Shown in pieces: positions 1 through 64,000 of a DNA stretch of 64,000 nt (positions within the stretch are counted from its first letter, which is position 1; every line of letters begins with the position of its first letter). The translations under genes and the position numbers were made by a program. Under the pieces are notes generated by a model, which was given only the letters and a program-made list of their open reading frames with translations, made no database searches and was not told the DNA's origin. Source of the stretch: Lasiosphaeria ovina (lineage: Eukaryota > Ascomycota > Sordariomycetes > Sordariales > Lasiosphaeriaceae); contig JAULSN010000001.1 in NCBI GenBank assembly GCA_033439765.1, positions 7,502,001 to 7,566,000 on the forward strand, written 5' to 3'.

Positions 1-1
1 G

Positions 2-862
2 CTCCTGACGAAGCGGGTGACGGCGTTCCTGCGCGCCAACCTGTCGGCGCACATCCGCGCGGCGGCCCTCACGACGCCAGCCGGCAACCTGCTCGCCCAC
101 GCCAGCAACCTACCCGCCAGCGCCCTGCGCCGCCAGTGCGCCGTGGCCGCCTCGCTGTGGGCCCTGCACGCGCCCGCCATCGCCGCCAGCAGCAGCAGCA
201 GCACCACGCTCAACAGCACCGCCAGCACGTTCGGCGACGCCGTCGAGTCCGCGCTGCCCCTGCCGCCGCCGCCGCCGCCGCCGCTTTCCCCTTCGTCGTT
301 CTCGACCGACGGCTTCCACACCCCGAGAGGAGGCAGCGCAAGCAGCAGCAGAGGCGGGGGAGGCGGAGGGGGAGAGAGAGCAGCCCCGGCGGTGACGGTG
401 CAGCTCGACAGCGGCGCCGTGTTCGTGATACGGCGCCTGCGGTGCGGGATGCTGTTCATCTGCATGGGCGGCCCCATTGGGCCCGAGACCAGCACCCGCA
501 GCAGCAGCAAGAGCCAAGGCGCGAGCAGTAGCGGGAGTGCAGGCACATCAACTACGGCGGCAGCGGCAGCGGTAGCAATTACAGAAACAGCAACAGCAGC
601 AGAATGTGGCGGCGCAGGCGACAGCGAGACTACCGATGGCGCCGCGGCAGCCCACAGTCAGAGCCACAGCGCTTTAGCGACGCCAGCATTACCACCCACG
701 CCAGCAACCGCAGTACCATCAGCAACAGCGCCTGGGACATCTCCACGGCCGGGGTCTCCTTCGGACGGCGAGACAGAGAACGGGCCGGCCGGCTCCGGAA
801 CACCGCCGACGGCAGCGGGAGGAGCCTCGGCAGCAGCGACCGCAGGCGCGGGGAATCCATCG

Positions 863-896
<34 letters not shown>

Positions 897-1096
897 TAGC
901 AGTAGCAGCAGCAAGCGGCGGCGGAGGTGCGCTGTCACCGGCCAACGTGCTGGCGATGCGGCGGCAGGTGGGCGAGCTGGGGCGGTGGCTAGACGCGCGG
1001 CTGGGCACGCTGTACGTGCCCGAAGAAGGCATCGGCATCGTCCCCGGCAGCGGCGGGGGTTTCGGGGGCGAGACACACGATTCTTTTATTTACTAA
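2..1096 (+). CDS. Roadblock/LAMTOR-like protein, 5' partial
   Basis: The frame is open from base 2 with no start codon, so the true start lies upstream of the window; 364 residues are visible, ending at TAA 1094-1096. What is seen fits the Roadblock fold: a first helix (TKRVTAFLRANL), a strand pair with LTTPAGNLLAHAS, a helix with a conserved-looking RRQCAVAASLWAL, a hydrophobic strand pair (AVFVIRRLRCGMLFICMGG) and a last helix (VLAMRRQVGELGRWLDARLG). Known LAMTOR2/EGO-type Roadblock proteins act on the vacuole/lysosome membrane in TORC1 signalling, but are about 125 residues. Here two loops are hugely expanded with poly-Pro, poly-Gly, Ser and Ala tracts. Assignment to LAMTOR2 rather than another Roadblock family is inference. 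It is convergent with the next gene. Confidence 0.6.
863..895 (+). repeat. (TCA)n trinucleotide repeat inside CDS
   Basis: About eleven tandem TCA units encode a poly-Ser run in the Roadblock-like protein. The same tract reads poly-Asp or poly-Met on the other strand, which explains the odd antisense open frames here. The copy number is likely polymorphic. Confidence 0.9.
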
Positions 1097-2083
1097 TAAT
1101 TTCATTTTTCGTTGTCAATTGGTTTTGTCTGTCTAGGGGGGGCGGGGCGGGGCGGAATGGAAAAGCGAAAAAGATCATCACATGCTCATATGCGCGCGCT
1201 GTACGTACATTACTCATACTAAGCACACACACACACACACCCAATTCATGTACGTAAGACCTAGTATATACCTCCTTGTGTGTACTGTCTGTCTGTGTTT
1301 GTACATACATGTCTCCGCTGTATTTTAATACCAAGACGGGCAGACAGACGAAAGGGGCATATTCTCACAAGCCAGACCTGGTCCATAACACCCCGCACTT
1401 TATGCCATGGCGAAGAACAAGTCCCTCCCTTAAGGTAAGCCTGATTGAAGCAGACGAAATATAACATGCCATGGCGAAGGGACCGAAGACAGGCAAAGAA
1501 GGGCGGGCAGGAAAGCATGATCACATAAGTCATTGAATTTGAAAAATAAAACAAAATAAACCAGATAGGCCCCGCGAACTTGATTATGCTTTCCCACCTA
1601 GACCTAGGTATATACGTATACGGCACTGAACTGGCCGGAAACCGGAATAGCAATGACACGCCCCGCCTGTTTGCAAAAAAAGGAAAAGCAAAAGGAAAAG
1701 AAACCCTTAACACCGCCCTTTCCACGCCCCGCGCCGAGAATCTGTATATTAACCTTACATGTGATTGATGTACCGCCCTGATGAGCACCCCTTCCCAGAC
1801 CACCAAAGACCAGATAGAGCTAAGAAGACTAGGCAAGAGCATAAGCAAGAGAAAAGAGAAAGGAGTTCGTACGGGATGTAGAAAGGACCCAAGACGCCGT
1901 GTGTGCCGCAGTATGATGATGACGAATAATGATGACTCCTTCCGACCCTGTTCCCGAAAAAAAAAACCTGTCCGTGCGGCCGATTCGATGCAAAGAAGAG
2001 AAAAAAAAAAAAAAAAAAAAGGTTGAAAGGAAAGCGCTACGCCCTCCCGCTCCCCACCCGGCCCTCGAGAAAGACAAGATGCA
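1097..2083. other. Convergent 3' intergenic region
   Basis: This holds the 3' flanks of two convergent genes. It contains an (AC)n run at about 1225-1240 and a 20-base A run at 2001-2020, which is a T run just past the stop of the minus-strand gene. I see no gene. Confidence 0.7.
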
Positions 2084-4283
2084 TCATTCGATGCTCAGCC
2101 GAGTGATGCCGTCATTGGTGTCCACCATACCCTGAAAGCCCACACGGGCCTTGCCCCCACCCAAGCTCAAGCTCAAGCGGTTGCTGTTGCCGTTTCCACC
2201 ACCGCTTCCGCTACCATTCTCGCTGGGCGCACCGCTCCCGCCTCCGCCGCCAGCAGGCTTGCCAGCACTGGCAGTGGTGTCGCCGCCGACGCTGCCGGGG
2301 CGCGACCCGGAGCCCCAGGGCACCATGTCACGCTGCAGCGGGCTCTGCATGATGGGCGAGTTGTGGACGCTCATGCCCGGGCTGACAGCTCGACGCTTGA
2401 AACTGACGGGGTCGAAGTCGTCGTCGCGGCGGCGTTTGCTGTTGATGCGGCGCGTGATTTCGGCGGCGGTCGGGAGGGTCGGGGCCGACGAGGCGGCGAT
2501 GGGGATACCGGTCGCGCCACCGCTGCCGCTACCGCTGCCGCTGCCATTGCCGTTGCTGAGGGCATAGGAGACGGGTTGTGGGGTACCGTTGCCCGAGCTA
2601 CTCGTCGTGGTTTGCACGCCGCCACTCGCGAGGATAAAGGCATTTTGGCTCGCTCCAGTGGAGCTAGCTGACGGCGAGTCCATGCTGATATCATCGAGGC
2701 TCAGGCCGGCCGACGACCCACGTGCGAGCAGCGCAAAGGGCGGCGGTGGCGGCGTGATGCGCGGTGCGCTCATACTGCTGCTGCCGCCATCCGAAAATGT
2801 GTCCCAGAACCCTTTGCCCTTGGAGTTCTTCATTACTTGCTGCTTGAAGGTGTCGCCGCCGCTAGCCGTCATGCCAAGACCGCTCCCCACGGTGGGATCC
2901 ATCATCATGATGTCTTCCGAGACGTCGTCGAGGCTGTCCTGGGCAGCTAGGTTGGGGCTGGACAAGGCTGTTGTGGCGGCCGAGTGAGAGGTAAGCATTC
3001 TAGGTTCGAGATCCATATCGCTTTCGCGCACCTGGCGAACTACCTCTGCCTCGCGACGAAACTCGGTTTCAACCGGAGCGCTCTCTTCCGCCAAAGCGGC
3101 CCGAATGCGTGCGAAGCCCTTGGTTTTTGGCTGTGGTACATGTTAGTAAAGCAATGTCCAAAAAGGGAGTGCGCCATGCGCTTTAGCTTACCAGGAGGTT
3201 CCCTCGGCGCGTAACAGGGCGGCGGACGACGCCTGGGCTATCGAACCCCTTGTTGACATTGTCATCGCTCTCGTTTCCGGAGATATGTAGCTGGTTCGCC
3301 GCCCAACTTATGCTCTCGCGTCTGGCGTGAGGAGACATGTCTTTCTGGCCGCCCATGTTGCTAGGGGGCGACTTGGACATAACATTAGGGTTGGCAGGGG
3401 AGGCAAATGAGGCGAAACCCAACGGCCCGCGCAACTTCTTCTTGTTCTGCTTCCTCTGCCGCTGCCGCTGTTGAAAGCTCAAGAGGCTATTGACGGCGGG
3501 CGAGCCGCCAGCGGCCATCCACGGGGCGCCGTGCAGGGCAATGTTTCTCGAAGCGTGCGGTGTAGTGACGTAGGCCTCGTCCATATCCTCGTCCATGAAG
3601 TCGTCGGGCTCTGAGCTCGAAGACGAGTCGGAGCCAATGTGGGCGTTGCTCCCCAGGGAACTCGAGATGAGCATGCGATCCTGGTTTCCCATGATTGACC
3701 ACAGAGAATTGGACGACTGCTCGGCAATGCCGTAGTCGCCGTTGCGGCGGCCGGGGATGTTCATGGCGCGCGAGCCGATGGTCGGCGACGAGTCGGGCGA
3801 CGCTTGGTCGGCAAGGGTGGAGTGGTGCAGGCTCGTGGCCGCTCGCGAAAAGTCCAGACCGCGCGAGCGCCGGGGCAGAATATTTGTCGGCGACGCGTAA
3901 GTTTGGGAATGGTCGAGTTTGGGCGAGAGCGGGGCGGGTTTGGACTGGGCGGGCGAAGTTGAGTCCCGCGGGGGCAGCTGGAGCGCGAGACCTCGCAGCG
4001 GGAACTTTGCGCGCACAGGTGTTGACGGGAGCAAAGACGGCTCTGGCTCCTTGTCTCTGATGCCAATGTCGTCCTTGGCCTGCCGTTGCGAGACTTCGAA
4101 GATATGGGGGGACGGGGTTAGCTTTGGTGTTCCACCTCCGTCCGATAGCGACCTTGTCTTGGATAGCGGTGATCGTATCGCCGCGCTCGCCACGCCCGCC
4201 ACCTTGCCCGTGTCCATCATAATCATGGCCGCCTCGTCCTCCATGTCGCCATCAGCGTCCATCATTCGAGAGAGGTCGTCCAT
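2084..4283 (-). CDS. Unrecognised low-complexity nuclear-type protein, 712 aa
   Basis: Model: complement(join(2084..3130, 3192..4283)). The 61-nt intron has donor GTAAGC, branch TACTAAC and acceptor ACAG, and joins GNLL to PKTKGFARIRAALAEE in phase 0. The protein is Ser/Pro/Gly-rich with many SP/TP sites, an acidic start (MDDLSRMMDADGDMEDE), a KTKGFARIRAALAEE helix that looks like the conserved core, and a bipartite basic stretch (KRRRDDDFDPVSFKRR) that could be a nuclear localisation signal. I do not recognise the family. Multiple proline-directed sites suggest a kinase-regulated nuclear or cell-cycle protein, but that is inference. The start ATG at 4283 is the first in frame; an earlier exon is not excluded. 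Confidence 0.7.
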
Positions 4284-5731
4284 CGCTATGTCTGATCTGA
4301 GAGCGCGATGGTGCCGACGCCGAGACAGCAGAGCTCTCGTCGCACGGCGTTGTCCGTCGGGTGTCTCGAACGCGCCTCATTCGACCCCGATCTCGGCTCT
4401 TCTCAGCTCGCGCCGCCGCCGCAACACGGCCAAAATGCACGCGAAAACACTCGGTTTCGAGTTTGTATGATTGAAGCTGGTGCTCTTGCCGTCCAATGGG
4501 ATCCGACATGGGATTTTGGAGCGTCGCTGAAAGAGGTTGTAAACTACTTAATTAGTCCTTCATAAAGACTTGGAAGAAAGAAAGTAGTCCATGGATGTCG
4601 TTAAGCGGCTAAACTTTCTAGGCGTTGCACCCTTGCCAGCACCTAATAACCATTAAGCTCTCGCTAAAGGCACAGGCCCCTGGCCATCTTCCCGTGTCCA
4701 GTATGCCTCGTGCCGCGAGCCTGTGGAATAGCGACCCCAGCCTCCCAACGCCCCTGTCTCGACCTTGTTCGTTCACCGCTGTGCTAGTGCCGGGACGCTA
4801 TCGCATTGTTGCGATTTCCAGGTTATCCCACCCTGCTCTGTTGAACAAATGCTGCGTGCCGCGGTTGTTTGATAACCGTTCGGCATATCAGTTGTTATGC
4901 CACAAACTAAGATGCTGGGTTGGCTCAGTCCAGCGCCAATTGTACGGATCTGGTGGTATTGTTAAAGTACTTGTGCAGTGAGTATAATCCATCTACATTT
5001 TCCGAGGCACAAGAGAACAAAGATTCCGCATTTCATCCGTACTCTCCTCGGAAATAACTATCATTAAATGTACCAAATATTTTCAGCTTCGCTTCGATTC
5101 AAACAGCTGCAGGGTTTCATAGCATTTCAACAGGCTTGACTCTGACAAACGACCGGAACGTGATCCGTAACCGGGACTTGTCGAAAACCCCTCACCGACA
5201 TCTTTACGCGGTTCGCGTCGGGAAAGGGTGTCGCGTTGCGGGGAAGTGGGGTCTAGCTCCGGGACGGGGGCCAGACTGAAGTGGTAGTGTGGGGTGAGTG
5301 TTGAATGGGTGGTGATGACTTCGGAACAAAATTTCAAGGTTGAGTACAGTACAACGTAGTACAGTACGCACCCACAACCAATTTATGCTGGCGTTTTCCC
5401 TCCTTGACCTCAAATTGGCGTCCGTACTTCGTATGTGGTGACGTTTTCCAATGAGAAATACCCGTTATTCTTTTTGCTCAGGGCAGGACTGAATCTCTTC
5501 CAAATGACTAAACATTTTTACTTCATTTCATTTCAACAGCGAGCAACAACATAAGCAAGTCGAGATAAAATAATATCAGCCAAGAGGAACAAGAAGCAGA
5601 CAATAAATGAACTAAAGGTATTTTACCATAACACCGTGGGGCACCGTTGCTCAAACAGCCAACTATCCGTACCAACGCGCTACGCCAGCTAATAAAAACA
5701 TTGACCCTCCACTCCGCTACCGTACAGCCTC
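4284..5731. other. Intergenic, no gene seen
   Basis: This is the 5' flank of the 712-aa gene and the 3' flank of the 663-aa gene. Open frames here are short, without splice continuity or recognisable domains. Confidence 0.6.
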
Positions 5732-7723
5732 CTACCTGGCCCAGGCCTCGACACGGATGTTATTTTGGCGAGCAAGGTCCCGCGCCGCCACTTTGAGGAG
5801 TTCCGTTTCGGCGAGAACCTGGGCGACATCCAATCTTAGTTTTCCGGCGTAGTATTCCAAGTCCTCTGTAGTTGCCGGCCGGTTCTCGCGCCTTAGCTCT
5901 CGTAGTAAACGCCGCTTGTCCTCGTTGCGAATCGGCTGAAACCCGTTGTAGGGCACCGCATGCGGCCTCGCCGACGACGGGAGCGATCCCGGACCGTACG
6001 AGGACCACGTTGGCTGATTGGCCTTTCGCCAGATTTCTTGTGCAGGCCGCGGCAGCCTCTTTAGTTGATGCGTAGACTCTTCAAAACGCGCCCATCGCTG
6101 TTCCGTTTTGGCAAGCTCCTCATATTCCTGCTGCTCTCTCTGTGTTTTAATAATCTCATCACGCACGACTCGCTCTGCGCGGAGTTTCTCTTCGTCTTGT
6201 TTCTCCTTTAGATCCTTTGCGGCCTTCTTGAGCCTTGGGTACCAGTAGTTCTTGAGGAGTTCGCCGAAAATTTTGCGATCCTCATTCAGTTTCTGGATTT
6301 CGACCGGGGTCAGCCCGGAGCTACTCTCGTCCTCTAACGGCCGCTGAGAAAGTTCAATTTTGATGACGTTGACGAGCCGATTAAGCCAGCCCGTAATCTG
6401 CACCAGATACTGCATCGTGCTGGCAGTAAAGCTGCCTTCGTCTGGTGGCCCATCGTCAATATCGCGGCCAACCCCTCCAAGGTCGAACGAACTCGAGAGG
6501 ATCAGAACCAGCATCGGGATGATCTTTCCAACCATGTCTTCAACCAAGGCACGGCGAGACCCCAAGTCTTCATCGCTTAATTCCCCAGAACCGCCAGCCA
6601 CAAGGTCAACCTCGCAGATTCTCGTAACAGTCCTGGTGATCGCGGACATGGGCTTGCTGAGGCGCCGCTTCTCTCTGCGCAGCCATGTGTTTTGTTCGGC
6701 AAGGCTCGTGGCCGAACGACCACCATCAAGGCGACCCTTCAGCTCGAATAAAGCGTTGTAGAGTTTGCTGCCGAGGCCAGTGTTGAGCATGGCAGCCTCG
6801 CTCTCGATTTCCAAGTATTCAAATGGAAGTAGGGATGTTTTCCATGTTTTGCGCATGCCTGTCCAGCCTGGCCGGCCCATCAACCTGTCCATGCGGCCAA
6901 GATCTTTGCGTGAAATCTCCACTGAGAACTGGGCGTCGGTGGTAGCAGGTGCTTCTATGACGAGGGAGTCACCCTGGTCTCTTTCTTCTCCATCGACGTT
7001 ACCAAGTTCTTGTTCTCCGACTTCTTCGCCTTCGCCTGCACCTGCGGCTGCGCCTTCGCCTTCAGCTTCCACGACTGGGGACGAGACGCGAGGAGCCGAG
7101 TTCGCCAAGCTACGATTTCCCAGCCCGTTTACTGTCCGACGGCTGGGTTCGCTATTCTCTTCACCGTCACCCCCTTCGTCGCCGACATATTGGTCGCCGG
7201 CATCTCTATCGTCATCCACTTCGTGGTCGACCTCGTCGACCGTCTCGGACGACACCTGGGGCGACTCTGGAATTACCCGACGCTTCACCGGGCTTTTGGG
7301 TTTACTCTGGTGAGCCTTTTGGTTTTTGCGAGGCACTTGTTTAGGTGGCTCAAGTGGCCCGCGCTCCGAGAGCGTGTCTCGGGGCAAGTTGTCCGAGAAT
7401 TCTGACACTTTTCCTCTTGAGGAAATCAAGACCTCAATAGCACCAGACTTTTGCCGCGGGGCCGACTTTCGGGGCGTCGAAAAGTTATTCATAACGGCGA
7501 GGACTTCCCCGTCCACGGTCTCCTCGTCGTCCCTGTCAACAGTGGCGAGTCGGGTTCTTCGGCGGGTTGAGGGACCGGCAGAGGTGGTGCTAGGCGCAGG
7601 CCCCGTCGTCCTCAATCTCTTGGCTCGGGGACGCATGATGGTGACGCCGTCGCCTCTTTTCCTCTTGCTAGCGGCTCGCAATCCGTGCGTCGCCTGCGCA
7701 TTTGCCATCTCGTCACCGGCCAT
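5732..7723 (-). CDS. Unrecognised basic/coiled-coil nuclear-type protein, 663 aa
   Basis: A single uninterrupted frame from ATG 7723 to the stop at 5732. The N-terminus is basic (SKRKRGDG, RPRAKRLR) and looks like a nuclear localisation signal. Residues about 130-260 are acidic and disordered with SP sites. A folded middle begins around FEYLEIESEAAMLN. Residues about 500-560 (KDLKEKQDEEKLRAER and onward) form a charged coiled coil. The C-terminus has a helical stretch starting RNEDKRRLLRELRRENRP that recalls a small helical DNA-binding or protein-binding domain, but I cannot assign it. No enzyme motif is visible. The family is not recognised; a chromatin-associated role is only an inference from composition. 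Confidence 0.75.
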   Translation of the reverse strand: MAGDEMANAQATHGLRAASKRKRGDGVTIMRPRAKRLRTTGPAPSTTSAGPSTRRRTRLATVDRDDEETVDGEVLAVMNNFSTPRKSAPRQKSGAIEVLISSRGKVSEFSDNLPRDTLSERGPLEPPKQVPRKNQKAHQSKPKSPVKRRVIPESPQVSSETVDEVDHEVDDDRDAGDQYVGDEGGDGEENSEPSRRTVNGLGNRSLANSAPRVSSPVVEAEGEGAAAGAGEGEEVGEQELGNVDGEERDQGDSLVIEAPATTDAQFSVEISRKDLGRMDRLMGRPGWTGMRKTWKTSLLPFEYLEIESEAAMLNTGLGSKLYNALFELKGRLDGGRSATSLAEQNTWLRREKRRLSKPMSAITRTVTRICEVDLVAGGSGELSDEDLGSRRALVEDMVGKIIPMLVLILSSSFDLGGVGRDIDDGPPDEGSFTASTMQYLVQITGWLNRLVNVIKIELSQRPLEDESSSGLTPVEIQKLNEDRKIFGELLKNYWYPRLKKAAKDLKEKQDEEKLRAERVVRDEIIKTQREQQEYEELAKTEQRWARFEESTHQLKRLPRPAQEIWRKANQPTWSSYGPGSLPSSARPHAVPYNGFQPIRNEDKRRLLRELRRENRPATTEDLEYYAGKLRLDVAQVLAETELLKVAARDLARQNNIRVEAWAR

Positions 7724-8469
7724 TAATTAATACACACACGTTCACGGCGAGATCCGCACGGGCGTTGTTGACGATGTCGCAAGATTTGGGCTCGAGGTTG
7801 TGCGCAAAACTGGCTGCGGGGCTGGCTGAAGAAGGCTGCTTTTGCAGCGGCACCAATTGGTATAATACAAAGCAATCAAATGCGGTGGGTGGTCGGTGAG
7901 AATTGGATGAAGATGATCGCAAGCTGAAGTGTTGGGGTCCATATCTTCGATGATTTGGTTTGAGACGCGTCGCCGACACGCGCCAGCCGGGATGTGGTGT
8001 CAAGCAGGCCGGGCGCCACAAGGCGCTCCGAACGGTGTGTTCAGTGCCCTGGAAATATAGCGCCTGGACATTCCGTGTTTGGTTCCAAAACGCGGGAGCA
8101 CGTGCTCATTCCGTGAGTGGATACCTGATGTATGTACAAGTACTGTACAAATCCTCCTCCTTAGGTAACCTTTAGAGTGTGTAACGCCCTGACGCAGGGT
8201 CCAGCATGTGCCTTGCATACGCAGTTCATGTCTGTGACTTGACATCGAGCACGCGACCTCGAAAGGCGACTAGAATTCTCCCACCTACATGCCCTCGTGG
8301 GATTCCGTATGTATTGTATGTACAATACACACCTTACATTCAGGCTAAGTAGGCCTCTCGGTCCTAGCGAACAATCCTTCATTCCCCAATGGAACCTGCC
8401 CAGCCAAGCAAACAATACCAACATTGGCTCGAACCGAGGATCGGGAACGTTTATGCTGCGGTGTCTGCA
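7724..8469. other. Intergenic, promoter side of 663-aa gene
   Basis: This is the upstream region of the minus-strand 663-aa gene. I see no open frame with coding character. A TGTACAAGTACTGTACA-like palindromic stretch lies near 8132-8150. Confidence 0.5.
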
Positions 8470-8958
8470 ATGGCCTTGGCCAAGAGACTCACTGCGACTC
8501 TGCTCTGGTGGTGCTCCACACCATATACCAGCTAGCGCAAGTGTTGCACCGAGAACCACAGCAAGGGCGTGTTCTTCTCGGCCGTCATGTTCGGCATCGA
8601 GGCGGACTGGGAAGCCGACAAGAACGCTGCCGGCCAGGGTTGGCTCGACGGCGGGCAGGGTAAAGCCCCCGACATCCCGCTCGGGGGACAGGGGGAGCGC
8701 GGCTGCCCGGAGCTCACCGCCACCATCGACATTGTGCCCGACCTGGCGGCGCCGCTCCGTCCCATCCTGGCCGTAGACGCCGAGGACACGGGCAGATCCC
8801 CGAGCCCATGTTCCGTCAGGATCGACGCCGACGTCGCCAGCAGCATCTCTCGCTCCGTGACGAGTCTGGCTACGACGCCGCCGACGCCAACGACGACGAG
8901 TTCTGCGCAGACAGCACTGGCGGCGGCGGCCTACCTTCTGTTTGGCTTGGCATTTTGA
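8470..8958 (+). pseudogene. Possible relic of a GPI-anchored secreted protein
   Basis: In one frame, ATG at 8470 starts a leader-like stretch (MALAKRLTATLLWWCS), interrupted by TAG at 8533-8535. The frame then stays open to TGA near 8956, containing NHSKGVFFSAVMFGIEADW, several Cys, a Thr/Ser/Pro-rich stalk and a hydrophobic tail (TALAAAAYLLFGLAF) resembling a GPI signal. The TAG could be a CAG changed by C-to-T mutation. I do not recognise the family. It could equally be a chance frame or a gene with an unmodelled intron. Confidence 0.28.
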
Positions 8959-11782
8959 CGTGTTCTTTTGCATGGGATGGTTACGTCATGGTAAAGACCA
9001 ACGGGCCCGGCCTTCAAGCCGTACCTTGGCTTTGGAACATGGGTGCCTGCAGGTATTTATGCCTTTTAAAATGTTAAGTGAGGGAATGGGCACCACTCCC
9101 TTCTCAATTGACTTGTCCATATTGTAGAGATATACCGGAGTTTATAAGGCGGTTGCCTTACCTGAGTCAAAAATTACCTCGTTGGAAGTTCAACATGACA
9201 AATAGCCTCTCCTACCATTCTTAAAGAGAAAAACATTTAAATGCAACTCTATGGATATTGCTAGAGTCGGGCAATGGATCAGACTCTAGGCGCATGAGTG
9301 CCCCTGCCCGAGGGTAAGGGGAACTTGGGCACCGAGTGAACGGGCCATATCCGACCACACCAATTGATGGTGAACGCAATCCTTCACTTTATGCCGGTCG
9401 GGTACCGTACACTATGTTTCTCAACGGTGTCGTTGATATTAACTCGTTTCGTAGTACGTAACCCCAGAGTAATTCGTCAAAAGTTTCTTAGACCATAGCA
9501 ACCATACACTAGAATGCACAGCCTGACGTCTAGACTGGCGCACCAATCAAACCGTATCACCACCATTCGTCAACTTTCTCTAGCTCTGCTGTGCAAGTGT
9601 GTTGTGCAGTTGGGCACGTATACGCCGATTACACAAGATATACCCAAGTCTAACAACCTAGCCAATTAAAACCAAATGTTTAAATCCTCTCAACTCACGG
9701 CGTGTTCATCTTTACGTACAAGTGATGATTTAATCAAGCGTGGTCCAAGTCAGCCTCATTGCGCAAAAGCAGCAAAAGCCGAAGTCTAGGTACCTACGTA
9801 CTTTGTCAAGAAACTCACACAACCTCAGTCTTAAGGCACGCACACCTTGCGTTCCCAAGGCAGCAGTGTGTGACTGGTTTAATCGCCAAAACGAAACAAA
9901 CACCCGACAGTGACGCCACAGCAAAGTCGACAACAGAGCTCCGCCCGCTGCGCCTACGGGGGAAAAGAAAAACAAGGGGGTGGCTGGCGCCGGAAAGGAA
10001 ATCTTCTCTCCCACGGGTCCCGCCGCCACATTCACCCCACCAAGGATGGATCGATGGGATGGATGGTATCGTCATCGTCGTCGGGACCCCCGGCCCCACC
10101 AGGGAAATTTTTCCTCCTCTGTCAGTCTCAGACTAAGTCTATTAAACTCGATTCACTACAAGCGAGGCAAGGTAGGCAGTCTCTCGCACCGCTCACAGCG
10201 CAGCGCAGCCGCACGTGGGCGGACTGGCACCAGTGTGCGATCTGGGCGTCCGGGGCAAAAGGGGGGCCAAGTTTGGCATTGTAGGAATATCTAAAATAAA
10301 ATAAAAAGGACAAAAAAAAGACAAAAAACACCCCACCAAAAGAAAATGAAAAAAAAAAAAATTGGCAAGTATCCCCGTATCCGTGCCAGAGGTCCCGAGG
10401 TCCAGACTCCAGAGGTCCAGACTCCAGAGGTCCAGCTGGGGAGGTCCGCAGCGAGCGGCAGGCAAGGCGAGGAGGCGCTCGGCTGGCTGACGGGGAAAGA
10501 AAGAGGGGATTACGTATGCGCGCCTGTGCCCCTTGATATTACGTGTATATCACGACCCACTTGGCACTAGGGCTCCACTCAGTCGCCTTTTCCATCCCCC
10601 CTCTCTCAAAAATACATCCGTGGATCATTAGCTGAATTCCCTTACCGAGCAGAAAAAAGGCAGCCGCTACGCGATCCGTTGGCAGCCAGAGGGGGGGGAA
10701 GGGGAATTCCACTTGATCCGGACCACCTTCCTAATGTGGTATGATGCAGTAATAAATGGTATGATCCGTGACCACCTTGTGACAGATCCAAGTTGTAATT
10801 TTTGAAATGCGGCCAGAAGTTACATCTGAAATAGGCAATTGAGGTGCGTGGAGTGGATGAATGGGTGTGGCGCAGATGCTTGGGCATGAAATCTGATAGG
10901 CGCAATGCCACATTGGGCGGCGACGTAGGCGAATTCCTTGCTTGGCTGATAACGGTTTTGCGCTTCGCGAGTTACAGATTCGCATCACCCAGGCATGACC
11001 CGAGTCGCTATTGTTGCGGACCTGGTCAGTGTGCGCTGACGCGTAAGTTTGGAAGCGGACGGACCGCGATGGATCAAGCAGAGCCGCATTCGCCAGAGTC
11101 CAGAGCGCACACACGCCCGCACTGCGCTCTGAGGTCCCAAGGCCTCGGTTGAGTAAGGGGCTGCGATTCGCAGCAGACGAGGCCAATTTGATGTCATATG
11201 CGTCTGAACAATCTAATTACGCTACATGGTTTGTGCTATGGGGGGAGGACGGGCCGTGCAAAATATTCCATCGTTCTGAGGAACATAGAGAAGCCAAAGA
11301 AATAGAACAAGAAAAGAACTCTCCAAGCTGCCAAAAAGAATTAAACGTCCAACTGAATGCCAGTCAACATAACCAACCCTGCTACATGTGACTAAAAGTT
11401 CCGGCATCTTGTTTTGGGTGAAAGTGTCTGTCTTGCCGGAGCAAATGGTCGCCGGGTTGCCCATGTACATGTAGATTCCTCGCAGTTCGATGTTGTTGCG
11501 AGGGGCAATGCTAGAGTAACGACAACGACAACCAGGCGACAGCAGCAAGTAAGATAGCGATAAACCGTTGATTATTTTGCTCTGGTATCTGTGCAAGGCG
11601 TAAAAGGTCGAAAAAGAACTTAAAAGGGCGGAGGACGACTTGAGTAAAGGGGAAAGTCGGAAGTGACTGAGAAGATGAGAGTTTGGTTCAGATGGGCCAA
11701 GTTGGGGACAAAGGCGAAATTGACATCGAAGGTTTGCGGGATCTGAGGACTCTGGACAGGCATTGTCGCAACGTATTGAAAG
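8959..11782. other. Long non-coding stretch
   Basis: No supportable gene in 2.8 kb. The part from about 9060 to 9740 is AT-richer than its surroundings. A short tandem repeat sits at 10396-10437. Open frames are short and overlapping on both strands. Confidence 0.5.
10396..10437 (+). repeat. 15-bp tandem repeat, about 2.7 copies
   Basis: The unit GAGGTCCAGACTCCA is repeated twice in full and then partly. It lies in non-coding DNA. Confidence 0.85.
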
Positions 11783-12969
11783 TTACTGGATGCCCAGAGC
11801 TGTGTCCAACGTACTGTCGTGACGTGCAGTCGGTTCCATCATCGCAATGTGCCGCTCTGGTGTCCAGTCTGATCCGAAAATCTTATGAATATCCGACTTC
11901 CCCAAAATAAATATAACGCCAGCTTTGTCAGGGGAGCCGGGGAGGACCAAGAAATCGACAAGAACAGGGGGGTCTCGAGAAGGCCTTTGGTGACCGAACC
12001 ACATGTAGATGCAGGATTCGCCGATGGGGTTGAAGACGCCACCTTGAGGGTTCAGGGGCCTCACTGTCTTTCTCCTCGCGGGCTCGAAGCCGAAATGCTT
12101 AAGCGTGTCCTCCCACATAATCGAGAAATCATGGCGTAGTGAGAAAAACACGTTGTCGAGAGTGACGATGTGGTTGTAATTGGCAAGAAAGCTCGCATGT
12201 GTGACCACTTCCTTTTCGGGATTAATGATCGAAGTGACGCGCGGGTCTGCCTGCTTGTTCTGTCGCTTCAAAGACGCCGGCGCGGGCTCCTGCGGAGGAG
12301 AGAGCATGGTGTAATCACCCCAGGACTCGTCCCAGGGCTCGCCCGTCATATCCATGAGATCGCTAAACTCGCCAAAGAACTGCTGGTCATGAATGGGGTT
12401 GTCAAGCAAGCCGCCCTGTCCCGCCATAGCAGCAAGTTGTTGGTTCATAGACATGTCGTCTGCGGGATTGTCGGCTGCTTGTATGGTTAGCAAGGGTGTT
12501 GCTGTGGTGAATGGTTGTGCGAGGGCGAGAAGAGGACAAGGCCGACGTCGACCTGTCCAGGACAGGTCAAAGGGTATGTGGTTGGGAGCTCACTGGTATA
12601 AGAAGGGAACAGGGTTGCCGCGTCAGATGGCGAAAAAACATCAATGTGTTGAACCGCTTGCTGAATTACACGGTCCTCCTTGGCTTCGTCACGAGGAAGT
12701 ATCTGGACGAAATCGTTGCCGGTTCGATCTGGTCCTTTGGCGTTCTTCGGTCGACCACGGCGGCGCTTGGACTGCAAAGAATCCGACGAGCTGTCCAGGG
12801 AGCGGCGCCTCTTCTTAACAGAGGCTTGTTTGTAAATATTGTTCTCCGGCAGGGGTGCCGAGCTGTCTTGCTGGCTGTTGGTTGTCGGTGATGCAAAAGC
12901 CGGATTAGGAAAATCGGGAAGGAGGCCGTAGGGAGGGTGGTTCCTTTGTATTTCTCTGGATGGCTCCAT
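11783..12969 (-). CDS. Family A1: AT-hook plus degenerate retropepsin-like protein, 355 aa
   Basis: Model: complement(join(11783..12474, 12594..12969)). The intron has donor GTGAGC, branch GCTAAC and acceptor AAGCAG, phase 1; an acceptor 3 nt earlier also works. Residues 54-79 are basic with an AT-hook-like core RGRP (71-74), suggesting DNA binding in the nucleus. Residues about 150-190 are acidic (GEFSDLMDM, EPWDESWGDY). Residues about 226-326 resemble a retropepsin half: LDN at 231-233 where proteases have DTG, a mid-domain Pro/Gly loop (PLNPQGG), and FILGKSDI at 314-321 matching the ILG strand. With the Thr and Gly of the triad gone it is probably not a protease. It is divergent from B1. 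Fold assignment is by motif reading only. Confidence 0.65.
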
Positions 12970-15138
12970 GGTTCAAGAAGGTAGACGGCATCAACACTTG
13001 TAATATGCTTTTGTTTAAAGGGGGTAGGGCAAAGTTCCACGATGCAGAGAAACGAGGCGTGGCTTGGGGACCTCTGGGGGAAGAGAGGTAATTGTACCCT
13101 GAAATGCCATCTCGAATTTCAAATGAGACCAAGGAAGCCCATCGCCGCGGTTATGGGTTATGGCAATGCTTTTTGAAGGTGGTGGGAGGTGGTGCAGCGA
13201 AACGCGGCGATACCCTTGACTTAAGCAAGGTCCAAGGTGTGTAAGTGGGGAGCTAAGAGACAGGACAAAGTAGGATGTAGTGCAGTACGTACGGCAGTAC
13301 TAATACGGATGCAAGGTCCACACGTAGGTTCAAGCTGCTGCGGCACTGCACCAAGAGGAACCTCCCTTGAGGGTACGGTACCTCCCACCCGCTCTCCCAC
13401 GGTTTTGTTGTATGAGAGACGGGACGGGACTGGTCAGGAGCCGGATGGATCCCGGAGGACAAGGTTAAGGGATGCGAGGAGAAAAAAACAGCACCCTGGT
13501 CTGGCAACGACTGCGCGCCTTTACTGGAGCGTGACTTCGTCTCGGTCGGGAAATTTCAAACGGCATTTCAAGGTCGGACGCCAGAGGTAGGGGGAGCAGG
13601 CACTACCTGGGAAAGGCGAAAGGCGGAGGGGGGCGGTTGCGGTTCGGGTTCGGATGTGCTAGCTGCTGTCCGCACATTTGTGGCAGTCCAGAGTATGCCG
13701 TTGGCTGCTATTCGCTACCCAGTGCCCAGGCTTCAAACTTGTGAGCATCGATTTTTAGAGCTCCGGCCCATGCAAATTGGACAAGCCAGCAACGGCACGC
13801 GCACCAGATGCCATACCCACTGCAGAGCGCCGAGACCTGTCGCCGCTGCTAACACGATCCCGCGTCATGGTGCAAACCGATGTATGGAGTTGGCGCGCTA
13901 TTGCGAGAATGCTCGGATTTTTTTTTTTTGGTGGTCGGGTCCAAGACAGCTGATGCGTGGCCAGCAGCGAGGCGAGTGGCCGACAACTCGTGGCAAGTAG
14001 CCCTACCTATTGGCTCGGCCGAAGGCCTATCAGGAATCGGGCATCGTGCCAATCGCCAGGGGTCGTGACGGCATCTCGGATGTGGCTGAGTCGTTGCCTC
14101 ATCGTGAGGACCGAGCTGAGGACTGAGGCCGAACTCCTGTAGGAGTGCCTGGAACCTTGGGCAGACAAAAAAAGGGAAATTAGGAATGTTGGGAGACGGG
14201 CAACTTTTTTTGGGCTGTGTTGAAGAAGGCAAAAAAGTTGGGGGGATGCGGAGAGAAAAGGGAAACAAAGCCCTCATACAATATGGAATCGCCGCAGCCT
14301 TCTCAGGATCACTCGCGGGGACTGCCTTCGCCGCCAAGATATCCCCCCGAACCTGATTGGACAGAAACCTGACAGAAGGCCAAAAAGAGCAAAGTGCAAG
14401 CTCGTCAACAATGGCAATGGGAGCTCCTTCCTCCTCCACTTACAACAAGAGCCACCAACTGCAACAGTTACGATTACCCTCTAGCCTGGTCGGTGCGGCG
14501 AATTTTTGTTCGGTGAAGGTTAATGCAGGGCTACTAGGTTGAAGTCGCCCTTCCGCCTGCGGTGCCAAACTGTGACCGAAGAACGCACGACGCCCCGTTG
14601 CCCGGCCACAACCCGCAGCCTACTGCGGCTTGTAACCACTATCCGCGACAGGATGACCTTTGCTAGCCGTAGGCAAGCGCAGAGGACTACTTGACCGAGC
14701 TTCACCTTTACTCAGAACGATCATATGAAGGACTCGAGCAGCGATTTGTAAGGCTGACGACCTGAGCCGGGCCGCATCTGTTTGGTCAAAAATAGCAATG
14801 TAAATATTGGTGATGGTAAACCTTCAATTGCCGATGTCGCTGCCTATCTCATCTACGTAGTTGGCTCGTATGGGTTGAAAGCTGGGTTCTAAAAACAGCA
14901 AAAGATAGAGCCTCGTCCAAGATGGCTTGATCTTTTGACTTCAACGGTGGATATAAACCTTTCATGTTGCCAACGTTCTTGTCACAATCTATCTCCTTTA
15001 AACTCACACACTGCTAATCGGTTCATTACAAGTCAATACATTGCTACCAACTTGCTACCAGCTCACAAAGCTCGGAACATTCGTTAGGTAGTTTTTTATA
15101 CCAGACTCAGCAGCCTTTATATTGGTTTATCCTGGAAG
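12970..15138. other. Shared 5' region between divergent A1 and B1
   Basis: 2.2 kb between divergent genes, presumably holding both promoters. Open frames inside show no domain and no convincing splice links. A T run lies near 13918-13929. Confidence 0.5.
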
Positions 15139-15898
15139 ATGGATCCTGATCGCACCTCCATGTTAGATAGCACAGATGGTACGCCCATCGTCATTAAGCG
15201 TGAAGGATCACCAGATGGATTCTTAATGCGGGATGGGGTAAGTTCCACTTAACCTTCCAAACTCATATATCTCGAGACAATGTTCACTTGGGGTTTGCTG
15301 ACACGAAAGCAAGACTCCCAGCGCCAAAGTCCCAGCTCACACGACAATCTGGGTGTCGTCTATATCGGTTCCCGGGACGTCAGTACACATCAACCGCGTC
15401 CCCAACTGTCCGGTCCCTGCGTCCCAGGACAAGGCCAACAACTACAGACACAAAGTGCCAGACCATATGCGGGGAAGCGGGCCCGACACGCACTACATCT
15501 CGCTCGCGACTCTACGCTCTCTGATGCACGACATGAGCGGCGAGGGCTGGTTCAATTCGGGCAAGATTAGGTTTGTGGTTATCGAGTGGCACCTCAACGG
15601 CCAGAGCCAGCCGCCCGCCTTCAAGACGCGGCACACGGTGGTTGCCGCCGCCGATGTCGACGTTGACATGTTCGGCGGCGGCGGTTTGGTCTCCTTCGCC
15701 CAGGGCCTGGACTGGGCGTGGAAGCTTGTCGAGCACGTGAACGGGTTCAACCGGGTCCAGGAGGAGGCCGCGATCGCTGCTGCCAAGCAGGAGCTGGAGG
15801 ACGCCGCGGAGCGCAAGAGGCAGCAGCTGGTGCATATACAGAATGCCTGCTGCGCACTGATGGATCTGGCTAAGGGCCCTTGCGGCCGGCCGGCGATG

Positions 15899-15932
<34 letters not shown>

Positions 15933-16375
15933 CCGCCAATAACAAGAACAAGAACAACAACAGCAGCAGCAACAACACTAATAATGGTAATTATAATGTC
16001 CATACGTTTGCCCAGCAGCGTGCCGCTCGGCGGCAGCAGGCGGCGCTGCGTAGACGTGGGGGAGTCGCACGCCGGTGTGGCGGCGGCGGCGACGGCTGGT
16101 ACGAGCGACAGGAAGAAAAGGAGCGGCGGGCCATGGCGTACTCGCAGCGGCTCGTCGAGTTGTTCCGCGGGCAGGCCGAAGAGGAGTTCGCGGCCACTGG
16201 AGACACGAGCAAGCTCCTGCAGGCCAGAAGCATGTCGCAGATGGTGGCGACCCTTGAGTCTCGCCAGCAGCAGCGCGGGGGACGGAGGACTAATGGTACT
16301 GCTGCTGCTTCTGCGTCTGCGTCTGCTTCTGCTTCTGCTTCTGCTTCTCCATCTCGAGGCTGCCGTCAGCAATGA
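15139..16375 (+). CDS. Family B1: unrecognised protein with poly-Asn linker, 386 aa
   Basis: Model: join(15139..15237, 15314..16375). The 76-nt intron has donor GTAAGT, branch GCTGAC and acceptor GCAAG, phase 0. After a 33-residue leader comes a beta-rich domain (about 35-178; KIRFVVIEWHL, KTRHTVVAAADVDVD, FGGGGLVSFAQGLDWAWKL). Next are a charged helix (about 180-210), a poly-Asn/Ser/Gln linker (about 228-275) and a C-terminal helical motif, AEEEFAATGDTSKLLQA (about 321-337). B2 shares both the N-terminal domain (TTKHLLTLEGAAISFQGGF) and the C-terminal motif (AEELYRRSGNTQGLLDV), and has an intron at a matching place, which argues for common descent. I do not recognise the family and no enzyme motif is visible. 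Confidence 0.65.
15899..15931 (+). repeat. (AAC)n repeat encoding poly-Asn
   Basis: Eleven AAC units in the B1 linker, followed by imperfect AAC/AGC repeats to about 15985. The tract is expected to vary in length. Confidence 0.9.
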
Positions 16376-17242
16376 CACATGGCGGGCAAGGATGAGCTAG
16401 CCCCGGGATGCCATAACACCTCCGCCCGAATCTCTGTCTCGTAATCTCTCTCTCTATTGTTGACTTTTTTTTTCAAATTATAAGGAGGGGAAAAAAATTA
16501 CATATGTTCGTGTTATTGAAAGAAAATTGCTAGTTGGCGTAGATTGCAACCCTAACCCTCTCAGTCCGTGTAAGTGGCCGCCCGAAGTTCGGACATTGCA
16601 GATCGTAGGTGAGCAACAACCAAAGCACGCCGACGACACCGAGGGCGCGAATATTGACAGATGGAGCATCATTTCAAGGAAGGTACTTGCATTGTAAGAC
16701 TTGCTCGAAATGAATCATGACATCTTCTCCATTGATATGTTCTCACTGTACACTGATTATGGACAACTGTTTAGTGAGGACGAACGCCAGTCAGGATGTG
16801 ACGTCATCGCTAGTCTGACCATGTCACAACTCAACTGATACTCCAGAAAGCCTTCCGGGACCTGAAAATGACCAGCCCAATATGAACAATCTTTTTATAG
16901 TAACAGGAGTGGGCGCTCAATACAGCTTCATGTTGCCCACAGTTATTGGGGCGCAGAGGAAGGGTGAAGCGGCCCGGCTGGCAAAAAGAAAAACAGGAAT
17001 AAATACAACAGAAGAGTTACACCCCAAGTACCCGAGTCTCAAGGTAGGTTTGCGACACAGCAGAAGGCATCGACTGAGCGCAGTTCTAGCGTCACAGCTA
17101 GCCCTCGTCGTGCAACAAAGAAATCCATTGCTCATAGGGTACAGACTCCATTACACATGTGGCTACCCGTCAACCCCCTACCCATACCATTGTCCGAAAT
17201 TGACTTTGGCTACGAGTTAGCTCACATGCACCACGTTGCGGC
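16376..17242. other. Convergent 3' region between B1 and A2
   Basis: No gene seen. A short CCCTAA doublet at 16548-16559 resembles the telomere unit but is too short to mean much. Confidence 0.5.
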
Positions 17243-18322
17243 TTATTCTTGAATTGATGACGTACCAAAATACCCATCGTCCCAATCTGGTATCCCATTA
17301 TCATTATAATTATCCACGGGCATGTTGGCTACGTGGCCGGCATAACCGCCGCCGGGCCAAAGACCTGGATTGCCCTCGGCTTGTGGAGGGGGCACGACTG
17401 GTGGAACGTATTGCGACACGATTGCGGTGCTCTGATTGCTTGCAGAGATAACCAATGGCTCGTCGTATGGTGTCTCGGCAAGGGGCCACTGGTCGCCAAA
17501 AAAGAAGTCGATAAAAGGCTTTCCCAAAATCAGGGGCACCCCCAAGCTGACATCATCATCGTCCAGGATGGGAATCCGACAAAGCTTGAGAGGTACCTGC
17601 AGTTGCGGGACAGTAAAGTATAGAAACACGGCCCGGGTGGTCCTGATACGACCTAGCGGCGTCACAAAAGTTTGGATGTCGTCTCCGGATAACTCGTATG
17701 GATGCCAGCCCAAGACCTCGGCAGTCCTTGCCGGTATAAATAATCGAGGGAAGCGCGGAGAAATAATAGTGTTCGGTAGCTTCACAAAGTCACCGCCTGG
17801 TGTCATTATCTCGATATCCACTGCTAGTTCGTCATAGGCAAGATTATTGATATCAAATGGAGGAGGCACCCGGACTCTCCGTGATGGGCGGCCTCGTTGC
17901 ACAGACATCGTAGCGGATGTGGAGGCCTCGACAGACTTCGAAGTGTCTAAGTTGGCTTGTGCTGCTGATGAGACGCTTGGGGTAATTATGTTGTTGGGTT
18001 GTGGTTGCTCGTCCAGGTTCTCGGAAACAGGGTGCGAATCGACACGACAAAATTCCAGGCTTGAGTTTGCTTCGGGTCTCGGAGCGATTATGACTGGGCT
18101 TTCTGGCGGGTTACTACAGAGAAAGGTCAGCATCTTTTGCAGAAATCCAAAGGACGACGGAGTTGGCAACTGCGCTGTGTGTGTAAATACGCAAAGATGC
18201 GTCAACACTTACATTCGAGGTCTGTTGGGCGGCCGTCCGATGCGGTTTCCCCTCCCCCCTTTCCCTCCTGTCCTTCTCCTCGTCTTTACCGATCGGCCTT
18301 TTTCCCGTCGCTGCTTGTGCAT
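17243..18322 (-). CDS. Family A2: basic N-terminus plus degenerate retropepsin-like protein, 326 aa
   Basis: Model: complement(join(17243..18113, 18213..18322)). The 99-nt intron has donor GTAAGT, branch GCTGAC and acceptor CTGTAG, phase 2. The first exon encodes an Arg/Lys/Gly-rich stretch with a GRP core (about 29-31), and a second AT-hook-like core, RGRP, is at 110-113. The retropepsin-like domain spans about 130-245: FPRLFIPARTAEVLGW, then VTPLGRI (187-193), then an acidic turn DDDD and PLILGKPFIDFF (230-241). The DTG triad is absent. A simpler start at ATG 18133, inside the predicted intron, would give 296 aa, so the N-terminus is uncertain. A2 is divergent from B2. A regulatory or DNA-associated role is inferred from the basic motifs. 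Confidence 0.62.
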
Positions 18323-19797
18323 TCGGTACCACCACCAGTGCCCTATTGTGTTGTGTTGGGTCGGAGCTATACGGTGCTGTAGCTCGGCCTATATGCCGAC
18401 GTTTGGAGTCGGGAGGGAAGAAGAACTGTTCGGGGAGCTTGGGGTGGCAGCATCGTATTTTCTCTAGTTCTGTGTCTGGCGTGCCGGTCGTGCCGTACAA
18501 GCTCGCGGGATTCTTTGGTGGTTTAGGCGGTTTAGGCGTTGAAGGAAAACCGCAGGCGTCTGAGGCTGTGTCAAAGGTACGACCTAACGCGTAATCACGA
18601 GCACAAGCAGGCGTGGCCGGTAAATCGATTTGCAGACCCCCTCGTAGCCCCCCCAAGACTGGCGAGCAGGCGAAATTCGCTGGCGCGCAGAAAACGCGAA
18701 CTGTCGAGTTATCCCCAACGAGCTGGCAGAGAGACGTTTTTCACTCAACGTTTAAAAGCAAATAGATGACCTAGCTCGCTGGGCCGAGGATGCCAAACGT
18801 CGAGGCAGGCAAAATACAGGTGATTTGGCTATCTACTAGGAGATCGAAGGGAGCGAGCTCTTTTGATTCAAATGGGGTTTGTCCATGCGAATGCGAACCA
18901 TTGCCTTCCCCTAAGGTGGGAGAAGACAGGGGGTTTGAAGCCCAGGCCACTAGAAGGCGTCCAAACTTGACGGGTTCGCATCTCGTCGGTCAAGAATCTG
19001 TGTTTGGCTCCACGTCTGCCAGGTCACCTAACAACATCGTTTCTTGCTCGTCACATGTCTTCCCAACGTCGTGTGTCCTGGCAGGTCCTGGCGGGTCCAG
19101 GTGGCAGGTCTGGCTAAGCCGACAGAAGGAAAGGGGAAGATGGAAATGCAGGCCGCGTGGATAAAAGGCGCTCCCTCTCGCTCCCCTCGCGGGCGGGCTA
19201 TTGGTCAAAACTACGAAACCTTGCTTGAGCTGATGCAAGCTGTGAGGGCGCAGCCACGGCGCAAAAGTTAGGGTTGGGTCACACCTTCCCTCCCATGTGC
19301 CTCCCTCTGGGGACGGACCTTTGCTGAGGAGTCTCAGCTGAGGCCCCAAGGGGAAGGGGTAGCGTCAGCACCCCGCACTTGGCGGCCAAAGTCCTGAGAG
19401 CTGATTGCACGACTCGCCTAGGCGGCTTGCAGCATGCACCAAGAATTTACAAATGCCGAATCGGGAAGGCCCCAAGAGCAAGAAAATATCGACAGATCCA
19501 ACTCCTTCCGTGCCTCGAAATAAGAAGTGTCGAAATGATACGCTAGCTATTTCAGTTTGTCGCATTTACCGCAAGGCGCACGCAGCCTTGTCTCGTCGTC
19601 ACTCCGATCTTCCAGGCTGTGGGGGTGGCCTCTGGCTGAGACAGCTTTGGCTTTCTTTCATTCAAGACTTGCTAATATGCCCTTGGTCTTCGGGACCTTC
19701 CCTGGACCTACCTTCATCATTCTTTTTCCACCGATGAGACTATGTTATCACTTGAGACTTCTAAACTTGGACCTGCCTCTTGTAACACGACGACGCG
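18323..19797. other. Shared 5' region between divergent A2 and B2
   Basis: 1.5 kb presumably carrying both promoters. A minus-strand frame at about 18223-18560 reads Pro/Lys-rich but does not splice in phase to A2, so I left it out. Confidence 0.5.
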
Positions 19798-20814
19798 ATG
19801 CCTCGTAGTGCGTCGTTCAAGGCCGCCTCCAAAGCTGTTGGAAATGTCTCCAACACGGTAAGCTTTCACCCCCTTCCAGACCTCCCTCAGAGGGACCTCT
19901 CACTAAGCAAAATACAGCTCGGAGAAGCGGCCATAGTCATAACGGTCCAGAAGCTCTCCACGTATCCCGACGGGACAGGAACCGGCGGCGTCTTGGCCGG
20001 TCCCATGGAGAGCGACGTGAATGCGTCGAGCCATCGCCCGGATGGCATCCATACCATTGATGTCCATCTTGTGTCGCTACTCAGCGGCTATGACAAGAAA
20101 TCCCTTTACCCCTGGGCCAGAACTGGGAACTTCTTCATCGAAGCTGTCTGGGGCTTCCCGGGCCATAGCTACCCGGTCTGGACGACAAAACACCTTCTAA
20201 CGCTAGAAGGAGCGGCCATCAGCTTTCAGGGCGGGTTTGGATCCTTCACCAGATTGTTCGACCACGTCAAAGGTTTCCAGACCTCATCGGCTGCATCTTC
20301 CATCCCGAGAGCTCCATCCCGGCCAAGGTCGTATTTTCCCACTTACCAGGGCTCTCAGAAACTCCCTTTGCGAGACGCCGTCTACTCCGGGGACCTACGA
20401 CAAGCCAACGAGTGGAGCTGGCTTGAACCACGGCCTGAAAGCTACCGCTCTCTGAATTACGAGCCGTTGGACTCTCCACCTCCCATGTCCCCAACACCAA
20501 CGGACGACGACTCCTCGTGCTACAGCGAGTCTGTCTCCACGCCATTTGCGGATCTAGATGAGGACTATCTCAGCCCAGTCCCTTCTCGTTACTCGAATTC
20601 GAGACATACGTTTACCGGACCCAAATATTCCAGCGATGTTTGGACGGACCAGCAAGCCCAACAGCAGCTTCATGCTGAAACTCTGGAGCGGCAGAGGAAA
20701 GACGCCGAAGAGCTTTACCGGCGCAGTGGTAACACCCAAGGACTCTTGGACGTTGTGAACTCAGCTGCCCAATTCCGTGGAGCTTTTCACCCATCTGGAA
20801 TGCCGCTGTTTTAG
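19798..20814 (+). CDS. Family B2: unrecognised protein, 318 aa spliced
   Basis: Model: join(19798..19857, 19918..20814). The 60-nt intron (donor GTAAGC, branch CACTAAG, acceptor TACAG) is a multiple of three with no stop, so retention would give 338 aa. The N-terminal domain (GIHTIDVHLVSLLSGYD, GNFFIEAVWGF, TTKHLLTLEGAAISFQGGF, FDHVKGF) aligns in order with B1. The middle is Ser/Pro/Tyr-rich and disordered with an acidic patch (DDDSSCYSES). The C-terminus has ERQRKDAEELYRRSGNTQGL, the motif shared with B1 and B3. Convergent with A3, divergent from A2. Function unknown. Confidence 0.68.
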   Translation: MPRSASFKAASKAVGNVSNTVSFHPLPDLPQRDLSLSKIQLGEAAIVITVQKLSTYPDGTGTGGVLAGPMESDVNASSHRPDGIHTIDVHLVSLLSGYDKKSLYPWARTGNFFIEAVWGFPGHSYPVWTTKHLLTLEGAAISFQGGFGSFTRLFDHVKGFQTSSAASSIPRAPSRPRSYFPTYQGSQKLPLRDAVYSGDLRQANEWSWLEPRPESYRSLNYEPLDSPPPMSPTPTDDDSSCYSESVSTPFADLDEDYLSPVPSRYSNSRHTFTGPKYSSDVWTDQQAQQQLHAETLERQRKDAEELYRRSGNTQGLLDVVNSAAQFRGAFHPSGMPLF

Positions 20815-22653
20815 ACTGGTGCAAGCCGCATGTAACTGACGTCAACCGTCGTATCCTCTCAACTAGATTGGAAACACCCCCTTTTCCCGACCCACTATTG
20901 GCTTTCGGCCCCCTTTTGACAAGGACATGAGGTATAGTTTCTTTTGTCCCCTTTTCCCTTGTTTGTCTATGTATTATTTCTGGTTCGCATGTCGGTGATC
21001 GTTTCCGTTGGGGTTTTTTGGTACATGTTTGTGCGCAGGAAGGGACTCGCAGGGAGCATGTCGGAGAATAATATGTCGGAACTGCATGTATTCAGGTGAG
21101 CGCGAGTCTGTCGTCGAGTTTGCTTTTGTGAGCGACCCTGCTAGAGGAGTTTCATGTATAAAACAGTTTGGGGCGAGAGGAAATGTGTGCGCTGGAATAC
21201 ATGTATATTTTTAATAGGAGAGAGATGAAGCCGGGGATATGCCTCTCATGATTTCTATTTGCATCACGCCTTTTTCTTGCCCCTTTCGTAGGAAACTGGT
21301 AAACCGATCGAGGTTGTATCGCGCAAAGAGTGTATCAAGCTAGTTTTGATGGGCCAGTCCCTGGCGACCTACTACCGCGACAAGAGAAAAGAGATGGAGG
21401 GCTTGAGACAGGAAGAATCACCTTCTCCAAACCAGAATGTCGAGAGCGCTGACTTCTCCGAGCAGCGCAGGAGAAGTCGGGGCAGGTGAGGACAGAGTCG
21501 GAGAGAAGCATGGTGTTCGGATTATTGGCTAGGCAGGCAAGCTTATGACTCGGATCCCGGTGAGTCAGGCAGTTCTTGGAGAACAAAAGGGTAATTAATT
21601 ACTCCGTATTAGACAGAGCAGCAATAGCATCAGGACAACAGGAACAAAAGCAAAAGATGGTTCTTGCCCGCTACATTTATTTTCTTCCTTCCCTCTTCCC
21701 AAAATATATGAAACCAACCAACCTTCAAACAAAAATGAGGGGAGATAAGGAGAAACAAGGGCCTTTCCCAGAAAAGAGGGCACAAATGGAAACACTGCCA
21801 CTTTAGACCGCCCAATCATGTGCTGGCCAACCACGCGGCATGACGAGGATGTGAATGCCGGCAACCAGTCAACGATCCAATTATGATTTCCAATTCGGAA
21901 ATCCATTCATTCTTGTTGGTCTGGTCCACGTCAGCCGCTTGCGGGGAACCTATGCCTCTCTACCTGACTGGCGGCCTGATGTGCCATGCCATGTGAGCAT
22001 TGGTAGCGTGATTCCAGCCAATACTGGAGATATTGCCAGTTCGGGAGTCAAACTGACTCGACCGCCCAAGTGTGCGAAAATCGAACAAGGTGATTAAATT
22101 CAAGTAGGTAGGTGTATATTCCCATCACTGACTCATTGCCGAGTTTTAGGGCGTGAAGGTGGCTATTTCTATTCAAAAGGGGGAAAGAAACGGGGGCAAA
22201 TTGAAGGAATGGAGAGGAAAAGGTAAGAGAATAGAAGCCCATCGCAGAGAGTTTGTCCAAAGTAGACAAAGAAGATAAGGAAACCACATCCTGGCACTCT
22301 ACCCGCCCTTTACGTAGATCCCCATCTAATTCTAAAAAAATTTAAAAAAAACCGAAGTTGGAGGTTGTATAAAAGAGAACGCAGTCCTTGCGCATCTTGC
22401 CAGCTCGCTTTTCCGTCCTCCATCGACGACTAAAAAGAGGAAACCATCGTTGCAAGTTTCTGACCACGCGATTGCCTTGCAAGAGCTTGCTCGACATTGG
22501 CGCCGGGGAAATTATTCCTCCACGTTTTCGAGGACATTCCACATCGTACTGATATTGAAACGTCTGGAAGTTGCATCACCCCCGGCGCGATCAGACGAGG
22601 CGTCGTTGGTGAATTCAAGGGCCTGGAGATTTGATCCCAAGTTCGTCCGTATT
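20815..22653. other. Convergent 3' region between B2 and A3
   Basis: No gene supported. Frames are short on both strands and AT content is raised in the first part. Confidence 0.5.
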
Positions 22654-24049
22654 CTAGGAAAACTCGAAGTGATTCCAAGGGTCGCCCATTTCCGGGTCCG
22701 GGTTGACTGAGGAATGCGTGGCCGGGTAAGTGGATCCTTCTGGAGGTATAGCAGAACCAGTGTTGCTGCTCTGGCTGTTGAAGCTTGGATGAAAGATCTG
22801 GGCCTGTCGATCAGGGGGAGGGTGGGCTTGTTCCAGTGGGGCCCAATCAGTATGGCTTGTCCTGTTGTCTGTGACCCGTTAGCGTTCAAGCAAGACAAAC
22901 TGATCCCCACATTCGCGGGCTAGGCCGCTCCTGTTCAGCCGCAAATCGATACATCCCAACGTCGACTAAGCGAGCAACCCAAAAAGCACGTCGAGTTCAT
23001 ATTCTCAGGGGTGTCAGAGGCAATGGAAAACATTGCTTACCCCAGTTGTCCGAGAAGGACAGTCCCTCTGATGACCCAGACGCTCCCGGGGGCGCCTGAA
23101 TGTGCGGTGCGTTGGCCCAGCTGAAAGTTGCGCTCTTCCCCGGACCTTGTGAACTTGTGGCATTGCTTCCAACGTATAGCGGCTTCTGGGGCACGGCGTT
23201 GCCATCGAAAACGGATGTTACTGGCAAGTTTTCTTCGAAATCCGGATTCATTTCCAAGAACGGCTGGCCGAAATAGATGTCGATGTCCTCATACGGGAAG
23301 TCGTCATCCAAAACGTGAACTGTGTTCATCTTGGGCTCGACACCAAATCGCCGTTGTTTGACGATGAGCTCGGCATATCGCCGCAGGTTGATTCGGCCGA
23401 GAGGGGAGACAAGAAGCTGTATCGTTTTGCCGGGAGGAAGCTCGATCGGCTTAATATCCAGCCACGGGAGGCCTCTCGGGTGCACCACCGTGACGGGAAG
23501 ACGTTGGACGCAGACAGACTGAAAGGCATGATCCTCCCCATTCATACCTCTGAGGATGACTGGCGTGGCCCGGCCATATTTATCATTGTATTTCAGTCTT
23601 GATCTCCGGTAATCCCGCCTTATCTGCTTCCTCTCGGCCCAAGAATGATGCCGGACCTCCACTTGCGACGTAGAGCTCCCAGCCCGAGGTTGATTTCCGG
23701 AATGCATCCTGAAGCCTATGCTGGGGGCTATCTGCTCGTCCCATGCATTTGACAGAGAACCAGAGATGCTGGCATACGACTGATCTCCTCGTTGTCGTGG
23801 CGAGACCAACTGCGGGGCTGGGCCACTTGGAAGCATCGATCCGGATCCGGGACACAGACTCCGATTATTCTGTGGGCGTACCAGTCCCCCGACGTTGGGG
23901 TTGCCTAGCCACGGCTGGTTACCCTGTTGGTTACCCCGAGGTCTCGTCGGGTAGGGCGCGGTCCGGACTGGGGGGCGTAGAGTTGAGGGATTCGGCCGAT
24001 GTGTCCGGCGATCGTTCGATGCTTCCGATGGCGGCGAGAAATCAGACAT
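22654..24049 (-). CDS. Family A3: degenerate retropepsin-like protein, 407 aa
   Basis: Model: complement(join(22654..22868, 23041..24049)). The 172-nt intron has donor GTAAGC, branch GCTAAC and acceptor TCACAG, phase 1. The last exon was chosen by phase and gives a Gln/Pro/Ser-rich tail ending PWNHFEFS. Residues 1-130 are Pro/Ser/Gly-rich; 138-160 are basic (ERKQIRRDYRRSRLK). The retropepsin-like region is about 170-268: VQRLPVTVVHPRGLPWLDIK in place of the catalytic loop, LLVSPLGRI (212-220), VHVLDDD (245-250, acidic turn as in A2) and IYFGQPFLEM (258-267) for the ILG strand. No DTG, so catalysis is unlikely. A2 and A3 are the closest pair by eye. Divergent from B3. Confidence 0.65.
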
Positions 24050-26518
24050 GGCCAGCAGCGAGTCGGTCAATAACACCTGGATAAACCTTCACAAAACCTT
24101 GGGTCGCTCGCTCGCTTTTCTGGTGTTGTTTGACTGACCAAGCCTTCAGCTCGAAGCTCACCGCCAGCGAGAGGGATTATGTGCTCAAAAAAGGTAGAGC
24201 GCGGATCGACCGAAATACTAAAAAGAAGCAGGAGATTGTCTTCTTTGGCGGGGGCAGTTTCTTAAAAGCGAAACTCGCGGGAGTAGGTTTGAGTGTTTGT
24301 CGATGGATGGTGTGGGATGGATGGGCTGCCTTCGTGGTTGGCAGTGCTGGTTTGACATCTGGAGCAGAAGCTTGTAAGTGCCGCTGCCGTGGAAAGACTC
24401 CTGTTGGACAACCCCCAAGGTTATTTGTTTTTTTCACAGACAGGGATGTTGGTTGTGCACCAGCATGCCAAAATCCATCATATGGTAACCAAACTATGAT
24501 CGGGGGAGAAGAAATCCAAAAGGCAGTTCTTAGGTACCTTAGTTCTTTCTGTCAACGGGATAAGTGGATTGCATCGGCTTTTGAAGGAATGGCCTACGCG
24601 GTCCAGCTCAGGCTCTCCGTTAGGTTAAATATCCAATTGCCTTTCAACAGCGGCGGATTAGCTCGCAAACCAGCAAAGTAGGTGTCTCATTACCTTCCTA
24701 CCTTCTTGTGTTGACCGAACTCAGGCAACTCCTTCGCCTGCTCACGAACAACCGCCCGGAGGTTGCTCACAGAGGCCGTCTCGGTACATACCGACACGAC
24801 TCACCCCAAGCCACCTTGTCGCGGCAGTTAACAGTTCAACGGCGAGAAAGAGGCGACCACGGTATCTGTCGGAACCAAAGCCGGCTTTCCCCCCAGCCTC
24901 AGACCTTGACCGGCGAAGACTGAGCCCGCCTGGGCCGTCACGGGGATATTACAAAGCGCAGAACCACCTAGCGACACAGCCCTCATAGCATCTTCTGGGG
25001 TACCGCCCCTGGGTAAGTTGAGGGTGTAGGAAAATGTAGCGCACTTCCACCACCGGCCAAACATTTCTGGAAAGAAGGCGCGAGTAGGGTGTTTCGGCTC
25101 GATCTTCCGGAGTTGCTAATGGAAGCTAAGGTAGGAAGGAACTGCCCGGTAGGGAAGAAGGCGAACGATCTAACCTGCAGCCACCTCCGCGGGCAGTTGG
25201 GAAAATGTCAGTGAGGTCCTGTCGGCTGTTTGCCAGCGCCAGCTTCAACACCCTAAGGCGCCAGGCCCATCTAGGTGATTTGGCATTTCGCCAGGCTGGA
25301 AGACCAGGCTCAGTTTGAACCGGAAGCTACCGTAGGTACCTTAGGTACCTTCCTACTAGTACCTTGAACTTGTGCGGCTGCTCTTGCTGCTTCCGTGGGC
25401 TGTTCTTACCGGAATTGGCTCATCTGAGTTGGTTGCGACTGCCGTGTCTTTCCGTCCCCTCTTCTCCAACCTCCCTCTCAGCTCGGCCAGCTTCTCCACT
25501 CCAGCTCCTTTTAGCGGCCGAGAGCTCCCTCACCTTGCAGCCTTGACGTGTCCCATTTCAAGTCTAACTTTGATGGTTTACCGACGCAATCTGTTCGAAC
25601 ACGGCCTCTTCCGCCCGGCTGCTGAGCGTCTGCAGCTGGTGATGCGACCCCGCGGCCTACCCATCGCTCGATCGAGTTAAGGCTCGCGGCGCTGCCAATT
25701 TGAAGCCACAGCCTGCTCTTTCAGACGCCGCCAGACCACACGCCCAAGGAACATGATCGCACCCACACACAACGGCTTCGCGCGCGCCATCTTTGTGGGT
25801 TTCATAATCAAGGCCTCTCAATTGGTCGCCTGGGCCTTGCCAAACCATGGAACATCGAAGAAGAGACGAGGGTGGCTCAGCAGGCCTATTGTGCCCTCAC
25901 CCGCTCGTTTAGAACCGGCTTCTAGATCTTTGTCTTGATGCTCCGGTGTGTTTTTCCCTCGAAGCCCGTTAAACCTGGTGATGAATTCGTCTTTAAGTTG
26001 GCTGGGTTCCTTTTCGCCCCTTTTTCTCTTTCAATTGCTTCGTGCCAGAACCCATAAGGTCTCTCTCTCGTTCCAATCATTAGCTGCCAATCCTTTGGTG
26101 CAGTCAAGTACTCGAGCACACGATTGTCAATTAAGCTTGGTTTCGGGTAATACATCTGCTGGACCTGAGCTGAACTCGGCCATTGGGACTTTTTTTCTTG
26201 TTTTTGGCGGCGAGGAGCTGCGAGCGGCTGATGTAACCGTAAGCCGCCTCATTCAGCTCTTCTCAGCGCCTCTTCAAGCTTGGTACTCGGCAGCCTCTTC
26301 ATCTAGGGCCCTCCATTTCCCCCTTTCTCTGCTGCCGAATTGGCAGCCGTCGATGCCCTTTATGCCCAAACACAACGTTTTCAACCCAACCGACAATTCC
26401 TACAATTCCGCTGGGAATTAGGGCAAGCAAGAACACCCCATTGGCCAGGCTCAGTACCGGTCGAGTCAGCATCCAACACGGAACAACCGGAAGACCTGAC
26501 AAACAACAACAAAAGCCA
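24050..26518. other. Shared 5' region between divergent A3 and B3
   Basis: 2.5 kb with no clear gene. Palindromic AGGTACCT units cluster at about 25331-25350 and recur near 24530. A 5' exon of B3 may hide near 26340-26420, but I could not connect it by splice signals. Confidence 0.45.
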
Positions 26519-27205
26519 ATGCTTGGACGGGGGCAAGACGCAGGGCGCGGGGGCGATGCAGAAATGGCTACAAACTCAGTCGCCGGAACAGACGGTGGTT
26601 CCGGATCCGGCAAACAACAACAGAAACTAAAGCAAGTCATACAAAACAGTGGCAAGAAATCTCAAAATAATGATTTTGCACAGAAATGGCAAAGGGGGGG
26701 GAGCTTGAGGCCCGTGCAGGCCAATATTGTGGACTTGGGCGGCGTTACCATGGCCACGAGAGCAAAAAGGGGGGCTCCAAACTCGGCAGATGGATCAGGC
26801 AGCACAAAGTCTGGGACACACAAAACCCCACAGTCACATTGTACCACTGATCTCGACGCAGTGACTGGCGAGAGCGCCAGCGACATTATTGGGTCGGACT
26901 GGACATTTGTGAGCGTGCCGGAGCTCCGGAGCTCCGCGGCCGACGGCAGCTCGTCGGATGCCGTGTTGCTCAGGCGGAGGATCTTCAGCGAGCGGGAGCA
27001 CCGGGCCAGAGCAAGGGCCAATCGCGAGTATCAAATGACGGGCGACGTGAATGTCTTCCGCCACTTCTTGGCCCCCTTTGTACGGAGCGACAAGACCAAA
27101 GAGCTCGGCCCCTGGGAGTGGAGCGAGGCCGTGGAGCGGTGGTTCCGCGTTGAGAAGTCGAGTGGCTCGATTATTTGGGCGCCGCTTCCCGAGTCGTTTA
27201 TCTGA
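26519..27205 (+). CDS. Family B3: short B-type protein, 228 aa, 5' end uncertain
   Basis: The frame is open from about 26441; the first ATG is at 26519 and the stop ends at 27205. The N-terminal half is Gln/Asn/Gly-rich and disordered (KQQQKLKQVIQNSGKK). Residues 151-188 (RRRIFSEREHRARARANREY, then QMTGDVNVFRHFLAPF) match the shared motif of B1 and B2: a charged helix, an aromatic residue, (S/T)G(D/N), then a short helix. The beta-rich N-terminal domain of B1/B2 is not seen, so B3 is either a truncated copy or has unfound upstream exons. It ends in WFRVEKSSGSIIWAPLPESF. Divergent from A3. Function unknown. Confidence 0.5.
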   Translation: MLGRGQDAGRGGDAEMATNSVAGTDGGSGSGKQQQKLKQVIQNSGKKSQNNDFAQKWQRGGSLRPVQANIVDLGGVTMATRAKRGAPNSADGSGSTKSGTHKTPQSHCTTDLDAVTGESASDIIGSDWTFVSVPELRSSAADGSSSDAVLLRRRIFSEREHRARARANREYQMTGDVNVFRHFLAPFVRSDKTKELGPWEWSEAVERWFRVEKSSGSIIWAPLPESFI

Positions 27206-27693
27206 GACGAGTTGCGGTGTATTTCGCAAGTCGGTTGTAACAGGTGGTTGGACAAGAAAATGGTGTGTACTTGTGTAAGATGAATGTCTCTCAGCCGTTG
27301 TTTGTCTTTTGTTAGTGCTATCCTTAATGGTCCGAAAAATGCTTGTTCCCGATATACCTCTTATTACGCTCTTCACTCAATGAAGTACAGTATATTTTAC
27401 TATGAAACTATTAGGTAGAGAAGCTGACCCAACAACGAAAACTCCCTACAACGAAATTGGCCCACACCATGCCAACAACGACCCAGTGAGCGCTGATCAA
27501 ATACCCAATCCTCTTCCTCGGCTTGTCTGTAGTGCTGAAATCCTCGGACGGGCATTTACCGGGTTTCGGCCGCCTTGTGCTGTGGCAGTCTCTATTCTCT
27601 TTGGAAGCTTATGCACTAGCCACGAGTACCTTGGGAACGGTGCGACAAACATAGTCGACAAAAAGGCCGACATAAAGAATGGAAGAGAATAAG
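27206..27693. other. 3' flank of B3, no gene seen
   Basis: Short spacer with no coding signal. Confidence 0.5.
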
Positions 27694-27880
27694 GCTAAAT
27701 ATCTTTTCGTCGGCGCACAGATCGCGCACCGGACCTTGTGCTTGCGTGTGTTGTGAATCGTGTCTCCGTGGCGCGTGAGATCGTATAGCCTGGAAAAGAT
27801 GGTGTTGTAGGGCTTTCCCGTGCTTGGGTTGATGCGACCACACTTGTGCGGTCCCGCCTGGCTGTTCAGGAGGCTGGATG
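27694..27880 (-). pseudogene. C2H2 zinc-finger relic
   Basis: The minus strand reads HKCGRINPSTGKPYNTIF, then SRLYDLTRH, then TIHNTRKHKVRCAIC. From memory, a common Pezizomycotina C2H2 family has a Cys where this copy has Tyr in GKPYN, so the first finger is broken. At KVRC the frame then appears to slip by 2 nt: the adjacent frame continues DLCADEKIFS, as the second finger of that family would. No further zinc-binding residues follow. The losses (TGC to TAC, Pro to Leu) are transition mutations of the kind RIP produces. It is a decayed fragment, not a gene. Confidence 0.5.
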
Positions 27881-27950
27881 CCATGCCTGGATTCGAACCG
27901 GCGCTCTCGGGTCTGCGAGCCCCGTGGATTCCTTGAGCCTGTCGATGTCC
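27881..27950 (-). pseudogene. tRNA-like fragment (3' half)
   Basis: The minus strand has a perfect B-box-like GGTTCGAATCC (27889-27899). It is preceded by an anticodon-arm-like hairpin at 27908-27924 (CGGGG, loop CTCGCAG, ACCCG) with T before and A after a CGC triplet. The T stem has two mismatches, the D arm is unclear and no matching acceptor stem is found, so this is at best a decayed tRNA or tRNA-derived element. Confidence 0.3.
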
Positions 27951-29199
27951 CTCCCTCTTGTGCTTCGGAAGAGAAGCCCACAGCTACCTAGATACACAAA
28001 GGCTGGTTTTAGAACGAAACAGCAAATGGCAATTAACAGACAACGCACCAGCTATGACATGTTTCCAAGCACCAAGGTGCCCTTCACCAAAACAGGCGGA
28101 GGCTCATGAATTGCAACAGAACCCAGAGACGCAAATAGAAGTACAAGTTATAAGCGAGAAGAAACGCAAATTCGTATTTCAATTTCAATTTCAGCTAGAA
28201 ACTAGAATTATACATGACAGAGTTCGTCTCCTGGCCCAAATGTCCAGCCTCTGCTGGCTACCAAGCAGCCTTCCAGGAATGCGCCGATAAACAATGGCGA
28301 CGACGGCAAAGAACTCCCCGACGCCATTCGTTTCGGTCAAACGACCACTATCATACTATGCAGCCTTTGGCAAAAACAAGAAAGAAAAGGAGGCCGCTTG
28401 ACCTCGCAAGTCATTTCCGCGGCTCTGTGAGTTTATAAATTCTGCTCAGCCTATCAGCTGAGGCCGCCCTCCCCCTTTCCAAAGCAAACTAGATACCTGA
28501 CAAGAGAAAAAAGCTAAAATTGCTCAACGAAGCGCAACCCCCCAAACTCCGCATGACCATGGCGTCGTGGTGTGAAATATGTATGGTACATGTATGCCAG
28601 TGCAGATCACAGAAGGAAAAAAAAACCCTGTCCCATTGTAGGAATTACCGATCAATCAGAGTTGCTGAGGCTGATGCGGCTTGGCGGACCGCATAACCCT
28701 GATTGGTCAGTCAGGAAGAATAGTGGGCCCGGTCCGGACATACAGGTCATCCGCCCTAGCACGTGACCTCAGTACGCACAGGCCATTCACCCTGGCGCGT
28801 GACCGTGGGCAGCCCACTCCCCCAAATCACCAGCACCCTGTAACCTTAGTTGATAGACAACATGTAGATAAATGAACACAACCACCTACCCCCAACCTTA
28901 CGCTACAGTTACTATAGTGACTATTGCGAATGACCTTGTCATTCCAACACCCATTCCAATATCCCCGCCGCAGGATGCTTGTCCAAGCAAGGCAAGATAT
29001 AAAAAGGGGCAAGTCAAGTCCCCCAATAAACAACACTATATATATGAAAGTGAGAGAGACAGGAAGTAGAAGCAACAGCCTGCTATGCTACCGTCACGGC
29101 TATGATGCTGTACAAATGAGAGTCCAGACTCCCTCTAAGTTTTCCTTACCTCGTTCAGCGCCACTCGGTAGCACTCTTCTCCGTCCTAGCAAGAGTCAC
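27951..29199. other. Intergenic, 3' side of A4
   Basis: AT-rich in parts. No gene seen. Confidence 0.5.
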
Positions 29200-30471
29200 T
29201 CACAGCTGCTCGCGCAAGAAGCTGAGTGAAGGGTCATCCGAAGTATTTAATGCGTCAGACATGGATGGATAGTCTAACACTAGAGATTGAGGGCGACTTT
29301 CTATCATACACATATCGTCCGGCCAAGAGCCGTCAACTGTGCCGCCGACATGATCGCTGGTTTGTGAGGACAGCGCCGTCAAATTCATCGAGAGCGTGTA
29401 GTTTGGGGCTGATACGGATGTCCAGCCGGTGCTCCCGCTCTGGTTGCTTTGTGTACCGAGAAAGGGGTCATGCCCTGGTCGTTGGCTTGGCGCCGAGAGA
29501 AAATGTTGACTTCTCTGAGGTGCTTGTTGAGTGGCAGAGCGATGTATTGGGGACCCTCTCGGCTCCAAGTTCCGGCTTCCAACAGGAGGTGTATGCTGGA
29601 AAACCATCATGTGCTCTGGCTGCGTCCGGTTCATCATTTCGAGACTGGGAATAAGCGGCGGAGGAGCCGGTCCGAAGGTGCTTTGACTGGGAGCTTGGGC
29701 TGCCTTCTCCCAAATTTTTTTCCCAAGTATCAACACGTAGGCAGTAGGAAATTGCCAGTCGACAGCTTGCAAGTGAAGGGCATAGTTCGTCAAGCCCAGC
29801 GCTGAGATATCACAGATGATGGTCGCCCAGTATGTTGGTTCTTTATAGCCGACCGGAGTCAGAATTGCCAGTTTCCTTGCTTGCGGAATGGGCTGCAAAT
29901 CCAAGCGGAGCCCCCTCGCGATGGACTCATTGATGAGGGCATAGTCATAGCCTGTGTCAAGAAAGGCTATTGCATTCATGCGGTTTACCGTGACGCTCAA
30001 TAGCTCGTGCAGGGTGTTGATGGGACCTGGCCTGGACTGAAGACCGTTCGGGGCCGTTTGCGATAAGGGTCTAACCGCCGAAACGTGTAGAGGCCTCGCT
30101 GGGTTGAAGGCAGCGTAGTCTATCCGCTGATCATGAGGGTTCGGAATCACCCGTGGCAACGGATGCGACGGCGGGGAGTTGTGAGTATTGAAACCAGGCC
30201 TTTGGACAGGATAGGGGGATGACAGCTGGGATGCCGGGGTGGAATGGAAGCTTGACCCTTGGGTATAGCTTGGTCCTTGGTCACCAGGCGGTCTCTCTGG
30301 TGTGATGTGTGAAGCTGGGAGGGTGGGATGCAATGTGGTGTTCTGAGACGTAGTGTTCTGAGGCGGATAGAAAATCGGATCCGAGAACGTTGATTGCAAT
30401 TGGCTCGAGTGAGCAGTCCTCGCAGATTGGCTAGTCTGATCTCGGCAGCTCAGCCCAGACATTCTCTGCAT
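29200..30471 (-). CDS. Family A4: retropepsin-like protein with intact DTG, 423 aa
   Basis: A single frame; ATG at 30471 is the first, with an alternative at 30462. Residues 1-150 are Ser/Pro/Gln-rich and disordered. The retropepsin-like domain is about 155-260. It has AIAFLDTGYDYALI (167-180) with the catalytic-type Asp-Thr-Gly at 172-174, a helix SIARGLRLDL, LAILTPVGYK (201-210), and AYVLILGKKIW (244-254), which is the classic ILG strand before the C-terminal helix. Retropepsin-fold enzymes work as dimers with one DTG per chain, so this copy could be active. The remaining 160 residues are Ser/Thr/Gln-rich, ending SLSFLREQL. The start lies inside the 3' end of the next gene (41-nt overlap, same strand, different frame), which is unusual in fungi. 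Confidence 0.65.
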   Translation of the reverse strand: MQRMSGLSCRDQTSQSARTAHSSQLQSTFSDPIFYPPQNTTSQNTTLHPTLPASHITPERPPGDQGPSYTQGSSFHSTPASQLSSPYPVQRPGFNTHNSPPSHPLPRVIPNPHDQRIDYAAFNPARPLHVSAVRPLSQTAPNGLQSRPGPINTLHELLSVTVNRMNAIAFLDTGYDYALINESIARGLRLDLQPIPQARKLAILTPVGYKEPTYWATIICDISALGLTNYALHLQAVDWQFPTAYVLILGKKIWEKAAQAPSQSTFGPAPPPLIPSLEMMNRTQPEHMMVFQHTPPVGSRNLEPRGSPIHRSATQQAPQRSQHFLSAPSQRPGHDPFLGTQSNQSGSTGWTSVSAPNYTLSMNLTALSSQTSDHVGGTVDGSWPDDMCMIESRPQSLVLDYPSMSDALNTSDDPSLSFLREQL

Positions 30472-31457
30472 AGAGCTGCAGGTCCTGAATGCTAAGGACA
30501 AAATCTCCCTCTTGCGGGCCTGGATTGCGAAGAAAAAGAAGTCGAAATCCTAGTACTAATGCCCCCCTAGTAACATTGTACGATACTGGATTTGTTGTCT
30601 CATCGCGGGTGATGGTGATTGACTGCCGGTTCACTGGGTTGAGAACACCATTCTGCTGTGATATAGCAGCATCCCGACTCCGCGTGATCGCTCCTTGTGG
30701 ACTCGAGATTTCTTCCTCCCATTTCTCTAGCAAAATGTGGTGTTCCTCGTCGTCAAATTTCGCCAGAAGAACAATCTTGACCGCGTGGTTTGATGCTTGA
30801 AACCACCACCGCATATCCTTTTGAAGCTCGGGTAATGTTTCGGAATGTCCAGCCTCGATAACCAGTGTTGGCCAATTACCAGCTCCTACACGTTCCGGCC
30901 GTGGACCGCCTGTCGAATCGCCTTCTCCGCCATCTCCTCCAGGATGATCTCCTGCTCGCAATGTAGCTGACCCAATACTTTTCCAACCTCCCTCCCTACC
31001 ATTCCGGACAAGCTGGTCACGATACCGCTCATAAATTCCCAGGTGAAGGGCCTCATGGAGATCAGTTGGGATTGTGATGATTAAGATCTGGGAATTGGCA
31101 TTGTAGCGGCGAAAACGGAACTTTCGGTATCGTTTCTTTTGCCCAGTCCTTCGCCCAGTGTCTCGCTCACGCTCGATTTCGGTGAATTGATCAAGAGAGA
31201 CGTCTAAACAATTAGTATATTATATAGAAATAAGAAGGTAATATTATACTTGTGACGGTAAGGAAATCCCCAGTAGTGGAATCAATAACATCGAAGAGAT
31301 CTTGCGTATTGGTAAATCGCACGGTCGGGGGATCGCCATCTTTCGTCGACTTAATTGAAGTAGGCATGGTAGACGCCGACGGAACTGCCGATGAAGCCGA
31401 CACCGGCGAAGCCGACACCGACGGAGATATCGTCGACCTCGATGTGATTGATGCCAT
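30431..31457 (-). CDS. Fungal Uma2/PD-(D/E)XK-like protein, 326 aa
   Basis: Model: complement(join(30431..31203, 31250..31457)). The 46-nt AT-rich intron has donor GTATAA and acceptor GTTTAG, phase 1. The N-terminal 60 residues are Ser/Thr-rich. Residues 95-140 contain QILIITIPTDLHEALH and a Tyr/Arg-rich helix. The core is WPTLVIEAGHSETLPEL (180-196), then KDMRWWF (198-204), VKIVLLAKFD (211-220) and LLEKWEEEI. This matches a widespread Pezizomycotina family I know from memory. Its strand order with Glu186, Asp199 and a Lys-containing strand resembles Uma2-type PD-(D/E)XK nucleases, but the first Asp of that motif is Thr here, so nuclease activity is inference. It is 5' of A4 and overlaps it. 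Confidence 0.7.
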
Positions 31458-33268
31458 GGTGAAGCGTTGGGCTGGGATAACGTGAAGCCGGGGGCCCCTT
31501 TCTCTCAAATAATGCGGGGTCGTGACAGGAAAACAAAATACGAGCTCGGATTGCGGTGCGGCAACGACGCAAGCGATCTCGAGGCAGCACGAGAGCAAGG
31601 TACCTCAGGTACGGAGTACTGCACTGCACTGTACTGTGCACCCGAGCGCGGCCCGAGAGCTTTGTCAATGAGAGAAGGTGGTCAAACTCTTGCTGTAAAG
31701 CGCCTCATGGTTAAGGGAGCAGATATAGAAAAGTTACCTGAGGTGAAGCTAGGTACTGGAGACACGGAACCTCAACTTGCCACTGTATCCGTGTGTTGCG
31801 TTGCGTTTCGTTGCCTTCCAGAAAGTTCCCGCCTCTGGTCGGCTAGTTAAGGTAGGTTGGTAAGGCGAAGCAAGCACATGCAATGACGCAGCGAATTGGC
31901 TGCGCGTTGAGGTACTTGACATCCACTGAGTAAGGCACCTTTGGGTCTCGGTCCACTGTCCGGTTAGTTACAGCGACAGCCCTGGAGCTCTCTTGCCCAA
32001 TTCTACCCTTAGGTAAGGCGGGTGGGCTGTTGGGGGTGGAACTGTCAGTAAGCTACGGCGCAGGTGCTGCTTCCTCCACTGAGACTGAGCAGTGAGACCA
32101 GCACAAAGCCCCACCTGGGCTCTGATACAGAAAACGTCAGCCAGCGATAAGACTTTGCTTCCCGTCTAGGTTGGCTCTCGCGGAGCAAAAACCCCCCAAA
32201 AAAACCCCCATTAATGGCAACTTACAGGTTAGAGAGATATCGCCATATACCTTTGCCCCTCAACGCCCCACAGATCGTTCCTAGAAAAGGTCACTTTTCC
32301 TCGCGGAAGAGACAAAGGACACGCCATACGGCTTGCAGACCCGAGTCTCAGATACTTCAAAATACACCGTACGGCGGGCTGAATGAATGAGGTGCAAAAT
32401 TCGTTTGCCCCACATTTCAAACTTCTGCAAGTACGGAATATGTGACGGTTGAGGGTGGGGCTGCTCGTTTGCGATTCTTGAGAAGCGGCGATTGACACAG
32501 CTCAAAGCTGCAGTGCAGTGCGCGCCTGCTTCAAAATCCAAACCCTACGTAGCTACCCGAGAAAATCAGGGCAAGGCCGAAGCTTAATTCACATAGAAGA
32601 AAATCATTCCCGAGGAAGATCTTACGGGAAGCGGGAAAATTTACTCGGAAATTTAGTGTATGGATGGCATGGAAGAACTCTCTGCCAGAAAAGGAGCGAG
32701 GACTGGGAAATCTGGGGTTGCCGTCTGTACTTCGCTAATTGCATAAATCACGGTTCTTTGGCAAGTCCTACGAACGTGGGTAAAAAAAATCTGCCCGCAG
32801 TCGCCAATGTGGGCTGCCTTTTTTTCTTTTCTCTCCATCCACTTCAAACCCTTTATCTCCCAAACCCTCCCCCCAAACACACAGAAAGAAGGCAGATAAG
32901 TCCGTTACCATCGCACTGGTTTCTGTTCTGTTCTACTTCTTTTCTGCTCTTCTAAACTTGACAAAAAAAATTGAAAATCCACTGAAAAAATCACAAGCCT
33001 ACCAGCCAAAAACCCCATAAAAGAAAAAAAAAATCCCGAACCCGCGCCTCCAACAAAAAACCACCATCCCCCGTCACCTTTGAAGATACGCACTGCGCCG
33101 TCCTCGATTGGAGACCTTCTCGTCAGCACCCGACAACGGCTTTTAGAGGCTTTCCCCACCGCGTTCTTTATTCCAGTTGGAGCTCGCTTTTGTCTGCCGG
33201 CTTCTTTCTTCGCGCAGATATTCTCCTACCAAGCACCTTCCGACGGCCCTTTTCAGTTCTACATCACG
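31458..33268. promoter_or_regulatory. Intergenic and pab1 promoter region
   Basis: No gene seen. The last 450 bases before pab1 are strongly pyrimidine-rich on the plus strand (for example about 32820-32950), as in many highly expressed fungal promoters. A purine-rich stretch follows at about 33010-33060. Confidence 0.45.
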
Positions 33269-33386
33269 GTATGCCGATTCTCATTTAACAGCTGTCCGCT
33301 TTGTCGAATCGCAACGCATCCCATTGCCCCATCGCTCGTAGCGCAGTCGTGCGAAAGCCGGAAACTGACTCGGTTTCAATTTTCAG
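33269..33386 (+). other. Predicted 5'-UTR intron of pab1
   Basis: Donor GTATGC at 33269 and acceptor TTTCAG ending at 33386, 14 bases before the ATG. The upstream sequence has no in-frame ATG-led continuity needed for coding, so the intron is placed in the leader. Confidence 0.55.
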
Positions 33387-33400
33387 TACAAGAGAGCATC

Positions 33401-35788
33401 ATGGCCGCTCCCGTTGCCCCCAACGCTGTTGACCAGCTTGCCGCTGAGCTTGGCAATGCCAGCCTGAATGGTGGTGACAACAAGGTCACACCCGCCATCA
33501 ATACCAATGTAGGCTCCGACTACCAGGGCGATGATCTCGACACTGCTGGTCCCACCCCGAGCTCGGCTGCCCCCCATCCCCAGGCGTCGGCTTCCCTTTA
33601 TGTCGGCGAGCTCGACCCTTCGGTCACGGAGGCCATGCTCTTCGAGCTGTTCTCTCAGATTGGCTCCGTCGCCTCCATTCGGGTCTGCCGCGACGCCGTC
33701 ACCCGCCGCTCGCTCGGCTATGCCTATGTCAATTATAACACCACCTCGGACGGCGAGAAGGCGCTCGAGGAACTGAACTACACGCTCATTAAGGGCCGCC
33801 CGTGCCGTATCATGTGGTCCCAACGCGATCCCGCCCTTCGCAAGACAGGCCAAGGCAATGTGTTCATCAAGAACCTTGATGTCGCCATCGACAACAAGGC
33901 CCTGCACGATACCTTTGCTGCCTTCGGAAACATCCTCAGCTGCAAGGTTGCCCAGGACGAGAACGGAAACTCCAAGGGCTACGGATTTGTGCACTACGAG
34001 ACGGATGAGGCCGCTTCGCAGGCCATCAAGCACGTCAATGGCATGCTTTTGAACGAGAAGAAGGTGTACGTCGGTCACCACATTCCCAAGAAGGATCGCC
34101 AGAGCAAGTTCGAAGAGATGAAGGCAAACTTCACCAACATCTACGTCAAGAATATCGCTCTCGACGTGACCGACGAGGAGTTTCACAAGCTGTTCGAAGA
34201 CTATGGCGATGTTACGTCGTCGTCGCTCGCTCGCGACAACGAGGGCAAGAGCCGTGGATTCGGCTTCGTCAACTTCACTTCTCATGAGATTGCCTCCAAG
34301 GCCGTCAATGAGCTCAATGGAAAGGACGTTCACGGCCAAGAGATCTATGTCGGCCGCGCTCAGAAGAAGCACGAGCGCGAGGAAGAACTGCGGAGATCGT
34401 ACGAGGCTGCTCGCCAAGAGAAGGCTAACAAGTATCAAGGCGTCAACCTCTACATCAAGAACCTGGATGACGACGTTGACGATGACAAGTTGCGCCAAAT
34501 GTTCTCCGAATTTGGCCCAATCACTTCTTCCAAGGTCATGAGGGATGCTCTGACCGACGGGGCCGAGGATGAGCCCAAGGAGGGCAAAGACAAGGAGAAC
34601 AAGAAGGAAGGCGAGAAGGAAGGTGAGGAGGAGACCGCCGACAAGAAGACGGAGAAGAAGGGAGACCGCAGACTGGGCAAGAGCAAGGGCTTCGGCTTCG
34701 TCTGCTTCAGCAATCCCGATGACGCCACCAAGGCTGTTGCCGAGATGAACCAGCGCATGATCAACGGCAAGCCACTCTATGTTGCTCTGGCCCAGCGCAA
34801 GGATGTCCGGAAGAGCCAGCTTGAGGCGAGCATCCAAGCTCGCAACCAGCTTAGGATGCAACAGGCTGCCGCGCAAGCAGGCATGCCCCAGCAGTACATG
34901 CAGCCCCCGGTATATTTTGCCCCGGGCCAGCAGCCCGGTCCGGGTGGTTTCATGCCTCCGGCCGGCGGCCGCGGCATGGCGCCGTTCCCCCAGAATACCA
35001 ACATCATGCCCGGTGCCCAGGGTGGTCGGCCAGGACAGTTCTCCGGTTATCCCGGCCAGCAAGGAGGCCGCGGAGGTATTCCTCCCCAGCAGCAAATGCC
35101 GCCTTTCCCCATCATGGGCCAGTTCCCCCCTGGCGGTTACGCGCAACCGAACAACCCCCAGTTCATTGCGGCCATCCAGCAAGTGCAGCAGCAAGCTGCC
35201 ACTCTTGGTGGAGGGCGCGGCGGCCCTGGAGGCCGCGGAATCCAGGGAATTCCCGGCGGTATGCCTCAGGGAATGGGTGTTGGCGGTCCTGGAATGCCTG
35301 GCTATCCTCCTAATGCCAGGCCCCAGAACGGCAACCTGCCCACCCGTGGTGGCATGTCGGGCCGTGGCGGCAGCTTTATGAGCGCTGGTCGTGGCGCTGT
35401 CCCGCCTGCCGGAGCTATCGGCCTGGGTGGAGAGCTGAACGCTAGCGCCTTGCTTCAGTCACAGCTTGCTTCTACCACCAGCATGCAGCAACAAAAGCAG
35501 ATTCTCGGCGAGAACCTCTTCCCCAAGATCCAGGCTATTCAGCCTGAGCTGGCTGGAAAGATCACTGGCATGCTGCTGGAGATGGACAATACCGAGCTTG
35601 TCAACCTGTACGTTGTCCTACCAAGTTCTACGACCCCTTTTCACTAACTTTGACCCAGCTTTGAGGATGATAATGCTTTGATGGCCAAGGTGAATGAAGC
35701 CATGGCCGTCTACGACGAGTACCTCAAGAACCAGGGAGACGAGGACAAGTCGGGTAAGAAGGATGAGCAGTCGGAGGAGAAGGCTTAA
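33401..35788 (+). CDS. pab1: Polyadenylate-binding protein, 778 aa
   Basis: Model: join(33401..35607, 35659..35788). The 51-nt intron has branch CACTAAC and acceptor CCCAG, phase 2. It binds mRNA poly(A) tails in the cytoplasm and bridges to translation and deadenylation factors. Four RRMs are readable: RRM1 from about residue 65 ([16 protein letters not shown]), RRM2 about 152 ([17 protein letters not shown]), RRM3 about 245 ([15 protein letters not shown]) and RRM4 about 348 ([16 protein letters not shown]). A Lys/Glu-rich insert of about 40 residues sits between the two RNP motifs of RRM4. A Pro/Gly/Gln-rich linker follows. The MLLE domain (about 683-755; [19 protein letters not shown]) is completed by the small last exon. 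The start ATG has a good context (CATCATGG) and follows a leader intron. Confidence 0.96.
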
Positions 35789-37444
35789 AATTGGCATTCA
35801 CGTGTATCTCGAGGCTGCCATTAACTCTAGGGCGGTATGGCGGCGGTTGGTCTCATTTCTCAGCCGCGCTTTCGTTATCGTCATTTCGGATCTTTCAAGT
35901 CGGTCTCGCAACAGGGTCTGGAAAAGTTTTGATACCAGCTTGACTTGGTAGCAGCATGATATTTGCATCCGATGCCAGCCAGGGGGCTTGGCGTGGGATG
36001 AATTTGGACGAGACTTTTATGAGAGGTCACAAGTCTCTCACGACGACTTATTGCATCACCATTGCTACGGCATCAATACGTCATCCTCATGTATTCATAG
36101 ACTTGTTTTTTTTTGACCGGAATCTGGTCCATCAGGTGTCCATCTCTGTGGACAGGGCGGGATTTTCTTTTCGACCGACTCGGCGTTTTATGGTTACGGT
36201 TCTCAGGAGTGTCCTGCCGAGCTAGCTCGGGAGTTTTCATGGACGGGCTTGCTCGGCACAATACCCCGGTCGTTCTGGTCAGCAGAAGACCATCATCGCA
36301 CAAAAAAACGTCTTTGACAGGACCAGATAGACGTTATCCTACAAACAGGAGCACTAGCTAATAGATACTAAAATGCTGTCATCAGTCTGCTAGCCGTGGT
36401 TGGAGTGAGGCGAGGTTCGTGGCTGTAGGATTGCCTGTCGTGGCACTGTCAGATCACAGTGCCTGATGTTTTTTATCCATATCTGATTTTAGCCTCCGAG
36501 GAACGTCTTACAGGTGTTTTTTTGTTCACCTTGCCGTTGTAGAGCCATCTGAAAGTGAACCTGTGGGAACCCACGAGGGAAAGGTGTTGTCGCCTTCTCC
36601 AGAGACTAACTCGCCGTCTCCTGTGCAATGTAAATACAGCACCTATGCAATTACTACTCCCCAGCATCTACGCTGAACGGCAACAGTTTCCCATGTATAC
36701 CTAGATATGAACCGCGTATGCGAGATATATTTATATATATATGTTTGTTAAGTACTCTTCCCGTCCCCCATCCCCGACCCAGTCAATCAGTCAATCAGTC
36801 AGCTAATTCCCCTTCCCATGCCCCATTGGTAATGTGCGCCGTGATGAGTTATGTCCCACCCATATCCCAGAATACCAGTTGCTCCCAGTTTGTATCTACC
36901 AAGTACGAAAATTGAAAAATAGATCAAAGGGAAAAGAATAAGTGAAAAAGAACTTGTGACAATAAATGATAAAGCCATGTGGAAATGAGGGAAAAACTCC
37001 TTTCCAGTCAAGTCAGTCAGTCAGTCGTCCAACTAACCCAAGGCTTGTTTGGCCATCCCATCCAACCCTCCACCCCCAAGTACCCACCCCAGTTTCCATT
37101 TGATCTGCTGTTCCATCCTTTCCAGACCAGGGGAAGAACAGGTAGCTGGTTAGCTAGTTAGTACTCGCCGTTATCCCTTAAACTCCTGAACCACCTTGCA
37201 ACGTTCCCCTTCACCTCGTCTTCTTCCAAATCAACTAGACCAACAACTACTCAGACAGGTACTGTTTAGCGTATACAAAGCCACTGGACAGGAAGTGGGA
37301 AGGAAAACCCCCCTAACCACTAGTCCTTGGGTTCCCATTTCGTAAAAAGGAAGGAAAGAGAAAGAAAGAAGAAAACGCCATGGCTAATCCCGACATTGTA
37401 AACAAACACTGCTTTATGCTTTCCCCATTCCCAAGCCTCCTCGT
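35789..37444. other. Convergent 3' region
   Basis: 3' flanks of pab1 and the 766-aa gene. It contains short tandem runs: (TA)n near 36728-36740 and AGTC/AATC repeats near 36780-36802 and 37005-37025. No gene seen. Confidence 0.6.
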
Positions 37445-40044
37445 TCAGTCATAATATGCACTCCCCTCAGCAGCAGCAGTAGCCGAACCTGGGAGGCCAA
37501 CATTACCGCGGCTTCCGCCGTAGAGCATCTCCATAAGCTTGCCCTTCTGGCGGGCGCGGACGCTCTCGAGGTACTCGCCGACGTCCTCAAGGCCGCGGAT
37601 CTGCTCGTCGAGGGAAATGGTGGAGCTGTTGACGGAGCGGACGAGGGGGGAGACGAGCTTGTGGCGCAGCGTCTCGAGGTTGGCCTTGAGGATCATGAGC
37701 TTGTGGTTGTGGGCGATCATGATCTCCTTGTTGAGGACCGTGTTCTTGCGCACGCCGAGCAGCAGCTGCCGGTTGCGGTCGTACTTGTTGACGTCGGCGG
37801 CGCGCGGCCCGAGGATGCGCGTCCACAGCGACGACAGCAGCTCGTCGTGCAGCTCGTCCTGCAGCGACGACTCGCGCACCACGGTCCGCGCCAGGTTGAG
37901 GAACTGATAGTCGATAGACTCGTACAGCGCCAGGAGGGTGAGGCTGTGCTGCAGCTCGTTAGTGATGGCCTCCTCGAGCACCGACAGGAACTCGCGGAAT
38001 GTGCGCTGCAGCGTCTGCTTCGTGCGCTGTGGCGTTGACGGGCCGAATATGGACGAGGCGACGACTCCTATGGCCGTCGCCTGCCCTGTCGTCGGATTTT
38101 CCAAGATGCCGGCGTTGGAAAGCATGTTGTGGATGTTGTCAAAAGCTGACGAAAGTGGAAGCGAGGGCTGCTGCTGCAACTGGTAGAGTTCTCTGCGTGC
38201 CCAGTCCATCACAATGAGGATACTAACAAGGGCGGGTTAGAAGAGTGTTCCGCGAAGTCATGTAACACGGGAAAAAGAGAGAGCGACGTACCTATCAATG
38301 TCTCCGTTGACACTTGAAAAGAATTTGATCAGCTCAACGGCGAGCGTCTTGAGGCTGTCGCTGAGCTCGTCGAGCTCCTTCACCATGATAGGAGCCGACG
38401 TCATGTTGCTGCTGCGGACGCTCTCGCTGAGATCCCACACGGCAACACCCGTGGCCTGGATCTCGCCGACCTGCTGGATACCGCGCTCCGAGTAGTAGAT
38501 GAGGGGCTCGAACGACCGCGCGACGCCGGCAACCTTGACCAAGTCGGGCACCGGTCGCATCGCGGGCGGCTGGAAGAGCGACCGCATGGCCGCGTACGAC
38601 ATGAAAGCAACCAGGGCCGATATCACCATGGACGCGCGCGAGCCAAATATGACGCCAAAACTTGTCCGTACAAGGTTGATGGCGGCTTCGATGGGCTCCG
38701 TCCGCTGAAGGACTTCTGCCCGAAGCGCGAATCGGAAATCTGAGGATTATGCATCAGCCGAAGCTGCACAGAACAATGACAGAAGCATGCAGATAACATT
38801 TTGAACTTGTACTCTTGATCAGGGTAGACGCAAGACCGGGTCCCCTTTCTCCTGGCCATGCTAAAATAAAGAAATAAAATAAAGAAAATAGGGGGCACTT
38901 ACAGTTATTATTCCCGGCGTTCGCGTCTTGTTGCCCTACCACGTCACTCCTTTTCCCGAAGCGTCCCAACGTCGTCAGCGCGCCGCCTTTGCCACCGTCC
39001 TCCACCTTGACCTTTACATCCTCGCCGTCGGCGTCGGCCAGATACTGGCGTGCAACGTGGTACTCTTCGGGGGCCGGGCTGCGCTCCTTATCCGGGGACA
39101 TGCTGTCGGGGGGCAGGCGGGTGCGGATGGCCTGGGCGAGAATCAGGTCGCCCTCGTCGGCGCTCTCGTACTCGGGACTCGACTCGCGGGAGTCGTATGC
39201 CTGGTGCTGCAGCTGTCCGCCAAAGGTGCCAAAGCCGGCTCCACCCCCTCCTCCCAGGGCCAGTGCCAGCTGGTCGTCGTCGCTACTCCTGCGCCAGAAG
39301 CCGCTGCTGCGGTCGCCGTTGCCGAGGCGCCTCCAGGCCGGAGGACTGTAGCCACCGGCCGAAGCCTCCGAGTCCGAAACGTCGTCCTCCGCCATCTCGC
39401 TCGGCAGGTCCTCCTCCTCCTCCTCCCCCCCAGTCGAGTGTTCGAAGTCCTCCAGTGACGCGTCGAGATGGTCTGGTGGCACTTCGAACGTTCGAGTCGC
39501 TGTCGCCGCCATAGCTTCTCGAGCTTCCTGATGCCCCCTTTTCTCTCTCGCTGTTTCTCTTGCTGCTTCCGCCGCCGCCGCTGTTGCCGCTTACACGCAG
39601 CTGCTGCTTGCGACTACTGCTGCTGCTACTCGCTTTCTCCTTTCTCGTGCCACTGCTTCCCTGGCTGCTGTTGTTGTAGGCGTAGTCCGCAATTAGAGGC
39701 GGGAGCGGCTTGTTCTCGATCTGCCGTTGCTGACGCTGTCGCCGCCGCTGGGCCTGCCCGGCATCAAACCTCTCCTCGTACTCTTCTTCGTCGTCGTCGC
39801 TATACCCTCCTCTGTCTCCTCTCGACACCACGACGCGGGGCACTGCTACGGCGGCGGCGGCGGCGACGGCGGTGGTGGCGCTGCGGCGGAGGAAGCGGTA
39901 GCCCAGGCGGATCGGCGAGGGCAGGGGCGGCAGGTAGAGGAACAGGAACACCAGGGCCAGAACCAGAGAGGCGACCCAGGCGCTCGGGGCGATGGTGACG
40001 CTGAGCAGTGAGACGTGGGTGTTGACGGTGAAGAGAGACTGCAT
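37445..40044 (-). CDS. Membrane protein of unknown function, 766 aa
   Basis: Model: complement(join(37445..38222, 38292..38739, 38903..39527, 39595..40044)). All three introns have GTAAG- or GTACG-type donors and matching phases (0, 1, 2). A first hydrophobic segment at about 18-40 (WVASLVLALVFLFLYL) is followed by a long Ser/Gly/Glu-rich disordered region (about 55-350). A second hydrophobic segment at about 383-410 (FGVIFGSRASMVISALVAFM) precedes a helical domain of about 330 residues (LFQPPAMRPVPDLVKVAGVA, FREFLSVLEEAI, RKNTVLNKEIMIAHNHKL). That domain looks well folded and conserved, but I do not recognise it. Two membrane anchors with a large helical C-terminal domain would suit an organelle or nuclear-envelope protein; this is inference. 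The 38740-38902 intron choice rests on phase. Confidence 0.78.
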
Positions 40045-41246
40045 CGGACGAGATTTGTGGTTCTCCCAAGTCCGTCTCTCTCCTCACTGGCTTCGTGCAG
40101 CGAGCGAGGGAGGGAGGGAGCGAAGACACAAGGCTTTGTTTGTTTGGTTGTATGTTGCTGTGCTGCCTGCCTAGTTCTAGTGTAGTGCAGACAGATACAG
40201 TGTAAATTACGAGATATAGCACCTCGACAGATTGTCGCAAAGATAGTCGAATTGAGGTGAAAGGAGCGAGAGAAAAAAAGGTGACCGCGACGGGCAAGAA
40301 TTGGACACCGTCGAAGCCTCCCTCCAGAACAGCCAAAAGAAAAATGCGAGAGATAGCTAGTAGCAATGCCCAATGGGCGAACATTCACGACAGGGCCACA
40401 TCTGAAAACGAGAGGCTGGGAGCCTTCCACCGCACACGGACGGGCTTCTGTGGCTCGATGATTCACAGCATTGGAACCCGCGCCAGCCCAGCCAGCCAAC
40501 CACCCCGCGCGCGCGTTGTCCCCGCGCTATCCATCCAGGAAGGGGGCCGCTTTAAGTGGCCGCACGGCTACCAATCAATCTTCCGGCACTTTGATTCGCG
40601 AGAAACAACTTACGTCTTGGTAAGGAAGCACTAGTTCACCACGGACGGGAGGATTTTGTAGGACCTAAGACCAGGTACCAGAACGTAAACGGCTTTCAGA
40701 CTTGCGGATCATTTCCGCCGGGATTCAGCAATGTCCATACAGACAGACGGCGCAGGCGATAAACTCAGGAGTAGCGGGGTACGGTACATAGGCCAGGCTA
40801 TCTTATCACCCCGCCATTTCTCGACTTACACATTTGGGCCGCCTGTATTCCATACATAAGGTAGCCAATAATCATTCAGGGATTGGCCTGTCATGATGTA
40901 CCGTGAAATGAAGTGACTCGTCTCAGAACACAGCAAGTCAGCATAGTCACCCGTCTCCTGCCCGGAAAGGAAACAAAAAAGATCAACTGCGGATGCTGGT
41001 GTTTTTCTGATATCGTAATCGCTGATGCTTGTTTAAAAAGTGAAAAAAGAGCCGCTAGCTAGACCCATACTGGAAAGCAAAAAAATCATAGTCATCAACG
41101 TCGTCAAAATGCCCCCCCTTTCTCAGACAGCCAACACTTTTGTGTACATACAATGAATCCGCTGTGGATGTGCTAAAACATCCCCTCTTCCTCTTTAGTT
41201 TTAGACCTAATTCTTCTCCTGCCTCGTGGCGGGCCAAAACGTCGCT
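40045..41246. other. Intergenic, promoter side of 766-aa gene
   Basis: No gene seen. A CT/AG-rich stretch lies near the start. Confidence 0.6.
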
Positions 41247-43578
41247 CTAATCAATTTTAGCGTTTACTAGACTCCTGGCTGCGGGATTGTTGATGTTATT
41301 GACTTGGTGCGTGGCCGGTAGTCGCTTGTACTTGCTCTGCTTCCTGAGACGTTTCCGTGCCACCATGACAGGCACCGAGCTTTTGGTAACGAGGTAGTTG
41401 GAGAACGAGCCAAGAATGACACTGCGACATGTCTGTGTAAGCATTGCATCTCGACAAAAGGGAAAGAATAAGAACGGGGGAGATAAAGGGGCTATGCTCA
41501 CCCTTTAAGCGCGCTTCGCCCTCGGCTCCCGAGAATGACAAGAGTAGGGTTCACGAGATCGATCACCTCCGTAATCAAGTGCTTTGGGTTCTTGCAATGA
41601 AGAACCTCGACGATAACACGGACTTGAAGTCTCGTCTTCCGCAAAAGCTTCGTCACGCGCTCGCTGATGTCGTACACGGCTCGATACCGTTCTTCCTCGG
41701 CCTTGCTGCGCTCTCTGCTAGACGGCGCCGGCGAGACACTAGCGCCCGAGCTGTTGCTAGCCAGCAGTGGCACAAATGGCGAGGAGCCCTTCTGGATAGG
41801 CAACGCCGTGCCACCTGGTGTGGCTGGGATCTTGTTGGTAGTCATAGCATTAATAGCCACCGCTTGCTCCTTCATTGCCTTGGGATCGTCCGGCACCATG
41901 GCGTTATCCCCAGACACGATCCCCGTCTCCTCGTCGACGCAATATATGGCCACCAGGGTGTCGCCGTCGCGGAGCACGGTCCCAATCGCCCATTCCAGGG
42001 CGTGTGTCGACTCGTCACTGAGATCCGTCGCTACCATATATTTGCGGGGATGCCTATGCTCTTCTTCGGCCTCCTGAACGAGCTTGGAATACTCTCCACG
42101 CGTGATAACCTGGACGGTGCGGTGGGCCTCGGGCGTGTCCTTGATTTGTGTCATGGAAAACGAGAGCCTCTGCGCTCTTTTGATGTCGGTGAGGTCGGCC
42201 TCCGTGTCCGAGTCTATGGGAGTGCGCGAGCCAGCACTCCTAGGGGGCAAGTCAAAACTTGTGACCGGATGGATACCCGGCTTGCCCGACTTTACTCGCT
42301 CGCCCGATGGGTTCGTAACGGTAATCTCTGGCTCGTCGAGCAGTGACCGATATTTGTACGTAGGCTGCCGTGAAGCCACCTCAATGCCTGACCGGGACTG
42401 TTAGTTAAACGGCGGACGAAGAAGAGTTTGGGCCAGTACATACGTTCTTCCTCGGCAGCCGCCATAAGGCTCCGAGCCGCTTTATTGGTGGGGGATGTCG
42501 GTCCTGCGTTTTTCTGGTCCCTACTGTCGAAGTTGCGAGCGGCCTTCCTACCACGCTCGCCTTCGTCATCCGACGACTCATCGTTATCTTCGCTACTATC
42601 TTCGACCAACAACTCGCCGTCGGGGCCCAGGTAGTCCTTAGCTAACCGGCCACTCCCAGCCATGTCGTCTGATCTTTTCCGCCGCCCCAGTTCAGAAAGG
42701 CTTCCCCTAGATCTCGCCAGGGCAGCATCTGACAGGCGCCGGTAGGCGTTGTTGATATCGATCTCTGGGGCCTCGTTGATAGTTGATCGTCCGGCGGGAC
42801 TCAACTGGCGCCCCATCAGTAGATTGTGGGGCGAGATGGAACGCACGCCTAAGCGGTTGTGAGGGGATCTGGATTTGTTGTTGCCCGGCCGCATCGACGG
42901 TCCGCCAAGAGAGTAGTGACGCCCCCTATCACCGGGCAGCATCAGGCCGGACACGTCGTTGCCTCGCATGACTTCGGCCATAGAAGACGAGTTGGCATTC
43001 GAGCGCTTGCCGCCCTGCGTTACCCTCTTCGGGAGAGCCTGACCGGCATTGGTTGTGATGATGTTTCCAAATTGGTAGTCCGAAGTACGGTCCAGGCGCG
43101 AGCCCGAAGACCTCGGACCAAAATCAACGGGCCTCGTGGCCGCATCCGACATGCTCCTCGGATGGGCACGAAGGTTCGGCTCTGTGGGTGATGAGGGGTT
43201 ACTAAACACGGGCTTAAAGTTAGAGGAGGAGGAGGAGGAAGACGGCGTGCCAACGTCCAGCATGCTGCGGACCGCTGGTGGCGGAGGACTGTCCACGTCC
43301 AGCATGCTCCGTACGGGCGCTATGCGTGGGGATGCTATCTTAGCATTGGTTTTCGGCGAGCCAGCAGGGGGGATGACGGGGGATGGAGGAGCATCGTCAC
43401 CAATGTCTAGCATGCTGCGCACGGGGGAGCGAGGCGAGGTGAAGGGGGAGGGCTCGCGGCCCCCCATCGAGCTGGGAACGCCTGGCCGCGGTGCCTGGGG
43501 ACCCTCAAGGAGCGCGAGTACCTCCCTCCGCTCTTCGTCGAGCATCGCCTCCATCGACATGGCCTGGCGGTTCGCCAT
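41247..43578 (-). CDS. Universal stress protein (UspA) domain protein, 731 aa
   Basis: Model: complement(join(41247..41421, 41502..42387, 42444..43578)). Introns of 80 and 56 nt match in phase; the 56-nt one has branch TAACTAAC. Residues 1-480 are Ser/Pro-rich and disordered, with three copies of VRSMLD(I/V) near the N-terminus and an acidic patch (EDSSEDNDESSDDEGE). The Usp domain is about 490-710: YMVATDLSDESTHALEWAI, an internal low-complexity insert, VRVIVEVLHCKNPKHLI, and the nucleotide loop GSRGRSALKGVILGS. That loop fits the G-2x-G-9x-G-(S/T) pattern of ATP-binding Usp proteins and spans the last intron. It is followed by SVPVMVARK. Such fungal proteins are usually linked to stress responses; the ligand and role here are inferred. 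Confidence 0.88.
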
Positions 43579-45729
43579 GGCGGGCGACGGGATCGGAATC
43601 GGGACCGGGACCGGGACTGGATGCGGGTGCTGGTGCTACTGCGACTGCGGGTTTGACGAAGTTTGTACGCTGTGTGATGTATGGATACGCTGCGTGCTAC
43701 CGTATACTGGCTGGGCTGGCGTGGCTCGAAACACCAGCGCGGTAGATGGGTAGGGTAGGTAGGGTATGGTAGGTGGTTATGGATAAAAATCCGGGCCGAC
43801 CAGAGGATGTCGGATGGGCAATCAAGGCGTGGGCGGCGAAAAGGAGCGGGCGCGGTCGGCGGTTGGGGAGCCCAGCGACGAGTTAAGATATGAGGCGGGT
43901 ATCCGATATGGAATGAATGCAGCCAGCATCGTGGGGTTGAGGTGTGTCAAGGTGCCCTTCGCCTTTGTCGAGCTAGAGCGACAACCCTCAGCGCATGGCG
44001 GGGCGTCAGCCCAGTTGGATTTTCCCTGTCTGGTCGGGACCAGGTGTTTGCGGCTGCCTGCCAAGCCAAAGGCCAGCCTAGGTACGGAGGTAACTTGGTA
44101 GAGAAAGAGGAGGCACGACTCGCGAGCTTTTGCCAAGGAGGATAGAGTGCTAGTAGCTCTGTGCCAAGGCGCCACTGGTGAAGCAAACAAAGCTTCCGGT
44201 TGGTGAAAGTCGAAAAGCGTGGGTGTCGTTACACAAAGCTGTGTAGCCGAGGCGTCGGCCGTTGTCCAGGCGCGCCGTCGATAATTGTGCGCGGGGGGTG
44301 ATTTAGGTGGGAGCTGCTCCTAACCTTGTTCGTTCACGATGATGGTGCGCGGATTTTCCCAACGGTGGTTTGGAACTCGGTTGAGAGAATGAACAACGAT
44401 GCATGACGTGTGGGGCGGAGGGCGAGCAAGCAGCAGCTCGTTGCCGTTAGGTTAGCTTCGCGCAGTAGGTTAGGTCAGGCCGCCTGTGGAGCTTGGTTGG
44501 CTACCCGAAGGCTCCTGGTTGTGCGTAACCTGAGCAGACTGAGCCCCCATCCCGTCTCGCATCCAATCCTCCCCGGGCCCCAGACCAAGGCCTAGACCTC
44601 GTCCCCAAATCAAGAGGAATGAAACAAGCAAGTGCTCCGAACGGCCCCCGCCTTTTTCTGTCATGTCAGATTGACTGTGTTACCTTTTGTTCTCTTAGTA
44701 ATAAGGTGGTTACTCCAGACGCCCCCCCAACTTGAAGCTTATCCACACGTCGGTCCACACACTCTTTGAATGAGGCTCAATGTCTCACTCTCAGCAAGTT
44801 GCAGACCAATGGCAAGTAGTCGCGCCCTTCTTTCTTTAGCTGCGGGTCTTGCACTAGATATCCTGTCACCTAAAACCAGCACGATATCCTGAGTAGGCGT
44901 TCTACCATGTAAGAGCGACCAGCGAACAACATTGAAGTATTATCGGGCCAATGCAGAGTTTCCCACGTAGGGTCTTTGCTCTGGAGAAATTGCGTATAAG
45001 CTCAAAACAAAGTCAAGATAACTCGAAATACTATAGAATCACATCCTTGAACGTTTATTGTTGCGGGACTTGCAAGAAATACCTCGTTGTCTTGCAGTTC
45101 GCTCTGGGGTTTTCTCAAAAGGATGCAGCAGGTCTCAGAGCTTCAATGTAAAGCATCCTAAGCCTAGAGGCCCATCTCCCTCTTGGAATGCCTTGCAAAG
45201 GCATTTTCTAGCCGATTAAGTCCGTATTTGCTACAGTCTTTATTCTTCCCAAAAACCGCTCCAACAATTATTTGGCTATTTGACAATGCACTGCCTCGCT
45301 GTCCAGGCCATGTCATCTCAGCGTACTCCTTCCAGTTGTCATACCTATGACAGCTACCAGGGCCGAACCTCACTTCAACAATGTCAGACACTGGCCCGGT
45401 TCTTGGGTCATGCTCAAATGAATCATAAGAGAGCCGAACCTGTGACATGTCAACTGCGACAAAGTTTTGCTTCTGGTTTCCCGCAGACAGATTGGATGAT
45501 AGCCACGGGGCAACGCGGCACCCCGCAACGTGTGATGCATTTTCGAGACACAAGTATTTCGAAACACAGGTAATGTACAATGAGACGGCCCTCCCCCCAA
45601 GAAGCCATGGCAAAAAAAAAAACAGCTTCTACACGGGGAGGAGAAAAAGACCTTGTATATACAAGTACACCTTCGTCAGTCACTCGAAGACCCGCCCCTC
45701 CCAAATTTTTTTCTCTCTCTTTCTTTCCT
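43579..45729. other. Intergenic, promoter side of Usp gene
   Basis: No supported gene. One 149-codon minus-strand frame at 45164-45613 was considered and left out. Confidence 0.5.
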
Positions 45730-46806
45730 CTAATGTCTCCTCGGCGGCGCCTTATAATTCAGATTGGCTCTGGCGGACGTGGCCTGCTTGTGAAGCAGAA
45801 AGCGCTTATCCCAGACGCCGGACCGGCCCTCGACCACAGCGACGATCTCCTCGGCCACGCGCGTTGGGAACATGCCGCGTCCACTCCCCTTGGACGGCTT
45901 CTTCTCCACTACATCCAGGATCCACTGGAACGCCATCCTCCGGCGCTGGCGCGCTGCCAGAGGGACGGGGATATCGAGCGCTTTACCACCACCGGCCGCG
46001 CCGGCCAAGGCCCGTACGCGAACCAGAGGCGCCACCGAGTCGATTGCGATGGTGATGTATGTGATGGGGTCAAGCGGGAGGTGCGCGGCTGGGGGCGAGC
46101 CCGGCATTAGAGGCTTGGACGGGTTTATTTTCGGCGGGGGGGAGGTTCGGAGGTAGTTTAATATCATGGCCATGTCCTGCCGGCGGGCGTTGTCTTTGGT
46201 TAGCTGGCTTTCCCATAGACAGCAGCGCGGGGGCAATGGGGCGTGCTCGAGCTGAGATCTCACCCTTTGTGCTTTGCTCAACTTCCCGTCCCGCATAATC
46301 AGCTTCGTGAGCTGGACAACCACATCGTCGTAGCGGTGCTTCATGTGCATCGGCGACGGCAGCGGCAACTGTGGCAATCCGTATTTGTGGCCTTCGACTG
46401 CGGGGTCAAAGGGATTAAGGCCGTACGAGATCATTTTGAGCTTGTCCAGCGCCTGCAACACGTTGTCGGCGTGCTCGGACTCGTTTGTCTCGGCTTGGCT
46501 CTCCGGCTCCGGCTGTAGCTCCGGCTTCAGAGCTTCTGGCTCCGGCTCCTGCTGTAGAGCAGCTTCTGGCTCCTGCGGCTGGGCTGGGCTCTTGGGAGCG
46601 CTCCCGTGCAAAGAATCCAGCACGTCTTCATAGCCTTCAGGAAGCTTGGAAGCGGGAACGGCGGGAGTGGTGTTGGTGGTGTTTGTAGAATCGGCAAAGG
46701 TTCGCACGGGGACTGCAGCGCAACGCAGCGGTGGCCGCGCACTTAGAGGCCGTGGCCGTATGGATAGCGCCCGGCAAGCGGCCCAGACGTTCAACCTGGG
46801 AGGCAT
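45730..46806 (-). CDS. RSM7: Mitochondrial ribosomal protein uS7m, 329 aa
   Basis: Model: complement(join(45730..46176, 46264..46806)). The 87-nt intron (donor GTGAGA, branch GCTAAC, acceptor GGCAG) is in frame and stop-free. Removing it restores the typical S7 junction GKLSKAQR followed by DMAMILNYLRTSPPP. The N-terminus (Arg/Ala/Ser-rich, no acidic residues in the first 38) looks like a mitochondrial presequence, followed by a Glu/Pro/Gln-rich linker (about 60-115). The S7 domain covers about 155-329 with VVQLTKLIMRDGKLS, a C-terminal RQRRRMAFQWILD and RFLLHKQATSARANLNY near the end. It would bind the 3' domain of the small-subunit mitochondrial rRNA. The length is normal for fungal uS7m. 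Confidence 0.92.
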   Translation of the reverse strand: MPPRLNVWAACRALSIRPRPLSARPPLRCAAVPVRTFADSTNTTNTTPAVPASKLPEGYEDVLDSLHGSAPKSPAQPQEPEAALQQEPEPEALKPELQPEPESQAETNESEHADNVLQALDKLKMISYGLNPFDPAVEGHKYGLPQLPLPSPMHMKHRYDDVVVQLTKLIMRDGKLSKAQRVRSQLEHAPLPPRCCLWESQLTKDNARRQDMAMILNYLRTSPPPKINPSKPLMPGSPPAAHLPLDPITYITIAIDSVAPLVRVRALAGAAGGGKALDIPVPLAARQRRRMAFQWILDVVEKKPSKGSGRGMFPTRVAEEIVAVVEGRSGVWDKRFLLHKQATSARANLNYKAPPRRH

Positions 46807-49800
46807 TGTCGCCGGATATGTGTTTGTGTTTGTTTATGCGGACAATGTCACGAGATGTGACAATCGCGCTGCCCCCTGGAAATCAGTCGTTCTGGGGACC
46901 TGCGTCGCATATCCCGATTGAATATTCTCAAAAAAATTAGCCCACGACCCGACGTTTTGCCGATTTGGGAGATTGACAGGCCTGGCACTGCCGGGACGGA
47001 CAGGCTTCTGACGCTAGCGGCTAGCACTGACCAGAAGAGACGAGACCCAAGCTTCAGGGCACGTGCCTCTAGCAACGTGTGGTGGAAGCTGTTGTCGACG
47101 GCTCCGCACGGTACGAGCTGTCTCCCACCTCAACTTGCCCCACCCCACCACCACTGAGCTGACCTTGACCTGAGCTACTAATATCCGAACCTTAGAATGC
47201 CCCGCCAGATGCAAGACGTCGATCCTCAACCTCGATGCCTCTCCTCTGCATTAATTGTTACTCCGACTCTAGTCAGGTTTAAGACAAGAGACAAAGCGCA
47301 GATGTGTGCGCTAGCCAGCGCAGTGTTGAGGTGATCAGTCAAGTCCCTTGCAGGTCTTTGTCTCTTGAAGCCGGGGACCGCGTCAGATGACTTTCCCGGT
47401 CACCGCCAGTCTCCTCTCCGACCTAGGTCTAAGGTGGCATGTATGTACGGACAGCGGACGGACGCACATACACCTACGTACTACACTACCCCATAGCTTA
47501 ATTATCGTCCACCCCTAGGTCGGGTCTGTCTCTTTTCACGCTTAAGTCGAGCCTTCAGCCTCCCGGCGTGTCGCTCGGTGTTTCTTACTGAGCAGCACTT
47601 TGTTCCCGTTAGGTTATCGTGAGCGCCGGAGTTACGCTTCCTTCAGGTAGCGATGGACAATCAACGACGTACACAAATACATATGCGTGTGGGACGGAAG
47701 GAAGCCTCACTTTGCGTCATATTTCTCGTCGAGAAGGCACTCCAACGACGTCGGATAATGTACTCGATGTACTCCCTCGTCTATTCATTCATGCTTGCTG
47801 CTGTGATAGCCTGCAGCAGGTGCAGCTACATATACCACCGATGCCGGTGCTGCTGGCGCCGGTACCTCAGCTGCTGCTGTTGCCTTCAACAACTTTTTGA
47901 TGTCCAGTATATTTTGCGGCTGTGTATGTACGTGTACGTGTGTGTGAAAGTGGCATGCAGGTCTATCTGCACACGGCATCCCGCCGAGCGAGAGCCCACC
48001 AAGGCAAGGCATGGATGCCCCATCCCCATCCCATCCCCCACACAGACACACACCCTTTTCCCTTTCCCACCTTACGCAGTACTAGGTGTACACAGGTCGG
48101 GGCTTCTTCGTTCGTTCAGGCTGGTGTTGACACCCTTGGATACCCCCCACCCCCGCCGCCACTGCATGGCTAGTCGGTTTCCTTCCTGCAAGAGCCGCCC
48201 GTGAGCTTCCCGAAATGCGCGAATCTCAGCCGACCCTTGACACCCTCCGGCACAGTGGCGTGGTCACGGGAGTGGTTACTCCCCCCAGCGACAAACCTAC
48301 GCCAGAGGTCCACGTATTTGCTTTACTCCGGCATGTTGGGGGGAGGAATCCTTTTCCTCGGTTAGGTAGGCAGGCAGGCAGACCCAGGCACATCTTGTCT
48401 CACAAGATAGCAACTTTATCCCAGTCCATCACTCATAACCCCGCACGCCTTGTTGAGGTACATACGTACATGTACATACATCCGGGTGTGGATCTGTCCT
48501 CCGATGCCCTCCCCCCCCCCCCCATCTTCCCCATCTTTCATCAATGAGCGAGAGATCCCGGGAGAAGGGAGCTAGGCCTGAGATCTGGAGAAGGACGCAA
48601 AAAGGTAGGGAGCAGACACAGTTGGGGCAGGACGTACGCATTGCTCTAGACTGGCTACTTAGATTCCTTCGCACTTTTTGCACCCTGTTAGGGCAGTTTA
48701 GAAATAGCCATGTTCATCCCAACGTGGTAATTCCTCCCAAGCTCACTAGAGCTTGCTTAGCCTAGTCACCAAGGGAAGACGGACAAGAACCCTGCCAGAG
48801 TTGCTAGTCCGCTCGTCTCTTCTGGTCACATGCTTTGCATTGTCGCGTGATACGAGATAATTAGTGTTTGTTTTCTTTGGGATCCTTTTGTGACACCCAG
48901 ATTGAAGCTCTAGATATTATTGAAAATCATCAAATTACTAACAAACTCGTCTAAGTCGTATCGTCTTGTCGCCCCGAGCCCAGAAAACCCCAGAAAACAC
49001 CAAAGACCAGAAAGGCAAGCAAGCAAGTAACCAAGAAAGTCGGCCCAGTCCCTGCCGCCATGCTCTAAGCCGTGACCTAGTGGTCTCGTCCGTCTGGATT
49101 TTCCCAAGACCGTTTTACCTCTTCCGTCCCTATCTCATTCTTCTTCTTTTCCCATATCTCCCCCCTAGCCCTGAACATTCCATGGATCGAGCCCAGAGAG
49201 GCCATTAGCCCATTTCCCAAGTCCAAAGTTCCTGGAACGTTAGAGGGAAGTGAGGAAGAAAGGACGTGAAAGAAAAAAAAACAGAAGAACTCAAAAGGCA
49301 GCTAGTCTTCGTTCGTTCGCGACATCGAAAGACAAAAGAAAGAAATAAGACCCAGCCCAATGCTCCCCTACCATTTTCCATGACGCTGTATCCGTAAAAG
49401 AAAACCAAAAAGGGATCCGAAGAGGTCAGATATTTGATGAAGCGAGCCCGCTGTTGAAACTGAAAAAGATAAAATAAAAGCCCCCCAAAAGAAAGAACGA
49501 GTCAGTAAAAAAGACATTTTTGCGCCAAATCCGTGGAAATGTTGCCCGTTTTGCCGTGTGGCGTGACCGATTGTTCCATCAACTCCAAATAGTGCCAAAG
49601 ACAGAAAGGTAAACGCGTAGTGTCGGTATCATACAAGGGAATATGCGAAGCCGAAAAAAACGAAGTAGACAGAAGGAATACCGAAGATGGGAGAATAGAC
49701 CAAGAAGCGAGATCGAGCGACCTCGTGAAATCCGACCACACTAGAGGTTCTCTAACAAGAGAAGAGGACCCGAAGCAGAATCAAGTCCCCCCGGAGAGGA

Positions 49801-49887
49801 AGAGGATGGGGCAGCCGCCAGAGGTTTGGTGGTTTGCCGCCGCCTCGTTTTCCCCTCCGCCTTCGTAGCGGCCGTCTTCATCGCCTT
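46807..49887. other. Long intergenic region
   Basis: 3 kb with no supportable gene. It includes GTAC/TACGTA-rich palindromic stretches (for example 48458-48480) and a 13-base C run. The last 600 bases are the 3' flank of the dsRBD gene. Confidence 0.5.
48511..48523 (+). repeat. Poly-C homopolymer
   Basis: Thirteen consecutive C bases (14 counting the C at the end of the preceding triplet context). A likely site of length error or polymorphism. Confidence 0.8.
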
Positions 49888-50400
49888 CTACCATCCGCCC
49901 CGGCTGGCGGATGGCGACGCGGGGCTCGAACCGCTGAGGTAGGTCAGAGCCATCTCGGCAGCGTCCTCTTTGGCATTGTTGAGATTCTTCCCGTCGTACC
50001 AGAAACGAGCCTGGAGTGTTTTTCCATTGATAGTCACCCGGCTGGACCACGCGGTGCGGCCTCCTGAGACGTCATGGAAACGGAGGTCATCGGATCAGCC
50101 TTTGCAATTTTTCCTTGGTCTTTGTACCTCACGAGCGGGGGGAAGAGCAAAAGATGTCGAGATGGATTCTGGAGAGCAATGGGGGCATGACACCCAACGG
50201 TTGGGTTAATAAAGTTTGTTGCTTGACTTACCTCGTCTGTCGGATATAATCTGGAATACTGGCGTTCCAATCTGGATTTCCCGGCAAGCCTCTATTAAAA
50301 GTAAATGTGTGTCAGCGATATCAGCATGGCAAAGAAGAGAACGAGAGAGCATCTTACCATCCAGCCTGTCCTGCCAAGGTGTGCCGCTCTTATAAGACAT
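49888..50400 (-). CDS. Small dsRNA-binding-domain protein, 92 aa
   Basis: Model: complement(join(49888..50063, 50232..50291, 50358..50400)). Introns of 66 and 168 nt, all with GTAAG donors, link in phases 1 and 1. The protein is almost only a DSRM-like fold: MSYKSGTPWQDRLDEACREI (helix 1), IGTPVFQIISDRRGG, TAWSSRVTINGKTLQARFWY (strands), then NNAKEDAAEMALTYLSG (final helix with the conserved Ala-Lys...Ala-Ala pattern). Helix 2 is short on the Lys-Lys pair of strong dsRNA binders (NAKED instead of KKxAK), so it may bind weakly or act as a protein-protein module. It ends in a short Ser/Pro tail. The gene is spread over three exons and is easily missed because no single frame is long. Confidence 0.82.
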
Positions 50401-53400
50401 TGTTCCTTTGTCGGCCCCAAAGCGTCGTTTGGGTTTGGAATGATATCTAAGTGATGACAGGTGCAATAATCGTCTCCTGGTGTTGAGTGTTGAATTGGTC
50501 GAAAGTGAGGGCAGACTGGATATAGAGACTGGTTGATCAAAGTTCTTTGGCGTCAAGTCGAAAGTAGAAGTTATCGAGAGTGAGAATGAGAACTAACAAA
50601 AGCGAAGCTCGTGATGATGATGGTGGTGTTGATGATGGTGATGGTGATGATGATGAGAGATGTGTAGAATAGAAGAGTCGGGAGGAGTATTTGGTCGTAC
50701 TTTGGTTTCTTCTTATACTCCTTCGGTCATGATCTCAGGGAAGACGAAAGGAGAAGCGCTGGTACCATTGGGCGGGTCAACATAGAACAAGGTACAATCC
50801 GAAACCCGGATATTGGTGATGTGGCCGAAAGGGATTCGATATTATGGGACGGAAAGAAATAAGTCAATGGGTAGGTGCTTGCAGTCCCTTGTAACTGGCG
50901 TCTCGATCTTCGATCTCCTTCTCTGAGACTCTCTTCTTATTTCTAAGAAACAGTGGTTTCCGCCTTAAGTGGGCGGTTTGCTCGTCGCAAAGGTGCAGGA
51001 TGGCAGCGAGTGAATTACGGGCAAGGGACGGGATTGTGCATCATGGGCCTAAGTGACGGATGGGAGACAACTTATTGCGCTGGGTTCCAAGAAGTGCAAT
51101 TCTCTTCTGAACGAGGGGGCGAGGGGGAGAGGAATGGACAGGTAAAAAAAATAAGGAGGGAAAAGGACCAGTTATCTCGTGTGAAGAGAGAAGAGCTCGG
51201 CTGGCTGGTCTACGAGCTAGGTACCTTTTTTTTTGGTGGTTCTGCTGGCCTTCCTGCTGCCGGCGTGCGGACGGGGAGCTTTTCTTTGCTTTTTTTCTCA
51301 GGTCCGTTTTTTTCTTTTTCCTTCTTCTCTGCTGCCAGTGCGCCTCAACGTTCCGTACGCCAACTCACGTCCCTCTTGGTGAGGCCGTGGCACTCGGGAA
51401 TTAGATCCATTGGGACAAGAGCAAGCCAGGGCGCTAGCAATCGTGACGGCAGCAGCAACAACAACACGGCATACGCCGGGCTGTATGCACTGGGAGTCTG
51501 GCACGACGTAGCATAGATAGATGCACAGTACCTTGATAAGTTAGTGCGGAAACCCACGCCTGGAATCAGAGTCAAGGCTCGGGGCCCGCCGAGCTCGCAA
51601 GATGATGCAAGGAGGGAGACCGGGAAAGAAGAGAGCAGGCAAGACGAGAAAAAGCAATATGGTGAGTAGCCAGTCAAAGAAAGGCTTGTCAGCCCACCCG
51701 GCCGGCAGGTACGTACCTTATCCAAGGATGGTTCACTAAAACGTCAAGAGATTCTAAGGGAACAGGGCAAAATTGGGGATGTGTTGTACCATCAGACCGG
51801 CATTGACATTGTAGAGATCTGATGCCGGGATTCTGTCAGGCTGGGCAGGAATGCTAGAGCTTTGGGTGTCAAGATCTCGCAGTTATGAGTTGTCAGTGCA
51901 CTTCTAGATCAAATACGGAACCGTATGGGTCTTGCAAGTCTGCAAAAAAAAAATGCTGCAACCAAACCCCCTCACACAGTTTCGGGGACTCACCTCAATG
52001 CCGGGCTGGCAGTTGCTCGTCAAATCAAGGCAGTCACTGGTGGCGTCGGGAAAGAAGGAGGAGCCCGTACGGGGGTTGTTGTGCAGATCACCACTCGGTC
52101 TGTCGTCGACCGACCCGTCACATCTAGACGGGTGGGATGGCGCCAATTGACAAGCCTGGACTTGCTAGAAGCGGGTTCCGTGTGTTTGCTTCTTCCCATC
52201 TCAACTGCGTCGAGCCCGACCGGGGTCTTCCGACGACGAGATCCGAGCGGCCGGGCCAGAGGGGAACCGGTAGATGGACAATGGACACTAAACAAGCAGA
52301 CTATGCTCACACGAGCATCTAGCGTTGTATTCGCACAGGTACGTATGTTCATACATACTCTCCGTAGCCAAGGACCGATTATGCTGATGGGCCGTCACGT
52401 CCTAGCCATTGTTCATCTGAGCGACCGGGCTGGCGGCGATCAACCGCAAGTGATCCACACCTCCGTTCCCTCGTCCCGGTCCACCGGGAGCCTCACATCA
52501 GCGGCGAATAACTCCGTCGTGGGTGATTGCATGCCCAGGTATTGCACATACACTTATGTTGTGCAGCAATGAATGGGCATTCATCGGGCTCTAAAGGAAA
52601 CGGGGCCTCACCAACCGGACAGGGCTGCGAGCAGATGGCGCATCAACCTATCAGGTGGACAACTGCCTCTTTTTTAAGAGCTTTTGCGCTTGCTTCTGTG
52701 AAGTGGCTCTTCCTTGAGCCCCCATTTTGGCGAGAGACAGGCAGTCATTGGTTGGACGGCTCATGCTGAAAGCCCCGACAGAACACAGAGGCTGCTTGTC
52801 ACACGCTACTGTGCGAAGCTGTCTCGAGCACAACGCCGCAAGACACCAGAATACATCGGACCTTTATTGTCGTATCCATGTACTCCGAGATGGGAATGTG
52901 CAACTTTGTACATGTGCAATACAATGACACATTTGGGTGAGAGAGCAATGCACTTTGTCACTGGACACGCTCCGTAACGCCTTGCTATCTGCCTTGCCGT
53001 TACAGCGGCATAGCGCATCCGGGGACTGGAACCGCGGAAGTTATTATTCGAGAAGCGATCGGGGAGTTCGGCGGCGGCATGTCTGTACGGATATGGTAGG
53101 TAACCAGGTTCACGCGGTCCTGCAAAGCTTATCAGCCCTGTGCCAATCGCTGGTGGATCGTGCGTCGAGCAGCACACAGGGTCGTCCCGCCAGCACACCA
53201 ATAGGCCAAGCCTTTCGATCAACCTGCAGGTGCGGGTCGCCTGACAACGCGGCTCACGCACCCGCAGTGCGCTCTCTCAGTTCCAAATCCAGAACATGTG
53301 CTTAATGGGCTTCGCTAGTCAGGAGGGTTTGGCTAGTCAAGACGGCGAAGCAGGGACTGGCGCTGAAGACGTCGACTTTCAAGGCCGTTATAACAGAAGA

Positions 53401-55325
53401 ATACGGATAGAAAAAGCACGAGCCAGGCGTTCAACCTCGCCCGAGGTGATTGATGTCTTGTGAGCGAAAGTTCAACGCAGCCAGCGGGCGCGCACCCAAG
53501 ATGACGAGGCGACTCGGCAAATCAACCGTATCACGACAGCGGAGTGTGTTCAAGGAAGGCTGGCTGGGCACAACGGCGCCGGTAAGGTATGGATGAAGCC
53601 ACGGATGCCGGTAGTCGCTAAGGGCGAAAGCGTTGAGTGCTTGCCAGCGGGAGAAAAGAGAAACCGCGTGTGCAACATTGCGCAAGAGCCAGCCAGCGTT
53701 TCAGAGCCGTGGACAGCTGCGGCAACCCGCCCCCATGTTGTCCGAAGGCCGGAGCGGCCTTTCCAGTGGCACTCGGAGACCGGCTGGCCGTCGGGGCCTC
53801 GGAGAAGCATTGATACTGACGACATGGTCGGCGAAGAAGCGCATCGGAAAACAGTTGAGGCAGCGAGGGGCTACTTAAGCCTCGGCCATTTGAAGCAGGC
53901 AGCACAGAATTTTGCCACTGCGCGGTAGCATTGACCAGCTGGAGAGGTGGCTCGACAACCGACGATAGGACACGGTGAGATGGGACTGACGTTGCCAGCA
54001 GAGACAGGTTCCCAGGCCGCGATTTCGCGCATCGGCCCCAGCTAATTTTAGATGCTCGGGCGTTCAGGCTCACATGCATCAGCGAACCACGGGGTTTCTT
54101 GCTCGTTTGGGAAGTCGTCGGATGGAGCCTCACACGGGGAGTCCATCAATAGGTCGAGGTTGCGGGTGTACCTTTGACGCTCAGCCAGCAAAGCCGACGT
54201 CCTTCGGGCTACGGCATCTTGTCGCCGTAGCCACCCCCTCTTCCTTTGGCCGCTGCTCCACGGCCATCGCCATCGCCATCGCCACGGAACGCCTTCCAAC
54301 CCGACGATGGACGAGGAGAACGGAGATGCGATACCGAAGCCATTCTTTATACTTAGTCTCTCAGTAGCTAAGTACTTCAAGGTTGTAGTGTCGGATGCGC
54401 CTCCGCGTCGTTTGCGGCTTATCCTGCCTGGCATGGAGGCAGGCAGACCCGGCGGGAGGGCTCGCGGTATGCCAAGCCGGGCCGACTGTCGACGACGGAC
54501 AAGAGTTAATCCTCGCATTGTCAGTGTCTTGGTACCGGTACCACAACCTGGACCACCGGATCAAATCGGATTCCTGGTGGGGAGAAGAGAGTTGGTCGTT
54601 GCCAAGGCTGGGCAGCCTTGACAATGAATGTGGTGCGTCGTGGTCGGATTTCGGACAGCCAGGGCAAACAGGCGGATGTCCCCTTCTCCTATCTTACCCA
54701 CCGCGCCTTCTTTGTATGGGGCAGCGAAGAGCCATACGACACATTACCTGCCAAAGTATGCCGATGCTTCAAGCTTGGAGGTTTATAAGGAAGCCGCGAC
54801 AGACAATGGAAGCAGGCACGATTGGCACGCGCGACTGTCTCGAGTGTTCTCAGGTCGCCCGCCCAGGATAAGGTATCTCCACAGAGTCCACTCCGAGGCA
54901 AGCGCGATAGGAGGCCTGTTGAAACCGTGACGCGGCAGGTCCTTGGCTGGTGTGCCTCTAAGCTCCTTCCATCGAAGCATTTGAACTGCATGTCCAATGG
55001 CAAGTGCTCTTTCCGTCAACGGCCTTCCAAGCCTCCTTGACGCCATTGGCATACGGGGACTAGAAGAACTGAACCGATCCACGGAGGGATTGGAAAATCG
55101 ACCCTCTCGGTGCAGTGACTTTGACGGGCCACATATTTAGACCTTTGCGGCAGATTGATTTTTGGATCCTTCGAGACGGAGTCCACTCACGTTTTTCTAC
55201 ACGCGTATGCTCCGCCTACCTCATCTGTCCAGGCCGCTTCTTTCCCCAACCTGAACATATTTCCCTTCATTTTTTGACAATAAGGAAATATTGTATCCGT
55301 CTTAATCGCGAAATATCCCGTCGTC
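50401..55325. other. 5-kb region without a supportable gene
   Basis: Contains a GAT/GGT-rich imperfect repeat at about 50611-50656 upstream of the dsRBD gene. Elsewhere there are only short, mutually overlapping frames with no domains and no splice-linked exons. It is not strikingly AT-rich, so it is not an obvious RIP-mutated transposon. Confidence 0.45.
50611..50656 (+). repeat. Imperfect GAT/GGT trinucleotide repeat
   Basis: Runs of GATGATGAT and GGTGGT-like units in the 5' flank of the dsRBD gene. Confidence 0.7.
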
Positions 55326-56195
55326 ATGTCGTACCCGTAGCAGCAATACCAGAACAGCCCCCCTCCACAGGCCTACCATCCCCAAGGATACTCTCCTCAG
55401 CAAGGACCTCCACAGGGATATCCCCCTCAGGGATATCCTCAGCAGGGCCAGTCTCCCCAAGGCTACCCTCAGCAGGACCATTCTGCTCAGGTCTACGCTC
55501 CCCAGGGCTACCAGCAAGGACCGCACTAAGGGTAGGCCCCGCGAACTTCCTTCGTTCAGCGACGAGGTATCCGTCAGGGTTCCAAAATCTCCTCAGTCCA
55601 ACAGGGTTTATGTCTTTCGAGGGCTTGTCCCTTTAGGTGGCCAGACGGAGCCTGCACGCTGCCGCCCTTTCGAGCACAATTGCTAACTCGCTTTGCTTCC
55701 TCCAACTTAGTTACTAAAATGGCCCGGGAAATCAGGTACGCCGCGCAATGTGAAGAATGTTTCTCCCAACGAAGGGTCCGACGAGATGCCGTGTAGCACA
55801 AGAAGCGCAGATTGTGTTGTGTGCAGCAATCAAGCTGACAGGATGGCTTTTTAGATGAATTACGCTCCTCCGCAGCAGGAGAAGAAGAAGGAGAACGACC
55901 GCGGCTGTCTCTACGGATTTTATGCTGCTCCCATTTCCGTTTTCCTTCCAGTATCGGGGCTGGCCAGGAACGGAGAGCTGGCACACCGAGTTCTCTGCCC
56001 TAATCATGCCCCGACGAGATGCTTTTGCCGGCACGCCGTGAACTAATATTTCTTAACAGCATGGCCACATTCTGCTGCTGCTTTCTCTGCTGCGAGACAT
56101 GCGATTGCTGCTGCGATATTTGCTGCGAGTCGGCGAGTAACCGCCAGGGGTGCAAATCAATACGCCCGGAACCGGAGGGTAAAAGGATCCACTGA
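55326..56195 (+). pseudogene. Broken cysteine-rich CYSTM-like gene
   Basis: The ATG at 55326 opens MSYP, then TAG at 55338-55340, then a Pro/Gln/Gly/Tyr-rich frame (QQYQNSPPPQAYHPQGYSPQ and similar) to TAA at 55527-55529. After a likely intron (branch GCTGAC, acceptor TTTTTAG) comes NYAPPQQEKKKENDRGCLYG (from about 55858). After a further intron, with acceptor TTAACAG at 56059, comes MATFCCCFLCCETCDCCCD, ending at TGA 56193-56195. This is the layout of fungal CYSTM proteins: a PQGY-rich arm and a Cys-rich membrane-associated tail linked to stress tolerance. The TAG looks like CAG with a RIP-type C-to-T change. The expected donor after GCLYG has no GT. Both lesions point to a pseudogene, though readthrough or another start is possible. 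Confidence 0.6.
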
Positions 56196-57463
56196 GCAAT
56201 GTTGAGTCTTATACTGGCGGCCATTGCACGTGGAAGATTGATGATTGCCAAGGCAACGGAGGGACGAGGCGGGCCGTCGCAAACATGAAGCGTTGCTCAA
56301 GTGTGACTACCAGCCCCATCCAGCAATATCTCAGGTGGCATATTCAGCGATGCCGCGATATCCAGGGAAGGAGGGCATCAAATAGATGTTTGCTTCATAG
56401 AGGGCAGAGGGCTTGTGTGTAACCGTCGTTATGAGTGGACCCAATGTCAGTGGAAAGCTGAGAGAGTAACCTGCAAGGTAGATGCAAACCTAACCCGTAC
56501 TGTACAGAAAACCCTATAGGCAAGGTAGCTAGCTTAAGATACTGTAGAGCTTTCATGTATTTGTCGGTTTCCTTCTGGTAGCTCGCTTACCAAGGGCAGG
56601 TTTCTTGGAAGGTTCCTATGCATATGGTTATAAAAGAAGTGGCTAAATTTCTGTATGTACTGTACATAGCAAAATCCAAGTTGCAATCACAAGCTCGAGA
56701 CAGCAGGCAACAAAATCAGGTTTCGAGAAGCATCCTAAAGCAAAGTCTCCATTGATACCTGAAAATAACCACACTTGTATTTAATGCTTGTTATAAGCTA
56801 AACTAGGGAGTATTTTAGTTAATGGGTTTACCTCAGACAGGGGTTACTCCATCTCAAAGTCGGCACTGAATATTGGATCTTGCTTCGATTCAGGCGTTGC
56901 TTAAGCTCGGGCTTCGACCGAGTCACCCCTGTCAGTCAGAGGCCCAAGGAGAAGCAGTCCTTTGAACAAACTATAGAAAAAGTGGCCAGAACATTCGGTT
57001 TGCAGAGTTGCATGCCAATATCATACCAACCCATTTGTTCCCAGGATTTGCGTCTTGTTGGATTATTGTATTTTAATTCAAATTTTCAAACGAAAGAGGA
57101 TGCCTTTTAGTGTTAAATGAGGGGGTGGCCGGATACTTTTGACCCCCCGTTGTACCTCGGTTCCAGGGCTTCCCCAAGCCAACGGCGGAACATGACCAAT
57201 GTCTCATCTGACCTTGTCAGCCACCGACTCACACGGCCATATGAAAAGGCAATTCCTCTCCAGCTTCTACTCTTTGTTGCCCCTCTTCAGTTTTCGAATT
57301 CTGAGCTAAATTAAATCTTTATTTTACACGTGCGCAACGAACGCATCCCAAACTTACTTGACCCCATACTTGACCCGACAGCCCTGTGCCTGTACCTGTA
57401 TAGTACAGTACCGTACAGCGGCCATTTCCCAGACCCTTCCTTGCCGCCCCCTGAAGACAGAAG
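56196..57463. other. Intergenic, promoter side of NMO gene
   Basis: No gene seen. AT-rich in its second half. Confidence 0.55.
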
Positions 57464-58773
57464 ATGCCTTTCAACACAGAGCTGACGCGCCGGCTCGGCA
57501 TCGCTGGTACGTACCTCCGAAAGCATCCCGATATTTTCTTCACCTGCCGTTCCGCTCAACGGGCCGGCCACTCTGTTAGGAGGATGGAGCTTTTATTATA
57601 ACAATGCGTGGCATAAAATATGCATTCACTAACATGTGAAATATAACAGTGCCTGTCGTGCAGGGTGGCATGCAAGTGAGTTGGCCACCGACTCTCCACA
57701 ACTTCATGGTCTTACTGGCTGCTAACCTGTCCACCTCATCAATCAGCATGTGGGCTACGCTGAGATGGCGAGTGCCGTGTCGAATGCGGGCGGCCTAGGC
57801 ATCATCACGGCGCTGATCTTCCCCGACCCCGAGGGGTTGCGCCAGGAGATTCGCAAGTGCCGGAAGCTGACCAGCAAGCCGTTCGGCGTCAACATCACCC
57901 TGCTCCCCGCGCTGGTGCCCCCCAACTACGACGCCTACGCCCAGGTCGTCATTAACGAGGGCGTCAAGATCATCGAGACGGCCGGCAACTCGCCCGGCCC
58001 CGTCATCTCCAAGCTCAAGAAGGCCGGCTGCATTGTGCTCCACAAGTGCACCACCATCAGGCACGCCGAGTCCGCAGTGAAGCTGGGAGTCGACTTTTTG
58101 AGCATTGACGGCTTCGAGTGCGCTGGGTACGTTTATTGTGACGTTTGATGACATCATCCCTACCATCCAACTCGTTTATAACACTTGACAGGACTGACCT
58201 CTTGTCTTACACCACTACAGCCACGTTGGTGAATCAGACATCACCAACTTCATCCTGCTGAGCAAGGCGCGGCAGACGCTCGAGGTGCCTTTTATCGCGT
58301 CGGGCGGTTTCGCCGACGGGCAGGGGCTGGCGGCGGCGCTGTGCCTGGGGGCGTGCGGCATTAACATGGGCACGCGGTTCCTGTGCACGGTCGAGAGCCC
58401 GATCCACATCAAGATCAAGGAGGAGATTGTGCGGGCGCAGGAGACGGACACGGCGCTGCTGCTGCGGCGTTGGCGCAACACGACGCGCCTGTACCGCAAC
58501 AAGGTGACGGAGCAGGCGCTCAAGATCGAGCAGGAGAGCACCACGGGCGAGTTCTCCGAGATCGCGCCCTACGTGAGCGGCAAGCGCGGCCGCGAGGTGT
58601 TCCTCAACGGCGACCCCGAGTACGGCGTCTGGACGGCCGGGCAGGTCATCGGGCTCATCCACGACATCCCCACGTGCAAGGACCTCATCGCGCGCATCGA
58701 GAAGGAGGCCGAGGCCACCCTGACGGAGAAGACGGGGCTGTACGCCCCGGCTGCCCCTTCGGCAAAGTTATAG
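57464..58773 (+). CDS. Nitronate monooxygenase (2-nitropropane dioxygenase family), 333 aa
   Basis: Model: join(57464..57506, 57650..57675, 57747..58126, 58221..58773). The second exon is only 26 nt and encodes PVVQGGMQ; its flanks have good splice sites (branch CACTAAC before it, donor GTGAGT after it) and removing it would destroy the FMN site. The TIM-barrel flavoenzyme oxidises alkyl nitronates using FMN and O2. Seen motifs: PVVQGGMQHVGYAEMASAVS (16-35) with NAGGLGIIT, NITLLPALVPPNYDAY, VDFLSIDGFECAGHVGE with the probable catalytic His at 151, PFIASGGFADGQGLAAAL, and GINMGTRFL (phosphate-binding loop). The length fits the class I fungal enzymes. It is likely soluble; no signal peptide and no C-terminal SKL (it ends SAKL). 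Confidence 0.93.
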
Positions 58774-59628
58774 CGCTGTCAAGGGTGATTTTGTATATTT
58801 ATTGTCGGCGTCGGTCTATTGCATACCTCGGTACATTACATAGCTCATTTCTATCAGGACTCTGGTGACACCTTTTCGTTTCAGTCTCTCTACTTGATCA
58901 GATCCGCGAGCCGAGTCTAACTTGAAGTGTGATATCAGGCCAGGAATTTCTTTTAGATTCACTATTAGAATCAAATTCATTGTTAGAATCAAATTTATGG
59001 AGTGAGCAAGAAGAAATATATGTCGACTGCATTGCTCATCGTGCAAGTCGAGGTAACGAAGTGGGTGAAGTGGCTCACATACCCACCTCTAACCCTATCC
59101 CAAGCGTACCCATGACTCGAAATTGGCATCGAGTGGTCAGCTGATCGACCCCTGTAAACGATGGCTCGGCTCAAAATGTAGCGGCTCAATCCCATGCCCG
59201 CCCGAGGCCTGCGCACCAGGGGGGAAGGGGACCTCGGCATGTGCTTCGTCTGCCGAGCGATGTCGTGCGGCATTGGCCTCCATCGCAGCCCACCACGGTG
59301 CCAGTAATTAGCGGGCTGGTTTTCTTTCACCATCAGCAGGCCATGATATTGTCGCTGTCCGTGCTGCTATTCCTACCGTTATCTTTTATTACCTTACAGT
59401 AGTATTCTAGTCTGTGATTGAGCAGAAACGGTACCTTGCATCCAACACAGGGCAACTGTAACTCCCCGACCTTTTGTGCTTACAACAACCCCTCGCCACG
59501 TTCCCCAACTAAAAAGTTCCCGGCCGAGGGATACCTAGATATCCGAATCCCCGCACGATCGCAACAGTTGCCGCCCGCAAGCAAGACCTAGATACCTAGA
59601 CACGAGAGACATAAGTCAATCGCCCATC
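58774..59628. other. Intergenic, promoter side of PEX11-like gene
   Basis: No gene seen. A short direct repeat of an AGAATCAAATTCAT-like unit occurs near 58965-58995. Confidence 0.55.
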
Positions 59629-60416
59629 ATGGTCGCCGACGCAGTCGTCTACCACCCGGCGGTGTCGCACTACCTCAAGTTCGTGGCGACGACGGTGGGG
59701 CGTGACAAGCTGCTGCGCACGATCCAGTACTTTGCGCGCTTCTACGCGTGGTACCTGCTGCGGACGAACCGGCCGGCGGCGGCGGTGCAGCCGTGGGAGG
59801 CGGTCAAGAAGCAGTTCGGGCTGGTGCGCAAGGTGCTGCGCGCGGGCAAGAACGTCGAGCACTTCAAGGCGGCCGCCGTGGCCGCCGACGCCCGCAACAT
59901 GGACCCCGTGCTGCGCTACGCCGCCGTCGGCCGCCAGCTCGGCTACGCCGGCTACCTCACCTTCGACCTCGCCACCCTGCTCGACACGCTCGGCGTCCGC
60001 AAGTCGCCCGCCACCAAGCGCTTCCAGCGCGAGGCCTTCCGCTTCTGGGCCATGGGCCTCGCCTGCAGCGTCGTCGCCCAGACCTACACGCTGTACCGGC
60101 TGCGCCAGCGCGAGGCGCGCGTCGACCGCAAGGAGGGCGAGGGTGTGGTTGAGAGCAAGCGCATTGTGCTGTGAGTTTTTGTTCATTCCCTTTTTGTCTT
60201 CGTCGTTCCCCTCGCTCATACGGCCTGCTAACCGGATGTGTCTATCTACATAGGGAGCGCGCTGCGAGCCGGCTCCAGCTTACGTCCGATCTCTGCGACC
60301 TGGCGGTCCCGCTCTCGGCCCTGAACTGGGTCGGCTTCGACGACGGCTTCATCGGCCTGGCCGGCACGCTGAGCAGTTTGATTGGGCTTTACTCTCAATG
60401 GAAGAAGACGGCATGA
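59629..60416 (+). CDS. pex11: PEX11-like peroxisomal membrane protein, 234 aa
   Basis: Model: join(59629..60170, 60254..60416). The 83-nt intron has donor GTGAGT and acceptor CATAG, phase 2. PEX11 remodels and elongates the peroxisome membrane before fission. The family signature is clear: an N-terminal amphipathic region (HYLKFVATTVGRDKLLRTIQ, then YFARFYAWYL), FGLVRKVLRAGKNVEHFKAA, a central hydrophobic helix around YAAVGRQLGYAGYLTFDLAT, REAFRFWAMGLACSVVAQTY, and a C-terminal membrane segment WVGFDDGFIGLAGTLSSLIG followed by LYSQWKKTA. The length (about 235) is typical. The extremely GC-rich third codon positions of exon 1 produce long antisense frames that I discounted. Confidence 0.93.
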
Positions 60417-62567
60417 GCGCAGAGAAGGAGAGGAGAATGGTTCCAAATGGGCACAAGTACGAGGCAGACACCCCCGAAAACCGGGTTCGAAATAGAGAAG
60501 GGAAGCGATGATGCTGCGGAGATATGGTTCAGACCGATCAGAACTACCTTACGCTCGCTGGGATTTTAGATATGGCTTTTTCTTTCCTTCGTTTCGCGGT
60601 CATTGCTTGAACAGCCACCAGCCGTTTGTTTTGATACCTTGTTGTCCTACTTGCGCCATTGGAGCCACTTGTTGGTCATTGTCTTTCCAGATATCGTGTA
60701 CCTCTCGCATTTTACACCGCATATCGGTTGCTCTTGGTGTACTTGCCCCCTACGTCACACGAGAAGACAAACGAGTGTCATGACTGAAGCGTATTAGCTC
60801 TTTTCAGATATGAATGGCGTACCCGTTACGTGGTAGTTGTTGAAGTTTGATATACATGTGTGCCTATGCACAGATATATATATATATATATACCTAACAA
60901 TAAGGTGGTACGTGGGTGTTCTGGGGTCAAGCAAGCAATGGAACTTCTTCTGCAGCGATCCAAGTCTGAAGTCGTTGAACGATGGGACTGCCCCTTTGGC
61001 CCTACCCCCACCACCAAAGTTCCCAAAAGATGCAGGTTCGTAGGGGAATGACGACGACCCCACCATCCTTCCCACGGAGGTATTAGTACTCCGCGAGCTT
61101 GTTGCATACCGCAGAGCTCCATCGCCGTGGAGTGAAGCTGATCCCTTGTTGGGAATCGACCAGGGGTCGCAGGGCAGCGAACGGGGCGCTGTTTGTCGTC
61201 GTGTAATGGTACTGTACCTATGCATGCCTGCGGCGCGGCGATTAGATCGCCCGTTTGAGCTTCAAACCTGCCGCACGAGAAAAGACGCTTCACTCAGCCG
61301 GTCAGATTGGTTGTTACCTAGCATTTGGGAAGTGCAATTAAAGATCTGAGCTGAGAGGTTTCTCTTTTCTACGCAACACAACGGCCTGGGGCATTTGATA
61401 TTCCCATACTCACATTAGCTACTTTATACAGAATCTTACCATACCTTCCAAATATAAAGGGAGTATTTGTATTCAGTTTGTTGGTCCGCCGAACTATAGC
61501 CACCTACCCCCCCATTTGGATACACAGTCCCTAATCCGGACGACTAACGTCAACTAGCGCAGCAAACCAACAATGGAAGTGACGCACTCGAAAACCTGGA
61601 GAGAGGCTGGGAGAGGGTGTGGGGGGGGGCGGGCGCAGCTGGTTTCACCCCCCAAGCATTGTCTTTGCCCACCGTTTCACCGACAGATACCAACTCCATG
61701 ATGGGCAGCACGTTGAAGGCGGTAAGGAGATAGCAATGCCAACGAAGTGATGCTTACAAGTTGTCTGGGTCTCGTATATATGTACTGTACAGCACATACA
61801 TACAGTAGTGCCTGCCCTGCTAGTAATTTTACTGATTCGTCCATCCATTTGTGAGGGCTTCCAACCTGAGATTTTCTATGGAATTGGACAACAAGTCCCA
61901 CACCGAACAGTACTTGTAGTTGGTTCTCTTCCGCTCCTATGGAATATTCCACGTATTCCCTCCCTATCCCAACGCGCGCCACTGCCTTGCCCAGGAAAAT
62001 CTGCGATCCGGCTAGGTAGTGTACGGATGTCCCAATTCCGTCCGTGCATGTACATATGTACAGTACATACATCCTGGTAGCTCTAGTTGGTCCCTGGCAT
62101 GAAATCTGGCGTCTGAACTCTGAAGCTTCCCAGTTCCAAAGCCCACCTCGCCCTTTCCCTCCACATCGTCCCCCACTTCTCAGCCGTCGGATTCACAAGC
62201 TCTCCAGGTAGGAACTGTTCAAAGCCACAAAACCCGTCATCAAGTCTGGTTTGAGTCTCACACTCGGTACGCAAACAGCAAATACGAACGCCGTTTCACA
62301 TTGTCGCAATACTAGGTTGTCCCATGAAAGAACTTGAAGAGTATAGACAAAGGAGCATAAAAGAGAACGGCACCGGCGCCTGCCACGCGACCTAACAAAG
62401 CTTCTATCCGCCCTTGGGAAGCTTATTGTCGCGCGTTCCTGAGCTTCAACATCAGACGGCGCACCAGCAACGACGGCGCACCACAACACCCCCTACACGT
62501 CTCCCCAACCGCCAATTGGCTCACCACAACACGTCCTAGTTCTACCCTTCCCCCTCGGCCAGCAATT
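60417..62567. other. Intergenic, promoter side of type III PKS
   Basis: 2.1 kb, no gene seen. It holds a (TA)n run at about 60873-60892 and TGTAC/TACATA palindromes at about 61778-61805 and 62047-62071. Confidence 0.55.
60873..60892 (+). repeat. (AT)n dinucleotide repeat
   Basis: About ten AT units in non-coding DNA. Confidence 0.85.
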
Positions 62568-64000
62568 ATGGCTGCGCCAGCTGAGTTGGGAGAGCTGGGC
62601 CTCTCCATCGTCGGCCTGGGCAGCGAGTACCCGCCCTACTCGCTCAAGCCCGACGCCCTGGAGACGTTGGCCCGGAAGTACTACCCAGAGTCGCCGGCGT
62701 AAGCTTCCCTCTCCTCTCTCCGCCATGCATGCATGTAGCAAATATGGCTTGCTTGCTGGCTGGCTGGCTGGCTGACACTTGTCGACCGATAAACAACCAG
62801 CATGCTTAAGGTGCTCGCCATCAACCGCTACACGGGCATCGACTACCGGTCCTCGATCGGCACGGCCGACCACCCGCTGGTCAACCAGGACCATGCACCA
62901 AGCATTACCGAACTCCACAAGATATTCATGTCTGACGGAGTTCCATTAGCCATCGGCGCGGCGCGTAAAGCGCTAGCCGAGGCTCGCATCGAGCCCGCCC
63001 AAGTCACGCATGTGGTGTCGACAACGTGCACCAACTCGGCCAACCCGGGCTACGACCACTTTGTAGCCAAGGCGCTAGAGTTGGGTCCGGGGGTCGAAAA
63101 GGTGCTGCTGCACGGGTGCGGGTGCAGTGGAGGGCTGGCGGCGCTGCGGACGGCGGCGAACCTATGCCTAGGCCACGCCATGCGCGGCAAGCCGGCGCGG
63201 ATCCTAGTGGTGGCTCTCGAGGTCAGCACCTCCATGGTCCGCAGCGAACTCGACAGCATCAACGCGACGCAAGAGACGCGCATCGGCGTGGCCCTGTTCA
63301 GCGACTGCGGCAGCGCTGTGGTGCTGAGCAACGGCATCGCCGACCACAGCAACAGCACTGGCATTCCACCCCCCATATATGAGCTACTAGGCTGGGAACA
63401 CCGTGTCATCCCGGACACGGAGGAGGATCTCGGCTTCGACGTGGACCCGATCGGCTGGAAGGTGGTGCTTTCCCCACGGGTCCCCAAGCTTACGCAGGCA
63501 GTGCTCGCGCCAACCTACGCGGCCATGATGAACTCCCTTCCGCCGTTGCCGACGGCGTACCAGACTCCGGCCGACTTCGACTGGGCCATGCATCCCGGCG
63601 GGGCCACCATACTCACGGGCGCCGAGAAGGCCATGAACATCTCGCCCGAGCACATGCGCGCCAGCTACGACACGTACATCCGCCACGGCAACAGCAGCTC
63701 GGCCACCATCTTCAGCGTGCTGGACCGCCTGCGGTCCAAGGAAATGGACGAGCTAGCACCCGGGGGGCGGGTCCGCGACTTTGTCATCGGCTGCGCCTTT
63801 GGTCCCGGCATCACGGTTGAGATGTGCATGCTCAAGCGGAACATGGCGACCGGGGATAGTATCATCCTGTCTGGGCTGCAGACGCCGCCCGAAACAGAGA
63901 GCGAGGCAGGCAGCGGTCCGAGCGAAGACGGCATTGACGAGGACGAGGACGAGCAAAGGCCACACGACCCGAGCCAAGATGGTGCCGACGCTGCGAGGAG
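62568..64000 (+). CDS. Type III polyketide synthase, 3' partial
   Basis: Model: join(62568..62698, 62801..64000 and beyond). The intron has donor GTAAGC, branch GCTGAC inside a GGCT repeat, and acceptor ACCAG, phase 2. Chalcone-synthase-like enzymes extend acyl-CoA starters with malonyl-CoA to pyrones or resorcinols. The catalytic triad is readable: Cys152 in LHGCGCSGG, His308 in DWAMHPGG and Asn341 in RHGNSSSATIF. The C-terminal family signature FVIGCAFGPGITVEM (about 371-385) is also present. After residue about 400 an acidic tail begins (EDGIDEDEDEQ), longer than the usual end of the fold, and continues off the window. The starter unit cannot be read. No other secondary-metabolite tailoring gene is visible on the left side. 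Confidence 0.93.

What the first reader, a model, noticed from the sequence alone, without database searches (positions are those of the whole stretch)
11783..30471. Array of alternating divergent gene pairs from two uncharacterised families (A and B)
Genes run A1(-) B1(+) A2(-) B2(+) A3(-) B3(+) A4(-) over 19 kb. Each A shares the mid-domain Pro-x-Gly element and ILG-type strand; each B shares a charged helix ending in (S/T)G(D/N) plus a short helix. Three consecutive divergent A/B pairs of diverged paralogues suggest that a two-gene unit was duplicated and kept together, as seen for partner or toxin/immunity-like or allorecognition modules. I do not know this pair from any described system.
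Basis: partly seen in the sequence, partly recalled or inferred. Interest (0 to 1): 0.92.

Follow-up and report, generated by a model that had tools for sequence, protein, structure and literature searches.

The report
Fungal array of dead-protease-like genes
A fungus carries a 19-kb row of fast-changing genes in which proteins that look like retired relatives of retrovirus-type proteases alternate with a second, unknown protein family; it probably grew by old tandem duplications, and what it does is not known.

Summary
The window is contig C1 of Lasiosphaeria ovina (Sordariales). The seven genes and their alternating strands are as described. Family A is probably real: A4 matches retropepsin-like (retroviral-type aspartic protease) profiles beyond 200 of 200 shuffles; A1 and A2 do so once A4-like sequences are in the profile; A3 is a clear paralogue of A2. 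The catalytic Asp-Thr-Gly is present only in A4 (Asp-Ile-Gly in the sister species); A1-A3 and an A4 relative on another contig lack it. Family B holds for B1 and B2; B3 shares only a short C-terminal motif. The closest pairs, A2/A3 and B1/B2, fit duplication of a convergent B-A unit better than the proposed divergent A-B unit. No DNA similarity is left, so the duplications are old. Three searches of 5.8 billion proteins (A2, A4 domain, B1+B2) found only L. ovina and L. miniovina entries. No allorecognition domain was reported in A or B, so the partner/allorecognition reading is open but unsupported. Best reading: an old, genus-level tandem array of pseudo-retropepsin proteins plus an unknown family. 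Direct A-to-A profile comparisons remain weak.

The parts
11783..12969 (-). A1: two-exon gene (intron 12593-12478, predicted), 356 aa; AT-hook-like RRRGRPKN near residue 72; retropepsin-like stretch about residues 238-320 with SLR in place of DTG, NPIG and FILG elements
   Evidence: match to the combined retropepsin-like profile p 0.004, 0 of 200 shuffles; to the retropepsin-only profile p 0.18, 26 of 200
15139..16375 (+). B1: two-exon gene (intron 15238-15313), 386 aa; N-terminal conserved domain, poly-Asn linker, C-terminal helix with ATGD
   Evidence: orthologue P0004 in L. miniovina, 80% identical, has the same N-terminus across the splice
17178..18322 (-). A2 = B0T24DRAFT_77500, 327 aa; introns 18212-18114 and 17265-17204; basic N-terminus with two GRP AT-hook-like motifs
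17444..17866 (-). A2 retropepsin-like domain, SPR in place of DTG; TPLG and LILG elements kept
19798..20814 (+). B2 = B0T24DRAFT_674046, 318 aa, intron 19858-19917
   Evidence: homologous to B1 (E 1e-4; 1 of 300 shuffles)
22886..24049 (-). A3, 362 aa if the predicted 3' intron 23040-22966 is spliced; paralogue of A2, HPR in place of DTG
   Evidence: E 1e-8; 0 of 300 shuffles
23189..23641 (-). A3 domain aligned with the A2 domain
26519..27205 (+). B3, single ORF, 228 aa from the ATG; shares only the C-terminal A...[FY]..TG(D/N) motif with B1/B2
29200..30420 (-). A4: part of the 449-aa ORF 29200-30549 that is homologous to L. miniovina P0002; true start not known
29680..30048 (-). A4 retropepsin-like domain with LDTG, TPVG and LILG; DIG in L. 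miniovina
16175..16204 (+). B1 C-terminal helix-TGD motif
20704..20733 (+). B2 C-terminal helix-SGN motif
27017..27046 (+). B3 C-terminal helix-TGD motif

Best explanation
This is an old tandem array of fast-evolving, probably intracellular proteins, found so far only in Lasiosphaeria. Family A are proteins built round a retropepsin-like domain whose catalytic Asp-Thr/Ser-Gly is missing in A1, A2 and A3 and differs between species in A4 (DTG in L. ovina, DIG in L. miniovina): pseudo-proteases. Family B is a separate family (B1, B2, perhaps B3) without known relatives. The array most likely grew by old tandem duplication of a convergent B-A unit (B1-A2 and B2-A3 the closest copies, B3-A4 more distant, A1 left at the end). 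Shown here: gene order, A2/A3 and B1/B2 paralogy, a retropepsin-like profile match for A4 and weaker ones for A2 and A1, absence of the catalytic triplet in A1-A3, presence of A4 and B1 in a second species. Inferred: that the A domain now serves as a dimerisation or peptide-binding module (retropepsins are dimers and bind extended peptides; established knowledge), in A1 and A2 perhaps brought to chromatin by AT-hook-like motifs, and that B is a partner selected to stay next to A. The functional part is no better than about 0.2; the confidence refers to the anatomical and evolutionary part.
Confidence: 0.5

Rival explanations
1. Domesticated retrotransposon protease: the A genes descend from the protease of an LTR element and were co-opted, with B as an unrelated neighbour gene that hitch-hiked in the duplications.
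For: Best profile relatives are gag-type aspartyl proteases. Other retropepsin-like ORFs exist in this genome: 7 places match PF13975 at E 10 or better, 5 over the cut-off, among them C29:2160280-2160930 with two domains in one 417-aa ORF.
Against: Own-genome searches found no further copies beyond A2/A3 for each other and one C30 relative of A4. A2 has introns; A1 and A3 are predicted to. No reverse transcriptase or integrase was reported in the nine array ORFs scanned; long terminal repeats were not searched for. Retropepsin-like domains also occur in cellular proteins such as Ddi1, so a transposon origin is not needed.
Confidence: 0.2
2. Partner or allorecognition module: A and B proteins bind each other as matched pairs and discriminate self from non-self, kept linked so that pairs stay matched, as at het-B of Podospora, which consists of two adjacent genes, each with highly divergent alleles.
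For: Alternation of two diverged families, co-occurrence on one contig length in a second species, strong sequence divergence between copies. L. ovina has the largest NLR set (162) of 82 Sordariales genomes (passage of PMC12258605), so non-self recognition genes are abundant in this species.
Against: No HET, TIR-like, NACHT or HeLo domain reported in A or B. The two orthologue pairs seen are 80-85% alike, not hyper-divergent. The C30 relative of A4 has no detectable B beside it.
Confidence: 0.1
3. Chance neighbourhood: only two real paralogous pairs (A2/A3, B1/B2) from one segmental duplication; A1, A4 and B3 are unrelated orphan genes and the alternation is coincidence.
For: Pairwise alignment supports only those two pairs of 21. 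Direct profile comparisons of A1 and A4 with A2/A3 are weak (p 0.27 and 0.09). B3 joins B1/B2 only by a 10-residue pattern.
Against: A4 matches the retropepsin-only profile and A1 the combined one beyond 200 of 200 shuffles and all 40 other window ORFs tested. The B pattern is otherwise seen once in the window (with a stop) and not in 56 kb of six other loci.
Confidence: 0.28

Closest known systems
Retropepsin-like domains (Pfam PF13975 gag-asp_proteas, PF13650 Asp_protease_2; Ddi1; ASPRV1)
   Same: Order of elements: short N-terminal strand, D(T/S)G position followed by a hydrophobic strand and helix, a P-x-G strand in mid-domain, a final (I/L)LG strand.
   Different: Catalytic triplet missing in A1, A2, A3 and the C30 relative; scores below every curated cut-off; long flanks outside the domain, AT-hook-like motifs in A1 and A2.
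Tandem retropepsin-like ORF of the same genome (C29:2160280-2160930)
   Same: Retropepsin-like, with SPG and LVLGKPFL at the places of TPLG and LILGKPFI in A2.
   Different: Keeps DSG and DTG; two domains in one frame; no B gene detected within the 16 kb read round it. Whether it lies in a retroelement was not tested.
Clusters of lineage-specific genes in Neurospora (PMC10684091; abstract and outline seen)
   Same: Orphan genes without known domains that sit together.
   Different: Most of the Neurospora genes lie next to telomeres and cluster with HET-domain genes; this array is 7.5 Mb into a 9.16-Mb contig beside a poly(A)-binding-protein gene, and no HET domain was reported in the ORFs I scanned.
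het-B of Podospora anserina (PMC10890737; abstract and outline seen)
   Same: Two adjacent genes of different families that may act together.
   Different: het-B encodes a HET/lectin-fold protein and a PII-like protein; neither domain was reported here.

Membership tests
Retropepsin-like aspartic protease domain | Sequence or profile similarity over the one-lobe domain | tested here: met
   For A4: 0 of 200 shuffles and 0 of 40 other window ORFs reach it with the retropepsin-only profile. With the same profile A2 2 of 200, A3 9 of 200, A1 26 of 200, and 3 of 40 ORFs score better than A2. With the combined, A4-containing profile A1 and A2 0 of 200 and 0 of 40, A3 9 of 200. No curated cut-off reached
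Retropepsin-like aspartic protease domain | Three-dimensional fold | tested here: inconclusive
Active retropepsin protease | Catalytic D(T/S)G | tested here: not met
   SLR in A1, SPR in A2, HPR in A3, TCD in the C30 relative, DIG in L. miniovina A4; L. ovina A4 alone keeps DTG (placed by eye for A1 and the C30 relative)
LTR retrotransposon | Reverse transcriptase, integrase and terminal repeats round the protease | not tested
   No reverse transcriptase or integrase was reported for the nine array ORFs scanned, but terminal repeats were not searched for
Fungal allorecognition (het) genes | HET, NACHT/NB-ARC, HeLo, patatin or similar domain | tested here: not met
   None reported for the seven proteins or the orthologues in Pfam or NCBIfam
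Fungal allorecognition (het) genes | Polymorphism under balancing selection | not testable with these tools
   One genome of L. ovina held
Secreted toxin with immunity partner | Secretion signal on the toxin | tested here: inconclusive
   Highest 15-residue hydropathy in the first 44 residues is -1.51 to 1.08 over seven proteins, which speaks against a signal; but this is no signal-peptide program, and the true start of A4 is unknown
Two-gene A/B unit | A and B co-occur in other genomes | tested here: inconclusive
   L. miniovina A4 and B1 orthologues share contig length 4,565,430; adjacency itself not seen; the C30 relative of A4 lacks a detectable B

The most novel reading that the evidence does not exclude
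The array is a reservoir of matched two-protein recognition modules in which a dead retropepsin-like domain (A) binds its neighbour's B protein, with the loss of catalysis turning a protease-substrate contact into a stable, specific recognition contact that diversified by tandem duplication.
Probability: 0.08. Interest if true: 0.8.

Novelty: new variant of a known kind. Interest (0 to 1): 0.42.

Why it matters
If the assignment holds, one genome region shows retropepsin-like domains at several stages of losing catalysis while being kept and duplicated, beside a protein family with no known relatives. That would make a concrete test case for what a pseudo-protease of this fold does in a fungus, and for how fast orphan gene arrays escape homology detection: the closest copies are about 26-29% identical where they align, yet the three protein searches run found nothing outside the genus.

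Tried and rejected
Divergent A-B as the duplicated unit: rejected as the first choice, because A2/A3 and B1/B2 are the closest pairs, which a B-A unit explains with one event and an A-B unit does not.

A B gene beside the C30 relative of A4 (L018): a stretch on the opposite strand looked like the B motif by eye, but neither the B profile nor the strict motif found anything there (the output was cut, repeats the search on six loci). Dropped.

DNA-level traces of the duplication between three consecutive segments (13000-18400, 18401-24100, 24101-30420): none at E 0.01 in 3 of 3 comparisons.

A2/A3 structure: failed, pLDDT 33.6. B structure: not attempted (two jobs only). Foldseek on the A4 model: 37 matches, none at E 0.001 or better, no retropepsin among them; retropepsins appear only in the VIA second look.

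PDB sequence search with the A4 orthologue P0002 gave only two selenoneine synthase entries at E 0.3, with B2 nothing at E 1. NCBIfam: nothing at E 0.5 for 8 proteins.

Absence of A2 and B2 from L. miniovina is not claimed: the protein collection is clustered at 90% identity (P0001 stands for 3 and P0003 for 2 member sequences), and L. ovina's own B1 and A4 were not among the hits either, so coverage is patchy. A1, A3 and B3 were not searched there.

Literature: the paper searches listed no paper whose title or abstract start points to this array or to a fungal dead-retropepsin family. Only listings were seen, except abstract and outline of PMC10684091 and PMC10890737 and passages of PMC12258605. 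The library lacks most subscription journals.
Full report
Where it is. The window is G000:C1:7502001-7566000 of a 51.7-Mb genome in 32 contigs. The protein of gene A2 is B0T24DRAFT_77500 of Lasiosphaeria ovina, and that of B2 is B0T24DRAFT_674046 of the same species; both are listed on a contig of 9,163,860 bases, the length of C1. To the right lies a poly(A)-binding-protein gene at 32975-35647 (five RRM stretches and an MLLE domain). On the left the nearest long ORF that I scanned is 5732-7726, with no Pfam family over its cut-off; shorter ORFs between 8 and 11.7 kb were not examined.

The genes. My models: A1 11783-12969(-), one intron; B1 15139-16375(+), one intron; A2 17178-18322(-), two introns; B2 19798-20814(+), one intron; A3 22886-24049(-), one 3' intron; B3 26519-27205(+); A4 29200-30420(-) as the part with a known orthologue, inside an ORF that reaches 30549. 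The B2 model equals the deposited protein, and A2 does with its last acceptor at 17204/17203. B1's splice is supported by the L. miniovina protein, which has the same N-terminus and continues across the intron. A1, A3, B3 and the start of A4 rest on sequence alone. The coding frame scores highest of six frames in 7 of 7 genes, though weakly; A2 was scored on its long exon only.

Are the families real? By Smith-Waterman with 300 shuffles per pair, 2 of 21 pairs stand out: A2-A3 (z 9.5, 0 of 300) and B1-B2 (z 6.1, 1 of 300). BLASTP gives 1e-8 and 1e-4 for these, and nothing for A2-A4 or B1-B3. A2 and A3 also share a 3' intron followed by similar short ends (VNFGQWYG in the deposited A2, VDVGMYRF in the predicted A3), and B1 and B2 share a phase-0 intron just ahead of the conserved domain.

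What family A is. A4 reads FLDTGYDYALINESIARGL, then TPVG, then LILGKKIW. This is the layout of a retropepsin-like domain, and Pfam lists PF13975 and PF13650 weakly for the domain (E 0.0052 and 0.062; full-length A4 0.061 and P0002 0.3 for PF13975; all below cut-off). I took segments of own-genome hits to PF13975 (7 hits; 5 used in the profile: L020, L021, L022, L024, L025; L023 and L026 left out as short or doubtful) and compared profiles with HHalign. A4 with its orthologue: p 0.0051; with the C30 relative added 0.0011; A4 alone 0.0073; reversed A4 0.33; A2+A3 0.0049, reversed 0.66; A2 alone 0.048; A3 alone 0.063; A1 0.18; B1/B2 0.59; B3 0.38. HHalign's probabilities stay at 20% or less. Of 40 other window ORFs (stop-to-stop, 180-900 aa, clear of the array genes, not all of them genes) 3 reach 0.05, the best 0.031. 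Direct A-to-A comparisons are weak: A2+A3 with A4 0.09, or 0.021 with the C30 relative; A1 with A2+A3 0.27; A1 with A4 0.27.

With the A4 domain, P0002 and the C30 relative added to the profile: A2 0.0006, A2+A3 0.0023, A1 0.004, A3 0.09, B1/B2 0.16, B3 0.15; the best of the 40 ORFs is 0.09. Against 200 shuffles each with this profile: A1 0, A2 0, A3 9, B1 73, B2 75, B3 22 reach the observed score. With the retropepsin-only profile: A4 0, A2 2, A3 9, A1 26. So A4 is retropepsin-like on independent grounds, A2+A3 together moderately so, A1 and A2 alone only through A4-like intermediates, A3 through A2.

Catalysis. At the D(T/S)G place A1 has SLR, A2 SPR, A3 HPR, the C30 relative TCD (placed by eye for A1 and the C30 relative). 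L. ovina A4 has DTG; its L. miniovina orthologue has DIG. The domain of A4 is no more conserved between the species (82 of 97 aligned residues identical) than its N-terminal part (120 of 139) and less than its C-terminal tail (154 of 168), which does not look like a conserved enzyme.

Family B. B1 and B2 share a domain with W...(T/S)G....W...G.S.P...T.H and SF..G......L..HV.GF, then a linker and a C-terminal helix ending TGD or SGN. No Pfam or NCBIfam family over cut-off, and no PDB relative of B2. B3 lacks the domain. The pattern A...[FY]..[TS]G[DN] is found four times in the six frames of the window: B1, B2, B3 and one place with a stop; 32 of 20,000 B3 shuffles have it, and it is absent from 56 kb of six other loci. 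Because the pattern came from these proteins, B3's place in family B is possible but not shown.

Who else has them. A2 search: only itself among 1713 candidates at E 0.1. A4 domain: only L. miniovina B0T26DRAFT_407329 among 286 candidates at E 10. B1+B2 profile: B2 itself and L. miniovina B0T26DRAFT_678890, the B1 orthologue, among 7464 candidates at E 10. These searches need shared five-residue words, so distant relatives would be missed. In the own genome A1, B1, B2 and B3 find only themselves below E 0.6, A2 and A3 find themselves and each other; A4 finds a relative at C30:220741-221073, and the reverse search finds A4. Near that relative no B was detected.

How it arose. The closest copies are B1/B2 and A2/A3. 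One tandem duplication of a convergent B-A block explains both; B3-A4 would be an older copy and A1 the remaining end. No DNA similarity is left between the three segments, so this is old. Strong divergence may explain why relatives elsewhere are not seen, so the genus restriction may be partly a limit of detection.

How it may work. None of the seven has a strongly hydrophobic N-terminus (A4's true start is unknown), so they are probably intracellular. A1 and A2 have AT-hook-like GRP motifs in basic stretches (the motif is recalled, no AT-hook family was reported). The most likely role is as non-enzymatic, dimer-forming or peptide-binding proteins, some on chromatin, with B as possible partner. 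This is inference. Allorecognition is possible in a species with the largest NLR set of 82 Sordariales genomes (162; passage seen in PMC12258605), but nothing here points to it.

Noticed in passing
30426-31469 (-): A two-exon gene of a dispersed family: besides the window, 15 places in the genome match the stretch over its 3' end, and in 7 of 7 fetched copies the similarity (85.5-89.2%) starts and stops at the same base or one off, 12 nt before the ATG and 5 nt after the stop. Six of the seven share the same 16 bases on both sides, so they sit in a larger repeat; the window copy and L002 do not. No Pfam or NCBIfam hit. A gene-sized mobile cassette is possible.
   Followed up: partly
30424-30549 (-): The 5' end of the A4 ORF runs into the repeated gene; the first 40 or so residues of the L. 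miniovina orthologue have no clear counterpart in the window, so A4 may have lost its original 5' end in L. ovina.
   Followed up: partly
27609-27983 (-): ORF between B3 and A4 with a zinc-finger-like stretch (zf-Di19 E 0.03, below cut-off); resembles a fungal C2H2 protein by recollection. It breaks the strict A/B alternation.
   Followed up: no
L034 8133-9386 (-) (C29:2160133-2161386): 417-aa ORF with two retropepsin-like domains in tandem keeping DSG and DTG, after a stretch of unknown kind.
   Followed up: partly
L018 5741-6362 (+) (C30:220741-221362): Relative of A4 with TCD in place of DTG; a possible last domain strand (VLGGK) lies in another frame, perhaps after an intron (weak, E 0.46).
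   Followed up: partly
15900-15990 and 16290-16360 (+): Poly-Asn (AAC) and Ala-Ser repeats in B1 that differ in length from L. miniovina B1.
   Followed up: no
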